NCBI GenBank assembly: GCA_963854835.1
Contig: OY978526.1
Span: forward strand, 38,664,501-38,728,500
Reading direction: 5' to 3'
DNA length: 64,000 nucleotides
From: Megamerina dolium
Taxonomy: Eukaryota; Arthropoda; Insecta; Diptera; Megamerinidae
Below are positions 1 through 64,000 of the stretch, in pieces. A program made the position numbers and the translations under genes. Each line of letters begins with the position of its first letter. Within the stretch, counting starts at the first letter, position 1. Under the pieces are notes generated by a model that was not told the origin of the DNA, searched no databases, and saw only the letters and a program-made list of their open reading frames with translations.

Positions 1-1744
1 AAAAAAGGTTAAAGAAGAAGAGAACATGGTAAGATTTGTGGGTATTTCTATTTTGTTATTAATGCTGTGAGTGAGAAGTAGTAAAAATAATAATAATTTT
101 AGAAATCTCATCGCTAATAGAAAGAACATTGTCGATCATTTGTTCAAAGCAAAAATGAAGCTTCATACAAGTATATGCTATTAAAAATGATGGACAATAT
201 CAAAATTTATCTCGACAACAAGAAACAAAAAATTCAAAACTTTATATTTATATACATAAATTGAAGTTTATATTAAAAACTAAAAAAAAATTTGATTGTG
301 TCTTCGATTTTATAATTATTCGTAGCAATTGCTGGTGAAATCATTCATCTTATAGCCGGTCACTGATATGAAATCACAAATATGTATATAAACCTATGTA
401 AAACATGGCAACATTTAAAATGTTTATCAATAAAACGCGTGCAACACGTGTACCTGTATAAAATGTTTATACACATTGTATACCTAGTTATTAATTATTT
501 AAAACACGCATCCACAATTACCGTAATATTGAATGAAGAGCTTATTCCCATACAAATACATACACAAATCTAAGTACAATGCCGTATTTTTGTTAACGAA
601 CTTGAAATGAGCCATATACTTGTGTACATAAATGTGTACAGAATATGTAGTTATGTACCTACATATGAACATACATATTTATGGATATTTTTACAATAAA
701 AACATAGGTGTCTATGTGAAATTCAATTTAAGCGATCATCACATTTAAATGCCATAGCGATCATACGTACCTATGTATGTTCATGTGTGCGTTAAAGCAC
801 CTCAATTCGCATACTAAAGGATTTTCCTATAATTTCTAATAGCTCATCATTAACTCATGGATTCGAAACAATTTTCAGAATTATCATAAAACAAACCAAG
901 GTTCGTTTTGGTAAGGGAACCGTAGGAATTATTTCGTAAGATACCCTAATATACACACATATGTACAATATGTTATATATCTGTACATATGTAGCTTGTA
1001 TATGAATATTTGCTGGCGTGCGATAAAAAATTATGCCAGATTGCATAGCAGACACCAGAGCAGACGGACTACAACGACAACGATGACGACGACACCCAAC
1101 GGAATGCGGTTCGGACGATTAGGTGGGCAAACAAGTCTTGGTTGTGCACATTCGCAACAATATTGATGCGAAATATATACATGTGGCAAGATCGTCGTAC
1201 CCCCTTCGATTCGTCTCAATCTGCATTTTAGCTTAAATCAAATTCAATACGATAAAATACTCTTACTATACACACGCGCTATACGTACGTATGATATAGC
1301 ATGCAAGATCTTCTTCCTTTTAGGCATTTGTGAATGCTTTCATTGTCGTAAAAGTGACACTCTATAAGCCATAAATTTAACATTTTAAAGTGTACAAGTT
1401 GTATCAAGTACAACAGCATAGTCGTAAAAATAAGCAATTAACTTGAAGAAGCTATTTAGCTAGTCTATTCTATATCGCTCTCTTTCTCTACAATTGTCAT
1501 GCATGACGTTCATTTTAGAAATATTCCATAGTTCGACCGCTAAAAATGAGACACACATGCGCACACATCAAGAATGAATTTGCATTTGATTAATTTGAAA
1601 ATATCATATATTTTAACCCGAACACAGTATGCATATATTAAGACGGATTAAATTTTTAAACGAACACCATAAATTTTGGAACTTTTCAAGCATTTCTTTC
1701 TTAGGAAGCATACAGAATTTCTGATTTGTATCCATTCCTTTAGA
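1..1744. other. AT-rich DNA, no gene recognised
   Basis: No coding region, RNA gene or transposon terminus was recognised here. The stretch is AT-rich with many short ACATAT/GTACAT-type motifs (for example around 640-700 and 945-1000), typical of dipteran intergenic or intronic DNA. Short open frames in it have no recognisable domain and low-complexity translations. Confidence 0.6.
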
Positions 1745-2135
1745 AGAGCTAAAATTCATGGAGTCAGTCACAGATTCCAACACCTTAGGGGGATTCGTGT
1801 CGAATTGGTCTTACGGTGAACGAGGGTAAGACGAAGTATCTAGTTTCCCGGCCTCTTGGATAGCTTTGACTATCTTGGAACCAGCATTAACATCAGTAAT
1901 CACACTCAAACAGTCGCATGCCTCAGATGGGAGAATTCTCAGAGTTTTCGGATAAGGTACAACCATGAGTTGTACGAACTGTACGCCGACATCGACACAG
2001 TAAAGCTCATTAAAATTCAGAGGCTGCGCTGGTTAGGTCATACCGAGCGAATAGAAGAACACGCTCCAGCTAAGAAGGTCTTATAGTCGGAACTCACTTG
2101 AGGACGATGCAGAAGAGGCAAACCTAACCTCCTAA
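1745..2135 (+). pseudogene. Non-LTR retrotransposon (LINE) reverse-transcriptase C-terminal relic
   Basis: Translated pieces match the end of the polymerase ORF seen in many insect LINEs. VNEGKTKYLVS (near 1817) is the post-YADD region. SFDYLGTSINISN (near 1860) is the conserved F-YLG motif. KIQRLRWLGHTERIEEHAPAKKV (near 2015-2080) is the usual RLRWLGH signature before the C-terminus. The pieces lie in different frames with internal gaps, and the upstream RT palm is absent, so this is a decayed, 5'-truncated and internally deleted copy. The clade was not assigned. Nothing suggests function. Confidence 0.7.
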
Positions 2136-2421
2136 CCTCCAAGTACCGAAGAACTTGTAATGGGCGCTTCCTTGGCAGCTAGGATCGCTTTTTATATGGT
2201 TTTTCGGTCATTTTGTTAGGGAGTCCCCTAAAAGGGTGGAGATAGAGGGTAAGTACGTTAAAGTCTCCTCCACAAAATTGAAGGTTTTGTAAAAAAATTA
2301 AAGAGGACACAAGTGCCAATTTAGAAAGTTCTGCCTTTGGACAGAAATGCTTGAAAGGATTGAAATTGTATATTTTTCGCAGAGCCAGGTAGTCTAACTC
2401 AAAACCCACCTTAATGTACAT

Positions 2422-2795
2422 AAAAAAAAAAATTAAAAAAATAAATATGTGGCACTTAAAGCCCCAAAGGGTTCATTGGCCGAGCTTCTCTTCCATTACT
2501 GTTGTGCGTCTTAAATTTGGACAGTATTAGAATGGATCTACTTATTTTAGCCGGTTCCGAACGGCAGAACACTTATGACATCACTTTTTCTGAGCTTTGT
2601 CACAGAGTTCTTTTTAGAAGCTTTTTCATGGCAAGTTGTTACTGTCGGAAGAATTGCCAATTGCTTGCTGACAGGTGGGTACCGTTCGAAAGTAAATTCT
2701 TTTCGATATTAAATTTGTTATGCATCAGCCGGGTATTGAACGACGACCTACAGATCAGAAGGCGAACACACTAACCACTGAGCTACGGCACCCAC
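2422..2795 (-). repeat. tRNA-derived SINE, copy 1 (with target-site duplication)
   Basis: The minus strand reads GTGCCGTAGCTCAGTGGTTA, an A box, about 45 bp before a decayed B box, then a roughly 250-bp body that ends in TTAAGTGCCACATATTTATT and a T-rich tail. Two further long copies lie near 20.8 and 32.6 kb. A 9-bp direct repeat AATGTACAT flanks it exactly (2413-2421 and 2796-2804), as expected for LINE-mediated retroposition. The B box region reads GGGTATTGAACGACG on the plus strand, so it has drifted from the copies at 20.8 and 32.6 kb. Confidence 0.8.
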
Positions 2796-2804
2796 AATGT
2801 ACAT

Positions 2805-3628
2805 ACAATTAAAAAATTACGAATTACATTGAAAATTAAAAAAAAAATCGATTCCTACCAGATTCCTAATAGATTGATTTTGGTAGACAATACAGATTTT
2901 GGCAGATTTTTATATGGAAAATATGTCAACATTTACTATAACTACGAGCCTATGTATTTTATGACATTACCTTTTAGTATACATAATTGCTTTCACAAAG
3001 ATTATCAATGTTTCAACATTTTTAAATGTTCAATCATATAGATATTTATAAGCTTAAATAAAGCAAACTACTTGTTATTTGTGATGCTGTGAATAGCTAA
3101 TTGACCTTTATGATAGTAAATATGGGCACGACCCGACGTATGAGTGAGATTAATACGCTAAGTTGTGAAAACTTTCCATATCCCAATCCGATCCCACAAA
3201 ATATTTAATGGAATTGCCAGTAAATAGCTTCCCCACGTACTTTATTTGCTAAATTTTAACAATTCGTTCTTTTGACGTACAATGTCTGCTTGTATCGATG
3301 GCTCTTGAACTTTTGCTAATAATAGGCAATTGTCTATAAGTAAATCTCTAAGTACATAAATATGATGTATATATTGATGGGCAAAAATATACATACAATA
3401 GTATATTTCTCACCCCACATAAGCTCTAGCATAAAAATAGTGCAGTAATAACAACTAATAATAATTTATAGACAATGCTGTTCATGATAGTGATGGTCTT
3501 TCTCACTATCAGTTAAATAAATGTTGAAATTCAAAAAAGTAAACATATTTATGCTTAAGTAGAGGCAAAGACATAGGCACAAATATACTTAGATAGTCGT
3601 ACGGTGAGCAAGATTTATTTCGGAAGTG
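2805..3628. other. AT-rich DNA, no gene recognised
   Basis: I see no coding, RNA or transposon signal between the SINE and the mariner-like element. Confidence 0.5.
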
Positions 3629-3630
3629 TA

Positions 3631-4931
3631 GGGTTATCCATTTTGCGGTTTCAAAAGTAAATGTAAATAAAACATATATAAAATATTTTTTATCATGATA
3701 TTTCTTTTTTATTATGAAGTTTGAACGTTGACATTATGTGTGAAATACTACATCATTTAAATGACCACCACGCGAATTGTTGCAAGCATCGATTCTTTTG
3801 AGGTAATTTTTGACCACTTTTTGACACATATTGGGTGGTATCTCAGCCATAACGTGACGAATGTTGGTTTTTAGGTGCTCAAGAGTTAAAGGTTTATCTG
3901 CATAAACACGGTCTTTCGCGTAGCCTCACAAAAAAAAGTCAAGCGGTGTCAAATCGCATGATCTTGGTGGCCACTTGATATCGCCACGACGAGAAATTAC
4001 GCGGCCAGAAAATTTCTCTTGCAATAAAGCCATATTCGCTCGAGTTGTGTGGCATGTGGCACCGTCTTGTTGAAACCACATATTCTCTAAGTCGTATTCT
4101 TCAATAGCAGGCAAAAAAAAAGTCGGTTATCATATGACCATAACGCTCCGAATTGACGGTGACAGTCGTTCCATCGTCGTTTTCGAAGAAGTAAGGTCCA
4201 ATCACACCTCCGGACCAAAGAGCGCACCAAGCAGTGACTTTTTGTGGATGTAGTGGCCTCTCTTCATTTACTTGCGGATTCTCAAAACCCCAAATACGAC
4301 AATTTTGTTTGTTAACATACCAACCGAGTGAGAAATGTGCTTCGTCGCTGAAGAAAATTTTGTTCGAAAAATCGCCGTCCACCGCTTGTTGTTCAAGCAC
4401 CCATTCGACGTATCTACGACGTTGTGAATGGTCAGCTGGCTTCAGTTGTTGTCTGAGCTGGATTTTATATGGATGTAGATGTAGATCCAAATGCAAAATA
4501 CGCCATAATGTGTAAGACAGTCCTAATTCCTGAGAACGACGAGTAATCGACACATTCGGGTCTTCGGCAACACTTTCACTTACAGCAGCGATATTTTCGG
4601 TGGTACGAGCGAAACGATGATGCACAGGCCTTACAATATCTGAAACCGATCCAGTCTCTTCATATTTCTTGACAATTGTGCCAATTGCTTGCGTAGTTGG
4701 ACGATTATGTAAACCATAATCTCCTCTTAAAGCACGATATGTGGCTATGGCAGAATCACCATTTTTGTAGTAGGTTTTTACTATTTTAATGCGTTGTGCG
4801 ATAGTTAAGCAATCCATTTTCGCAAATGTCAGACTTTGAACTGAAAAAGAAAGAAATTGTTTTAACAACCCAGTTTGACAGATGTCGAAGTCTAGCCCTA
4901 TACTTTTGAAACCGCGAAATGGATAACCCTT
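3631..4931 (-). mobile_element. DD41D (rosa-type) mariner-like element, copy 1
   Basis: A 1.3-kb element with terminal inverted repeats. The left end begins GGGTTATCCATTTTGCGGTT and the right end, read from the other strand, begins GGGTTATCCATTTCGCGG. TA flanks the left end (3629-3630) and lies two bases outside the right end (4932-4933), consistent with Tc1/mariner TA target use with slight terminal drift. It carries one minus-strand transposase frame, which is broken here. A near-identical copy lies at 50592-51895. Confidence 0.85.
3734..4817 (-). pseudogene. DD41D mariner-like transposase, broken (copy 1)
   Basis: The frame starts at the ATG of MDCLTIAQRI (4817). An N-terminal helix-turn-helix region is followed by the first catalytic Asp in FFSDEAHF (about residue 158), the second in FQQDGATCH and the third in CDLTPLDFF. 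By comparison with the copy at 50.7-51.8 kb, 41 residues separate the last two, giving DD41D. Breaks: a run of nine A on the plus strand (about 4112-4121) shifts the frame between the first and second Asp; a TGG-to-TGA change stops the frame right after PLDFFL (about 3926); and one codon is missing in SY-TLWRI. The protein cannot be made as one chain. Intact length would be about 362 aa, normal for this family. Confidence 0.85.
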
Positions 4932-4990
4932 TACTTTAAGATTAGTCAAATTATACTAATTTTCCTTTTCGCACAATTTTCCGAAAATTT

Positions 4991-5022
<32 letters not shown>
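4991..5022. repeat. (CT)n microsatellite
   Basis: An almost pure CT dinucleotide run just outside the right end of the DD41D element. Confidence 0.9.
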
Positions 5023-8000
5023 TTATTTTAATTAAATTCAGTTTCAGTGTACTATTAGCAAATTTTACCATAATAATCTAAAAATATTAATATTTTTTTA
5101 TTTAAACTAAACCAAGTGCATTCATTTACCGCATTAATTTTTTTTTTTTTGTTGCTTTTAATCGCATTTCGAATGTCAACAAAAATCTAAGAATAAAATA
5201 AATAAGTAATTAAAATCATAATAAATAACACACACACGCCAAAAATACTAGAACAACTCATTCATTCCGGCAGCTCAGTCACAGTCACGCTAATAGGAAA
5301 TTTTACTACGCTTTGCTGTCGACGACATGCTATCACGTTGGCTGCCTAAACTGCGCATGATCAAAGTGCGCATTTAGCAAAAAAAATCTCTCAAACACGA
5401 ACGCACACTAGCAATATAATTTGTATACATGTGTATATACATTTATGTTTATAGGCATGTATCACATGGTATTGTAGTAGGACAGATGTTAATATCCATT
5501 TTTTTCACCGACAAAATCATATCGAGCAAATTCTTTGAATGAAATTGAAATTGACCATATAAATAAATAAATAAATAAGCCGACCAATAAATATACAGTC
5601 ATAAAGAAATTTGCGCGTAAATGAAAACAAAAAATGTCAAACACACTCATAAGCACATGTACATATGTAGATATAGAGTACTGCATGCATGTGTATACAA
5701 TCATATTCATCATCCACAATTCATTCGTACGATAGCATTAAAAACCACGTGGTTTTCGAATTCATTTCGAATGATCATTGAGAAAAGAGCAACAAATATT
5801 AATGAAAAATGACCGAAACCACAAAGGCAAATGCCATGCAATTTCAATTTAGTTTTATTTTGACTCATTTTAGTTGCCGCGCATTTTGCCGCCACAATCA
5901 TAGCCACAACAACAACAACAACAACAACAGCAGCAACAATAATGACGATAATACATACTACTGACAAATAGCAATGAGTGCGCATTTGAAAAACAATAAC
6001 AACAACTACAATTATAAACAATAACTTTGAAGAGTACAGAAATTTGAAAGGAACGTGATGCTTACAAGGCATGTACAAATCATTGCACATAGCATTCCAT
6101 ATCTACCTATATGCATAATGTGTACATACCTATACATGCATATGCACTCGAATGCCCCATAACATAATATGTAAAGCCTAATCACATATCCAACAAACAA
6201 CCTTCAGAACAACAAAGAAAGAGAGATAGAAAAACGAAAAAAAAAAACAGAGAGAGAGAGAGAGAGAGAGCGAAATCGAAAATCTGACGCTTCTTCGGCG
6301 TTTCTGCCCCTTCCAACATTCGCAACTAAATCCACACATATACACACAATATGTACGTATACAACACATAGTATATACTCGATGCTTTTAAACTGAACCT
6401 AACCTTTCCTAATGTAGTAGTGAGAACACATATACATACATACATATAGATTTAATTAAAGCATTGAACCAAAAGTAAATGAGAAGAATAAGCAATCGAA
6501 TGGTGAATTAGTGATATATGTGTATGTATGTGTACATACATATACCTACATGCATATGTGAGTAGTGTGCTAGCACATCAAATATATTGCGTTGTTTGAA
6601 ATTATAAGCAGAACACTGTCCACTGCGATGTGAACATAGCAAAATAGAAATAAATAAAAACGAAAACAAAAGTACTCGTACACTTAATGCATACATATGT
6701 ACGAGTACTATAAGTGATAATGAAATTAGAGCTACTATATGCATGAGAAATGCAAGTATCTACCTACAAATACAAATGCATAAAGAGCAGAGAAATTAAT
6801 AGCAGAAACGCCAACATCATTCAATTGCTTATACATCGCACAGTGGAATTTTTGCATGAAGTGCATTCATAAACAATTTTTATAAAAGTCATCTAATAGT
6901 GTTGACATAAAAATCTGAAATATTTTAATTCAACTTTTCAACCTTAATTCGCATCAAAATTTATATGAGATTTTTTCTATACAAGCATATATGCATTAGA
7001 CGACATAATGCAAAGAAATTGTTTTTATTCTTCACTAAAAATTAACCTTGGTCTATTTTACATTGATTGTCAAAATGAATGAAGATGAATTTTTCGTTAT
7101 TATAGTGTCTTGTTATATACGATCTGAGTAGTTTAGTGTCATTTTTAACACCACTCGTTTTTCAAGTACCAAAATTTGTCAGCGAAAAAAACATTAGATT
7201 TGTCGACTGCAACGGCAGAGTCTACTTGTTCATTACTCCAAAATATCTTGTCCATCAGATTAGATAAATTTATAATCTGTAAATTTTACAAAAACATATA
7301 ACTTAGGAGGTGAACATAGGGGATGCATTTGTTCCGAAGAAATATTGATAAAGAAAAAAGGCGATTTCTGAGTATTTAGGGGGATATTTGACGATATTCT
7401 TGAATATTCATGGGTATTTTCAAGGGCAACTCCCATAAGAAGGTTAAATATAGGATATAATGTAGATTGGTAATAATTAATGGCGGTCATTCATGCATTT
7501 CAACCTCCAACGTCAATTTTGTAGGGTATTTCCTCTTAGAGATAGATGGTAAGTATATTTATAAGAAATGCTAAGGAGAACAAATTATCTGAGGTCGCTT
7601 AAACATTTTCCCATCTTGGAGCGATTCTAGGTAATTCACTGAATGTTCCAATGATCATCATTTTTTGAGGTTAAGCAAATTATTTGATTGCAATTCAGCG
7701 TATACAAATGTTTGTCTCGCCTGGTGGACAAGCTCTTTTTGTTTTTCGTGTGGCTGTTTTATCAATTTTAAATGAAACTTCTGCCTTGCTTATCATTTCT
7801 ATTTACTAATGAATACATTCAGTCAGCTGCACTGCACATAACACCGTATACAGTTCAAAATATAAGGAGATTGGAGAGAAGCTGGGAAAATGTCTGGAAA
7901 ATCATCGGATGTCTAAATCAAGTTCTGTATACCTTCATCAGCACTGAGAGTTTAATTGATGTAAAATAAAAATGAAGAATGAATAAAAATGAACAATTTT

Positions 8001-10200
8001 TCAACTGTACTACTGAGGGAAGATATCTAAAAATGCCCACCGTATCTACATCGTGTCGTGTCGTGTACCATGTGTAAGAAGATATGCATGTATTTAACTA
8101 TTCATTGGAATGTGTATATTCATACTTTCATATATGTACTATGTATAAGTAGATATGTAGGTGAAACTTGCGCAACTCACAATCCAATAGCAACATGCAT
8201 AAAGTGATTTTCTCTTTGGCAACGTTAGAAGAGAGCCAAGCATTTAGAAAAATTCCCAACACTTATTCGGCTATATACTCCACAAAATACCCACTTGTAT
8301 GATTCACAATGCTTGTTGCTCAACGCTAGTTCTCTTCTTTTGTAGGGTACATATGTGAGAGAGTGGTCATGTGGGATAGTAGGTATGAGTTTTCTTATTA
8401 TTTTTGGATTACTTTTAGGTGCAAGATACATAATAGGTGGTACTTGTATGACTATTGCACTAATATGAGTTGTTTTATTACTTTCAAGTTATCTCTCTCG
8501 CTCTCTCGTTCAGTGATTTTTGCTCTCTATTTTATACTTATATCATCCCCTTGCAATTAGTTTGAAACAAACTCTCATTAAACGAATGTATCATGTTAAA
8601 TATGTATACATTCACATCAAGCTAGAACGAGATACCAATTGGATTCTACTTAGAAGTATATGTAATATGCGCACCCACCCTTACATGTTGCTCTGAATTT
8701 CTCATGCTTCCACAATATCCTCCTTAGTTAGCGACAATTTCCACAGGTTGAAAGAAAACTTTAAATATTTTCTTTCCTTCGGTCACAACGGTTGTCACCT
8801 CCTTCAAAAGAAGGCTCACAAACACACACAAACGCATTACAACATGTTCGTACAACCTATATTGTTAACCGTTACTTACCATCATATCAATTCTACTGGT
8901 GGTGGGTGTGACCAATTGGTATTTGTTGCGATTCTGCGCCGCAAGGATCCGCAACGAACATTTGTCGATTTGTTATAGGTTGGCGCCGTCATTCACAATA
9001 TTATTTAATTATTATGTATTCGCTCAATTGGAAAAAAGCACAGCACTTCACCATACCAGTAGTAGTAGTAGCATCGGCGACGGAGATTCCTATCTTTGAG
9101 GAGCACATAAATGATACACTCACATTCCACACTTTACGCCTGCACCTCAATACACCGTCGGTTACGGTACTTCTCGTAAAAGTAGGTTCCTGCGTGTGTG
9201 TGTGCTTGAGCGTGTCCTTGGACTGTGCGTGTGTGTGTGTTTGCATGTATATCAAATTCTACGCTAATGAGCAAGTTGATTTGATTGGATAAATTACGTT
9301 ACCTTGCCACTTTGCAGATTATTTGATTGTATGTAGCTCTCATCTGCTTAGAATTTTGCATATATCTACACGACATGAATGTCTCTTGAATAAAATTATT
9401 TATCAGATTGTTAATATTTTATGTAGCTTTATTGGCTGGTAGAAATGCTCGAATATGAAAATATATTATTCAATAGTAGGCACCACATATTTTATTAATG
9501 ATGAGCTTTTGCTTTCAAATTAGACTCCAAATTATGTTGGATTTATTTTATAATTCATTGTATTCGAACCAATATTGCAATACTCCTCCATGTACGAGAT
9601 ATGTACAATTTATATACATATACACCTATATATCCATATTTTAATCTACCCAGCTCTCATAAATATTAGCGCTCCACATAGCACATATATACATATACGT
9701 CGGTATACTCTTGGCACTAGCATTATTATGTGATTATGTACTCGTATGTATGTAACGTATAATGTATTCAAGTTTGATTTGCTCGTCGCTTCTGCTCGTC
9801 GGCCTGGCCTGGTCTGGCCTACACACTTTATCAGTTTCAGCTAATCGAAATTGTTTACTTAAATAACAACAACAACAACAATAACAACAGCAACGTTCAA
9901 TGGGAATACACGTGTCTCTTGAAAAGGTTTTCGAAGAGGTCAATGAAAATGATCTTTGAATTCCAACTGACGTATGTAGTTGAGTGTACATATGCGTATA
10001 TTCATACGTATCAGGTTTGTAATCACCAAGTAGCACCAGAAGGCGGGGGTTGGGTTGTTCAAACCCCCTTAACTACATTTCTATATAATTTGATCACTTT
10101 TCAGGCAATTTGTAAATACCACTCAAAACAAATTATTAATTTCTTTGTGAAAATCATTCAGATACCCAATTTCCCAGTTATTCAGATGATTATTTTTAAA
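5023..10200. other. AT-rich DNA with microsatellites, no gene recognised
   Basis: No supported gene. Simple repeats seen: (CAA)n near 5905-5932, (GA)n near 6249-6270, TG-rich patches near 9190-9245, and (CAA)n near 9865-9893. Open frames here translate to low-complexity or hydrophobic runs created by these repeats. A more GC-rich patch near 8900-9130 has no recognisable domain. Confidence 0.5.
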
Positions 10201-10214
10201 TGCTGCTCTTTAAA

Positions 10215-10716
10215 TGCGTGTTCTATCGATGAAAACAAATGGTAATAAGAAGGAGCCAAGACTAATGATTACAGTGAATGGGGATAGAGTTCCAAACCAA
10301 GCGATTTCACTATATCTTCAACCGGTTTTGCTTTATGTGACGGGGGGTTATCATGAAAAAAAAAATGGCCTCGCAGTGCCTTCTGGTGGTACATTCTGGT
10401 CGTTTTTCGATCAAAGTATGATTCAAATTAATCATTTGTTGTCGGTACAGTGCAGTAATAACAGTTTCACCAACTTATAATAAACCACACCTTTCTGATC
10501 CCACCAAACGCACAACATTTTCTTCTTTCCAAATGAATTCGGTTTTGCAGTCAATGTTGATGGTTTACTTGGATCAATCCAAGAGTTTTTACGTTTCGCA
10601 TTGTCAAAACACATCCACTTTTCGTCACCAATAACAATGCGCTCCAAAAAAAATTCTCTCATTCCATTGTAGCCAAATTTCACTGGTGTTTTTTTCGGTT
10701 TCTTGCTGCCTTTTAA
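10215..10716 (-). pseudogene. Mariner transposase relic (C-terminal half)
   Basis: The minus strand reads FFLERIVIGDEKWMCFDN (first catalytic Asp, GDEKW), then KNSWIDPSKPSTLTAKPN and KKKMLCVWWDQKGVVYYKL, a textbook mariner catalytic core. Further down the strand, pieces resembling FHDN (second Asp) and YPHS..LVLAPSYYHLF appear in other frames. The last corresponds to the usual YSPDLAPSDYHLF with the third Asp changed to Tyr. Frameshifts, stops and the lost catalytic Asp make it a dead relic. The 5' side is cut by a SINE. Confidence 0.8.
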
Positions 10717-10718
10717 GG

Positions 10719-10940
10719 GTGCCATAGCTCATTGGTTGGCCTTCTGATCTGTAGGTCATAACTTTAATATCGAAGTGATTTTCTTTCGAACGGCACGCAC
10801 CTGCCTGCAAGTGAGTAATAATATGCATTAAAAACGCTTCTAAAAGATCTCAGTGACATAGCTCGGAAACGGCTCTACCGTTTGGAACCGGCTAATAATA
10901 CAGAGGCAGATCTCCTTCTAATATTGCCTAAAATTTTAGT
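10719..10940 (+). repeat. tRNA-derived SINE, truncated and diverged copy
   Basis: It begins GTGCCATAGCTCATTGGTTG (decayed A box) and continues with TTCTGATCTGTAGGTC, the CTTTCGAACGG block and GGAACCGGCTAATA, all in the order of the full copies. The 3' part after the ATTGCC motif is missing. It abuts the mariner relic, so it probably inserted into or next to it. Confidence 0.75.
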
Positions 10941-13490
10941 ACTGAAAGAGAAGTTCGTCCAAAGAAATCGGTCTGAAATGAAAAGGTGGCCGGAAGAAAT
11001 TTGTAATAACAACAAAAGAACAATTATTGTAATTAAGTTTTTAATGAATGTATTTTTATTGAAATCGGTATTAAAATACTCCATACGATTTAGTTATATT
11101 TTCATTTAAATTATTATACTTTAAAAATGTAATTTCTCTTTAGCACGAATCTGTAAATTGTATTGTATTGCTTTGTAAAATTAATTAAAATTGTCTAGAA
11201 TGAATGTCATAAGAATATATTAAATTTCTTTATTGTAGAAAGTAGAGATCAAAGCAACTGAGTTTTTGAATTAAGTGCCAGATTTAAAACCTGGTTTTAA
11301 ATATGTAGTTTAAATGTGGTATTTGAATTGCAATATTCCAATCTCAAATCTCTCCCTTCACTAATTTTTGACTACAGCTTTGGTGTATGTATAAGATAAA
11401 TATATATAATATGATGAGAAATTTGTGTAATATTAAATTAATTGTCATTTTGAATAGCAGTGATCAAATGATCAAATGAATTATTAAGAGAGCGTCTTTC
11501 AATCGAAACGCAGAGCTTGTTGACTGTTGGCATGTTAACCTAATTATACAGTATAGGCACGCATAAATATTCAAATGTGTACGAGTAGAGGTATTATTCA
11601 CATATCTGTATGTACATATGTATGTAAATATTTAATAAATATACCTATTAGTGAAATGTATTATCATAATTTGAAAATAATTTTATAATATGTGTTATAG
11701 AATTCTAGGACAAAGCCAATTTTTTGTCAAAATAATAAAAAAATACGCAAATATTTCTTTATTTATAAAATGGAATTTTTAAAACAAATACACGAACGCG
11801 TCGTGTACATGTGGCTGATGATAGTGATGATAGTAATAAAATTAAGTTTCTTCAAAGTCGGTATAAATAAATATTTGCAATAGAATAAAACCACACTTTG
11901 AATGCAAAATATAGTACATATTTCTAATACCATTTAAGCTTATAAATAGGTAGTAATTTTATCTATAACTGCACTTCAATTAATTATTAAAGACAAAAGA
12001 ATAATTAAAATATTGAACAATTATTGGTATCAGTACCTACTTATACAATATCTGCGATATAATTATACACTGTGAAATTGCGAATACAACATCACTAAAC
12101 TCCCACACAAACGCACACGCACACACATACACCCCTGTATACTACACACAATGATCAATTAACATGATATACTTATACAATACATAGTATATTATATTAG
12201 CGAAAAGAATGGTAAAGTGGGTCAACCAGAAATCCATTATCCATCAAGAACATCAACACCATTATCATTAGCTGCGACGCTACCCCATATGACACGCTTG
12301 TTGATATGACAACAACTGAGATGATTTGATGTGATGTGATATGGTGATGATATGACGTCTTACGAGTGGTGTCGATAGGAATATCTAAATGTAGAGTAAG
12401 TATAGTGTATGTATACAATTTAAATTATTGTACGTGTGATGTAATTTCATATGGAATTAATGATAATTATGATAGCAGGTATTTCGTACATAGCATTTGG
12501 AAGATTATTTTAAGAAAAATCACCTTACAGAGTTTGATGATTAAAAACTGATTAATCGCTTTCCCCGATTAAAAAAAAAACTCTAAAATGATTCACGCTT
12601 ACGCTTAAAAAGTGATTTATTAAAAATACAATAACAAAATGTAGAGCAATCGCAAATTGATAATGATGGGGATTGGCCACAATTTTTTAGAAATTGTGAA
12701 GCACGTATAAAATTATGTTATTCTTTTTAGTAATATCAGTCAAATCGTAGTATCAAGTGTGTGCTGTGAATAAATTTCAGTTTATATAACTGAGTAATTT
12801 GAAAGAGCAAAATATTTGAATAAAGAAAACGTGATGTCAGCCAAACAATTAAAAATTGACTAAAATAGAAGCCGAAAGACAAATATCCCGAAGAAGTAAA
12901 AAAGCAAATTCAAAGGAAAATTTTTTTTTGTGATGCAAACGATTTGAAGTAAGACTGAAAAATGATTAGAAAAAACTCGCATGTGATTAGAAATATGACT
13001 AAAAAATGACTCGAAAAAGACTCGGAAATGATTAGAAATACGAATTGAAAGAGAATCGAAACTGATCAAAAAACCGGGAAAGAAAAGATTCTTCAGGAAG
13101 AGTCGCGGGAGAGTACCATTTTCTCCTGACAAAAGGATATTTTATGATCAGAAAATGAGGGCATTTATGATTGTTTTAATCTTGCAGAGGACTCAAAAAA
13201 GACTCGAATATGATCAATAATTTCATAAAACGCTGGGTGGGTTATGTATAATTAGCAAGTTTTAGTTATGCACCTACAAACTGAACACATTTCTTCGTAG
13301 TATCTTGCGATCGTTTACTTATTTGGAATTTTTGTATTTGTTTGCAACATATAAAACAGTCGATGGTGGCTAATACCTTTCGAGTTTTCGTTTGGCTTTC
13401 GTGAGGTCTTTTAGTGCATTTATAGTGTTTAATGAGTTCACCAAATTTATCTTTCCATTTTTACGAAAATACTAGTAGCTGCCTGGTTGT
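10941..13490. other. AT-rich DNA, no gene recognised; short degenerate repeats near 12.94-13.08 kb
   Basis: No gene supported. Between about 12950 and 13080 variants of a short word (GATTAGAAA..GACTCG) recur about every 15-25 bases in imperfect tandem. Otherwise AT-rich and unstructured. Confidence 0.5.
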
Positions 13491-13496
13491 CACAAC

Positions 13497-13774
13497 AAAA
13501 CTATTTGCTTAGAGGCAAATTTGACTCTACATTAACCGATCGAATGCAACTAGCTCTTGACATCACTCATGACTGGTGTCAGGAGAAAGGACTCTCGATT
13601 AATGCGAATAAAATAAATGTGGTGCCCTTCACCAAAATAAGGAAATTGAGTATAGAGACCCTAACACTAGGGGACGCAGACTTAATTCTATCTGAGGAAA
13701 TGAAATATCTAGGAGTAATCCTAGATAAAACCCTGACTTAAAATAGCCATTTATCGTATATAACTGGCAAAGCA
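13497..13774 (+). pseudogene. LINE reverse-transcriptase fragment (jockey-like)
   Basis: The frame reads GKFDSTLTDRMQLALDITHDWC, then GLSINANKINVVPFTK and EEMKYLGVILDKTLT. These are the thumb/post-palm motifs of jockey-type non-LTR polymerases (DRMQ..L..WC, GL.VN..K, YLGV.LD). A TAA stop replaces the codon after TLT, where NSHLSYITGKAK continues. The YADD palm upstream and everything after GKAK are missing. The downstream break coincides exactly with the start of an unrelated repeat arm (13775). Confidence 0.7.
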
Positions 13775-14736
13775 AAGTTTTAGTTTAATTCCCTTGACTT
13801 TGTATGGGAGACTCATGAAGGAGTGGGCGTGGCACACTGATTTTCTGCCAGCTATTTGCCGACTATGATATTAATTTAAGTGTCAATTATGGTTATTCTA
13901 GACAGAAGATTGCCGAAGTTACAGCTGTTTCAATTTAAAATTTGTATAAGGGCTACGATAAACACTGGGCGTGGTGCGCCCATTTTCTGTGAGCCTAGTT
14001 GCTCGTACAGTACTAATCCACACCTTAAATTTCGTTATTCTACGCTGAATAGTTTGCAAGTTATAACCCGTAACATTTTTTTAAATTCCGCAACTTTGTA
14101 TGGGAGACCCAAAAAGGAGTGGGCCTGGCACACTGATTTTCTGCCATATTATTTCCGACTACCATGTTAATCTAAGTGTCAATTATGGTTATTCTGGACA
14201 GAATATTGTAGAAGTTACAGCTGTTTGAATTTAAAAGAAGTACAGACACTTTGTATGAGAGCTACGCTAAAAAGTAGGCGTGGCTCAACCACTTTTGGCG
14301 AGATTATATAGTAGTATAATAAAAGTCTATGTGCCAAATATTGTTGTCCCAAGTGGTATATTATGTGAGTTATAGCAAGTTAAAGATTTTGAAAATTTCG
14401 AGGTTAGTCGCTTTGAATGCTTGGTGTGGGCGTGGTTATTGACCGATCATGCCCAATATCAATCCCCTCCGTACCCTTGGATCATAGATTACTTATGCCA
14501 AATTTCATCAAAATAGCTCAATATTTACTCAAGTTATCGTGCGAACCAGCCAGGTGACAGACAGACGGACGGACGGACGGACGGAAGGACGGACGGACAT
14601 CGTTAAATCGAAAATTTAATCGACGCTGATCACGAATATATATCTATGTCTATATCTCCGGAGATTCCTTCAAGTGGACACAAACATCTGACCGAAATGA
14701 ATATACCATGCATATTGCATTATGCAGGGTATAAAA
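13775..14736 (+). repeat. Inverted-repeat arm 1 of a dispersed repeat family
   Basis: About 0.96 kb that is almost identical to the reverse complement of 15313 to about 16268. It includes a GGAC/ACGG tetranucleotide run (about 14563-14600), the GAGATTCCTTCAAGTGGACA block, and an end in CATTATGCAGGGTATAAAA. It is 5'-truncated relative to the longer copy at 15313-16955. I did not assign a named family. An open frame at 13880-14170 is a by-product of the repeat and is duplicated in the other arm. Confidence 0.85.
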
Positions 14737-15312
14737 TCTTATAGAAACTATACTACACGATTTCAATTCTTTTAAATCTCTTTTAAATAATTATTAATTC
14801 AAATTAAATTTTAAATGAATGCCCAAAAAGTTTATTACGTATTACTTGATAATGTGTAAAATATTCCTCTTGATTTTTGATCAATTTCATAAATTAAATT
14901 TCTACATTTAAGGGTACAAAAAATAAAGATTTTGCAATTAAATCCCACCCCATTCAATACTTGAAAAATTATAACTATTACAATTAACTACAAAAACAAC
15001 AAAACTTGCGCGATTTCAACTCTTTTATTTTCTATCAAAAAAAGCGTAAAAACTTCAAAGTTTTTACATCAATTACCACAAAAGCAAGCTGCCACCATCT
15101 CTACTAAACGAATCGATGTACAATACTTGCTTACACCACACACAGCCAGCCAGCGATTGCTACTGGTGGTGGTGGTGCTGCTGCTAATACAATTTTTGGA
15201 ATATTTCATCAGTTAAGTTCTTCTTCGTTGACTTCTTTTTGCATTCTTTTGCAATTTACTATCTCTCTGCACTAAGTAATCAATTCAATTTTTTGTATTT
15301 TGTTCACATTTT
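14737..15312. other. Spacer between inverted-repeat arms
   Basis: About 576 bp of AT-rich unique-looking sequence with a short GGT/GCT trinucleotide tract near 15163-15185. No gene seen. Confidence 0.5.
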
Positions 15313-16955
15313 TATACCCTACATAATGCAATATGCATGGTATATTCATTTCGGTCAGATGTTTGTGTCCACTTGAAGGAATCTCCGGAGATATAGACAT
15401 AGATATATATTCGTGATCAGCGTCGATTAAATTTTCGATTTAACGATGTCCGTCCGTCCGTCCGTCCGTCCGTCCGTCCGTCTGTCTGTCACCTGGCTGG
15501 TTCGCACGATAACTTGAGTAAATATTGAGCTATTTCGATGAAATTTGGCATAAGTAATCTATGATCCAAGGGTACGGAGGGGATTGATATTGGGCATGAT
15601 CGGTCAATAACCACGCCCACACCAAGCATTCAAAGCGACTAACCTCGAAATTTTCAAAATCTTTAACTTGCTATAACTCACATAATATACCACTTGGGAC
15701 AACAATATTTGGCACATAGACTTTTATTATACTACTATATAATCTCGCCAAAAGTGGTTGAGCCACGCCTACTTTTTAGCGTAGCTCTCATACAAAGTGT
15801 CTGTACTTCTTTTAAATTGAAACAGCTGTAACTTCTACAATCTTCTGTCCAGAATAACCGTAATTGACGCTGAGATTAACATGGTAGTCGGAAATAATAT
15901 GGCAGAAAATCAGTGTGCCAGGCCCACTCCTTTTTGGGTCTCCCATACAAAGTTGCGGAATTTAAAAAAATGTTACGGGTTATAACTTGCAAACTATTCA
16001 GCGTAGAATAACGAAATTTAAGGTGTGGATTAGTATTGTACGAGCAACTAGGCTCACAGAAAATGGGCGCACCACGCCCAGTGTTTATCGTAGCCCCCAT
16101 ACAAATTTTAAATTGAAACAGCTGTAACTTCGGCAATCTTCTGTCTAGAATAACCATAATTGACACTTAAATTAATATCATAGTCGGCAAATAGCTGGCA
16201 GAAAATCAGTGTGCCACGCCCACTCCTTCATGAGCCTCCCATACAAAGTCAAGGGAATTAAACTAAAACTTTTAAGCTCCATAACTTACAAACCATTTAG
16301 CGTAGGACAACGAGATTTAAGGTGTGGATTAGTATTGTACGAGCAACTAGGCTCACAGAAAATGGGCGCACCACGCCCATTTTTTATTGTAGCCCCCATA
16401 CAAATTTTAAATTTAAACAGCTGTAACTTCGGCAATCTTCTGTCTAGTATAACCATAATTGACACTTAAATTAATATCATAGTCGGAAATAATCTGGCAG
16501 AAAATCAGTGTGCCACGCCCACTCCTTCATAGGTCTCCCATACAAAGTCGAGGGAATTAAACTAAAACTTTTAAGCTCCATAACTTACAAACCATTTAGC
16601 GTAGGACAACCAAATTTAAGGTGTGGATTGATATTGAAAAATTAATTAGATATACCAGAAAGGGATACGCCACGCCCACTTTTTATATATCTTCCGTATA
16701 AAGTCTCGGATTTATCTTAAACATTAAAACACCCATAACTTACTAATTAATACGCCTAGGTCAACCCATTGCAACCTATGTAGTTTAGTATTATAGGCAG
16801 AAATTGATCCTCCAAAATTGGTGAGGTACGCCTGCTTCTTAATGCAGGTCCTATACAAAGTAGTGGAAGAAAAGGATGGATATACGAGCAAACTTTTTAT
16901 ATATACCTCTACATATGCAGGGTATAATTTGGTCGGCCCTAGCCGACTGTAAGGA
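15313..16955 (-). repeat. Long copy of the same dispersed repeat, with internal ~297-bp tandem units (arm 2)
   Basis: On the minus strand it runs from CTTACAGTCGGCTAGGGCCG and a TATACCCTGCATATG-like motif to ATGCAATATG..GTAGGGTATA. Internal units recur with a period of about 297 bp (ACTCC..TCTCCCATACAAAG at about 15927, 16224 and 16521). CCGT/GTCC tetranucleotides lie at about 15449-15486. The part from 15313 to about 16268 pairs with arm 1. A shorter relative is at about 52183-52830. No protein-coding capacity was recognised. Confidence 0.8.
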
Positions 16956-19900
16956 GATTTTTTTATTTCGCTTTAAAATTGCTACCAACCAACCAACCAT
17001 TGTAATCGACCACTGACTCTACTCTCCAGCATCCCTCAACTATTTGCAACTACTGCAACTAATGTAGCTTATGTAATACTACTTGCAATGGTATTGGTAC
17101 TACATAAATACATATCAAGGTAGGACATACACATACACATAGACGATTTAAACGTTTGACTAAATACATTCTGCCAATATGTGCGTGTATTTTCGTTTGC
17201 CGTTACACACCAACAGCCATTTGTACAAGTCAAGCCTGTTGGCGCCAAACGTCTTCCATGGCGGAAAATAGAGGAAGAGACAGAAAAAAAAATGATCTCA
17301 CAGAGCCATAGGTATGAACACACATAACACAAACACACTCATACATATATAAACGATATCAAAAATGAGAAAAAGACAGTCGGGCAACAACAACAACAAC
17401 AACAAGAACAAGAACAACAACAAAGTGCCAAAGGTATCACACAAGCGATAATTTATGTCCTTAAAGTTTGTTGCTGCCACCGCTGCTGCGTGTGTAACTT
17501 TTCTAGTTTCTAGTATGTTTGCAATTTTTTAATTCTTGAGCTGAACTTGTGTGTACGCGTGTGTGTGTGTGTGTTTGTGTGATTACATGTGCGTATGTAT
17601 ATTAAGTTTCTCCTCTATTCTAAAGTTGTATTTTAAAGAATTTGCCAACTATGAAGCCTTTGCCATTTCGTGAATTAAGGACGACGCTTTGGCGGCATTT
17701 TTCATGCGTGATGTGTATGTGGGTGTGTATGTGTTTGATATGACCATTTTGACCATTTTACTGCATGGCTGGCTGATTTGCGAGAGTAAGAGTGGCCAGC
17801 ACGCATATACCATACATTTCCCACACACGTCCACACTCACCAACATTGACAAGTGAACATTTTTGTTTAGCTTTGCATCATTTCTTTCTTCATTTTCATC
17901 ACAATGTTCATTTCATGCACTTTTTTCTTGCTCTCTTTTCATCTTTGCCAACTCGGTGTTTTTGTTTTCTCACCTCTTTCTCTCTGTCACACTCCCCCTT
18001 TTGGCGTATTATGTTCGCTTATAAACTAACAAGTTGTGCAAAAGTTTCTTACTCGCTTGCTTTACATTTCAATTTAATTTTTTTAAGTTTATTTTCACAT
18101 GAAAACTCAACAGTATTGTTAAGCGATTTTTTGCACTTTAAAATCGCTTCAGTAAACACATATGTATATAAGTATGTGTGTGTACACACCAAAAAAGATA
18201 ACCACCAATGCATACGTCAATGCAAATATTATTGCAATAAAGTTATTCCATTACATCTTCATTTTTTTCTGGCATTTCTTAAAAGTTTGATTTTTATTTG
18301 CAGCGAAATTGTTGTCACGGTTTTACCGTACATTATTGTCAAGCAGCAGCATCATCACCATACCACAACCACCACCAACAACGCTCGATCTGCTGATTTA
18401 TTACAATTAGTTGCAAATTACTAATAAATTTAATCAGATCAACTTAACTACATATCATACATTTGCATAAGATATTGCCTCCTCGGAATCCGTCTAATGG
18501 TCCTGACAAACATTCAATAACTATCGGTGTATAATCCATCCACATATGATCTACATACATGCATATACACAATATGATATCAAATATATATAAATGTTTC
18601 CTCATGACAGGCTCTTCTCTTCTTCTTCTTCTTCCTTGGCCTTCCTATTATTTTATGATGTGTCATAAAGGGGTTGTATGCGTATTGGTGGCACAATTTT
18701 ATGACTTTGGTACTTTAATACTCATATATTTTATGTATACTTACACATATGTAGATATTTTATTGCCATCATCAACAATAACAACAACAATGCAACATTT
18801 TCACTTTGATGAATTTGCATGTGCGAAAATTGTGCTCGTAAAAATATACAAATTTGCTGGTAGCCAAACGTAAAACATCACTCAGCTTAATTTGTTAGTA
18901 TGTAAAAAGTATGGTAGGCGTTTTTTTTTTAGTCCATTGATTCCATAGAGCGTAAGCTATAAACGAATAGAAATAAAAATAACAGAAAAAAAATCAAATC
19001 AATGTCAATTTTTGTAGCGCCGATTCTTCACATTTATCAGTCACTAACTATTTATGATAATTTTACGATATAATTTACTTAATGCACACTTACTTGCTAA
19101 ATTTGTTCAATTCTCCACATTCATACGCTAAATATGAAATTTTAGAAGCTCCTATCAGATAAGAAATCTTAAGTTAGACATTCCAGGCGCTGTCACTGTT
19201 CTCCCGTACTTAATCCTTCTATCGGATGTTTGGTCTTTCTCTTCGCCTTGGCTTCTTCATATTCTATTAAATAATATAAAAGGTGTTTTATACAAGAACC
19301 ACGAATATATAACCAATGATTATCGGTCATACAAGTATCGGTCGGTTTTGCTAATGAGACATAAAACTATGAAATCAAAATAATATGCTATGTTAAAAAC
19401 AATTTTAGTTAATAAGCATTATGACGATATATTCATATTACCTGTACAGTTATCTTATCATTACATGTGATTTAAAGACGCACTGAGTACACTTAGATCA
19501 TAAGCTCTAAGGTCTAAGATGTTTTTCAAATCTATTTGAACCTAATTGACATTTAACAGTGGGATGAAAATCGCTCAACTCAGAACTCATAACTTGTAAA
19601 TACGACAAGTTTGGATATTCTCAAAGCCAATGAGCCAAAAATGAGCTTAATCCCTGAACACAATTTGATAATGAACCAATATATTGACTTCCAACTGCTC
19701 AATTCAATTACTTGAACTGATGTCGAAAACGATGGTCAATTGGCTTTTATTCATATACCAACTGAACTTTGTAGGCATGTAAGAAGAAATCTTTGTGCGC
19801 AACACGCCTTACAACGATTAGATGATTTTGTATCATCCTTAATACTGGCCCCAACGTCGGTAATATTTTCTTTAATGCAATCTTTTATGAAATCTCGTTG

Positions 19901-20785
19901 GTGGAATTAATTGAGTGTGAACGTATTCAATAATTTTACGGATAGTTTTTTCACACGGCCGATGATGTATGCCGTAAATCGGGTGAAGCGCGCCTTGAAC
20001 TTTTTTCACTGAGCACTACAATAATTTTGGAATTGAATTTTTACAATCTATAAATACTGCTTGGGCGTAAGTTGCATTTTAGTATTTCTAACAATATTGA
20101 ATAAAAAGGCGGTATTCAAAGAAAATAGAAGTATATCGGTCGGAGAATACCATAGGGTAATTTCCCCAGGCACTCAGGTATTACTTATTGAATTAACTGT
20201 CATAACGTCAGAGTTTCTTTCTATGAGAAAAAATGTTTTAAATCATTCTATATAGTATATCTCGTTCTGACATTGACTGCCTCTAGTATGATTCAGTAGA
20301 TCAAGTATAAATTTAATTCATAAAATCAATGAAATATCATTACGTTTTCACTGTGAGCGTTAATATATTATATTAATTAACTCTGATGATTCTATAAATA
20401 AATAAAATTTGGTATTAGTAAGAAACAGTTTATTGCTGAAAACTTGTGCTTTTGACAATCATTTTATGCTCAAATTAACAAATCAAAATTAAGCTGCAAC
20501 TATGTGGCTGAACGCACTTGTTTATTGTTTTTCGTTATTACATTATTTCGGTATTCAACTTGCATCACTCTTTCGATGTTGGGGATGAAACACATCTGAC
20601 CAATCCAATCTCAGATGCGAATGCTGCAATCTCAAATCCATTTAGAAATGTATATATCGTCGTTATAACGAATCGTGTATTTCGATCGAAGCTTATAAAT
20701 TCTATTCTATACTAGTTGTTATTAAATAATAACAAATTAAGGCTTCCTAGAGCCTTCATATTTTATTAAGTATGGATAAGTTAGA
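16956..20785. other. AT-rich DNA with simple repeats, no gene recognised
   Basis: Simple repeats: (CAA)n near 17384-17425, (TG)n near 17553-17575 and (CTT)n near 18615-18635. The 210-codon open frame at 17792-18424 translates to a His/Phe/Ser-rich low-complexity chain with no domain and I do not treat it as a gene. Confidence 0.5.
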
Positions 20786-20789
20786 TCGA

Positions 20790-21321
<532 letters not shown>

Positions 21322-21735
21322 CGATGTGATCCGTGTGTAATACCAATATCGAAACTGAATAATTATTATTATTAGCAGAACCTTTTTCCAAACATTTTAT
21401 TAACAATCCTACCGATATCAAAATACATATGTAATTTTTTTTCCATTTTTGTCGGCCCCCGTAGCATCGAAATTGATAAGAAGCTTCTGCATGTTTAAAA
21501 TATGCAAACAAACATACAAAATATACCATACTAGCAAACTTCACATATCACACATTTAATATGCTCGTACATTAATATGAGTGCAATAATGGTAGAATGA
21601 AAAAAGTAAAGAAGAAAAACAGATAATCGCTAAAATATTAGTTTATGCTTATCGTTTTTTTTTTCTCAAACAAGCAAAATGTTCTGAAATTATAAAAAAT
21701 GTAATTAAATGTGTTATGTTTAACGGAAAGAAAGG

Positions 21736-21817
21736 GACGAGGTGGCCGAGTGGTTAAGGCGTTGGACTGCTAATCCAATGTGCTCTGCACGCGTGGGTTC
21801 GAATCCCATCCTCGTCG
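21736..21817 (+). tRNA. tRNA-Ser (anticodon GCT)
   Basis: An 82-nt class II tRNA. The acceptor stem GACGAGG pairs with CCTCGTC, with discriminator G. The D arm reads TGGCCGAGTGGTTAAGGC, the anticodon loop CTGCTAA has anticodon GCT (reads AGC/AGT), and the long variable arm is typical of serine tRNA. The T arm contains GGTTCGAATCC (B box). No intron. It looks functional and is followed by a run of T. No other tRNA lies in the window. Confidence 0.96.
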
Positions 21818-21826
21818 ACTCCAGAG

Positions 21827-21838
21827 TTTTTTTTTTTT
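21827..21838 (+). terminator. Pol III terminator of tRNA-Ser
   Basis: A run of 12 T starting 10 bases after the mature tRNA end, as expected for RNA polymerase III termination. Confidence 0.85.
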
Positions 21839-22942
21839 GCAAATTATTTCTTGTTAGTTAACCCTATCTGTACATTGTAATGTATTTATTCTATAAAAAA
21901 GAACATTTTTTGTTGGATAAGAAATTGAGTAAAATAAAATACAAACTATGCACATTTTACAAAGCAATTCTCTAAACTATTGTTCATGAATACTTTCTTG
22001 CATTATTATTATTTATACTCATTATTTTGCTTTACAGTTTCAGTCTTGATTTTGTTTTTCGTTTTATTCTATATTGCTTTTTCTTCTGATTATTACTTTT
22101 CTTATTTATTTCATATCAATTTGATAAATTCTGCCATCCAGACTATCCCTTTCAATCGTACTTTTTACTATGTTCTATACATATTTAATCCCTGTAGAGA
22201 AGACCGCAAGTACTTCCAAAAAAGTTATGTAGAATATTAGAACGAATGTCTGGCATATGATTGGTTTTGTGTGCAATATTCGCTTAGTGCAGTGTTTCCC
22301 AAACTTTCAACATCTTTGTGAGTTATTGGTGGCTCGATAACCACTTTTAGCATTAAAATGAACATTTAAATGTGTTAGAAACTTTCTAAACTTGATTTCG
22401 TGTAGTGCTCGACCAGAGAGTAGGTCACTCGGAAATTACATTCATTATTTGTTCTGTATCACCATAGTTTACTTGAGAAACGTAGGAGCCGGACCTCAGC
22501 CGGGTCCATATTTGGTAAGGGTAGCATAAATCAATTTTATTCTAAACTCTTTAAAATTTTCGCTGGGTTTTTGTATACATGCATATGTGCCTGTGTGCAT
22601 GTTTGCAATCAATTGAAGTGTATTTAAATGTGCACTTACATACACATATTCACACATGCAAAACAATTTGATTTCAGCTTCTTTTTCTTCTTGTTTTCAT
22701 TATATTTTTACATAAAATACTTTGAATATTTTTGTTAGTATAAATAACATTTACGTAGTGGATATTACTGATTTCTTCTGTGTGCAACCTTCATTCTTTT
22801 TTTTTTTTTTTTTTTGGTTGTATTAAAATTGGTAGCAGCTTTCATAGTTTCTTCCACAATTGACTTTTTGGCCAACGTGCGAAATCATATATTTTTGGGA
22901 TATCGAAATATTGCAAAAATTTATACGCATTTGAGTGAATTG
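21839..22942. other. AT-rich DNA, no gene recognised
   Basis: No gene supported. One word at about 22291-22308 (CAGTGTTTCCCAAACTTT) resembles hAT element termini but no partner end was found. Confidence 0.5.

Positions 22943-22980
<38 letters not shown>
22943..22980. repeat. (TG)n microsatellite, left of LINE
   Basis: A TG run that abuts the T31 tract forming the poly(A) tail of the minus-strand LINE. It is matched by another TG run at the other end of the LINE (24622-24648). Confidence 0.95.
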
Positions 22981-23012
<32 letters not shown>

Positions 23013-24617
23013 TATTCGAAGGGGGAATCTTTCTTAGATACCGTCCACCATAGACGGCATGTACGATTCATACTGTCCGCTAAAGGTACACCTCATTCGG
23101 GACCACGCCCAGTCAGTAATATCTTACTATGCTGGACTTGCGAACCAGTACGCCTACGTACTAAACCCTTAACTCCGACCTCTATAGCTTGTTTGTGTCC
23201 TGCGGGACCGCCGTTAAGCACTACTTCGCAGGACTAAGCTGAGCTAATATGCCTCTTCAAACATCCCGTACATGGCGTTCACACAGCTGCAGTTATATTT
23301 CTCCGCTGCCACTCCTTCTTCCTGAGCTCCTTGAGAGCTATTGCAGCCCATTCTTTCATCTTAAACCACACTAAACTCGATCGCAGCATATGGCTCACAA
23401 TGTTATCAGGTGTTATCCTTTCATTTATTATCTTCTCTATGGTCATTCTCTGCGTCTCAAATCTTAGGCAGAAGAAAAAGATATGCTGAGCGTTTTCGCC
23501 AACAGTGTTGCAGAATGAACATTCTGTCGCGTCATCATGACCGAATCTGTGGAGGTACTCTCTGAAACAACCATGGCCCGTCAAAAACTGCGTAAGGTAG
23601 TAGTCTGTCTCTCCGTGTCCTCTTTCGACCCAAGCTTGCACGTTTCTGATGAGCCTGTGGGTCCACCTCCCTTTTCCTGCGGCGTCCCATTGACTTTGCC
23701 ATTCATCTAGGCTCGTCTGTCTCTCCTCTTTCCGTTCGGTTGCCGTTAACCGTCTATTCAGGCTTTTGGTTCTGTTATATACTCTGCCCAACTCCGAGGC
23801 CATTATGTCCGGCGGCATAATGCCGGATATAATACCGGCACCTTCTTGTGACACTGTCCTAAATGCACATGCAACTCTAATAGCGCTTAACCTGAAAACT
23901 ATCTTCGCCTTCTTCGAGTATGTCTTTTGCCGCAGAGCTGCCCCCCATATAGGCGCCGCGTACATCAATATTGATTGACTGCCTTTAGCCAGGAGCGCTC
24001 TCCTACTCTGGCTGGGGCCACCAATGTTGGCCATGATTCTCGTCAGAGCCGCTGTCATTGTTGCCGCCTTCCCGCAGGCTTTTTCGATATGCGCCTTGAA
24101 GTTGAGCCTCGTATCAATCATTACACCTAGATACCTCAACGAAGGTTGCGTTGTAATGTTGTAGCCGTCAATGTTTAGGGTGATTTTTTCGAGTTTTTTC
24201 CTGCTCGTGATAAGTACAGCCTCTGTTTTCTGTACCGCAAGCTGGAGCTTTGTCGTCGTGAGCCAATCCTTAATTTTCGAAGCTGTCTCTCTGCAGATGC
24301 TCTGAACTTGGGAGAGCTCCTTCGCAACGATCGTCACGGCAATGTCGTCCGCGTAGCCAATTATCTGGGCTTCTTTTGGCAATGGAAGGTTTAACACCCC
24401 ATCGTACAGCACGTTCCACAGTAGCGGGCCAAGTACAGATCCCTGCGGCACTCCACCCGTCACCACGTAGCTTTTGGGCCCTTCGTCCGTGTCATACAAC
24501 AGTAGTCTGTCAGACAGATAACTATTTATTATTCGCATTAGGTACGCTGGCGTTCCCTTTGCCTCCAATGCCCTCATAATAAGATGCCAGTTTGCCGAGT
24601 TGAAGGCATTTTGTACG

Positions 24618-24621
<4 letters not shown>
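22981..24621 (-). mobile_element. 5'-truncated non-LTR retrotransposon (R1-clade-like) inserted in (CA)n
   Basis: Read on the minus strand, the element starts inside the polymerase ORF (IDVQNAFNSANW, 24621), runs through the stop codon (23279-23281) and a roughly 270-bp 3' UTR, and ends in a 31-A tail (22981-23011). (CA)n lies directly outside both ends, so the insertion split a (CA)n/(TG)n microsatellite. The long tail and uninterrupted frame suggest a recent insertion. Confidence 0.85.
23279..24621 (-). CDS. Partial reverse transcriptase of the LINE (5'-truncated ORF2)
   Basis: About 447 codons without a stop. Motifs in order: IDVQNAFNSANW (RT motif with the first catalytic Asp), GGVPQGSVLGPLLWN, GYADDIAVTI (YADD catalytic pair), KLQLAVQKTEAVL, LRYLGVMID. 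The C-terminal part includes TGHGCFREYLHRFG and the zinc-knuckle-like CSFCNTVGENAQHIFFFC. There is no RNase H domain. Together with the microsatellite target this fits the R1 clade. The endonuclease, ORF1 and first RT motifs are missing, so the copy cannot move by itself. The first internal ATG is at 24577, but this is a truncation, not a true start. Confidence 0.85.

Positions 24622-24648
<27 letters not shown>
24622..24648. repeat. (TG)n microsatellite, right of LINE
   Basis: The TG run at the 5' truncation point of the minus-strand LINE; the partner of the run at 22943-22980. Confidence 0.95.
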
Positions 24649-25970
24649 ACTAATATACAGGGTGCTGAATTTTGAGATGAAAATTAATGTGTGCTTGAGT
24701 ATAGAAATTGCGACATATAATTCGTGCCAATTTGTTAGTATAAATTATAGTCCATACCCTGTAAATGTACATATGTACTTATGTATACTTACTTATATAG
24801 ACTTACTATACATAATATGTACATACATATACAGTAGTTATACATGCATATACAATATAGCCTATTTGACTTTGGCATTTGCGCCAAAAGCACATTTAAA
24901 GATTGAACGATGGAAAAAATAAAATCTTTTAGTTTCCGCGAAATTTTCTTTACAATATTCTTTTGCATTATATTCACCCATCCACTCAGTCATCTTCACT
25001 TCTGAAAATTTAAATATATTACAGAATTATAGCCGTCTCCAACCACCAAACCATAACCACATGCATGTAATCCTACAGCACAGCAAAGCAATACTCATAA
25101 CGAATCACTCACTTGCTTATAGTCGGTCTGTTCGCTCGTTACACTTTTCCAAAATCCAAATGAATTGAATTGTGGGCGATAAAAATAAATCTCATCGCAT
25201 CAGGATCGCATCAGTATTGTAAAGAATACTTTCATTTCAAATTGAATTCCTTTACCAATGTAGTGTAGTGGTGACATTTGGCATTTTCCGAGATGTAAAT
25301 ACATATCCATACTTTAGATACATATATATGTATGTATGTATTGTTGGCATTGTAATAAATATATTTGCATACATACATATAGAATGCTGAGATGATATAT
25401 GATGTTAGTTTGTATGGTAATCATATATACACTATGGGTGATATGTAAAGGGCGGCTCAATGTAGTTTTTGTAATATTTTTCATTAATGTTTCATTAAAG
25501 TTGGGGCAAGTAGTAAGTAAGTATTTGAGAAGTAAGAATATGTCATGAATAAACTACTCTAACGCTATTTGAGAAGGTTGCCGTTCGAAAACGACTAATA
25601 TAAATAATTTCATTTCAATGATATTCAAGTTTAACACATATAACTGAGATGAGAAGGTCGGCCAAGGCTTTTCTACAACAACTAAAATCTCCAGAAATTT
25701 TAGTTGTTGATAACGCTAAATTAGCTGTCAATTTTACACCTGTTGTCAACAATTATTCAATACTATTCTTTGAACACCCCATATGTGCGTGTGCTTTTGA
25801 TAAAGACCCAGTTTGCAAATAGCATATCCATAGTAATTAGTAAAATATACATGAAGGCCCCAACATGCAGAAATAAAATCTGGGAAATGTGTTTGCAAAT
25901 CTTTAAAAAACTGCCCACGAAAATGTCCTGACATTTTTTACGGTTAGTTTTTAATTAACAATCGTTTGAG
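24649..25970. other. AT-rich DNA, no gene recognised
   Basis: No gene, RNA or transposon end recognised. ATGTACATAC-type motifs are frequent near 24770-24850 and 25310-25380. Confidence 0.5.
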
Positions 25971-25974
25971 AGCG

Positions 25975-26160
25975 TCAATGTGAGTGACTTTGTGAAATCA
26001 GAAAAAATTGAATATCGAGCTGTGATTAAATATTAATTTTTGAAAGGCAATACGAGGACTATGTACAATCATTTACCACCGTGAAATGTTGGGTGGTTGA
26101 ATTTAAGAGCGACGGTGTCACCTATGTGTTTAAAAAATGCAACTATTGACGACGGCTTGC
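25975..26160 (+). pseudogene. Mariner transposase N-terminal (HTH) relic
   Basis: One frame reads SDFVKSEKIEYRAVIKY and another reads TTVKCWVVEFKSDGV shortly after. These match the paired-like DNA-binding start of mariner transposases (EYR.VIKY.FLKG ... TVK.WV.EFKRG). A stop follows IKY and there is at least one frameshift. No catalytic part follows. Confidence 0.65.
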
Positions 26161-27036
26161 ACTAGTAAATTGAATTAAAACAAATTTGAAAAAAAATACG
26201 TATAATTTAGGCAGGAATCTTTTGAGACCACCCTTGTACATATTCAGTTGCGGATATGGACGAGTTGAATTTTTTTGTCTTTAATGATACATTTCGCACT
26301 TGGAAATGCTCTCCTATGTAAAGCAAACATGAAATAATATCATCCATTACGTAAGCATTGCTTTTCCTTTTGGGTACGTAGAGATAATGAGGCATAACTT
26401 TTACTATCATATATAACGCTTTTGTGCAGCAATGCTATACATTGGGTATTACGAATTCCTTGCGTTCGATTTAATTTAAATAATATTTTTCAGAAGCGGA
26501 TATATTTTATGATATTATTCATATTTATACACATATACATATTGGAAGTACTTATTTTATTCGAAAAACTTTAAAAATGTTATCCCTTAAATTCGTATAT
26601 TAAATAAGAGTATTCATATACATATATGGATAGAAATTTCATTACGTACTCATCATGCTTGTATGTTAGCTGTATTTTATTGTACTTCTTTATTAAATTG
26701 AAACATACTAGACACATATACTATATACATATGTATGTATATGCGGCAATATTGATAGATGTCATGAATAGTTTTTTCTTCATCATGTCCGTACTATTTA
26801 TTTTTATTTTACGAGTAACGACACAACCGTACATATATACGTAAGACACTTTCTTTTGCAAACTGTCATAAACATAAACATCCTTCAATGGATGCATCAT
26901 ATTCATGAACGTACATACGATTATATATGTGGGTTTTCTATCAATGCGATGCAGCATCATTTAAGTTTAACTACTATTGATACTGATCGTATTTTTGCTG
27001 TTGTTATTCTGGTGACAGTGATGCGAATGCTGATGT
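26161..27036. other. AT-rich DNA, no gene recognised
   Basis: Nothing recognised except a 28-base word at 26955-26982 that recurs exactly at 42011-42038. Confidence 0.5.
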
Positions 27037-27260
27037 CAGGGTGACCGTTTCTTATCGTTATATTTGCCAAGCCATATTGTGAATTTGTGGATTCACTGCC
27101 ATTCATTCCTTCAGCCTTGTTCCTAACACTGTAAAACATGAAAAAAAGGAATCAACCAATTATGACAAATGAATTATGAAATTTTTAATAGTACAACGCT
27201 GTCTATTTCCATCAAACATTAACCATATTAGTATTAAAAATGCCATATTTGGTCACCCTG
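27037..27260. mobile_element. Possible MITE with CAGGGTGACC ends
   Basis: A perfect 10-bp inverted repeat, CAGGGTGACC (27037-27046) and GGTCACCCTG (27251-27260), bounds 224 bp of non-coding AT-rich DNA. No clear target-site duplication is visible and similarity stops after 10 bp, so this is only a candidate. Confidence 0.4.
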
Positions 27261-27585
27261 ATACTTATGGTACACTTATAGTTAGTACTGGTATTATATA
27301 GTCTATGGACTTTTAATATATAAATTTTACGATATATTCACTCGTAACTCACACACACTCATACCCTCAGCTAAACAATTGCAAATAAAATACTCGTAAA
27401 TTATGTAAGTATCCTCGAATGAGTTCGACTCGTATATGTGCGAATATGCAGTGCTGTGTGTTTGTGGTTTTATAGAGAATGATATCATAATATTGATGAC
27501 ATTTTAATCGAAATTATATTATTTTGTTCTCATTCTTCTTTTACTTATACGCGATACTCAAGTGTATGAGTAATTAATGATTATT
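27261..27585. other. AT-rich DNA downstream of the Fanzor gene
   Basis: No gene. The near-palindromic segment at about 27550-27575 (ACTCAAGTGTATGAGT) and the following 25 bases are the closest candidates for an element end 3' of the Fanzor gene, but no matching end was found beyond 29.45 kb. Confidence 0.4.
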
Positions 27586-27600
27586 TAAGCATAAGCTTAA

Positions 27601-27626
27601 ACCCCCTTCAAATGGATGAAGGGGGT
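27601..27626 (-). other. Perfect hairpin at the 3' end of the Fanzor gene; candidate guide-RNA or terminal structure
   Basis: ACCCCCTTCA (27601-27610) and TGAAGGGGGT (27617-27626) form a perfect 10-bp stem with a 6-base loop, in an otherwise AT-rich flank. The stem overlaps the last base of the Fanzor stop codon (27626-27628). In TnpB and Fanzor systems the guide RNA (omegaRNA) is typically made from the 3' end of the nuclease gene and the adjacent element end, so a structured element here is in the right place. Whether it is a guide-RNA stem, a transposon-end hairpin or a chance palindrome cannot be told from sequence. Confidence 0.5.
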
Positions 27627-27697
27627 CAAGTGACCACAGTACATCGCTTAGTGGCACTTCGATTCTTCTTTCTCTTCTTCGGCGGGGGCTCATCGTC
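27626..27697 (-). CDS. Fanzor terminal exon with nuclear-localisation-like basic motif
   Basis: After acceptor AG (27699-27698, preceded by a TTTCTCTTTTC pyrimidine tract on the minus strand) an open 72-base exon in phase 0 encodes 23 residues. They begin DDEPPPKKRKKNR and end in VVT before TGA (27626-27628). PKKRKK is a classical monopartite nuclear-localisation motif. A spliced C-terminal tail of this kind is expected for a eukaryotic nuclease that must reach the nucleus and would be absent from a bacterial TnpB. The exon is too short to be found by ORF length alone; it rests on splice signals, phase and the motif. Confidence 0.75.
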   Translation of the reverse strand, partial: DDEPPPKKRKKNRSATKRCTVVT

Positions 27698-29450
27698 CTG
27701 AAAAGAGAAATAAATGAAAGAGTGATTGATTAGATGATGTTTGATTCTAAATAGTGCTTCAGATTCAACTTACGTTGTTTCGGTGGAAATTCCTGTGGGT
27801 TTCGATTCCCCGGATGAGGCACTCGCCAATGTACAGGATGTTCACGCCAGCGTTGACGTCCCGATTCCAACAAGTACGGCAATTTGGGCAAAATTGGTAC
27901 CTGTGTGGAGATCGGGACGTGATGTTCTCGGCGTGGCATTTCCCACACAACTTCGTCGTCCGGAACTCGTTCACATACATTATATCTGCACCGCGGCTCT
28001 TCAGCGCAGAGATCAGTTTCGGCTTTGGAGTTCGAATGTAGCCCCGCATCGGCGAATTCGCAGCGATGTTCGTTGATCCAATGCAAACCAACGCATTGGA
28101 GGCTCTCTTCTTCAAATCCGTACCTATGATCTCTGTCGCTATGCGGTGCGCTGCCTTCTCAGTGCATATGAACTTTTGCAGCTTTAGGCGCGTGACTCGT
28201 CTCTGCGAAAATATCTCTTGTTTTGCGGCAAATATACTCAGCTGATATCGTGTGTAACTGCGAAAATCAGCTGAGTATGGTGACAGCTGCCGCAACTTCT
28301 GTTCTTCTTCAGAGATATTTTCGCTGGTCTTGGTCTGTGTCCAGCGTTGCAGTTTGACCTTCCTTGAATGGTACCCTGCCTCGTGTTGGTACCTGCTATT
28401 CGAGATCTTCAGCGGCAAGCCATTCCGAGTTCCCCCCACAATGAGACGGAGGCCGGGATCGAGACCGATTTTGATGTCGGTATCGGTATTTCAGATTTTG
28501 CTCAAATCCCCAGCATAATCATTTGCTTTCTTACGGCACTTGACCCGCGATGTTGTGGCTGCTGCTGCCTGCAGGGTCTTATCCATGCAAAATGATATGC
28601 TGACGCCGTCCGTCATCATTGAATAACCGAACTTTTTCGATGTGGTCTCAGGGAACTCGAAATACTTGCGCCATTCAGCGTCTCGGTTAGGCTCAAACGC
28701 TTTCTGGCTACCCTTAAACAGACCAAGACTACATAGTGTGGCGTGCAGTTGAGACGAGTCGTACCGTACGTGATGCGCTCCGAATTTCTTTATTGGGATC
28801 AGCCCAAAGTTTTTGAAATTGTTCTTCTCATTGTAGCGCTGCAGTTTGTAGAAAAAGCGCATGTACTGCCAATAGTCGTTGCTCTTTTTGATGTTGTTGA
28901 ACTTTTGCCCATCCCAGTCCAAATGTGTTCGCATCTGGGAGAGCAAAGTTTCATCAGGCTGTTTGCAACTATTGTCCACAAACAGGTAGTCTAGCGTGTT
29001 GTAAATACTCGCTGGTGTGGACCCATCAACACGCCTAAGGAACCTACGGATTCTGCTGTACGCGTGCATCCATATATTGTTGTGGAAGATAGTCTTGTAC
29101 GTGTTCGCAGCATCGACAAACAAGTTTGACCTGTATGCGCTGTTGTACAGAGGTAGATCATTCCTCAACAGGCCATACTCGCTGTCCAACACGTACTTTT
29201 TGGGATGCTTTTGGCAGAGACAGTAGAAGAAGTCGAGGAAGTTTGGCGCCGCAAAATCATCCTGTTGCCATCTTTTCACCAAGCTGAAGTGGATATAGCG
29301 TGACGTTTCCACTATCAGCGATGAGATTTCTTTGACATCTTCTACTATCTTCACGTACAGAGCATCGTTCTTACAGCAATGCCGGAATCCGGACTTGACG
29401 ATTACCGTCTCTGTAGGCGGTTGATCTTCTTTCTGCTTCCTCTTCGCCAT
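27626..29450 (-). CDS. Fanzor (eukaryotic TnpB-like RNA-guided endonuclease), two exons, one in-frame TGA
   Basis: Predicted OMEGA-type RuvC nuclease; family members cut DNA guided by an RNA encoded at their own 3' end. From the ATG at 29450 one frame runs to a splice donor at 27773 (559 codons), then a 23-residue second exon. The N-terminal half (about residues 1-319) is basic and helical-looking, like Fanzor wedge/REC regions. RuvC-I is KIGLDPGLRLIV (D331). The alternative catalytic Glu of Fanzors is in VNEFRTTKLC (E495). A zinc ribbon follows, C502-x2-C505 and C521-x2-C524. RuvC-III is NRDVNAGVNIL (D531). Codon 320 (28491-28493) is TGA, 11 codons before D331, so as read only the N-terminal part would be made; all nuclease motifs lie beyond it. 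The locus looks more GC-rich than its flanks. No transposase or clear terminal repeat accompanies it. Family call is strong; Fanzor1/Fanzor2 subgroup not assigned. Confidence 0.9.
27698..27773 (-). other. Fanzor intron (76 bp, phase 0)
   Basis: The donor GTAAGT (27773-27768) follows the codons for FHRNN, and the acceptor TTTTCAG ends at 27698. Reading through would add only V-S and a stop. A length of 76 bp is typical of small dipteran introns. Confidence 0.75.
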
Positions 29451-30706
29451 TGAAGAGTGAGAAAGGCACTCAATTTACAACACTACTACTCCTGTTTAAT
29501 ATGGAAACGCTAAAGAAGACAACAAACAAAAACGCTGCTATATGCACTATAATAATGTATGTAAACGGGAAATGGGAAATGCAACGCGATTGCTGACGTG
29601 TAGGAATGATGTTGTTCCTAAAACAAAATTTAAAAATAGCAAGAATAATTTAGTACAATGGCACAATACTTTGACATGTGCAACTATCAAAATTGACAAT
29701 AAAATATATTCATTTATTACGTCGCGTTGGAAATGGATCTTATGGATGGAAATGGAGTCTCAAATTTGAATCACAGAAGATTTATGAATTCATGAGCCTT
29801 TTGGACTCTTTTGCAAATTGGCTAATTTGGTATCAAACATTTGTGTAGTCGAACTTTTATGTAAATTAAAAATCTTCAAAATATCCGCATGTATCAAAAT
29901 TGCGATTTAAGAATGGATGTGAAAACATTTAAATAGATCATTAAAAGAATAAAACCACATATCATTTGGTTTTTTCTTTTCAAATAATATATTCCCATTT
30001 TAATCATAACGATACACAATCTCAGTTTTGTTAATTTTACTCAGCAATAAAATTTTTAATACCGGTTTATTTAAATACGAAGAACAATTCATAAATGAAA
30101 TTCTTTTTTCTAAATAAATAAATTATCTTTAACACCAAGAATCACGGTTATTTGACCCTAAAAAAAAAGTATGTTTTTCCTACGTTTTCATAAAAGGCCT
30201 TATATTATTCCCCATTTTCCCATATTTCAAAAATGCAACAATGAGCGTGAGGATATCATGATATTATTCTACAAAATAACTGCCAACATAAAAAACAACA
30301 AATTTTATTAAAATCTGTACATTACTTTCACTTAACGCAATAAAATTACCATTTCATATTAAACAAATATTTGTATGCTACACGACTACTCGACTACAAA
30401 ATAATGCATTGTATAAATTATACAATATTTGCAATTAGAATTACTATTACAATAATTGTGGTACAAGAACGAAGATTGCATTAAACTTAACTAAAGAAAT
30501 TCTTGTAGATTGCAATTAATTTCCCACAATGTTCTATTTGTTTATTTACGAGCACGATTCAATTAAAATAAAATGCTGTAATTTTTCAAAATTTATTACA
30601 TTGTTTAACGAAAAAGCAAAAAAAAAAACGCATTATAATAAATCAAAAGATTTTATATGCAAATATTGGCTTTTAAAATTTATGGTTTGGAACTTTGGAA
30701 CAGTAG
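29451..30706. other. AT-rich DNA upstream of Fanzor; partly duplicated near 40-41.5 kb
   Basis: No gene recognised. The segment at about 29832-29905 resembles 40068-40150, and about 30253-30370 resembles 41405-41530, in the same order and orientation. No clear element boundary for the Fanzor was found here. Confidence 0.5.
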
Positions 30707-30708
30707 TA

Positions 30709-31270
30709 AAGAGTGATCCAATAGGAGGTACTTTTTCCAATAGGGATTCTCAGACATCTCATGCACAAGAACTGTCATGTTCATATGACACTTGTGTTCA
30801 TTATTCATTGACATTTCACCATGAATAGATTTACGCCAGAACAACGTTGGCAAATTGTGGAAATTTATTTCCAAAATCAACCACACAATACGCCAAACCA
30901 TCGATTTATTGAAAGAAAGTTTTAATGAGAACATCATATCAAGAAATGGTTCTGTAAATTGGCCTCCAAGATCTTGTGTTCTAACGCCGTCGGATTACTT
31001 TTTATGAGGGTATGTGAAATCAACCTCATTTTATGTCGGTTTATGTCGCATAAGAAGCGAGCATGAAAATATCGGCGAGATGCTTCAAAATTGTACCCAT
31101 AGAGTGGATCATATAAGTGCCAATTGCGGACAAGATTTAACAGAAATAATTTTCAAACATTAAATGTCATAACCCGAACTTACGTCTCAAATACAATTTT
31201 TTATTATTAAATTAATTTTAATGCATTTTATTTCGAAAAGACTTCCGGAAGCTCTTACTGGATCACCCTT
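30709..31270 (+). mobile_element. Deletion derivative of a DD41D-type mariner-like element
   Basis: A 562-bp element with terminal inverted repeats (left AAGAGTGATCCAATAGGAG; right, read inverted, AAGGGTGATCCAGTAAGAG) and exact TA on both sides (30707-30708, 31271-31272). Inside, the transposase start MNRFTPEQRWQIVEIYFQNQ is joined directly to the late catalytic region (RQTIDLLKESF, VNWPPRSC, LTPSDYFL then stop, GYVKS). The DNA-binding middle and first catalytic Asp have been deleted, and the rest has a stop. It is a different subfamily from the copies at 3.6 and 50.6 kb. Confidence 0.85.
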
Positions 31271-31594
31271 TAGAATGCAATTATGTAGATATTTATCTGT
31301 GAATATCATAGAAAGTATTATGGTAATCAAAGGGTGTTAAGTCGTTGTTTGAGTATACAGTACAATTCAATAAATCTAATCTAATCTAATAATGCAGGAA
31401 GCTACATTCAAAAATTTGAAACTTATTTAAAACGGGGAAGTAGGGTGTAGAAATTTATTTTAAGAGTAAAATACTGAAATCTATTAAAGTAAGTCATATA
31501 ATTTTAGATGAGAGAACTATTCTGATATTATATTTTCTGAGTTTTGCCTTATACATATATACAAGCTTGCATTGCATATATGATACTGTTAAAA

Positions 31595-31720
31595 TTTAAC
31601 AGTCCTGATTTGTACCTACTTCCATTAGTCGATCCCAAACGGAAGAACTTTTGTGAGACCACTTTTCCTAAGCTCTGTCATGGATAGTAATTGTCATTTT
31701 CGGATTTCTGGAATATTGTG
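31595..31720 (-). repeat. Decayed fragment of the tRNA-derived SINE
   Basis: The plus strand shows CCTACTT, then a CGATCCCAAACGGAAGAACTT block, then CTAAGCTCTGTCATGGATAG, in the order of the minus-oriented SINE body at 32.6 kb, with many substitutions. Neither tRNA-like head nor tail remains. Confidence 0.55.
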
Positions 31721-32307
31721 ATATTGTGAAGATTATTTTTGAACTCAGTTGCATAACTGAAATTTAACAATTTCGATTTTTAGCAATCTATGTGATATAA
31801 GACGATTGAAAAATTGATTAAATCTATGAGACGAGCTTTTGATATTGAATTCAATAAATCTAAATTCTGAATAAATCTGAATTCAACAAGTATAACCCGA
31901 GATATTGCAATTTAAGTAACACAGAAATTGACAAAACTTTGTCACTTCTCAATTTGTATTTATGTAAATTTATTTTACATAAAGAATTTGTTAAAAAATT
32001 TTCGCAGCAACATATTTATAATTTTGAATCAATTTTTCGAATAAATGCCCAGTAATTTATGTCGTATCACGAAATGTATCAATATCAAAATAGAATAAAT
32101 TTAAATTTATTTTTCAATTTAATTATAGTAAACCATTGTCCTTTCAAAATTACAATAGTCAAATACGAATAATATTTCTAAGCTATTTATTTTGAAAGTG
32201 GTATAAACGTAAGTGTTAAACGTAAACCCTTAAATAGATCGACTTAATAACAAAGTGACTTATGGCACTTTCAAAATAAAAGCACAATACAACTCAAAAT
32301 TGCCTAC

Positions 32308-32406
32308 CTTATTTGATGTTACTGGACGTAAGGCAACGTATGCTGAGCTGAATATGTATGTACGTGCTGCTTTTGTTGGGCAAGGTTTTATTTTTGCAAC
32401 AAGATC
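32308..32406 (-). other. Exon-like box A (33 open codons with splice signals)
   Basis: On the minus strand a pyrimidine-rich acceptor (TTTCTCAACAG) precedes a 99-bp open stretch that starts DLVAKIKPCPTKAA and ends RPVTSNK, followed by the donor AAG|GTAGGC. Length divisible by three, a good acceptor and a good donor make it the most exon-like member of a set of related boxes between 32.3 and 39.5 kb. No known domain. It could be an exon of a host gene or long non-coding RNA on the minus strand, or chance. Confidence 0.4.
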
Positions 32407-32548
32407 CTGTTGAGAAAGATAAAATATACAATTATACGATATGTATTTTACAACAATTTGAATACAAAATAAAAATATATTAAAGAGCAACAAAAGTGAA
32501 TGTTCAAAAAACATTCTGACATAGGAACACAATATGAACATTGAACAT

Positions 32549-32910
32549 AAAAAAAAAAAATAAATATTTGGCACTTAAAGCCCCAAAGGGCTCATTGGCC
32601 CAGCTTCTCTTCCATTACTGTTGTGCGTCTTAAATTTTGGACAGTATTAGAAGGGACCTACTTATTTTAGCCGGTTCCGAACGGCAGAACACTTGTGACA
32701 TCACTTTTTCTGAGCTTTGTCACTGAGTTCTTTTAGAAGCTTTTTCATGGCAAGTTGTTACTGTCGGAAGAATTGCCAATTGCTTGCCGACAGGTGGGTA
32801 CCATTCGAAAGAAACATCTTATCGATATTAAATTTGTTATGCATCAGCCGGGGATTGAACCACGACCTACAGATCAGAAGGCGAACACACTAACCACTGA
32901 GCTACGGCAC
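32549..32910 (-). repeat. tRNA-derived SINE, copy 3
   Basis: A near full-length copy in minus orientation: tRNA-like head at 32910 down (A box complement CTAACCACTGAGCTA, B box complement GGGGATTGAACCACG), the body, and an A/T-rich tail at 32549-32570. It interrupts one of the local duplicated units: the flanks (AACACAATATGAACATT.. and ..ACAACTAAATTACTGACC) are contiguous in the unit near 34.2 kb. Confidence 0.85.
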
Positions 32911-32929
32911 ACACCATAAGTACAACTAA

Positions 32930-33600
32930 ATTACTGACCTTTTTATTTGTTGTTGGATGCGATGTCGAATTTTGGAGCAATTAATGCTAGTCGACGTGTG
33001 TCAAAATCTCTGTTGCAGTCAATAGGCTGCGTCACTCAGCATTGAGAAGTAAGAATGTCTAAAAACAAAACAAACTGTATAGAAGCAGGTATACTAAAAG
33101 TTATATCAGTTAAATTACTTTTGTATTCGCGATGGCTGAAAATTAACTGTCGTACTTAAAAATGGTATCAGTTGGTAATCAATTGTACTACAAAGAAAAA
33201 TTTTACAAAATAGTAAAAATTATTAGTATAATAAATAATTAATCTTATGAACATTTACTAAAGAGTACCAAAACTACGCAAAATAACCTACCTTCTTATT
33301 TGTTGATGGACGCGAAGCCGAAAATGTAAAATGTAAATGTAAAAATCTGTCGAGCTGCAATAGCTTCTTACGTCAATGTGCTACGAAGAAAAAATTAGAA
33401 AAAAGTTAATATTAATTGTATTACATGAATAGTTATATTAAAATTAATAATATTATTGTATAAAAGTAAGAAACCATTTTGAAGAGAACATTCAATAATA
33501 ATATCAATTTGATCGTCAACAATGACCACTGTGCAACATGTACATACATTAAAGAGCTGCACGAATTCTCTCATAGAGTTAATGCGGATTAGCTGCAATT
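32930..33600 (-). repeat. Local duplication unit 1 with three degenerate exon-like boxes
   Basis: Boxes near 32936-33010, 33110-33150 and 33285-33360 have minus-strand 3' ends of the form AACAACAAATAA.AAG followed by GTCAG/GTAGGT. The unit ends with TTTGATCGTCAACAATGACC..GCAACATGTACATAC. The same order of boxes and tail recurs at 34560-35288, so this is a diverged duplication. The boxes are mostly not open in a shared frame. Confidence 0.6.
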
Positions 33601-34239
33601 TATGATCGAGTTAATCAGAATTAACTCGGTAATACGGAATTAGGCTGCCGTCTGTCTAAGCTATTAGGCATTCTTGCAAATCACACTCCAAATAAGTCGA
33701 TTTCTAATGACTTGCTCGAACATGCAATTAACTAAAGAGCATATACTAATAACTCAATACAAGGAAAGCACAAGTCACGTTTTCCGAAAAAGTTCTTCGA
33801 AACCACAAGTGACAACTATTTGGTTTTCATCTGCATGGAATTTCAATTTCACAATCTCTTGGCTTAATTGAAGTAATCAAAAACCATGGCGATGCCACAA
33901 ATTATTGAAAAACATTTGCAATCAATAACAAAATCAATGCATGAAATAAAAAATGTGTGTTATTCAAGTTTAATATTTTTTCTTATAAAAATGTAGGGTG
34001 TTGATTTAATTCTTTATCCTTTATCCTTTATCCTATCATCCTTTAATAAACTTTTACATATATGTAATTTAACCGTCCTTTCAAAATATCAAAAGCAAAG
34101 CTACCAATTTTTCTAAAATATTGAATTTGAAAATGTATGTCACTTTACGCATATTAAACGTGCAAAATGCAAACCCTTAAATATATTGATTTAAAAGAAA
34201 AATGACTTAATAGGAACATAATATGAACATTTACTAAAA

Positions 34240-34350
34240 AGCACAACTAAATTACTGACCTTGTTATTTGTTGTTTGATGTGAAGCCAATTTAGCCACCA
34301 AGTGGACGTGCGTGTGTCTGTCTGTTGCAAAAATGTGTCGAGCTGCAATA
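34240..34350 (-). repeat. Degenerate exon-like box, single copy
   Basis: The minus strand reads TTATTGCAG, then CTCGACACATTTTTGC, and ends CATCAAACAACAAATAACAAG before GTCAG. Translated, it resembles box A (AARHIFATDR..ASHQTTNNK versus AARTYIFSS..RPVTSNK). The same CTCGACACATT start recurs in the boxes near 33.35 and 35.06 kb. Confidence 0.45.
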
Positions 34351-34559
34351 AGTAACTTCGTTGGACATAAAAATGTCAATACCACGATTGTTGTTAATAA
34401 ATTATACTACAAAGAAAAAATTTTACAAATGTGCATATTAATTAATAGTATTATTACTTATTATTATATTAATAGAAAGATTACTTATTATATCAATATT
34501 AATAATATTATTGTATAGACATATTCAAACACTTTAAAGTGAATATATACTAAAAAGCA

Positions 34560-35288
34560 GCAAAACTACTCAAAATAGCCTACCTTGTTAATTGTTGTTG
34601 GATGCGAAGTCGAACTTGGGAGCAATTAATGCCTGTGAACGTGTATGTGTCAAAATCCTTTGGAAAAATGTGTTGAGCTAAAAACAAAATGAACTATATA
34701 TTATATAAGTAGGTATACTAAAAGTTATATAAATTAAATTACCTTTGTATTGGCGATTGCTGGAAATTAATTGTTGTTCTTAACATGGTGTAAGTCAGAA
34801 ACTTACGAGTGGAGATCAAAACGTCATAAATTTTCGTAATCTATTACACTACAAAGAAAAAATTTTACAAAAAAGTGAAAGTAGTATTATTATTATATTA
34901 ATAGTAAGATTTTTGTATAAACATATACATTTTAAAGTGAATATAGTATACTAAAAAGCACAAAAATTACATAAAATAACCTACCTTGTTATTTGTTGTT
35001 GGACCTGAAGCCGTTTTTGGAGCAATTAGTGGTAGAGAATGTGTGTGTCAAAATCATGCAAAAAATGTGTCGAGTTACTGGTAATCAATTATGCTACGAA
35101 GAGAAAATTTGAGATAAAAATTTTAATAGTAATAGCAATATAATTATTAATATATGAATTAATTAATAGAATTTAATAATATGATTGTATAAACATAAAC
35201 ATTTCAAAGTGAACGCTTTAAAAAAAGTTAAATAAATATCAATTTGATCGTCAACAATCATTACTGTGTGCAATTTGTGCAACATGTA
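34560..35288 (-). repeat. Local duplication unit 2 with degenerate exon-like boxes
   Basis: Paralogue of 32930-33600: boxes near 34580-34680 (donor-like AAG|GTAGGC), 34738-34790 and 34980-35075 (AAG|GTAGGT), then AATTTGATCGTCAACAATCA and GCAACATGTA, where the Tc1-like element is inserted. Box spacing matches unit 1. Confidence 0.6.
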
Positions 35289-36939
35289 CAGTGGCTCACA
35301 GCTTATTTCGTACAGTGTATATATTTTTATGTACATGGCTGTAACATCGAAACTAAAAAACTTATCAATAAGTTTTGAATGTAGATGTCTATGTACGTGT
35401 TTAGTAAACCTAATAAGAAAACGGGGAACCCCAAAAATTGTTCTTTTTGTCATGCAAGAGAGAAAAACTATTGATCAGCTGATTTTCAGCTCACATCTTA
35501 TTTCGTACACAAACTTCAATGTAAGTAAGTTTCATTCTGCCGCGCAGTTACAAAGTATTTTTGAATTGTATGAGTTTTTGGACCTTTTTAACTATTATAA
35601 CAATTTTTATTATTATTATTTTAAATAGTTAAAGTGCTGTAAATTAAACATTTAGCGTTATGGGTCGTCGTACAACGATGGAACAGCGTAAACTGGTAAT
35701 TAACCATTTTAGGAAAGGTCAGAGTGTGCGAAAAATTGCTGAAATGACAAATTTAAGTGCCTCAACTGTCCAATACATCATTCAACGCTTCGTTCGCGAA
35801 AATCGGTTGGAGAACAAGGGCAGAGAAGCACCTAATAAGATTTTCAACGCATCAGACGAGCGTTATATTGTACGAAAAATTAAGAAAAATCCAAAGTTAT
35901 CCACTCCGAAGTTGGCTGCAGAGGTTCAGCGTGAAATAAGAAAATCATCCAGTGCTGAAACTGTCCGACGTGTGCTGCGCAATCATGACTTGAACGGTCG
36001 AGTAGCCCGAAAGAAACCATTCATTTCGAAAATGAATATACAACGCCGACTTGACTTCGCCAAAGAGCATATTATTAATACTCCTGCGTTCTGGAATACC
36101 GTTATTTTCGCGGATGAGTCTAAGTTTAATATTTTTGGCTCGGACGGAATGTCATATGTTTGGCGTAAAGCGAATACCGAGCTAAACAAGGAGAACCTTA
36201 AGCCCACAGTGAAGCATGGTGGCGGTAGCGTGATGGTTTGGGCCTGTATGTCAGCAGCCGGAGTAGGTGAATTGGTTTTTATTGAGGAAACAATGGACAA
36301 AATGAAGTACCTCGAGATTCTGAAAAACAATTTACTTCAAAGTGCAGACAAACTGGGTTTGCGGGAAGAATTTCGGTACTACCAAGATAATGACCCAAAA
36401 CATAAATCTGGGATTGTGCAATCTTGGCTTATTTGGAACTGCCCACACTTGATGTCTCCACCACCACAGTCACCTGACATGAATGTGATTGAAAATCTTT
36501 GGTCTATTTTGGACAATAAAATAAGAACACACAAGATTTCTAATAAGCAAGACCTAAAGAAGGTACTGATGGAAGAATGGAAAAAAATCACACCAGACAT
36601 CACTCAAAAATTGGTGGATTCAATGCCAAATAGACTCCAGGCTGTCATTAACGCTAAGGGATGTCAACTAAATATTAAAATCAACTTACTTTGTTTTTAG
36701 TTTGAACTTAAAGAGACTGTACGAAATAAGCTGTGACATGAATTTTCCTATTTTTTTCTTATTTTATTTTTTTATAGTGTCAAACACTAAAATTTTGAAA
36801 AAGTAAATTTTGGAAAATAAAAAACAAACCTTCCTTTCTAAAATGGCATTTATATTTTGTTCAAATTTTTGCTATATTAGGAATTACGACTGCAGCAATT
36901 TTTAAACTGTCACTGTACGAAATAAGCTGGGAGCCACTG
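35289..36939 (+). mobile_element. Tc1-like transposon, apparently complete (IR/DR type)
   Basis: 1651 bp with 29-bp terminal inverted repeats differing at one position (left begins CAGTGGCTCACAGCTTAT; right, inverted, CAGTGGCTCCCAGCTTAT) and TA on each side (35287-35288, 36940-36941). A second, internal motif pair containing TTATTTCGTACA occurs at about 35495-35510 and 36718-36738, the double transposase-binding-site layout known from other Tc1-family elements. An intact transposase frame lies between. The site without the insertion is recognisable in the paralogous unit at about 33530-33560. Confidence 0.93.
35660..36700 (+). CDS. Tc1-like transposase (DD34E), intact frame
   Basis: 346 codons, no stop or shift, within the usual 340-350 aa for Tc1-family transposases, which excise and insert their element at TA. 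An N-terminal bipartite helix-turn-helix region (about residues 7-50, QSVRKIAEMTNLSASTVQYI, and 65-115) is followed by a basic linker (RVARKKPFIS, 114-123). The catalytic triad is D152 in FADESKF, D243 in YYQDNDPKH and E278 in NVIENLW, with exactly 34 residues between D243 and E278. The Gly-rich segment GGGSVMVW (187-194) is present. Frame, triad and termini suggest that this copy may still be active or was until recently. Confidence 0.95.
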   Translation: MGRRTTMEQRKLVINHFRKGQSVRKIAEMTNLSASTVQYIIQRFVRENRLENKGREAPNKIFNASDERYIVRKIKKNPKLSTPKLAAEVQREIRKSSSAETVRRVLRNHDLNGRVARKKPFISKMNIQRRLDFAKEHIINTPAFWNTVIFADESKFNIFGSDGMSYVWRKANTELNKENLKPTVKHGGGSVMVWACMSAAGVGELVFIEETMDKMKYLEILKNNLLQSADKLGLREEFRYYQDNDPKHKSGIVQSWLIWNCPHLMSPPPQSPDMNVIENLWSILDNKIRTHKISNKQDLKKVLMEEWKKITPDITQKLVDSMPNRLQAVINAKGCQLNIKINLLCF

Positions 36940-36944
36940 TACAT

Positions 36945-37166
36945 AAAAGAGCTGCAAGAATGTTATTCGGTTTTCTAATATTGTAATTCTCTTTACACTC
37001 AAAACATGTAAATAGCTTATCTAAATAGAATGGAAAAGAGTGAGAGTAAAATATACGTAATGTGATCTGTTTTGTTATTGAAGTCAGTTACGAGAAGACT
37101 ATTCTCTTTACTTTCATTTGGAAATTCTCTTAATACTGAAAAGAAACACATTTCTGCAGCTCTCTA
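36945..37166. mobile_element. hAT-type MITE (222 bp)
   Basis: The ends read AAAAGAGCTGCAAGAATGT (left) and, inverted, TAGAGAGCTGCAGAAATGT (right). The 8-bp target duplication ATGTACAT is intact on the right (37167-37174). On the left it is split by the Tc1-like element into ATGTA and TACAT. No coding capacity. The AGAGAGCTGCA end matches the terminus at 41101-41116 of the truncated hAT transposase locus. Confidence 0.75.
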
Positions 37167-37234
37167 ATGTACATACACATCATCGTCTGTAGCTTCGGTT
37201 GCGGCTGCCATAAAGCCGAAGCTACGAACATGTG

Positions 37235-37985
37235 CGTAGGTTGTGTATGCATCCCTTCTGTATGTACCTACGTAGATATGATACAGAACAGTTATGAACA
37301 TATGAACCGTTATGTTTGATTTTCTTTTGTTTAATACAATAAAGACTTTCAGCTTCAAATTCTTATTTCTAGACATTGAAATTGAAATTTTCATAAATAA
37401 CACAATGAAGTCTTTATAGAGATATGTTACTGGAAAGCATCAAAACCACACAAATTTTAATTTAATTGAAATGTTTGAAATCGAATACAAAAGAATCATT
37501 GAAATTGGATACTCTCGTAGAAAAAAAAAATATAATTATGAACAAAATCACTTGTATTTAAATTAATTAACAATAGACACTCATAAAATTCTGGATGAAA
37601 AGCATTCTTGTAAATTTGGTAGGTAATATATTAAATTACGAAAACTGTACAAAATTACCTACTGTTATATGTATGTAGATGGTCGCGAATATTTCAAATC
37701 AAATTTGAAAACAATTAATGTTAGTTTAAGTCTTTTTCTTTTAAATATGGTACTATCAATACCAATCACAAATCAATTAATTCAGCAATTCAATATTTCG
37801 CACAAATAATTAATGTTAATATTTTATTATCCATTCAATGTTGCGCACAATGCACTATGTACATACTCTCACTACGTAATTTGTTATCCTTTCTGCACTC
37901 ATTTCACAACTGACTATGGCAAATGTTTGGTAACAGAAATTTGAAATGAAGCGTCGCTTGCTTTTTTTTTATCAACATAGTATAT
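37235..37985. repeat. Segmental duplicate A (pair with 39197-39775)
   Basis: Shared blocks in the same order: TACCTACGTAGATA.GATACAG, GAACATATGA.CCGTTAT, AATTTAATTGAAATGTTTGA, a box with TTGATGGTCGCGAATTTTTC-like sequence (near 37670), AATTGAAAGCG-like and TAGTAT near the end. The copy is cut at its right end by a Harbinger-type element. Confidence 0.7.
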
Positions 37986-38228
37986 CAGCCCGATTCTGAA
38001 TAACAATTCCCCGGGAATTTTTCCCTTTTCCCTATTCTTGTATTCTGAATATAAATTCCCCGGGAGTTTTTCCCTTTTCCCTTTCCTCCAATTCTAAACG
38101 AACTTCGAAATCGGGAATTTCTTCCCTGGGAAAAAAGTAGGCATTCCGAATGTAAATAAAAGGGAGAATGTGATGACATTTATTGAAAATTATTCCGCCA
38201 ACTATCTGCAAGGGAGTTGTATGCAAAA

Positions 38229-38475
38229 ATGTAAGTATTTAATTGTTTTCGTAGAAAATGGAATAAATGTTGTTATTTATTAAATAAATAACATTATTTA
38301 TTACTATTACAAATATTATTATGGCATTATTATTACTTTCAGGTCAAAAACAACGAACAAGTTCCATTTCGATCTTATGCTAAATGCAATGCAATCACAT
38401 CCCGACATTGCGCGTAGATTCTATAAAGGAAACAGGGAGGAGCTCACCAGATTTTGGCGAAATTTGGAGGTGGAA
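38229..38475 (+). pseudogene. Harbinger accessory DNA-binding protein, N-terminal remnant
   Basis: Exon 2 (from 38343, after acceptor TTTCAG) reads SKTTNKFHFDLMLNAMQSHP, then DIARRFYKGNREELTRFWRN, similar to the Myb/SANT- or MADF-like second protein of Harbinger elements. A donor GTAAGT at 38231 would join AT to G, creating the start codon across the splice junction. The frame runs into reverse-oriented transposase sequence and the rest is lost. Confidence 0.6.
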
Positions 38476-38959
38476 TTAAATTCGTATTATTGCTACGAAT
38501 ATGCGTCCCATCAATACATCCTATAACACCTGGAATGCCGTGCTTCATATAAAAGGCTAATACTATTTTCTTTTTTTCTATAGCCGTTTTGGAAAATTTT
38601 ATCCATTCTGGTCATACATTTTCTTCAAAAATATTTATGACCTCCTTCAACACTTTGCTGAAGCTACACTGGACCAAGGACACAGCACAATCTTTCCCTA
38701 TCCCTGCGAATGCCTTTTTGGGCTGAATATGCGACGACAACACAATCAGCAGATACATAAAAGCGGTCTTGTTCACTCTATAATATTTTTCAAACCTTTG
38801 AAAATGAATAATTAATATAATAAACACATATAAAAGTAACTTATTATAATTACAATGTATCCGGCAGTTCAAGCAGATTTGCCGCGTCGCGTAACTGCCT
38901 CCTTTGTTGTTGCTTCTTTCGCTCCTGCTATACATAATTTTTTTATAGTTTGTACACAA
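38476..38959 (-). pseudogene. Harbinger transposase, deleted remnant
   Basis: The minus strand reads FEKYYRVNKTAFMYLLIVLS, then a shortened link to SFSKVLKEVINIFEENV and a stop. It continues in the same general order as AIEKKKIVLAFYMKHGIPGV and IGCIDGTHIRSN, the latter carrying the first catalytic Asp motif (IDGTHI, about 38505). The middle (the ...GSxQ..SQSSVSR region) and everything after the first Asp motif are missing. Confidence 0.75.
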
Positions 38960-39196
38960 TTCTATTGTTTTTATATTTATTTATTTAGAATTATTGTTAA
39001 AATGTAACAAATAAATTGCACTTCTTATTCAAAACAAACCACAATAAGTAAAACAGCTGTCTTCGAAAATTCGAAATTCTCTTTCCCTTTGTATTCTGTT
39101 CCCTGATTGTTTAGAATAGGAGGAATTTATTCTCGGGAAAGATCAAATTCCCGGGGAAAAATTCCCCGGGAATATTCAGAATCGGGCTGTATATGT

Positions 39197-39775
39197 ACCT
39201 ACGCTTCTATATGTACCTACGTAGATACGATACAGAACAGTTATGAACATATGAGCCGTTATTTTTGATTTTCTTTTGTTACTGTTATTTCACTTAAATA
39301 TTGAAATTTAATTTTTCATGAATAACACAATAAAGTCTATAGAGATTTACAGGAAAGCATCAAAAAACCACAAATCTTAATTTAATTGAAATGTTTGAAA
39401 TTCAATACAAAAAGAATCATTGCAATCGACACTCAGAAAATTCCAAATACCCGTAGGTAATACATCAAACTATGAAAACTGTACAAAATTACTTACCTCG
39501 TTATATGTTGATGGTCGCGAATTTTTCAAATAAAATTTGAAAACAATTAATGTTTTTCTTTTAAATTTGGTATTATCAATACCAATCGATCAACACAAAT
39601 CAATATATTGCAGCAATTCAATGTTGCGTACAATGCACTACACACTTTCACTCGATCAGTTGTTACTCTCTCTGCACTTATTTCACAACTGACTATGGGA
39701 AACGTATGGTAGCAGAAATTTGAAATCAAGCGTCGTTTGATTTTTTTTTTTAGCAACATAGTATCTTTGGTTCTG
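39197..39775. repeat. Segmental duplicate B (pair with 37235-37985)
   Basis: A diverged copy of 37235-37985 without internal insertions. It contains another exon-like box whose minus strand ends CATCAACATATAACGAG before a good donor GTAAGT (about 39490-39530). The pair shows where the Harbinger-type element entered. Confidence 0.7.
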
Positions 39776-40160
39776 ATTTTTTTATCTTAGTTCAATGTTG
39801 CCACTAAGGAACATTTTTTTCTTTTAAGTTGCTATTGTAGAACTAGAAATGAAAGATTTTCTTTTTAGCATAAACATATAAACATAAACGAATGAACATT
39901 CAATTAATACAATATCCCAATTATTATTATTAATTGTTAACACAAGATATATTTTTACATGCTTAATTTTTAACATATTTTATAACTACTTGCTCAATAT
40001 TTTGAAATTTTCTATTTATTGAAACCAACGTTGTTTGGCACTATGTCATCAGTGAGTTTTATAGTTTTATATCAAACATTAGTGTAAAGTCGAGCTTTTA
40101 TGAAAATTAAAAATCTTAATATCCGAATGTATCAACATCTATCAAAATTACAAAAGTTGA
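39776..40160. other. AT-rich DNA, no gene recognised
   Basis: The second half (about 40068-40150) is related to 29832-29905. The left end of the hAT fragment was not found here. Confidence 0.5.
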
Positions 40161-40163
40161 GAA

Positions 40164-40751
40164 TTATCTACCAATTATTCGAAAATATTTGACCCGCACA
40201 TAGTCCGTCCACATGTCGATTGTAGCTGTAGCTCCACCGCTGCTCACAATGTTATTTATTTCTTCTTTAAGTTTTTCTTTTTTTTCATTTGCGTACTTTT
40301 GGGCTTTGCGGGAAATTGTTGTTGGGTTAGGTAGCAAATCCTCTACATCAACGTGCTCGCCATACGTTGCACCAATCTTGATAAAGAATTTTACCAGTTT
40401 CGAGAAGCCAGAACCTTGAACTGCTGAAAATGGCCGACAGTCTTCAATAATCCATGATGTGCATTTTTCAATGGCTTCATTTTTGTCTGACGCTGTGACA
40501 GTTTTTAAGTGCTGCGACTCTTTGATTTTTTTGCAGCATGGGTGACGAATTAGGTTAGACGTCTGTCCATTGCAATACTTTAATACTTTTAAGCAACTGC
40601 GACAGTAAACAAAACCTTCCAGTACAGTTTCATCCGCCTGTATGATTTCAGATAAAACATTCCATACGAAACTTCGCCCTTTGCGCCGGCCAGACAGTGT
40701 ATAGTTGCCATTGGCAATGTTCTCACTAATAGAATTTTCTCTTGTTGTCAT
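40164..40751 (-). pseudogene. hAT transposase (hobo/Hermes-like), N-terminal part only
   Basis: 195 open codons from the ATG at 40751. A BED-type zinc finger occupies about residues 28-75 (FVWNVLSEI, then YCRSCLKVLKYCNGQTSNLI and RHPCC). The Hermes/hobo-like block WIIEDCRPFSAVQGSGF follows (about 100-117), then DLLPNPTTISRKA, and the first catalytic Asp in ATIDMWTD (about 178). The frame leaves the family right after WTDY and stops, so the RNase H-like core's second Asp, the insertion domain and the C-terminal Glu are gone. About a third of a normal 600-aa hAT transposase remains. Confidence 0.85.
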
Positions 40752-41116
40752 TCTGAACTTAAAAACACATAAAGCTTCGCTAATTGCTGTTAATCACTTC
40801 TCATAAAAAGGTTGACTGCCGTTCATACATATATTATTTAAGATTATATGCAAATTTTGTGCACACTCGAGTGTTACTCGAATGCATTCAATCAGCTCGT
40901 GTGCCGAGTAGCTGTTCGTGTGTGTACGAGTGTCCATTCGACACTCGATTATATCAAACATTTGCGCATTTGGTTCGAGTTTTGCGAACAGCATGTTCGT
41001 CTAGCACTCGCTCCTAGCGGCCAATACTTGTACTCGTACTTAAAAGTTTGATTGCAACAAAATCCGAGTGTATACTCGAGTGCGCACGAAAATTATGTAC
41101 CCGTTGCAGCTCTCTG
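40752..41116 (-). mobile_element. 5' end of the truncated hAT element: terminal repeat and ACTCG-rich subterminal region
   Basis: The element end reads CAGAGAGCTGCAACGG on the minus strand (41116-41101), a hobo/Hermes-type terminus. Between about 40862 and 41085 the word ACTCG/CGAGT recurs many times in both orientations (for example ACTCGAGTG twice), as expected for clustered subterminal transposase-binding sites in hAT elements. The opposite terminus was not found. Confidence 0.65.
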
Positions 41117-41639
41117 ATGTAGTGGACCTAAGGCATGATTAGATTATTTTGAAGCTAAGGCTTTAGTGCAATGTTACCATTTTAATGTTTTTGGGTTGAT
41201 GCTATTTGAATTGATAATATTGACAATGAATTGATGCGTATGCGTATAATTTTAGATTACATCTTTCGCATTACATAAGTTAATGTCAAATAATGATCTA
41301 TTGTATTTATAAAATAAAAAGAAATTATGTCGAGCGTTGTTGACTAAAGTCGCTGTCAACATCATGTTCATGTGAATGTACGAAATAGACAGATCAGTTT
41401 TATCAATTTTATTCCACAAAATGACTGCCAACATAAAAAAGAACAAATATTTATTAAATCCAGTACATTACTTCCACTATGATGTGATTGTGCAATAACG
41501 CAATTACATTACCATTTCTCATTAGACAAGAATAAAATAGAATCATATTTGTGTTAGTTGAACGAGTATAGTGTTACTTCCTTTTTTCTTTGACCTGTAC
41601 TACGCCCCCTCGATAACAAATATTGGTACGACTATTGGT
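41117..41639. other. AT-rich DNA, partly duplicated from 30.25 kb
   Basis: About 41405-41530 matches 30253-30370 (ACAAAAT.ACTGCCAACATAA and following). No gene. Confidence 0.5.
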
Positions 41640-41960
41640 CACAGTAGCGAATTATGCAGCATTATTGGACAACCTGAACAACGATATAATGAAGAAATGG
41701 ACTCATATGTCGAAGAAAAAAGTTCTGTACCATCATGATAATTAACCGGTACCCACGTCTTCGAAATCGATGGCCAAATTAGATCAATTACGATTCGAAT
41801 TGGATGCTTACCCACCGTATTCTTCAGACTTGGCTCTCAAAGAATATTATCTGTAGAGATTCGTACTACAGAAAGGACATCGAAATATTGGAAACTCGCT
41901 GTTCTCGAAGACAACTATGAAGAAATATAAGTTTTCATTAAAAATCTTGGTACTTTTCAG
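41640..41960 (+). pseudogene. Mariner transposase C-terminal relic
   Basis: The frame reads WTHMSKKKVLYHHDN (second catalytic Asp; a stop follows), then PTSSKSMAKLDQLRFELDAY and PPYSSDLALKEYYL with a stop. This is the mariner block KKVLFHQDN.PCHTS...YSPDLAPSDFFL. The third Asp is replaced by Glu-Tyr and stops are present. The first Asp region is missing. Confidence 0.75.
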
Positions 41961-42469
41961 CTCATTTAGTATTTTCAAAACACCTCAAAAAGTTTGATTT
42001 TGTATGAAAACATCATTTAAGTTTAACTACTATTGATAGATTTAATATTCGTATAACCAGGATTGTAAACAGGGAGGCGAATTGAAGTAATCTGACACAA
42101 ATTTCTAAAAATAAAACTAAACAAGAAAAGTATGCTAAATTTTTAATAGATATATTCAAGTGTCAAGAAAGTACATAGTTGCGTAGTCATGGTAGTAGTA
42201 CATAGTCATCACTTTAAAGTTTGGTCGCTTTGTCGCCGTTTGTGAAAAGTTATCTTAAAGAAGAAAGACAAGACTCTGCCTTACCTGTAGCTTAATAGCT
42301 TTTTTTTCAAATCCAATCGTGAAAATTTTGTACTGAAAAGCCAATGATCTCATACAAAAATTAGAGTAAAATATCGTGACTCAACTAATGATATTGGCAT
42401 TCGACCAAGATGCACCGCGACCATATGAGATTTATTTATATTTATTTATTCATTTATGTTTTAATGCAC

Positions 42470-42975
42470 TAGGTGAATTAAAGCACTATCTGAGGTTTAT
42501 TGGAGGCATGAAGCTAAGCGGTTTGTCTGCCAAGTGTTGGACGTGCGCAGAGAATATGCTCTGAACTTTCAATGACCAGTTCGCAGAATCTACAAATATC
42601 AGTGTTCAAGAAACCCAATTTGGATAGGTGATACCTCAGGCTGCAAGGCACTGTTAAGTAATTAGAGAGAATTCGTAATTGTGCTCGGGTTAACGAATGT
42701 AGCTTATCCGATATTCCATTAGCTGGGATAAGGAGTTGCTTTGAATATCGCTGACCAGCGCTCTTAAGCCATTGGCCGGCAAATTAACTTTTTGCCCATT
42801 TACGATAGCTTCGTTTGTGTAACTTTTTTAAGCCCATAGAATTGGCGCAGGACCAACTAAGAGTATGTCCGCATCTCGATTAGACAAGTAATTACCCATT
42901 TCATTGCCTTTATGTCCTTCATGCCCAGGAGCACACCTCAATAACTCAGTTATGAAGCTGCCTAGTATATTAAGA
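42470..42975 (-). pseudogene. LINE relic: RNase H and C-terminal zinc-knuckle part
   Basis: The minus strand near 42960-42840 reads CAPGHEGHKGNEMGNYLSNR, corresponding to the W.PGH.GI.GNE.AD.LA motif of LINE RNase H domains. Further on, near 42665-42545, it reads CSLRYHLSKLGFLNTDICRF then CELVIESSEHILCA, the terminal L..RHL...G....D..CRFC....E...HIL.C motif. Gaps and shifts separate them. It is a different LINE lineage from the one at 23-24.6 kb, which lacks RNase H. Confidence 0.65.
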
Positions 42976-43599
42976 ATGTTTTGGATATCATATCCCCTGT
43001 GATGTTGAGAGAGACAAGACGATACAGTTTACTTAATTCAGTTACTTATTTTCTTTTTTTAACTCGTGGCCACCATGCACGAGGTGTAGAGATGACTATG
43101 GGTCTGACAATCGAGGTGAAAGTCTAGTATGTTATTCTTGGATTAAAGCTAGAGATCGTACCGAAAGCATAGTGAAGGCATTAAATATAAAATAAAAATA
43201 GGATAGGTGTACGTTTGTACACCCGTTTGCTTTGTAGTGTTTATTTATCCAAAGTATTCGCGCTACCAACCGGCGATTTAAGGGCATTAATGTGGAATCT
43301 CATGTGATTGTAAATGTTAGCAGCAAACGCGGTGAAAATGATCATATTGTTAGAGATGATATGTTTCTTTCTGTTGAACCTCAGAAAGTTGAAGAGTGTA
43401 ATAATATTGAGGTAACAATGGCGTAAATGTCTTCAATCTTCAAGCCTGGGGCTAACTTCATGTGATGATGGGATTGAAACATAGTAATTGAAGAGGTTTG
43501 GGGAGAGAGCTCCGTCGTGCGCCGTTTCTAAAGCGCTAGTAGGTGTTACAGAATTCGAACACCGAATCTTTCAATAAGTCACAACACAACAACATACCT
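42976..43599. other. No gene recognised
   Basis: Slightly less AT-rich than the average of the window. No domain or terminus recognised. Confidence 0.45.
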
Positions 43600-43680
43600 T
43601 TGATCAGCCTCCGATATTGCCCTGACCTTACGCCAACCGATTACAATATATTCGGATCAGTTTTACATATTCTTATTTGA
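43600..43680 (+). pseudogene. Short mariner-like transposase scrap
   Basis: One frame reads LRYCPDLTPTDYNIFGSV, like the mariner motif YSPDLTPTDYHLFGSV that holds the third catalytic Asp. Too short to place further. Confidence 0.5.
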
Positions 43681-43764
43681 GTATAGTTCCATCAAGGAAG
43701 GTCTATGAAGACGATAAGGCAGAGTTTGCCAAAAAAAGGCATTCGGTCTCACAGAATGACACAC

Positions 43765-44870
43765 ACTTGAAATGAAAAAGCTTTATTGTAAATATAAAAA
43801 GAAAATACTTTTCTTTCTTTTACTTTGCTTTATATTTTATTCTTATTTTATTTATTTATTTATTTAAAATATTTTATAAATTATAAATATTTTTTCTTTA
43901 AATAGAAATATTGAAATATTTCTGGATTGGTTTTTCTTTGTTTCTCATATGAAAATTGATATAAATATTATAATTCTACATAAGCAAAATAGTTTTTCCA
44001 TCAACTATATGACTCCATGTATACGATATGAATGTATGTACATATATTGTACTTATATACTTAAGTGCATGCAACATTGTATTGTAATTACGAATTCAAA
44101 TATTGCTTCCTTCTTTTCCTTTTTTTTTTTTTTGCTTTATAAGTTTTTCTCACAATAGCTATGGGTTTCCAACAAAATCATGAAATCATTATATGTACAT
44201 ACTCCCTACAAGTGAAACAAGAAAAAGCGTGGAAAAACCCCACACATACATACGAATTCATAAGAGATTGATTACTTATCGAACTCAACATTGTTTGCGA
44301 ATATTGTCATAATTTTTTTGTTTGTTTGTTTATTTCTATATACTACTGCATTATGGATGCTACTATTGCTACCCTGTTCCATATAAATAAGTACATTGGT
44401 GGAAATTTCTAAGAATTCAAAATAGTGCACAGAACTTTCAGAAGCTCTTTCATGACAAATTCTTACTGTTAACCCATTTTGAACATCTGTAGGATTTTTC
44501 AAAGTGACGACAAATTACTAAGTAAACGGAGGTAATATTTTTAAAATGCAAATATGATCAAAATAAATAAATGTAAAAAAAAATTGTAATATATACAATT
44601 CGTCTTACATAACTCTCTTTTTATAGGTTTTCAAAACAATTGTTCTTAAAGCTTATCCATAAGCTTTTTTAAATTTTAGCACACCAATTGTTTGATAAAA
44701 ATAACAAATATTTATATAATGAAGTTCCCACTGGGCACCGTTTACCAATGTAACAATTTGTGGGTTAAAAAATTTATATATGAAAATCGTACTTTGGCCT
44801 TTTTTAAACAATTTGAAAGTTAAAGTAACGAGCGTGATAAAATATAAATTTTGTATTATTACGGTAGCTC
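43765..44870. other. AT-rich DNA, no gene recognised
   Basis: Very AT-rich; TTTA repeats near 43840-43865. No gene or terminus recognised. Confidence 0.5.
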
Positions 44871-45279
44871 TTGGCTTTCGTTGAATTTCTTGAAAATATT
44901 TGTAAACCGATAAAATTTAGTGAAAATATTGATAAAAACTGTGTAAATGTGGAAAGACGAGATGTTGAGATGTCGAACGAGGAAGAATTCGACGAAGATA
45001 TTTTACCTAATATGGATCGAACACATATTCCAGAAGTTACGGGTTATATAGAAATTGAATGCGATTCAAAAGATGAGCCCCTGCACCAAGTGTAAAGGAA
45101 GGCACTTATTATACAAAAGTTTGAATGAATTTGGTAATCCAAAATCGTGTAAAGAAAAACGCTCATCATCTGAAGTTATGAAATATGAAAGGCAGCCAAA
45201 TCATGAACCACTTAAGAGTGTTGCTACCACCATGATTTCAAAATTGAAAACTTTAACTGCAACCAAATTATTCTATTAA
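44871..45279 (+). pseudogene. Unrecognised coding-like fragment upstream of a piggyBac relic
   Basis: Two overlapping open frames of 74 codons each. The first has an acidic stretch (SNEEEFDEDILPNMD). The second begins near a CTKCKG motif and is basic (KSCKEKRSS). Acidic N-termini are common in piggyBac transposases, and the piggyBac motif follows about 240 bp downstream on the same strand, so this may be its decayed 5' part, but I recognise no domain. Confidence 0.35.
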
Positions 45280-45479
45280 TTCTAGGAACATGAATGAAAC
45301 GAAAATATGAAATTTATACATCGTTATGAACATGAAATTGTAAATATTTCCTAGGTATTGCAATCAGCAAATTAACTCTGGTTGTGTTTGTTGTGAAAAA
45401 AAAATTAAAACGTTCAAAATTTAAAAAAAAATACATTCATTTGGCAAATAATGACACTTTGGATTTGCAAAACTACGTC

Positions 45480-45745
45480 CATATTTTAACTTGCTCAACA
45501 GAAAATTTAGGAAGTTTGGAGTTTTTAATGAACATCTATCAATAGAAAAGCAAATGGTGCCTTACTATGGGAAACATTCTTGCAAATGTATACAGGAGGC
45601 AAACCTATAAGATTTGGGTACAAAATTGTGGTGCCTTTGTTCGTCGGAAGGGCACTTGTATCAATTCTATCCCTATGGCGGTGCAGCTGGATTTAATAAA
45701 CAAATTAGTTTGGATCCGAGTCACCAAGACGTATATTTTGACATT
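45480..45745 (+). pseudogene. piggyBac-type transposase relic
   Basis: Frames read FGVFNEHLSIEKQMVPYYGK, then GKPIRFGYK, then KLWCLCSSEGHLYQFYPYGG. This is the conserved piggyBac core DE.MVPY.GRHS....RGKPIRFG.K.W......GY...F..Y.G. The Asp normally before E.MVPY is not present (IEKQ), and at least two frameshifts occur, so it is inactive. Terminal repeats and TTAA sites were not identified. Confidence 0.75.
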
Positions 45746-45899
45746 TTTTTTTTATAAATACTTTTCCCTTCCATTGAAATACATTATTTTTCTTAGTACA
45801 ATGAATTTCTGTTATAAATGGACCAGCATACGATTTTTCGTACAGGTCGAAACACCAGAATGGGCGCAAATATTAAAAGCTTTTTTATATTTTTAGGAT

Positions 45900-48800
45900 C
45901 ATGAACTGAAAATATTTAATTGCTCTAAAAATAAAACAAACATTTCGAGCGATTCTGGTACCTGTTCAAAATGCTTTTATTGTAGAATTGGGCGAGGCCG
46001 GTGCTCGAACTCATAACTTATGCATAGAATACCAACTAACCATCCATAAACTCGTATGACACATATAAATTAAATTTATATTCGCCTCAAACCAAAACAC
46101 GTAGATCCAATATTCCAGCAATGACTGATGTTTCTATGTCGGTTTCTGCGGCTAAAAACTGGCATTATCTTGGAAAGGCAAATTTCTATTTGAAACCGGT
46201 TGGCTAGACAGAGGTTTCTGCTGGAAATATACATTGCAAGCCAAGAAGAATTTCGGAAGCTTCTTATTGCACTCAAAATTAACAACTCTAGAAAATATAT
46301 AAACTAGTGTTTCAGATTTATTGATTTTTTTACAAAGTTTCCTTCTACAAAGACTCTTTATATTAGATTTTATCAATATTTTACTGAGAGTTATTCATTT
46401 TACATAAGCGTATTAAGCTTTAAATTTTTGATGAAATATATTTACTATAAAATTATATATAAAAAACCATTTCTGCATAGTATATCATTTTATGTTTATA
46501 GTAATTTCTACTACTGTTTGTAGGTTTGAACAACTGTACTTGAACGAATGAACGTATTATATTCATTCATTCGATAGTACTTTACAACTCGCATCAATAT
46601 GCGCCACAATTTCAAATTGTAGCACTTTGGAAAAGTTGCATTATTTTCTATTTATCACCAACACCAACAATGGTAGCAATATGTAGTGGTGACAACGCAA
46701 CAACAAATATCCACAAGCAACAGTAGTATATATCTTATTAGTAGTAGGGTGCTGTATTGGTTGCAACAATGATAGTTGAATCAGTAGCAGCATCGCATTA
46801 TATTTAAACGATATTGTCGCCTGAAAGTCTCCACATAATGGATAATATTTCTTTTTTATAACGGTGCACTGATGCTGCTGCTGCTGCTGTTGCTAAGGAG
46901 CGTCTCAAGTGAAAAAATAATGCTTATTATTATTACGTTGAGGTATGGAAAGAAAACCTTACAACTCGTTTTCGTACTCGTAGTCATATTGTAGTAAATC
47001 AAACGATTATTGTCGAGTGAGCGAATGCATAATTCAAAATTATTCGAAAATTATTATCTGGACACGTACCTACGCAGGAATTTATGAAATTCTGAAATTG
47101 TTCAAATGAAGAGAAATACCATGATATGTCTAATTGAATAACAACATATGCATTTACACTAATACAGAAACATCTACGAATATGTAATCATCGATAACAT
47201 TGATCACCTCTTGCAATTAATCTCATTTGTTTTTTTTTTTTTGTGATTATTGCCACTAAATCTTTCGGCATCACAATCTAAATTAATCTATTAGAATTTA
47301 TGTGAATCCAGTCAAATTAATTATATATACTCGCCCGCTTCAATACAACTAATTATGCAACATCAACAACAAGTAGCACAGCAACATACAAGCGGGTTTA
47401 ACCCCTCAATTGCGATAAGAAGGTAGAAAAAAAAAGGTGCGGAGAGTGGGCGATGAGCGATGTAGGAGTCATCTAATACATAGAATATAATGGTCATTTT
47501 CATCTCGTCTCGTCTCTCGCTTTGACCTCCAACGCATACGAATACAGCCATACATCATTTTAACAATCAATCAATTTCAGAACATTTAATCCCACTGAAC
47601 GAAAGAATGAAAAAAAAATTATAATAATGCTCACTGGCGAATAAATCGTGTTACTCGTGTACATTTACAAAGCTACAGCGAAACGAAAAGAAAAACAATA
47701 AAAAAAACATCAACGATACATATGTATTAGGGTGCATCGGTTCAATATTTTTTAGCACAATTAATTTCCATTATTGAATAAAATTTGCTTAGAACCGCAA
47801 ATACTTGAAGTAAATAATACCTTTTTAGCAGCCATCTGGAATGCAAAGTAGTTGCATGGTAAGCTTCTCAAAAATGATTGATTTGAGCACGGATCGTCAG
47901 GCAAGTAGTTCATAATTGTGAAAGACTATGACTAGTTTCAGTACCACAAAAGTAAGTTTATTTTCAAAATATTTCTAATTTTGTATTACGACCACCCTGG
48001 TATGTTTGTAAAAAATTAACAGTTTCGCATTAGCACACGGCAGCATTGAGAATCATTGGACCAACACATCACATCAGATCACATCACACACAAGGTGTAT
48101 ATTAATCAGTCTATTAGACACGAATTGTTCCACTCGTCATTGTCGTCGTGGAAGAGGAAAGCCGCTTAAATCCGTCATCATCAAGTCAACAAGACGACGC
48201 CGACGACGGCAACGATGTATACGATGACGACGATTGGGGTGACGATGGCGACGATACGAGTACTGACGCTAAGCTAGCACATAGAAGTTTCACATTGTAT
48301 AAGTACACGCCAACAATCTCAGCAAATATGTAGGTATGGCTTAAGTAGTAGCAGCAACGTATACGATACGGAGTACGAACGGTACATACGTAAGCTAGAT
48401 GTACCAATGTACGGTAATACGGCCTGTTTGTATGTACAAATATTGTGATTTCAGGCGCTTTCAAGGTTGTTCACGATATAACATCCAAAAACAATCGCTG
48501 TTAAATTGTTGGAAAATATGTATGTACTTACTACAATAGCAAAAGCATAAGAAATAGAAAAATAATAAGTTCTTAGAAGAAATAGAAAAAAAATGCTTTT
48601 TTATTCATTCAATTATAATACAGTGATGTAGGGTGTATCTATAGTATGTATGTATGTACAAAGTTTGTTGGCTTTGTTCATAATACGACTATGTATGAAT
48701 GTAAAGATATTGGAGTATTTGACTGGACAATGTCTATTACAGGGGCTTCGTCATTGAATTATAAATTTTTACGTGTACTATAAAAGTGTGTGTACTACGA

Positions 48801-49310
48801 TGTACTTAACCATTTAGGAAACGACTAAAAAGAGAAAAGACAATGTAATTTGAATTATAAAGGAGTTCAACCTCGGTGATCATCAACACTAAAAAAACAT
48901 TATAGAGTTTTTAATTTATACGCGCAAAACTCATTGTTGTCCAGACGAAGTTGCTTTTTACCCGCCTCAGGGGTTGTACCTACATATCGCATAGTACCGC
49001 GATGTCTTACTTAGGTACCGTCTAAACAAAACATAAAATTTGATGCTATTCCTTCGATTGTCGTTATTTTACATACTAAATTTTACACTACTATAACGTC
49101 CAGTATTGTTTTCGTATGTGCGATTCTGGGTGTTGTAGCACAGTGCTTAGTTATGTTTGCCTTTAGTACGTTCAGGCCCAAGTTTTTTTTTTCATCCATA
49201 CAAAAGATTGTTCTTGTAGACATTTATGAGTAGTTGACAATTTTGCAAACTCTAAAAATTATGATTGAAGTATTTGAGTTGATTCCTTTCGAAGTTCTAT
49301 ATTATAAAAT
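45900..49310. other. AT-rich DNA, no gene recognised
   Basis: Contains short simple repeats, such as GCT trinucleotides near 46873-46890 and GAC-rich DNA near 48190-48260 (the Asp-rich open frame there is a by-product of the repeat). No gene, tRNA or transposon end recognised. Confidence 0.5.
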
Positions 49311-49455
49311 GGCTCAGTGGTTAGTATGTTGGCCTTCTGATCTTCTGAAGGTCGTGGGTTCAATTTCCCGGCTGAAGCATAAGAAATTTAATATCGAAAA
49401 GATTTCTCTTTCGAACGGTATCCACCTGTCTGCAAGCAATTGGCAATTCTTTTGA
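49311..49455 (+). repeat. tRNA-derived SINE, truncated copy 4
   Basis: The head GGCTCAGTGGTTAGTATGTT, B box GGTTCAATTTC, then GCTGAAGCATAAGAAATTTA and TTTCGAACGGTATCCACC follow the SINE order. It stops after TTGGCAATTCTTTT, about 150 bp into the element. Confidence 0.8.
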
Positions 49456-49504
49456 ACAAAATATAAAACAGCCTTTCTATTGAGTATAGCGGTTTCCATG
49501 TTCT

Positions 49505-49675
49505 TAAAGCCTTTCGGATGAGTCTTTCAGATTGCTAGCCGAGATCTCATTCAAGATGTCAGCACAAATCTTTTGAAAGGGTTCTACGTCCAGAGCACGC
49601 CTTTCTTTCATAAGCACGTGAATTTTTCCGAAAAGGTTTAAGTCGTACAGTACCAAATTAGTATCAATCGATTAG
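49505..49675 (-). pseudogene. Mariner-type transposase C-terminal scrap
   Basis: The minus strand reads DLNLFGKIHVLMKERRALDV then EPFQKICADILNEISASNLK, the pattern LFGKLK.PM.G.RF..VE.IQ....ILK.IP...L that ends several mariner/Tc1-type transposases. No catalytic residue is included. Confidence 0.6.
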
Positions 49676-50128
49676 ATGGAATATGATCGTGGAACATACG
49701 CCAACTTCATTCAGCATTATATTCTAACAAATACGACACACCAAATGTAAAGAAAATAATTGCAATTGCAATTTTCATCTTACTCTTCGAATGCTGAGAT
49801 CTAAGCAATTTTTTGTCATTTTTCTACCGATGATGACACTATATACTGTCACTTCCGCAGCAATAACTCCGCTTTTATTCGTCCAAATATTATAAAATTC
49901 TGACAGTACCTGAGTCAAAATTTGATTCAGCAATTAACAATTTATTTAAAGAGTCATACCATTGATTGATCAAAATTAAAATTATTCTATTAATCAGAAA
50001 TTTTGTTAATCGGATTAATATTATTTAAACATATTACTATTAAACAAGCTTCGACACACAAAGAAATGGGTTTAAACGGCTTTAAAACTTTTCTGAGTTA
50101 ATATTATGACTCTTCTTAGGGACGAAAT

Positions 50129-50284
50129 CAGTGGCGTGGCCTGGATTTTGACAAGGGGGGGTCAAAAAAGATTAAAAAGATGTATAAGAATGATTTTTAA
50201 ATATCTATATATTATTTTTACTCTTTTTCACAAATCCATCAGCCAAGGGGGATTTATCCCACTAATCCCCTGGCTACGCCTCTG
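50129..50284. mobile_element. Short hAT-type MITE (156 bp)
   Basis: The ends are CAGTGGCGTGGCCTGG (left) and, inverted, CAGAGGCGTAGCCAGGGG (right), a terminus type common to hAT MITEs. The flanking octamers GACGAAAT and GGCAGGAT differ only by A/G transitions, compatible with an old 8-bp target duplication. G-rich runs sit just inside each end. No coding. Confidence 0.65.
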
Positions 50285-50591
50285 GGCAGGATCAATTGTA
50301 TTTTATTTGATATAGTTCTGTAAATGGTCTAAAATGGTTTAAAATGGTCTCATCCGTTAGGTATTCTAGAAAAGGTGGATAATGGTAAATGTACCTTGAA
50401 ATGATATAAAGTCGGAAAAAATCATGTTTGCGCCACTGCTTTTAAATAACAATATTTTTTCAAAATTTTCTAGAATTAATCATGGGAAAAATAGGTTAAA
50501 TATAAATAGCCCCAAATGTTGTATTTAATTCGTTTACTAATCGTCATATTTTGACTAAATTTAGTAGTTATATGAGATCAAACTTAATATA

Positions 50592-51895
50592 GGGTTATCC
50601 ATTTTGCGGTTTCAAAAGTAAATGTAAATAAAACACATATAAAATATTTTTTATCATGATATTTCTTTTTTATTGTAAAGTTTGAACGTTGACACTATGT
50701 GTGAAATACTACATCATTTAAATGACCACCACGCGAATTGTTGCAAGCATCGATTCTTTTGAGGTAATTTTCGACCACTTTTTGACACGTATTGGGCGGT
50801 ATCTCAGCCATAACGTGACGAATGTTGGTTTTTAGGTTATCAAGAGTTAAAGGTTTATCTGCATAAACACGGTCTTTCGCGTAGCCCCACAAAAAAAAGT
50901 CAAGCGGTGTCAAATCGCATGATCTTGGTGGCCACTTGATATCGCCACGACGAGAAATTACGCGGCCAGAAAATTTCTCTTGCAATAAAGCCATATTCGC
51001 TCGAGTTGTGTGGCATGTGGCACCGTCTTGTTGAAACCACATATTCTCTAAGTCGTATTCTTCAATAGCAGGCAAAAAAAAAGTCGGTTATCATATGACC
51101 ATAACGCTTCGAATTGACGGTGACAGTCGTTCCATCGTCGTTTTCGAAGAAGTAAGGTCCAATCACACCTCCGGACCAAAGAGCGCACCAAGCAGTGACT
51201 TTTTGTGGATGTAGTGGCCTCTCTTCATATACTTGAGGATTCTCAAAACCCCAAATACGACAATTTTGTTTGTTAACATACCAACCGAGTGAGAAATGTG
51301 CTTCGTCGCTGAAGAAAATTTTGTTCGAAAAATCGCCGTCCACCGCTTGTTGTTCAAGCACCCATTCGACGTATCTACGACGTTGTGAATGGTCAGCTGG
51401 CTTCAGTTGTTGTGTGAGCTGGATTTTATATGGATGTAGGTGTAGATCCAAATGCAAAATACGCCATAATGTGCCGTAAGACAGTCCTAATTCCTGAGGA
51501 CGACGAGGAATCGACACATTCTGGTCTTCGGCAACACTTTCACTTACAGCAGCGATATTTTCGGTGGTACGAGCGAAACGATGATGCACAGGCCTTACAA
51601 TATCTGAAACCGATCCAGTCTCTTCATATTTCTTGACAATTGTGCCAATTGCTTGCGTAGTTGGACGATTATGTAAACCATAATCTCCTCTTAAAGCACG
51701 ATATGTGGCTATGGCAGAATCACCATTTTTGTAGTAGGTTTTTACAATTTTAATGCGTTGTGCGATAGTTAAGCAATCCATTTTCGCAAATGTCAGACTT
51801 TGAACTGAAAAAGAAAGAAATTGTTTTAACAACTCAGTTTGACAGATGCCGAATTCTAGCCCTATACTTTTGAAACCGCGAAATGGATAACCCAT
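50592..51895 (-). mobile_element. DD41D (rosa-type) mariner-like element, copy 2
   Basis: 1304 bp, same termini as copy 1 (GGGTTATCCATTTTGCGGTT at the left; inverted GGGTTATCCATTTCGCGG at the right), with TA at 50590-50591 and 51896-51897. It is nearly identical to copy 1 along its length. It lies within a stretch rich in ATTAATC words. Confidence 0.88.
50695..51781 (-). pseudogene. DD41D mariner-like transposase, single frameshift (copy 2)
   Basis: The frame opens at MDCLTIAQRI (51781). D159 lies in FFSDEAHF; after the shift come QQDGATCH and PPRSCDLTPLDFFLWGYAKD, and the C-terminus is HLNDVVFHT (stop at 50695). The last two Asp are 41 residues apart. The only disruption seen is the run of nine A (plus strand, about 51074-51083), which shifts the frame just after MITDFF. 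Copy 1 has the same nine-base run. Unlike copy 1, PLDFFLWG and SYGTLWRI are intact here. Confidence 0.88.
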
Positions 51896-51961
51896 TACAT
51901 ATACATTTAATATATTATATTTAATTTGCATCCAGGTATAACCGAAAAATTTGTGGGTCAT

Positions 51962-52182
51962 AGACTTTTAAGATTTCCATTTTTAACTTCAAACTGCTCT
52001 TCTGAACATTAACAAAAACTGAATTAAGCTCGAGATTTGTGTGCAATTACTTGCGTCTTCCTTTCTATCGTTGCTATTAATTTCTGTCAATCAAAATTAA
52101 AATTAGTCAATTAATCTGAATTTTTTTTAAGCAGAATAAAATCATTCGAACAAAATATTCAGAGCTAACATAAAAAAAAATT
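51962..52182. other. AT-rich DNA, no gene
   Basis: Contains a few ATTAATC/AATTAATCTG words related to the cluster at 52.86-53.32 kb. Confidence 0.5.
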
Positions 52183-52830
52183 ACCTTACAGTCAACTGGG
52201 GCTGACCAAATTATACCCTGCATATGTAGATATATGTATCGTATATAAAAAGCTTGCTCGCATATCCAATTTTTTTTTTGTTTTTTTTTGTGGTGGTGGA
52301 ACTACTTTGTATAAGAGCTACATTAAGAAGTAGGCGTGGCTCACAAGTTTTGAAGGCATTATTTCTGCCTATAATGCTAATCTAGACCAGAAATTTGGCG
52401 TATTACTATTTTGTAAGTTATGGGCGTGTTAAAGTTTAAGATAATTCCGAGGCTTTGTATGGGAGCTATATAAAAGGTGGGCGAGGCGTGCCTCGTCTAT
52501 ATTAATCTACACCTTAAATTTGGGTTTTCTACGATAAATAATTTGTAAACTATGACGTTTCAAAATTTTTGTTGAATTCCTCAATTCATATTGGATCATA
52601 GGTTACTTATGCTAAATTTCGTCGAAATAGCTCAATATTTGCTCAAGTTATCATGCGAACCAGCCAGGTGACAGACAGATGGACGGACATCGTTAAATCG
52701 AAAATTTAAGCGAAAATGATCACGAATACATATGTTTTTCTATATCACCAGAGATTCCTTCAAGTGGTTACATACATTTGACCGAAATGAATATACCTTG
52801 CATATACTTACCGTATGCAGGTTATAATAA
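52183..52830 (+). repeat. Short diverged copy of the dispersed repeat seen at 13.8-17 kb
   Basis: It starts CTTACAGTCAACTGGGGCTG and ACCAAATTATACCCTGCATA. It contains GTAGGCGTGGCTCA, CGAACCAGCCAGGTGACAGA and GATTCCTTCAAGTGG, and ends TATGCAGGTTATAA. These are in the same order as in 15313-16955 read on its minus strand. It has fewer internal units, and a single GGACGGAC instead of a long run. Confidence 0.8.
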
Positions 52831-52859
52831 ATAGTGAACACATGTTTGATTAATTGAAA

Positions 52860-53320
52860 TTATGATCATTAGTATTTATAGTATGGCTGTGTGATTAATC
52901 GTTTATTCGAATAATGTGATTAATCGAATTTGTTGATTAATCAATTATTCGATTAATCAAAATTTGGATTAAGCAAATAAGAAATTATTCATATAATTAT
53001 GATTTTGAATATTCAAAAATTGAAATTATTCGATTAATCAGAATAAAATATTCAAAATATTTATAATATTTTTTCCAATACAAAGGCAGGTAGCTTTCTA
53101 TAGCTTCGAATATAAAAATGCGTTTTAAATTTTTATTTTCAAATGAAATTTCAAGAACAAAGAAAATTTAAAAATTAAAAATATTTTGATTAATTAAAAT
53201 TCTGATTAATCAGAATTTTGATTAATCGAATACTTGATTAATTAGGATTTTCATTAATCAGACTGTTCGACTAAAAGCTTAATCGAACAGCCCTAATTTC
53301 TACTAATTTTGATTAATCAC
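52860..53320. repeat. Cluster of GATTAATC palindromic words
   Basis: GATTAATC, ATTAATCA and ATTAATCGAA variants recur over 20 times in about 460 bp, mostly 10-20 bases apart. A smaller patch of the same words lies at 49920-50040, on the other side of the DD41D element and the dispersed repeat. Confidence 0.7.
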
Positions 53321-55838
53321 ACAGCCCTTGATTTTTTTTCATATCGTTAAGCTATGACGCACAGTTTATCGATAGCAAAGGAATCAATGTTGAACAAACT
53401 TAAAACACGAAGCAAGGTGTAGTAAAAAGTGCGACGACGACTTCAACAACGGTAACAGCAAAAGATGCGGACGATCCTAATCGATTAAAATGAAATTTAG
53501 CAGCAGTTTGGCGCCACAATGGAAAAAATACACGTTGGATTCCTGTAAATCCAATTGTAAAATTGTTAAAAGAATAAAATTTCCCAATGAAAAGCTGAGG
53601 GTTAGGTGTACAAGATGAAAGGTGGATGAGATATGTGTGTATACCTCACTTAACAAATACTTACATATATCCTTATAAATATACGTTTCGAACTTTATGC
53701 GTGAACATACACACACACACATGCCATATTTAAAAGTTGCCAACTTGTAGACAGCGTTTTAATGGATGACTCTTGCTTCCGCTTCGATATCCTTTCGTTT
53801 AAGTATTGTCCGTCCAGTTATGTGCAAAAATCCAACTAGTAAACCATCTACCATCGTCCAATGATCAGAAACCAAGCGGGCATTGTCACGGTACACTCAA
53901 CAAACGGCCTTTTGCTTTGCACAGAAATTACAATTTTTCTTTTTATTTCCTCTTCAAAAGAGTATATATGTACGTGGAAATGCTGCCAATATAGATTATG
54001 GTTTATGTCCAGTAATAAAGGCCGTCAATAGGTCTCATGGCAAGCTGATACTTTTGGTAACAACACAATGTTGCATAGAATGAATATATCTTCAATATGA
54101 AGATGTTCGTTTGCCTTGTCCACTTGTGAAAAGGATGCTTGGCAGTATAAATTGCTGAATGATAAACTTTATTTGACTTTTTCTTTATCTTGTACATACA
54201 ACTACACTTGAATAGTTTTCTTCGTGAATTGTTCAATTATTTGTAGTCAATTTGCGAATTAAGTTTCTTTTTTATTGATATGATTGCTGCTGCTAATGTC
54301 GTTGTCTTTGCGCCACAAGGACATTCGAATAAAGTTGTTTTTTTTTTTTGCTTAGATTAAATGTCACTCGAACTAATTCAACACTCAATTGATGTTACAT
54401 GTTGAATGACATGAGGTCACTACACTCATGTTATGCCTATTATTATTCACATTCTTCGAGAATGTCAATTATTTATACAACTACTTGACTTTAATCGTTT
54501 CCACTATCTTCCTTTAACTCATGTAATACCTATTATTTATGTAACTACTTCACTTTAATCGCATCAACTACCTTCCTTTGACTCATTTCTGATTTCACTG
54601 AGATGAAATTTACGCAAATTTCTATTGCTCCTATTGAATTATTCATTGTTTTCGAGATGACCACTACTTCAACAGATTGCTATGCAATATTGATCCTATT
54701 TCAAATATTAATTCAGATATCACACATACCTTAACTATAGCGAGTTGAGTTCATTCTAGGTTGAGTTGAATTGTATTACAATCCAATAGATTGTTCATAT
54801 CGTAAAATTTCTTAATTTATTTCGTATGCAAATTTATTTATTGGCTATAACATACATACATACATATCAACATCATCATCATCATTATTCTCATCGGTGC
54901 AGGTTGCACTTGCAATCGTCTGCGGGAATATATCATTTCAAGGAATATATGTATGTGTTGTATGTGTTTGTGTATGTATTCTATTTGAACTGCTGTATGA
55001 ATTTAATGGCAGTAAATATTACATATATATAGTCGCTATTTGTTGTCTGGGCTGACGTGTCATCAAATGTATATATTATTGTAATATATATCCTTAACCT
55101 TGTCTTTTCATTCTACATATAAATCGTTATTATGAGAGATATGGAACCACGGATTTGGTTCAACCAATCTCTGGAACCAAAATCACTCAAAGTCCTCAGT
55201 CAGAGATTGTAATCAGATGGTCAAATTTTGCATTGCGAAGAACATTAAGTGATTGAGGAAAGTCAAACCGAACAAAAGCAACACCAGATTGATGTCTCAG
55301 CTCAAACTTTGGCTGAGAAATTTGGATGCATACATCTTCTGATATTGTCCTACACTTTCGCTCATTTATTAAGGTCTCTGTTCTGTTTCTCTACCAAAAA
55401 TTCTCAGATTTTTACTGCAAAAGAAATTATTACAGTAATTAATGAAGATAATTATTTCATGTTAGTTACTCCTTGCACATATCAATATACATAAATATAA
55501 GTGTGTATATTAAAGAATTACCTACCGACTTTCAAATTCCCTAAAGTCAACCACACAATATTTTTCTTCAATGCCAATTCCAAAAAAAGCGAAATCCATA
55601 TGAACCAAGCGCTCATCTAAAAATTCATATAAAAGAAAATGACGCTTGACAGCTAGGAATATGATTGTTCTTGGATTTACCACAAAATTTCAATTATGGG
55701 TTGTAATACTTATTTGTTGGTTCAAGCAGTGAGCGCACATTCCATGTTCCTATGCGTGATCCTTCTTTCATGCTGAAGGTCATCATCAATTTTTCGGAAT
55801 TATTAGATTCTTTGCTTATTTTGGTTTCTGTAATCAAT
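53321..55838. other. AT-rich DNA, no gene recognised; ~75-bp imperfect tandem duplication at 54.43-54.59 kb
   Basis: At about 54427-54586, two imperfect copies of a unit containing CAACTACTTGACTTTAATCG, ATCTTCCTTTAACTCATGTA and CCTATTATT lie in tandem. No gene otherwise supported. Confidence 0.5.
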
Positions 55839-55839
55839 T

Positions 55840-56890
55840 TGATTTAAGATGAGCTGACCGGTGCTGCCGGTCTGCCTCCAGGCTGACAGGGCGTAGGAAT
55901 TTCCCCCTCGCTGATGCTAAGGTTATACCGCCTTTACTCGGTCTTCAGAGCCTCGTTTGTAATGAACAGGGAATACGACATGAAGGTGAGGTTGACATTT
56001 GGGAGGGATAGGCTATGTATTCGCATCACCAACCCCATTTACCACCCAATTTGAGTAATGGCGTTGAGGTTCAAAGCGGTGTAAGGCAAGGATGTATTTT
56101 ATCTCCACTGTTGTTTAATTTAGTCCTCCATCTAGTAATGCGGAAAGCCTGCGCGGTAAACAGAGGTATCTCCTAGAGTCTGTGCGGCCGCCTTGAAGAC
56201 CTGGACTATGCGGACGATATCTGTCTGTTGTCGCATAAGCACTCACACATATCAGCCAAAAAACCAATATCGCAAAGCAAAGGTAATGGGTATCAACACC
56301 ACCGAAACACAAGCGCTCCAGATTGCCGTCACACCGTTGGAAGAAGTGTATGAATTCTGTTATCTTGGTAGCATTATTTCAAAAACTGGAGGGTCAGCAG
56401 TAGATATGCGCAAAAGATTATCTAGGAGACGAGCTGCATTTTGGTTTGCTAGACAAGGTATGGAGAACAACGCACATTTCTAGACCCGCGAAGCTGAGAA
56501 TATTCCACAGTAATATAAAATCAGTAGTCTTATATGGGTGCGAAACATAGAATCTAACAGCATGCACTCTACAAACGTTGCAATCTTTCCTTAACTGCTG
56601 TCTCCGCAAGATTATGCGGATATTCTGGCCCGACGTTTGGACTTCGACAAACACACATCTGTCCATATAAAAATCCGTCGCCATAAATGGAATTGTATTG
56701 GGCACACACTGCGTAAACCCCATGATGACATCATTGGACTGGAATCCCCAAGGGAGTCGCAGGCGAGGTAGATCAGGCATGGAGACGACAAGTTGAAACA
56801 GAAGCACAAAAAGCAGGCCGTTCTTGGAGACAAATTAAACTTTTCGCTTTAGATCAATTGAATTACAATTTGTTTGTTGTGGCCCTGTGA
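55840..56890 (+). pseudogene. Non-LTR retrotransposon relic (RT palm to C-terminus)
   Basis: In order but in shifting frames: GVEVQSGVRQGCILSPLLFN (RT motif with RQGC.LSPLLF), LEDLDYADDICLLSHKHSHI (YADD catalytic pair, about 56195-56255), then KVMGINTTETQALQIAVTPL, EEVYEFCYLGSIISKTGGSA, VWRTTHISRPAKLRIFHSNI, SVVLYGCET and RKIMRIFWPD, ending GSRRRGR and a terminal tract near 56870. This is the palm-thumb-C-terminal order of a LINE polymerase. Several stops and frameshifts make it inactive. It differs from the LINE pieces at 1.7, 13.5, 23-24.6 and 42.5 kb. Confidence 0.8.
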
Positions 56891-59800
56891 TTCACCTAGG
56901 AACTTATTTGACAAGATACGGCGGATCTTGGATTATCTGGATATTCTTTATTCGCTATGGATTTTCTAAAGTTTTTCGTCGCTTGACTCGCTCTAATATA
57001 CATATTCGTATATTTTATATGATTTTGAGCTAGACGCAAGCATATTGAAGAAAAAGTTAAATTTCTCTCATTGGAACAAATCTTAAATAATCGATTGTTC
57101 TTCAAATTGAGCTTCAAACAAACAATAAATCTCAATTAAGTACCATAGGATATGAAATATATAGAAAAAAAAAAGTAAAATAGTAGCACCAACAACCAAA
57201 TACAAATGAAAAAAAAAATAAGTTATTGTGTGAAATGAAGCCATTGTACACATATGGTATCATGTATGAGGGCGATTATGTGTGTACTGACAAAGGCAAT
57301 ACACCCCATTGAGAAGGAAGGAGAAACCTATTCATGGATTTTGCGTACTCCTGATACAACAATTACAACAACCACAAGCATGAAAAACGTGCCTTCATTA
57401 TTTCGGTTTGATTAAAAAGTAGAAGTAATTTTTTTTAGCTTTCTCCTTGTAATTAATATTGTTGTTGCAATTTTTATTAAATTTTCTCCTTTTTTTGACT
57501 TTTTTTACAACTCACATTGTACGATTGCCATATCCAACCTCGAATCCATATAATCGTATAGCTTGTAGCTAACACTCACAATGTCAATGACATTGAACAT
57601 CATGTCTGTTTACAATTTGAGGATTTTAAACAAATTAATAAGTTCATCAGTAACACCAAATTCGCATGAATGCCAATATACACTCAGATAAGGATTTTAT
57701 GGTTAATTATTAGCATCACCCATCATAATCATGCTCTAAAAACTAGAAGAATTTCATAAAATGTGCGAATTATATTTTAATTTATATTCTTTAAAGTGTG
57801 GGGCATGAGGCAGTTGAACATTGCAATGTCAATTGTTAAAAAAAAACAGCAACATTGCTTGTTGTGCAATACAACGTGTAGCCTGAGCAGCATGTATCTG
57901 GTTGGAAATTTATCACAATGTCATCAACAATGGACCAGTGACATTATTCACTACTGATACTACAGAAATGCGACAACAACAAAATAAAACTAAACAATAT
58001 AAAAATTATTAGCATTGCTATAACTTGTGAAATCTCTATGTACTGGAATACGAGGGTGGATCCATAGTAACGTAGGCGAACACTGAAGCTAGCGTATCTA
58101 ATTCAAAAAGCAAAAGAGTTTGTTCTCTTAACTGTGAAAGATATACAGGACAATTTATGAAATCTCATACCAGAAATAATCGAACGATGTTTCCATATAT
58201 TTGCGAGTTTCTCTTTTTCTTCGATGAAATCTTCATACGACTTCTTACTTATGCCATGGACAATATAAAATACAATTTGTATGGCATTTTACCTAAAACC
58301 ACAAATAGCGTGATTTTATAGCCGAAATATGGAAAATTCACAACCATTTTCATGATATCGACCTTTTAATGATGATGAAATGTAAAAACAAATCCTTGAA
58401 ACTTTAGGACGCAATATCTTGAATATGGGTGGAAAATGGGCGGTGGTCAGAAAATGTGTGACATTCATGCAGATAATCAGATAACAAAATTACCATTCCC
58501 GAATAGCAAAAAAATTACACGTAAAATCTGTCTCATTTGTCATTTGTTTTTAAAATTTCCAAATGGGTATACATGCGTAAGTACATATATATATATACAT
58601 TTATATGAGCATAAGCAAATATAGCATATATGTACATAAGTATGCTCCTTTTTTTCGGCTAGCCGTAGCTGCTCTTTGCCAACGTTGTGAATTAAGTTAT
58701 ATTGAGCTAGGTAGGGGGAATACTGCATTCCTTGCATACCAATGAGCATACATCAAACTGATTTGCATAGATGGGCAACTGTTGCTCATTCAGCATGCAT
58801 GTACATATGTACATACATATGTAAATATACCAATTTAGGTACATATGTATGATCATATTGTATAAATCATATTTGTGCAATCTTTAATTGTATTTAAGGA
58901 CATAATTTTTGAATTTAATGCCTGAAAATAATGAAATTTAAGAAAAAATTTAGATTCATAATCATGTAACTCAAATATCACATGCTTTATATAAAGTCAT
59001 GAACTTTTGCCAATATATCGTAAGAACATGCTGATTTTTTTCTAATAAATGTCAATTATTAAACTAATGTTTATTATGCTTTAAGAATCAAATACATTAT
59101 ATTGAAGTCTTCCACAAGTGGTGGAGAGAAATGAGTTTTCAAAAAAGAGGTTAATGACAAGTGGCCAATTTGAAAAGTTAAATTAAACGCAACTATAATA
59201 GAAGGAAAAAAAAAAAACGTTAAAACTAAATCTGCATAGAACATATAAAAATATAAGCAAAATACAAAATAATTTTGTCCAAATTACTACAATTCATAAT
59301 TGCATATGAGAGTAGTAAAATATTGATGTGGGATTTAGATGAGGAAATTATATATTCGTACGTATATTTAAAAGTATGATATAATGTCTATTATATCAAC
59401 CTTCTTATCATCATCACCATTGCATATTCACACAGCCGTGATCAACATTGACATATCATATCAACACTGATAACATCACACGCAGTGATTTTCACTCTCA
59501 AATAGTGGATGTACTAGTTACTAAGTAACATAGTGGAGTGTTCATACATATGTATATAGATATTTATATAACACATTTGTAAGTCTATATATATGACTAG
59601 CAATTTAATGGTTATACCAATTTTGTCATACACATACATTACAACAATAACCAATGACCCAAAGTAATTTATCGAAATCACAACCAATAATGAAATTATA
59701 CACCCTTTGTCACTTTCGACCTAATCCAGTACAGCATGAATCCATCAATCACAATTTCGTCTCATTTGTAAGTACACATATCTATATATACGCACATATA

Positions 59801-60254
59801 TACACATGAACATATACCTACTATGGTATACTACAAGTGGAAAGTACGTATATTGCTTACGAAATAATTCGTATCCATAACAGCTGTATCAGAGAAATCT
59901 GGATCACTGCTTGAGAAAACTCCTATTTGATTTTACATATTCTCGCAGTTGATTTAAGTTTATTATTTTTTTTTTTCTAAACGTTTACGAACGCGTTTAC
60001 GTACGTTTACGTAACAAAGTTGCTAACCGTCTTCGCTTAAATTTACGCACTGAAATCTTCTCTTAAGCTTATACAATATGTCTAAACCACTTCTCAAACA
60101 TATTTTGATAGCTGTTTTACAAGCTCATAAGTTCACTAGGTTTACGTGATTTACGAGGCATTTAAGCGTTGAGGATCAGTACTAAATAGAATAAATAATA
60201 GATAGAAAGTGGAGAACAGAGCTATTCTGGAACAGTAATGTTTAACACACCAAA
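56891..60254. other. AT-rich DNA, no gene recognised
   Basis: No coding, RNA or transposon signal. GTACATATGTAC-type motifs are common near 58790-58850 and 59540-59600. Confidence 0.5.
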
Positions 60255-60269
60255 TAAATTTTATCCCAA

Positions 60270-60640
60270 TATTCTATTCAATGTTGAGACGGCTCATTTT
60301 TTGGCTCAATGGGCGTGTCAATAAGCAAAATTGCAGCATTTGGAGTAAACATCTATGAGAGATTTATGCAGCACTGTTACGCTACAAAAATTCACTGTTG
60401 CGTGTGCTTAGTAGCCGGCAGAATCGTTGGTCTTTACATCTTCAAAAATTAGAACGGCGCGAAAGTCACTGTCAACGATGAACGCTTTAAAGCCATAATT
60501 GCCGATTATTTTGTGCCTCAATTGAATGGAATGTTGACTGAAGACATTTGCCATACAATGCATCAAACAATCGACTTATTGAAGTAAACATTAAAAGCAG
60601 ATTGACACATATGAACCATTTGAAGATTGTCAAGCCGCCT
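60270..60640 (+). pseudogene. DD41D-type mariner-like transposase relic (plus strand)
   Basis: Frames give FSVETAHFLAQWACQ, like FSDEAHF.L.GYVNKQ with the first Asp region, then KVTVNDERFKAIIADYFVPQ and QTIDLLK, like NVTVN.ERY..MI..FF.P. and ARATIDLLK. The second Asp block is not recognisable. Stops and shifts make it dead. It resembles the family of the deletion derivative at 30.7 kb more than the rosa-type copies. Confidence 0.65.
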
Positions 60641-60894
60641 TCGACAGTCCTGTAAGGGCTGAAGGGTTCTATATAACAATGTTTGAGTTAAATTAAATTT
60701 ATCACTATTAAATTTATTCGAATTTCCAGAGCGATGGTGTATAACTTTGCAGTGGAAATTTGAAAGGTCCTCTGTTGAGCGTATGGTGGAACATTGTCCA
60801 GCTAAGGTCTGTTCACTGTGGCAGACGAGTATAAATTAACAAATAAAATGAACAAAACATGATTAATCAATATTTAAAATCGTCTTGCCCTTGT

Positions 60895-60990
60895 TAACCG
60901 TAAAAACCATTCGACGTGACTGAAGGTGTTAGATCGCACGATCTCAATGGCCTAATGACTGGCCCATATCAGAAATAACGTGTAACCTTT
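60895..60990 (-). pseudogene. Short DD41D-type transposase scrap (minus strand)
   Basis: The minus strand reads VIRPLRSCDLTPSVTSNGF, matching WPPRSCDLTPLD of DD41D transposases up to the third catalytic Asp. It lies in opposite orientation to the relic 250 bp to the left, so the two are separate insertions or the result of an inversion. Confidence 0.5.
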
Positions 60991-63900
60991 ATATTAATTT
61001 ATACTCTGGTTCATGTTAAATTTTGGTCTATGGTGGATTTGTAAAGTCTGAACCATTCGTTAGCGTGGAATAGGGTTCCTTCAGTTCTACCGTTCGTATC
61101 AGCAAATGAGGTGGTATTTTATCTAAACAGATCCGAGAGATTGAATGTGGTCGCAGTTTACTGATTTTAAGCAAATTATGGAATGCGGTGCTACTAATAA
61201 CCGTGTTTCGGTGAAGATTTAATAGAGGTTCTCCGATAGTTGGACAAAAGGTATCCTCTTTGCCACCATGGCATATTAGTCACCAAGCATGGTTTTGATA
61301 TCATGACATAGAAAGATATCATATGCTTGTTCTTGGCAAAGTTTTACTTGGACACATCGACCTTCTCGTCCGTCGGAGAATGGACATACTTTAAACTGAT
61401 GTTCAAGAATTATCTTTTGCTAAGGATTATCGCTATTCTTGGGTTCTTCATTCTCAGTTTTGTGCTGTAAGACTATGTGTCGCAGTTTATTACTATGTCT
61501 CTCCGCATGGTAATAGAATACATATCATAAGACGCTCTTTTGATACAACCCTGTCCTGAGAGAGAGAGTTTTTAGTTTTTACTTTACAGAATCGAAACTC
61601 AACGAACAACCTCGATCAGAGACATTTCCGCCACTGACTTTAGCCGCCGTTTAGGGGAATGTGTGGATGATGTTGCCCGGTGATCGCCACGAGGAGGAGC
61701 AACAGGTTTTATTTAAACATAATAGCCAATTTATGTACATTTGTGTAATGCAAGTTACGTTCGAAAGCTATATTTCACGTCCAGTATAAAGTAATCTTGT
61801 GTTTTAGACCAAAATCGAAAAAATTGAATTATGGACTTTTGATATTACACTTTTTTAATCGCAATTAACACTGAACATGTTAGAAAAAAAGCTGGTCGCA
61901 CGATTTTAGCTAAAGAACAGACTTGATTTTATCAGTTCTTTGTTTACAAATAAAAATAAGAAATACGAAATATAAAAGAATAACTATGAAAACCAGAGAA
62001 ATCTATATATAAATGTAAATATTAGATTCGCTGTGTTTGGATATTTTTTATTTGTGTATTTTTTAATTAATGGATATGTTTTCTAAAATAATTTACTAGA
62101 GATAAGCAAAATCAAAAACCTCGATTTTCGATTGATTTTTGTGAATTCACATTTGTAGGCAAATTTAACTTTAAATCGCTCTAGCAAACGCAATTCGCTT
62201 TTTTTTCCTATTTTTGGCGATATTTCCGCTTTTTCTCACTTTTATTGAAAATCATAAACAACCCTGTTTTAGCCCTGGAATGCATTATAGCAAAGAACAA
62301 AACCTAAATTATCCAATTGACATTTGGATAAGATGTTTTGATTTACAATGAGGAAATGTCAAAAAGGGTGTGTATTAGGGATGCTGCTTTAAGTATTTCA
62401 TCATTAAATAAATTAATAAATATATTTTTTGTTTCAATTTATATTTAAATATATAATTTTTGAAAAATACTCTAAGAGTATTTTCAGCTTAATTAGTTTT
62501 ACACAACACAATATCATTAAATGTACCAATAATAAGAAAATAATGCCAAAAATAACATCACTGGCTTGTTATCTTTTTGTTGTACAAGCATTCGGATAAA
62601 ACAAAGAAGTTGAAGAAGTAGAGTAGTAAGAACAAATAGTTTAAAGAAAGCAGGAAGACAAAACAGTCAGAAAAGTAAAAAGTGGAAACTGCCAGCCAAA
62701 ATAGCAAAATCATTTTCGGCAAATTACTAATTGGGAGTCGTGAGTTCATTTTGGATAGAAGAAAGCATTTTACAATACACATGATAATAATTTTCGTATT
62801 AATAAGTGAAAAGTGCGTATAACAGGACTGAAAGCAGTAATAATAAACGGAACGCAAAGTACAAAAAAAAAGAGAATAGTAAGGGTGTGTTGAGGAAAGA
62901 AGAAGTGGGAGTTCTTTGGTCGCAGAGCTACTGCTGCCACAAAAGGACTTTGTGCAAAACGTTGAAAAAGTGAGTGCGAAAGGTAGAAAACGCCTGTAGT
63001 GCGGCTACAGTCGACATTATTATTTCAACAGATTATATTTAAATATTTGTATCTGTGTCAAAGAGCTTATTCCTTTGTGTTTTGCAAATCCTCCCAAGTA
63101 CAACGTCTAATACGGTAGCAGTGATGACAATTATGATGATTAGCAATAATACAATACATATTACATTGCAATATCTGTTTTGTTCAATTTTATCGTTTGT
63201 GATGCCACTTGAAAATTACAATTTTTGTTATTTTCAATTTCATCATTGGATTTTCACTTCAGCGTACTTAGCAAACATACACACACATGCTTGCACAATA
63301 TTCAGTAGCTTTAAGTGAATGCTCTATTTTTCTATTGTTTCTGTTATTACGAAATTAGTTGCATGTTGAATGGATATGCACCTACTGCCCGCCTGACGAT
63401 CTGCTTGCGGCTCCATCTGTGTAATAATCTTAATTGAATCTATTTTTAACAATGCAATAACAATAACAGACTGGTCGTGGCAACGAAGGGTGTTGCATAG
63501 AGGTGGTGGTAGATGAGGCATATTTTTTAATACACTCCAGTCAATCCAAATGTACCAACAGCTCTTTAGAATGATATATTTGATAGTACCTAGTATTTTG
63601 CAAATGCAAAATAGTACGTATTGTACTGTGGCCCTCTTAAGATATTTTTATATTCAATATATTCAATTTGGTTTCCTTACTTCATCATATTGTATTCGCG
63701 ATTATTTTTCTTGCAATTTATAATACCAAACATATACCACTCCTTTCACATTGATCAACTGACGGCGGTCGTTGGCGTACACAGTGTGACGCTATTGTCA
63801 TTACGAATATTGATAATGTAGCTTGATGTGAGCGAACCAATACTTACATATACCGGTTAAATTGTTTATTTACGATACCATACATTTTAAAAACGCTACG

Positions 63901-64000
63901 AAGAGGTTCGGAAGAAGATGTTTATTCTAAATATTCATTGTGTTCTTGAGGGTTAGCATATTTTTTCTTTGTATGTATGTGCTTTTCCTCAAACAACAAC
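60991..64000. other. AT-rich DNA, no gene recognised
   Basis: Less AT-rich patches near 61000-61700 have no recognisable domain on either strand. The rest is AT-rich without RNA genes or transposon ends. Confidence 0.45.

Follow-up and report, generated by a model that had tools for sequence, protein, structure and literature searches.

TnpB in bacteria has been proposed to aid the persistence of its element. For Fanzor, cutting at the sister chromosome has been put forward as an aid to spread (PMC10432273; this and the other published accounts are cited from the portions available). The published Fanzor signature pairs a DPG motif with an alternative glutamate located six residues ahead of the zinc finger, and Fanzor1 right-end RNAs are described as having three stems, with transposon-end sequence within the scaffold, and as running about 15 nt past the target duplication (PMC10711439). 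Fanzors with solved structures come, according to the record titles, from a chytrid, an alga, a mould and a giant virus. Fanzor1 in flies is already known, since 13 Fanzor1 families were reported from the Hessian fly in 2013, its MDe families being grouped with the Fanzors of insect viruses (PMC3627910).

The locus presented here lies in the window, a 64,000-nucleotide stretch of the Megamerina dolium genome (C2:38664501-38728500), which we analysed together with a search of the whole assembly (500.5 Mb in 8 contigs). In our reading, to which we give a probability of roughly three in four, the window holds a recently broken Fanzor1 copy on a high-copy, probably non-autonomous mobile element, whose right end would supply an omega-RNA and whose flank would supply the guide. 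Its copy number, the recent selection on its siblings and its well-defined right end are the points of interest.

The Fanzor1 gene, its in-frame stop and its predicted intron

The first exon occupies 27774..29450 on the minus strand, comprises 559 codons with one interruption, and is assigned from its frame and motifs, its Fanzor1 profile match and its fold. A sequence-only reading of this DNA had placed GLDPGLR with D331, VNEFRTTKLC with E495, a CxxC...CxxC ribbon at residues 502-524 and D531 in a minus-strand frame beginning at 29450, and all of these are in place. The frame translation puts the codon for the RuvC-I catalytic aspartate (D331) at 28458..28460, that for the alternative RuvC-II glutamate (E495, as defined in PMC10711439) at 27966..27968 and that for the RuvC-III catalytic aspartate (D531 of NRDVNAG) at 27858..27860, with the C4 zinc ribbon (C502 to C524; PF07282) at 27879..27947, all on the minus strand. 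The D331 column is kept at 90% or more in alignment A1. As in Fanzor1, the RuvC-I motif contains DPG (D331-P-G), the RuvC-II glutamate stands at the alternative place with six residues separating E495 from C502, and the C4 ribbon is followed by the RuvC-III RD with D531.

The window protein matches PF07282 at 1.7e-10, scoring 41.3 bits where the cut-off is 26.3, and the NCBIfam guided_TnpB model at 2.5e-8, yet with 33.6 bits, below that model's curated cut-off of 100 bits. Profile matches and a fold comparison of known members prefer Fanzor1 over Fanzor2, TnpB and Cas12; Fanzor1 is the best family far ahead of TnpB and Cas12, and the fold matches solved Fanzor1 structures at 17-18% identity in structural alignment. 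An uninterrupted sibling protein used as query returned 18 homologues (best E 1.7e-194), and a relative in Rhagoletis zephyria, a fruit fly (P0014), is 46% identical over 56% of this query. A scan of viral contigs with P0018 found no relative. A contrast in base composition noted earlier is also borne out, exon 1 having 48% GC against 34% for the window. Judged on these sequence and fold comparisons, the window gene is one for a RuvC nuclease of the Fanzor1 type, with cleavage activity predicted.

The description of the locus as a Fanzor nuclease gene thus holds for the type of protein, now specified as Fanzor1, but passes over a break in the window copy: an in-frame TGA at codon 320 (28491..28493, minus strand), 11 codons ahead of D331, so that the residue numbering used earlier runs through a stop. 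Codon comparisons show that unbroken siblings bear the mark of purifying selection, with a median dN/dS of 0.207 over 98 sibling pairs with dS > 0.05 among 16 uninterrupted frames, whose loci are best matches and not a random sample; pooling 21 closer sibling pairs gives 0.25. The window copy itself gives dN/dS of 0.13-0.29 against the 16 siblings, and decay, if any, is therefore recent. This range, together with a frame that is open apart from the one stop in 559 codons, could also mean that the stop is false or harmless (an assembly error, a polymorphism or a site of readthrough) and that the gene in the window is functional. We give little credence to this alternative: the TGA is absent from all 16 distinct uninterrupted sibling frames among the loci examined, and the nested transposons hint at a copy that is older and at rest.

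The gene continues across a GT-AG intron of 76 nt (27698..27773, minus strand; GTAAGT...CTTTTCAG), predicted from sequence and copy comparison, into a second exon at 27626..27697 on the same strand, which encodes 23 codons (DDEPPPKKRKKNRSATKRCTVVT plus stop) and is basic, resembling in our reading a nuclear localisation signal. The intron did not figure in the sequence-only reading, though the end it gave to the gene, 27626, fits exon 2 and is the last base of its stop codon. Among distinct copies, 22 of 22 have a GTAAGT donor and an exon 2 that stays open up to a stop codon, the presence of the donor being guaranteed by construction because the search was anchored on a fixed stretch of exon 1 preceding it. 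The acceptor is CTTTTCAG in 20 of the 22 and CCTTTCAG in one, and the remaining copy (L034) was given another acceptor, at 96 nt. Eleven copies have an intron of 72 nt, eight one of 82 and two one of 76, and the frame of exon 2 stays constant after intron removal although these lengths differ by 4, 6 and 10, which argues for real splicing. Comparison of copies thus shows a spliceable intron and a basic tail exon common to the siblings.

In unspliced RNA of the window copy (27720-27661, minus strand), the pyrimidine tract of the intron would, by prediction, base-pair with the purine-rich codons that encode the basic tail; both are of low complexity, and the pairing may be trivial. Because the tract can pair with the basic exon, the unspliced transcript might, on a reading that we consider rather unlikely, serve as the omega-RNA and the spliced transcript as the nuclease message.

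A zinc-ribbon match would by itself permit a bacterial TnpB, present through contamination or a symbiont. The splice sites common to the siblings speak against such an origin, as do a Fanzor1 match far better than the match to TnpB or Cas12 and the dispersal of copies over several contigs of the 500-Mb assembly, and the chance that it is correct is in our estimate vanishingly small.

The right end and the predicted omega-RNA

Three hairpins are predicted in the last 113 bases of the element (-35.2 kcal/mol, z -4.16), a fold that none of 200 shuffles equalled. On the minus strand, stem A (27628..27659), which is based on this fold and on pair counts in 17 right ends, overlaps the last codons; stem B (27602..27625; CCCCCTTCA-TCCATT-TGAAGGGGG) lies directly 3' of the stop codon; and a terminal hairpin, TTTAAGC-ttat-GCTTAAA (27584..27601), marks the conserved right end of the element near 27586. 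The flank past this end (27566..27585, minus strand) is the predicted guide, with its length assumed, by analogy to published Fanzor1 right-end RNAs (PMC10711439). The loop of stem A varies in length between subfamilies. Pairing holds in 99.7% of 306 cells across 17 hand-picked distinct right ends, which are close relatives, and each stem has a single pair altered on both sides. The covariation score of this sample was reached by 1 of 500 shuffles and its count of both-side changes by 9 of 500, while its measure of further pair types was reached by all 500; compensatory changes in the predicted stems are thus few.

The right ends examined share a common ...GTGGTCACTTGACCCCCTTCATNCATTTGAAGGGGGTTTAA, followed by a subfamily-specific hairpin (TAAGC..GCTTA, TTAAGTCG..CGACTTAA or TAATTCGGAATTA..TAATTCCGAATTA) and then by unrelated flank; partial repeats aside, right flanks are alike only between overlapping loci or within a local array. 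A stem of at least five pairs occupies the terminal position in 40 of 47 right ends and begins in 32 of 376 control stretches; as exceptions, the stretch of one locus (L027) lacks a right end and the copy at C2:26347665 (L052, L059) has no hairpin. Ends of the piggyBac kind were considered from a TTAA beside GGGGG at the right end and dropped, the next bases being the subfamily-specific hairpin.

We read the right end as a putative omega-RNA plus a transposition end. One locus (L064/L073, C2:16776301-16778650) has stem B and the terminal hairpin, with no Fanzor or stem A detected in the preceding 2 kb, and a right-end pattern at C2:915903 carries the same two changes as this locus, which may be part of another element sharing that end. 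Because the two hairpins occur there without a detectable Fanzor, they may serve transposition alone; if this reading holds, stem A would belong to the Fanzor RNA alone, with stem B shared with transposition. A further proposal, which we consider rather unlikely, would make this a one-ended Fanzor1 element, whose single right end would be transposition end, 3' coding end and omega-RNA at once. The terminal hairpin, exchanged as a whole from one subfamily to another yet still a hairpin, would then act as a modular third stem of the RNA, with the guide re-programmed from the new flank at each insertion, whatever the 5' truncation.

Under our preferred reading of a broken copy on a high-copy element, the 3' transcript end of intact copies (stem A, stem B and terminal hairpin) would form the omega-RNA scaffold, the terminal hairpin being its last stem by analogy to published Fanzor1 right-end RNAs, and the host sequence directly past the right end would act as guide. 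The nuclease would then cleave the corresponding unoccupied site on the homologous or sister chromosome, and the element would be copied there during repair, so that its spread would be favoured. For a first insertion, a transposase would have to act on the right end in trans. The defined right end names a concrete RNA to seek in existing small-RNA data.

Genomic copies, element extent and mode of movement

A profile search of the assembly for the zinc-ribbon (TNB) domain returned 104 genomic matches, all above the cut-off, of which 27 fall within open frames of 568-569 residues by hand count; that of the window copy lies in a frame of 241 residues. The right-end pattern occurs 123 times at two mismatches or fewer, and a reversed-pattern control gave 0. 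Of 393 candidate DNA matches 40 were scored, and among these the ones exceeding 1.4 kb have 91-97% identity with the window copy. The locus had been described as isolated, which these counts refute, the window copy being one of about a hundred. The suggestion that it was acquired with, or is carried by, a mobile element survives as to carriage, on an element with many copies and a defined right end, and fails as to an isolated acquisition. In a tree that omits four partial homologues, the copies from this genome group together (100/99) next to relatives P0001-P0007, with a joint group at 88/92. Purifying selection, an intron and a basic tail would also suit a domesticated host gene that is no transposon passenger, a reading that we hold to be highly unlikely in the face of some hundred copies that lie scattered between unrelated flanks and have one end in common, many of them broken or truncated.

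The copies are clustered in places. A local array at C2:5846391-5870717 (L040-L042) holds 12 of the 104 domain matches by hand count, spaced about 2 and 4.3 kb apart, with many short frames or stops; its three right ends have identical flanks over 250 bases, and its copies therefore resemble tandem duplicates and not insertions. On C5, 33 of the 104 matches crowd into 47.8-60.5 Mb, including 15 of the 27 long frames, again by hand count.

The element in the window extends over at least 27586..41376 (minus strand), where it is colinear with a copy on C1 apart from later insertions, and likeness to locus L045 continues up to 41939. A Tc1/mariner-type transposase frame (35648..36697, plus strand; PF01498 2.1e-23, PF13358 1.2e-10) is nested within it and falls where the alignment with the C1 copy has a gap. 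A fragment of a Hermes-type hAT transposase (40167..40793, minus strand; PF10683 1.1e-38), also nested, was found by tblastn in no other locus examined. Elsewhere in the window are a reverse transcriptase frame of a LINE-like element (23282-24649, minus strand; RVT_1 3.9e-22), two DUF4817 (helix-turn-helix) frames (51065-51967 and 4104-4955, both minus strand; 4.2e-18 and 3.7e-18) and a tRNA match (21736-21817, plus strand; RF00005, 67.2 bits), beyond which an Rfam search of the window returned nothing.

Left ends are ragged. Likeness among copies begins at differing points, some copies being 2.1 kb long and others keeping only the last few hundred bases, and part of this raggedness may reflect later deletions or alignment breaks. 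The C1 copy and copies on C4 share 7.3 kb, and the left region is common to copies of either hairpin type. Within 7680-15005 of the joined stretch, the C1 copy has no frame of at least 110 codons beyond Fanzor and the frame or frames overlapping it, and no second ORF of recombinase size. A left terminus at TACGCATCAATTC (21 occurrences) was considered and rejected, because likeness extends farther left in several copies and stops variously. In 21 copies no significant target-site duplication emerged (P 0.068 for the mean match length and 0.07 for the longest match), though this survey gave one suggestive A-rich repeat (L065). A long target duplication was also considered at L015 (with L061 and L074; C2:34.63 Mb), where about 190 bp recur on both sides at 92% identity, flush with neither end; we treat this repeat as a local duplication and rejected the candidate.

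The element could be a one-ended rolling-circle transposon of the Helitron2/Helentron kind that carries Fanzor1, with copying started at the 3' hairpin and stopped at variable 5' points to leave ragged left ends; we rate this somewhat below even odds. The constant 3' end with its terminal hairpin and the variable 5' ends fit such a transposon, a like pattern is described for the Chlamydomonas Fanzor1 elements CRe-1 to 3 (PMC3627910), Helentrons carry a palindrome near the 3' end (PMC4067079), a placement like that of the hairpin here, and the genome has 33 Helitron_like_N matches. Against it, none of these lies on C2, where many copies are found, and none lies near a right end among those listed; stem B is confined in the window to the right end, with no 5' subterminal repeat matching it there or in the left regions examined, the true left end lying outside what was located; and some ragged ends may be of the later origin noted above. 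We found no transposase partner. An autonomous partner with similar ends was considered at C2:16765060-16778358 and rejected, the 2 kb before its right end holding one frame of at least 60 codons (78) and no Fanzor. The element thus resembles the Helitron2/Helentron type in its behaviour, and we do not assign it to that class because no 5' repeat, linked Rep gene or significant target duplication was found.

Comparison with described Fanzor1 elements

The solved Fanzor1 proteins of Spizellomyces punctatus, Guillardia theta and Parasitella parasitica are 17-18% identical to the window family, for which activity is predicted. In a limited search of the literature, as far as the portions available extend, no later description of a fly Fanzor1 family with this right end was found. 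CRe-1, 2 and 3 of Chlamydomonas, which are assigned to Helitron2, are alike in having an intact 3' end, truncated 5' ends, an intron-bearing Fanzor1 and no transposase inside, but differ in sharing their ends with known Helitrons, which was not found for the window family, and in having 7-19 bp target duplications in many truncated copies, where those of the window family are not significant (PMC3627910).

The Fanzor1 RNA of the Spodoptera frugiperda ascovirus is alike in having three stems and the transposon end within its scaffold, as three stems are predicted here (PMC10711439). That right-end RNA was sequenced, whereas the RNA of the window family is known from prediction, and the ascovirus element differs in having terminal inverted repeats and a target-site duplication. 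MDe of the Hessian fly (Mayetiola destructor) is, by its description, likewise a case in which a fly genome has several copies of Fanzor1 (PMC3627910). An animal genome holding dozens of Fanzor1 copies that are unbroken and under selection would offer an insect setting in which to ask whether Fanzor aids the persistence of its element and how the guide is set at each insertion.
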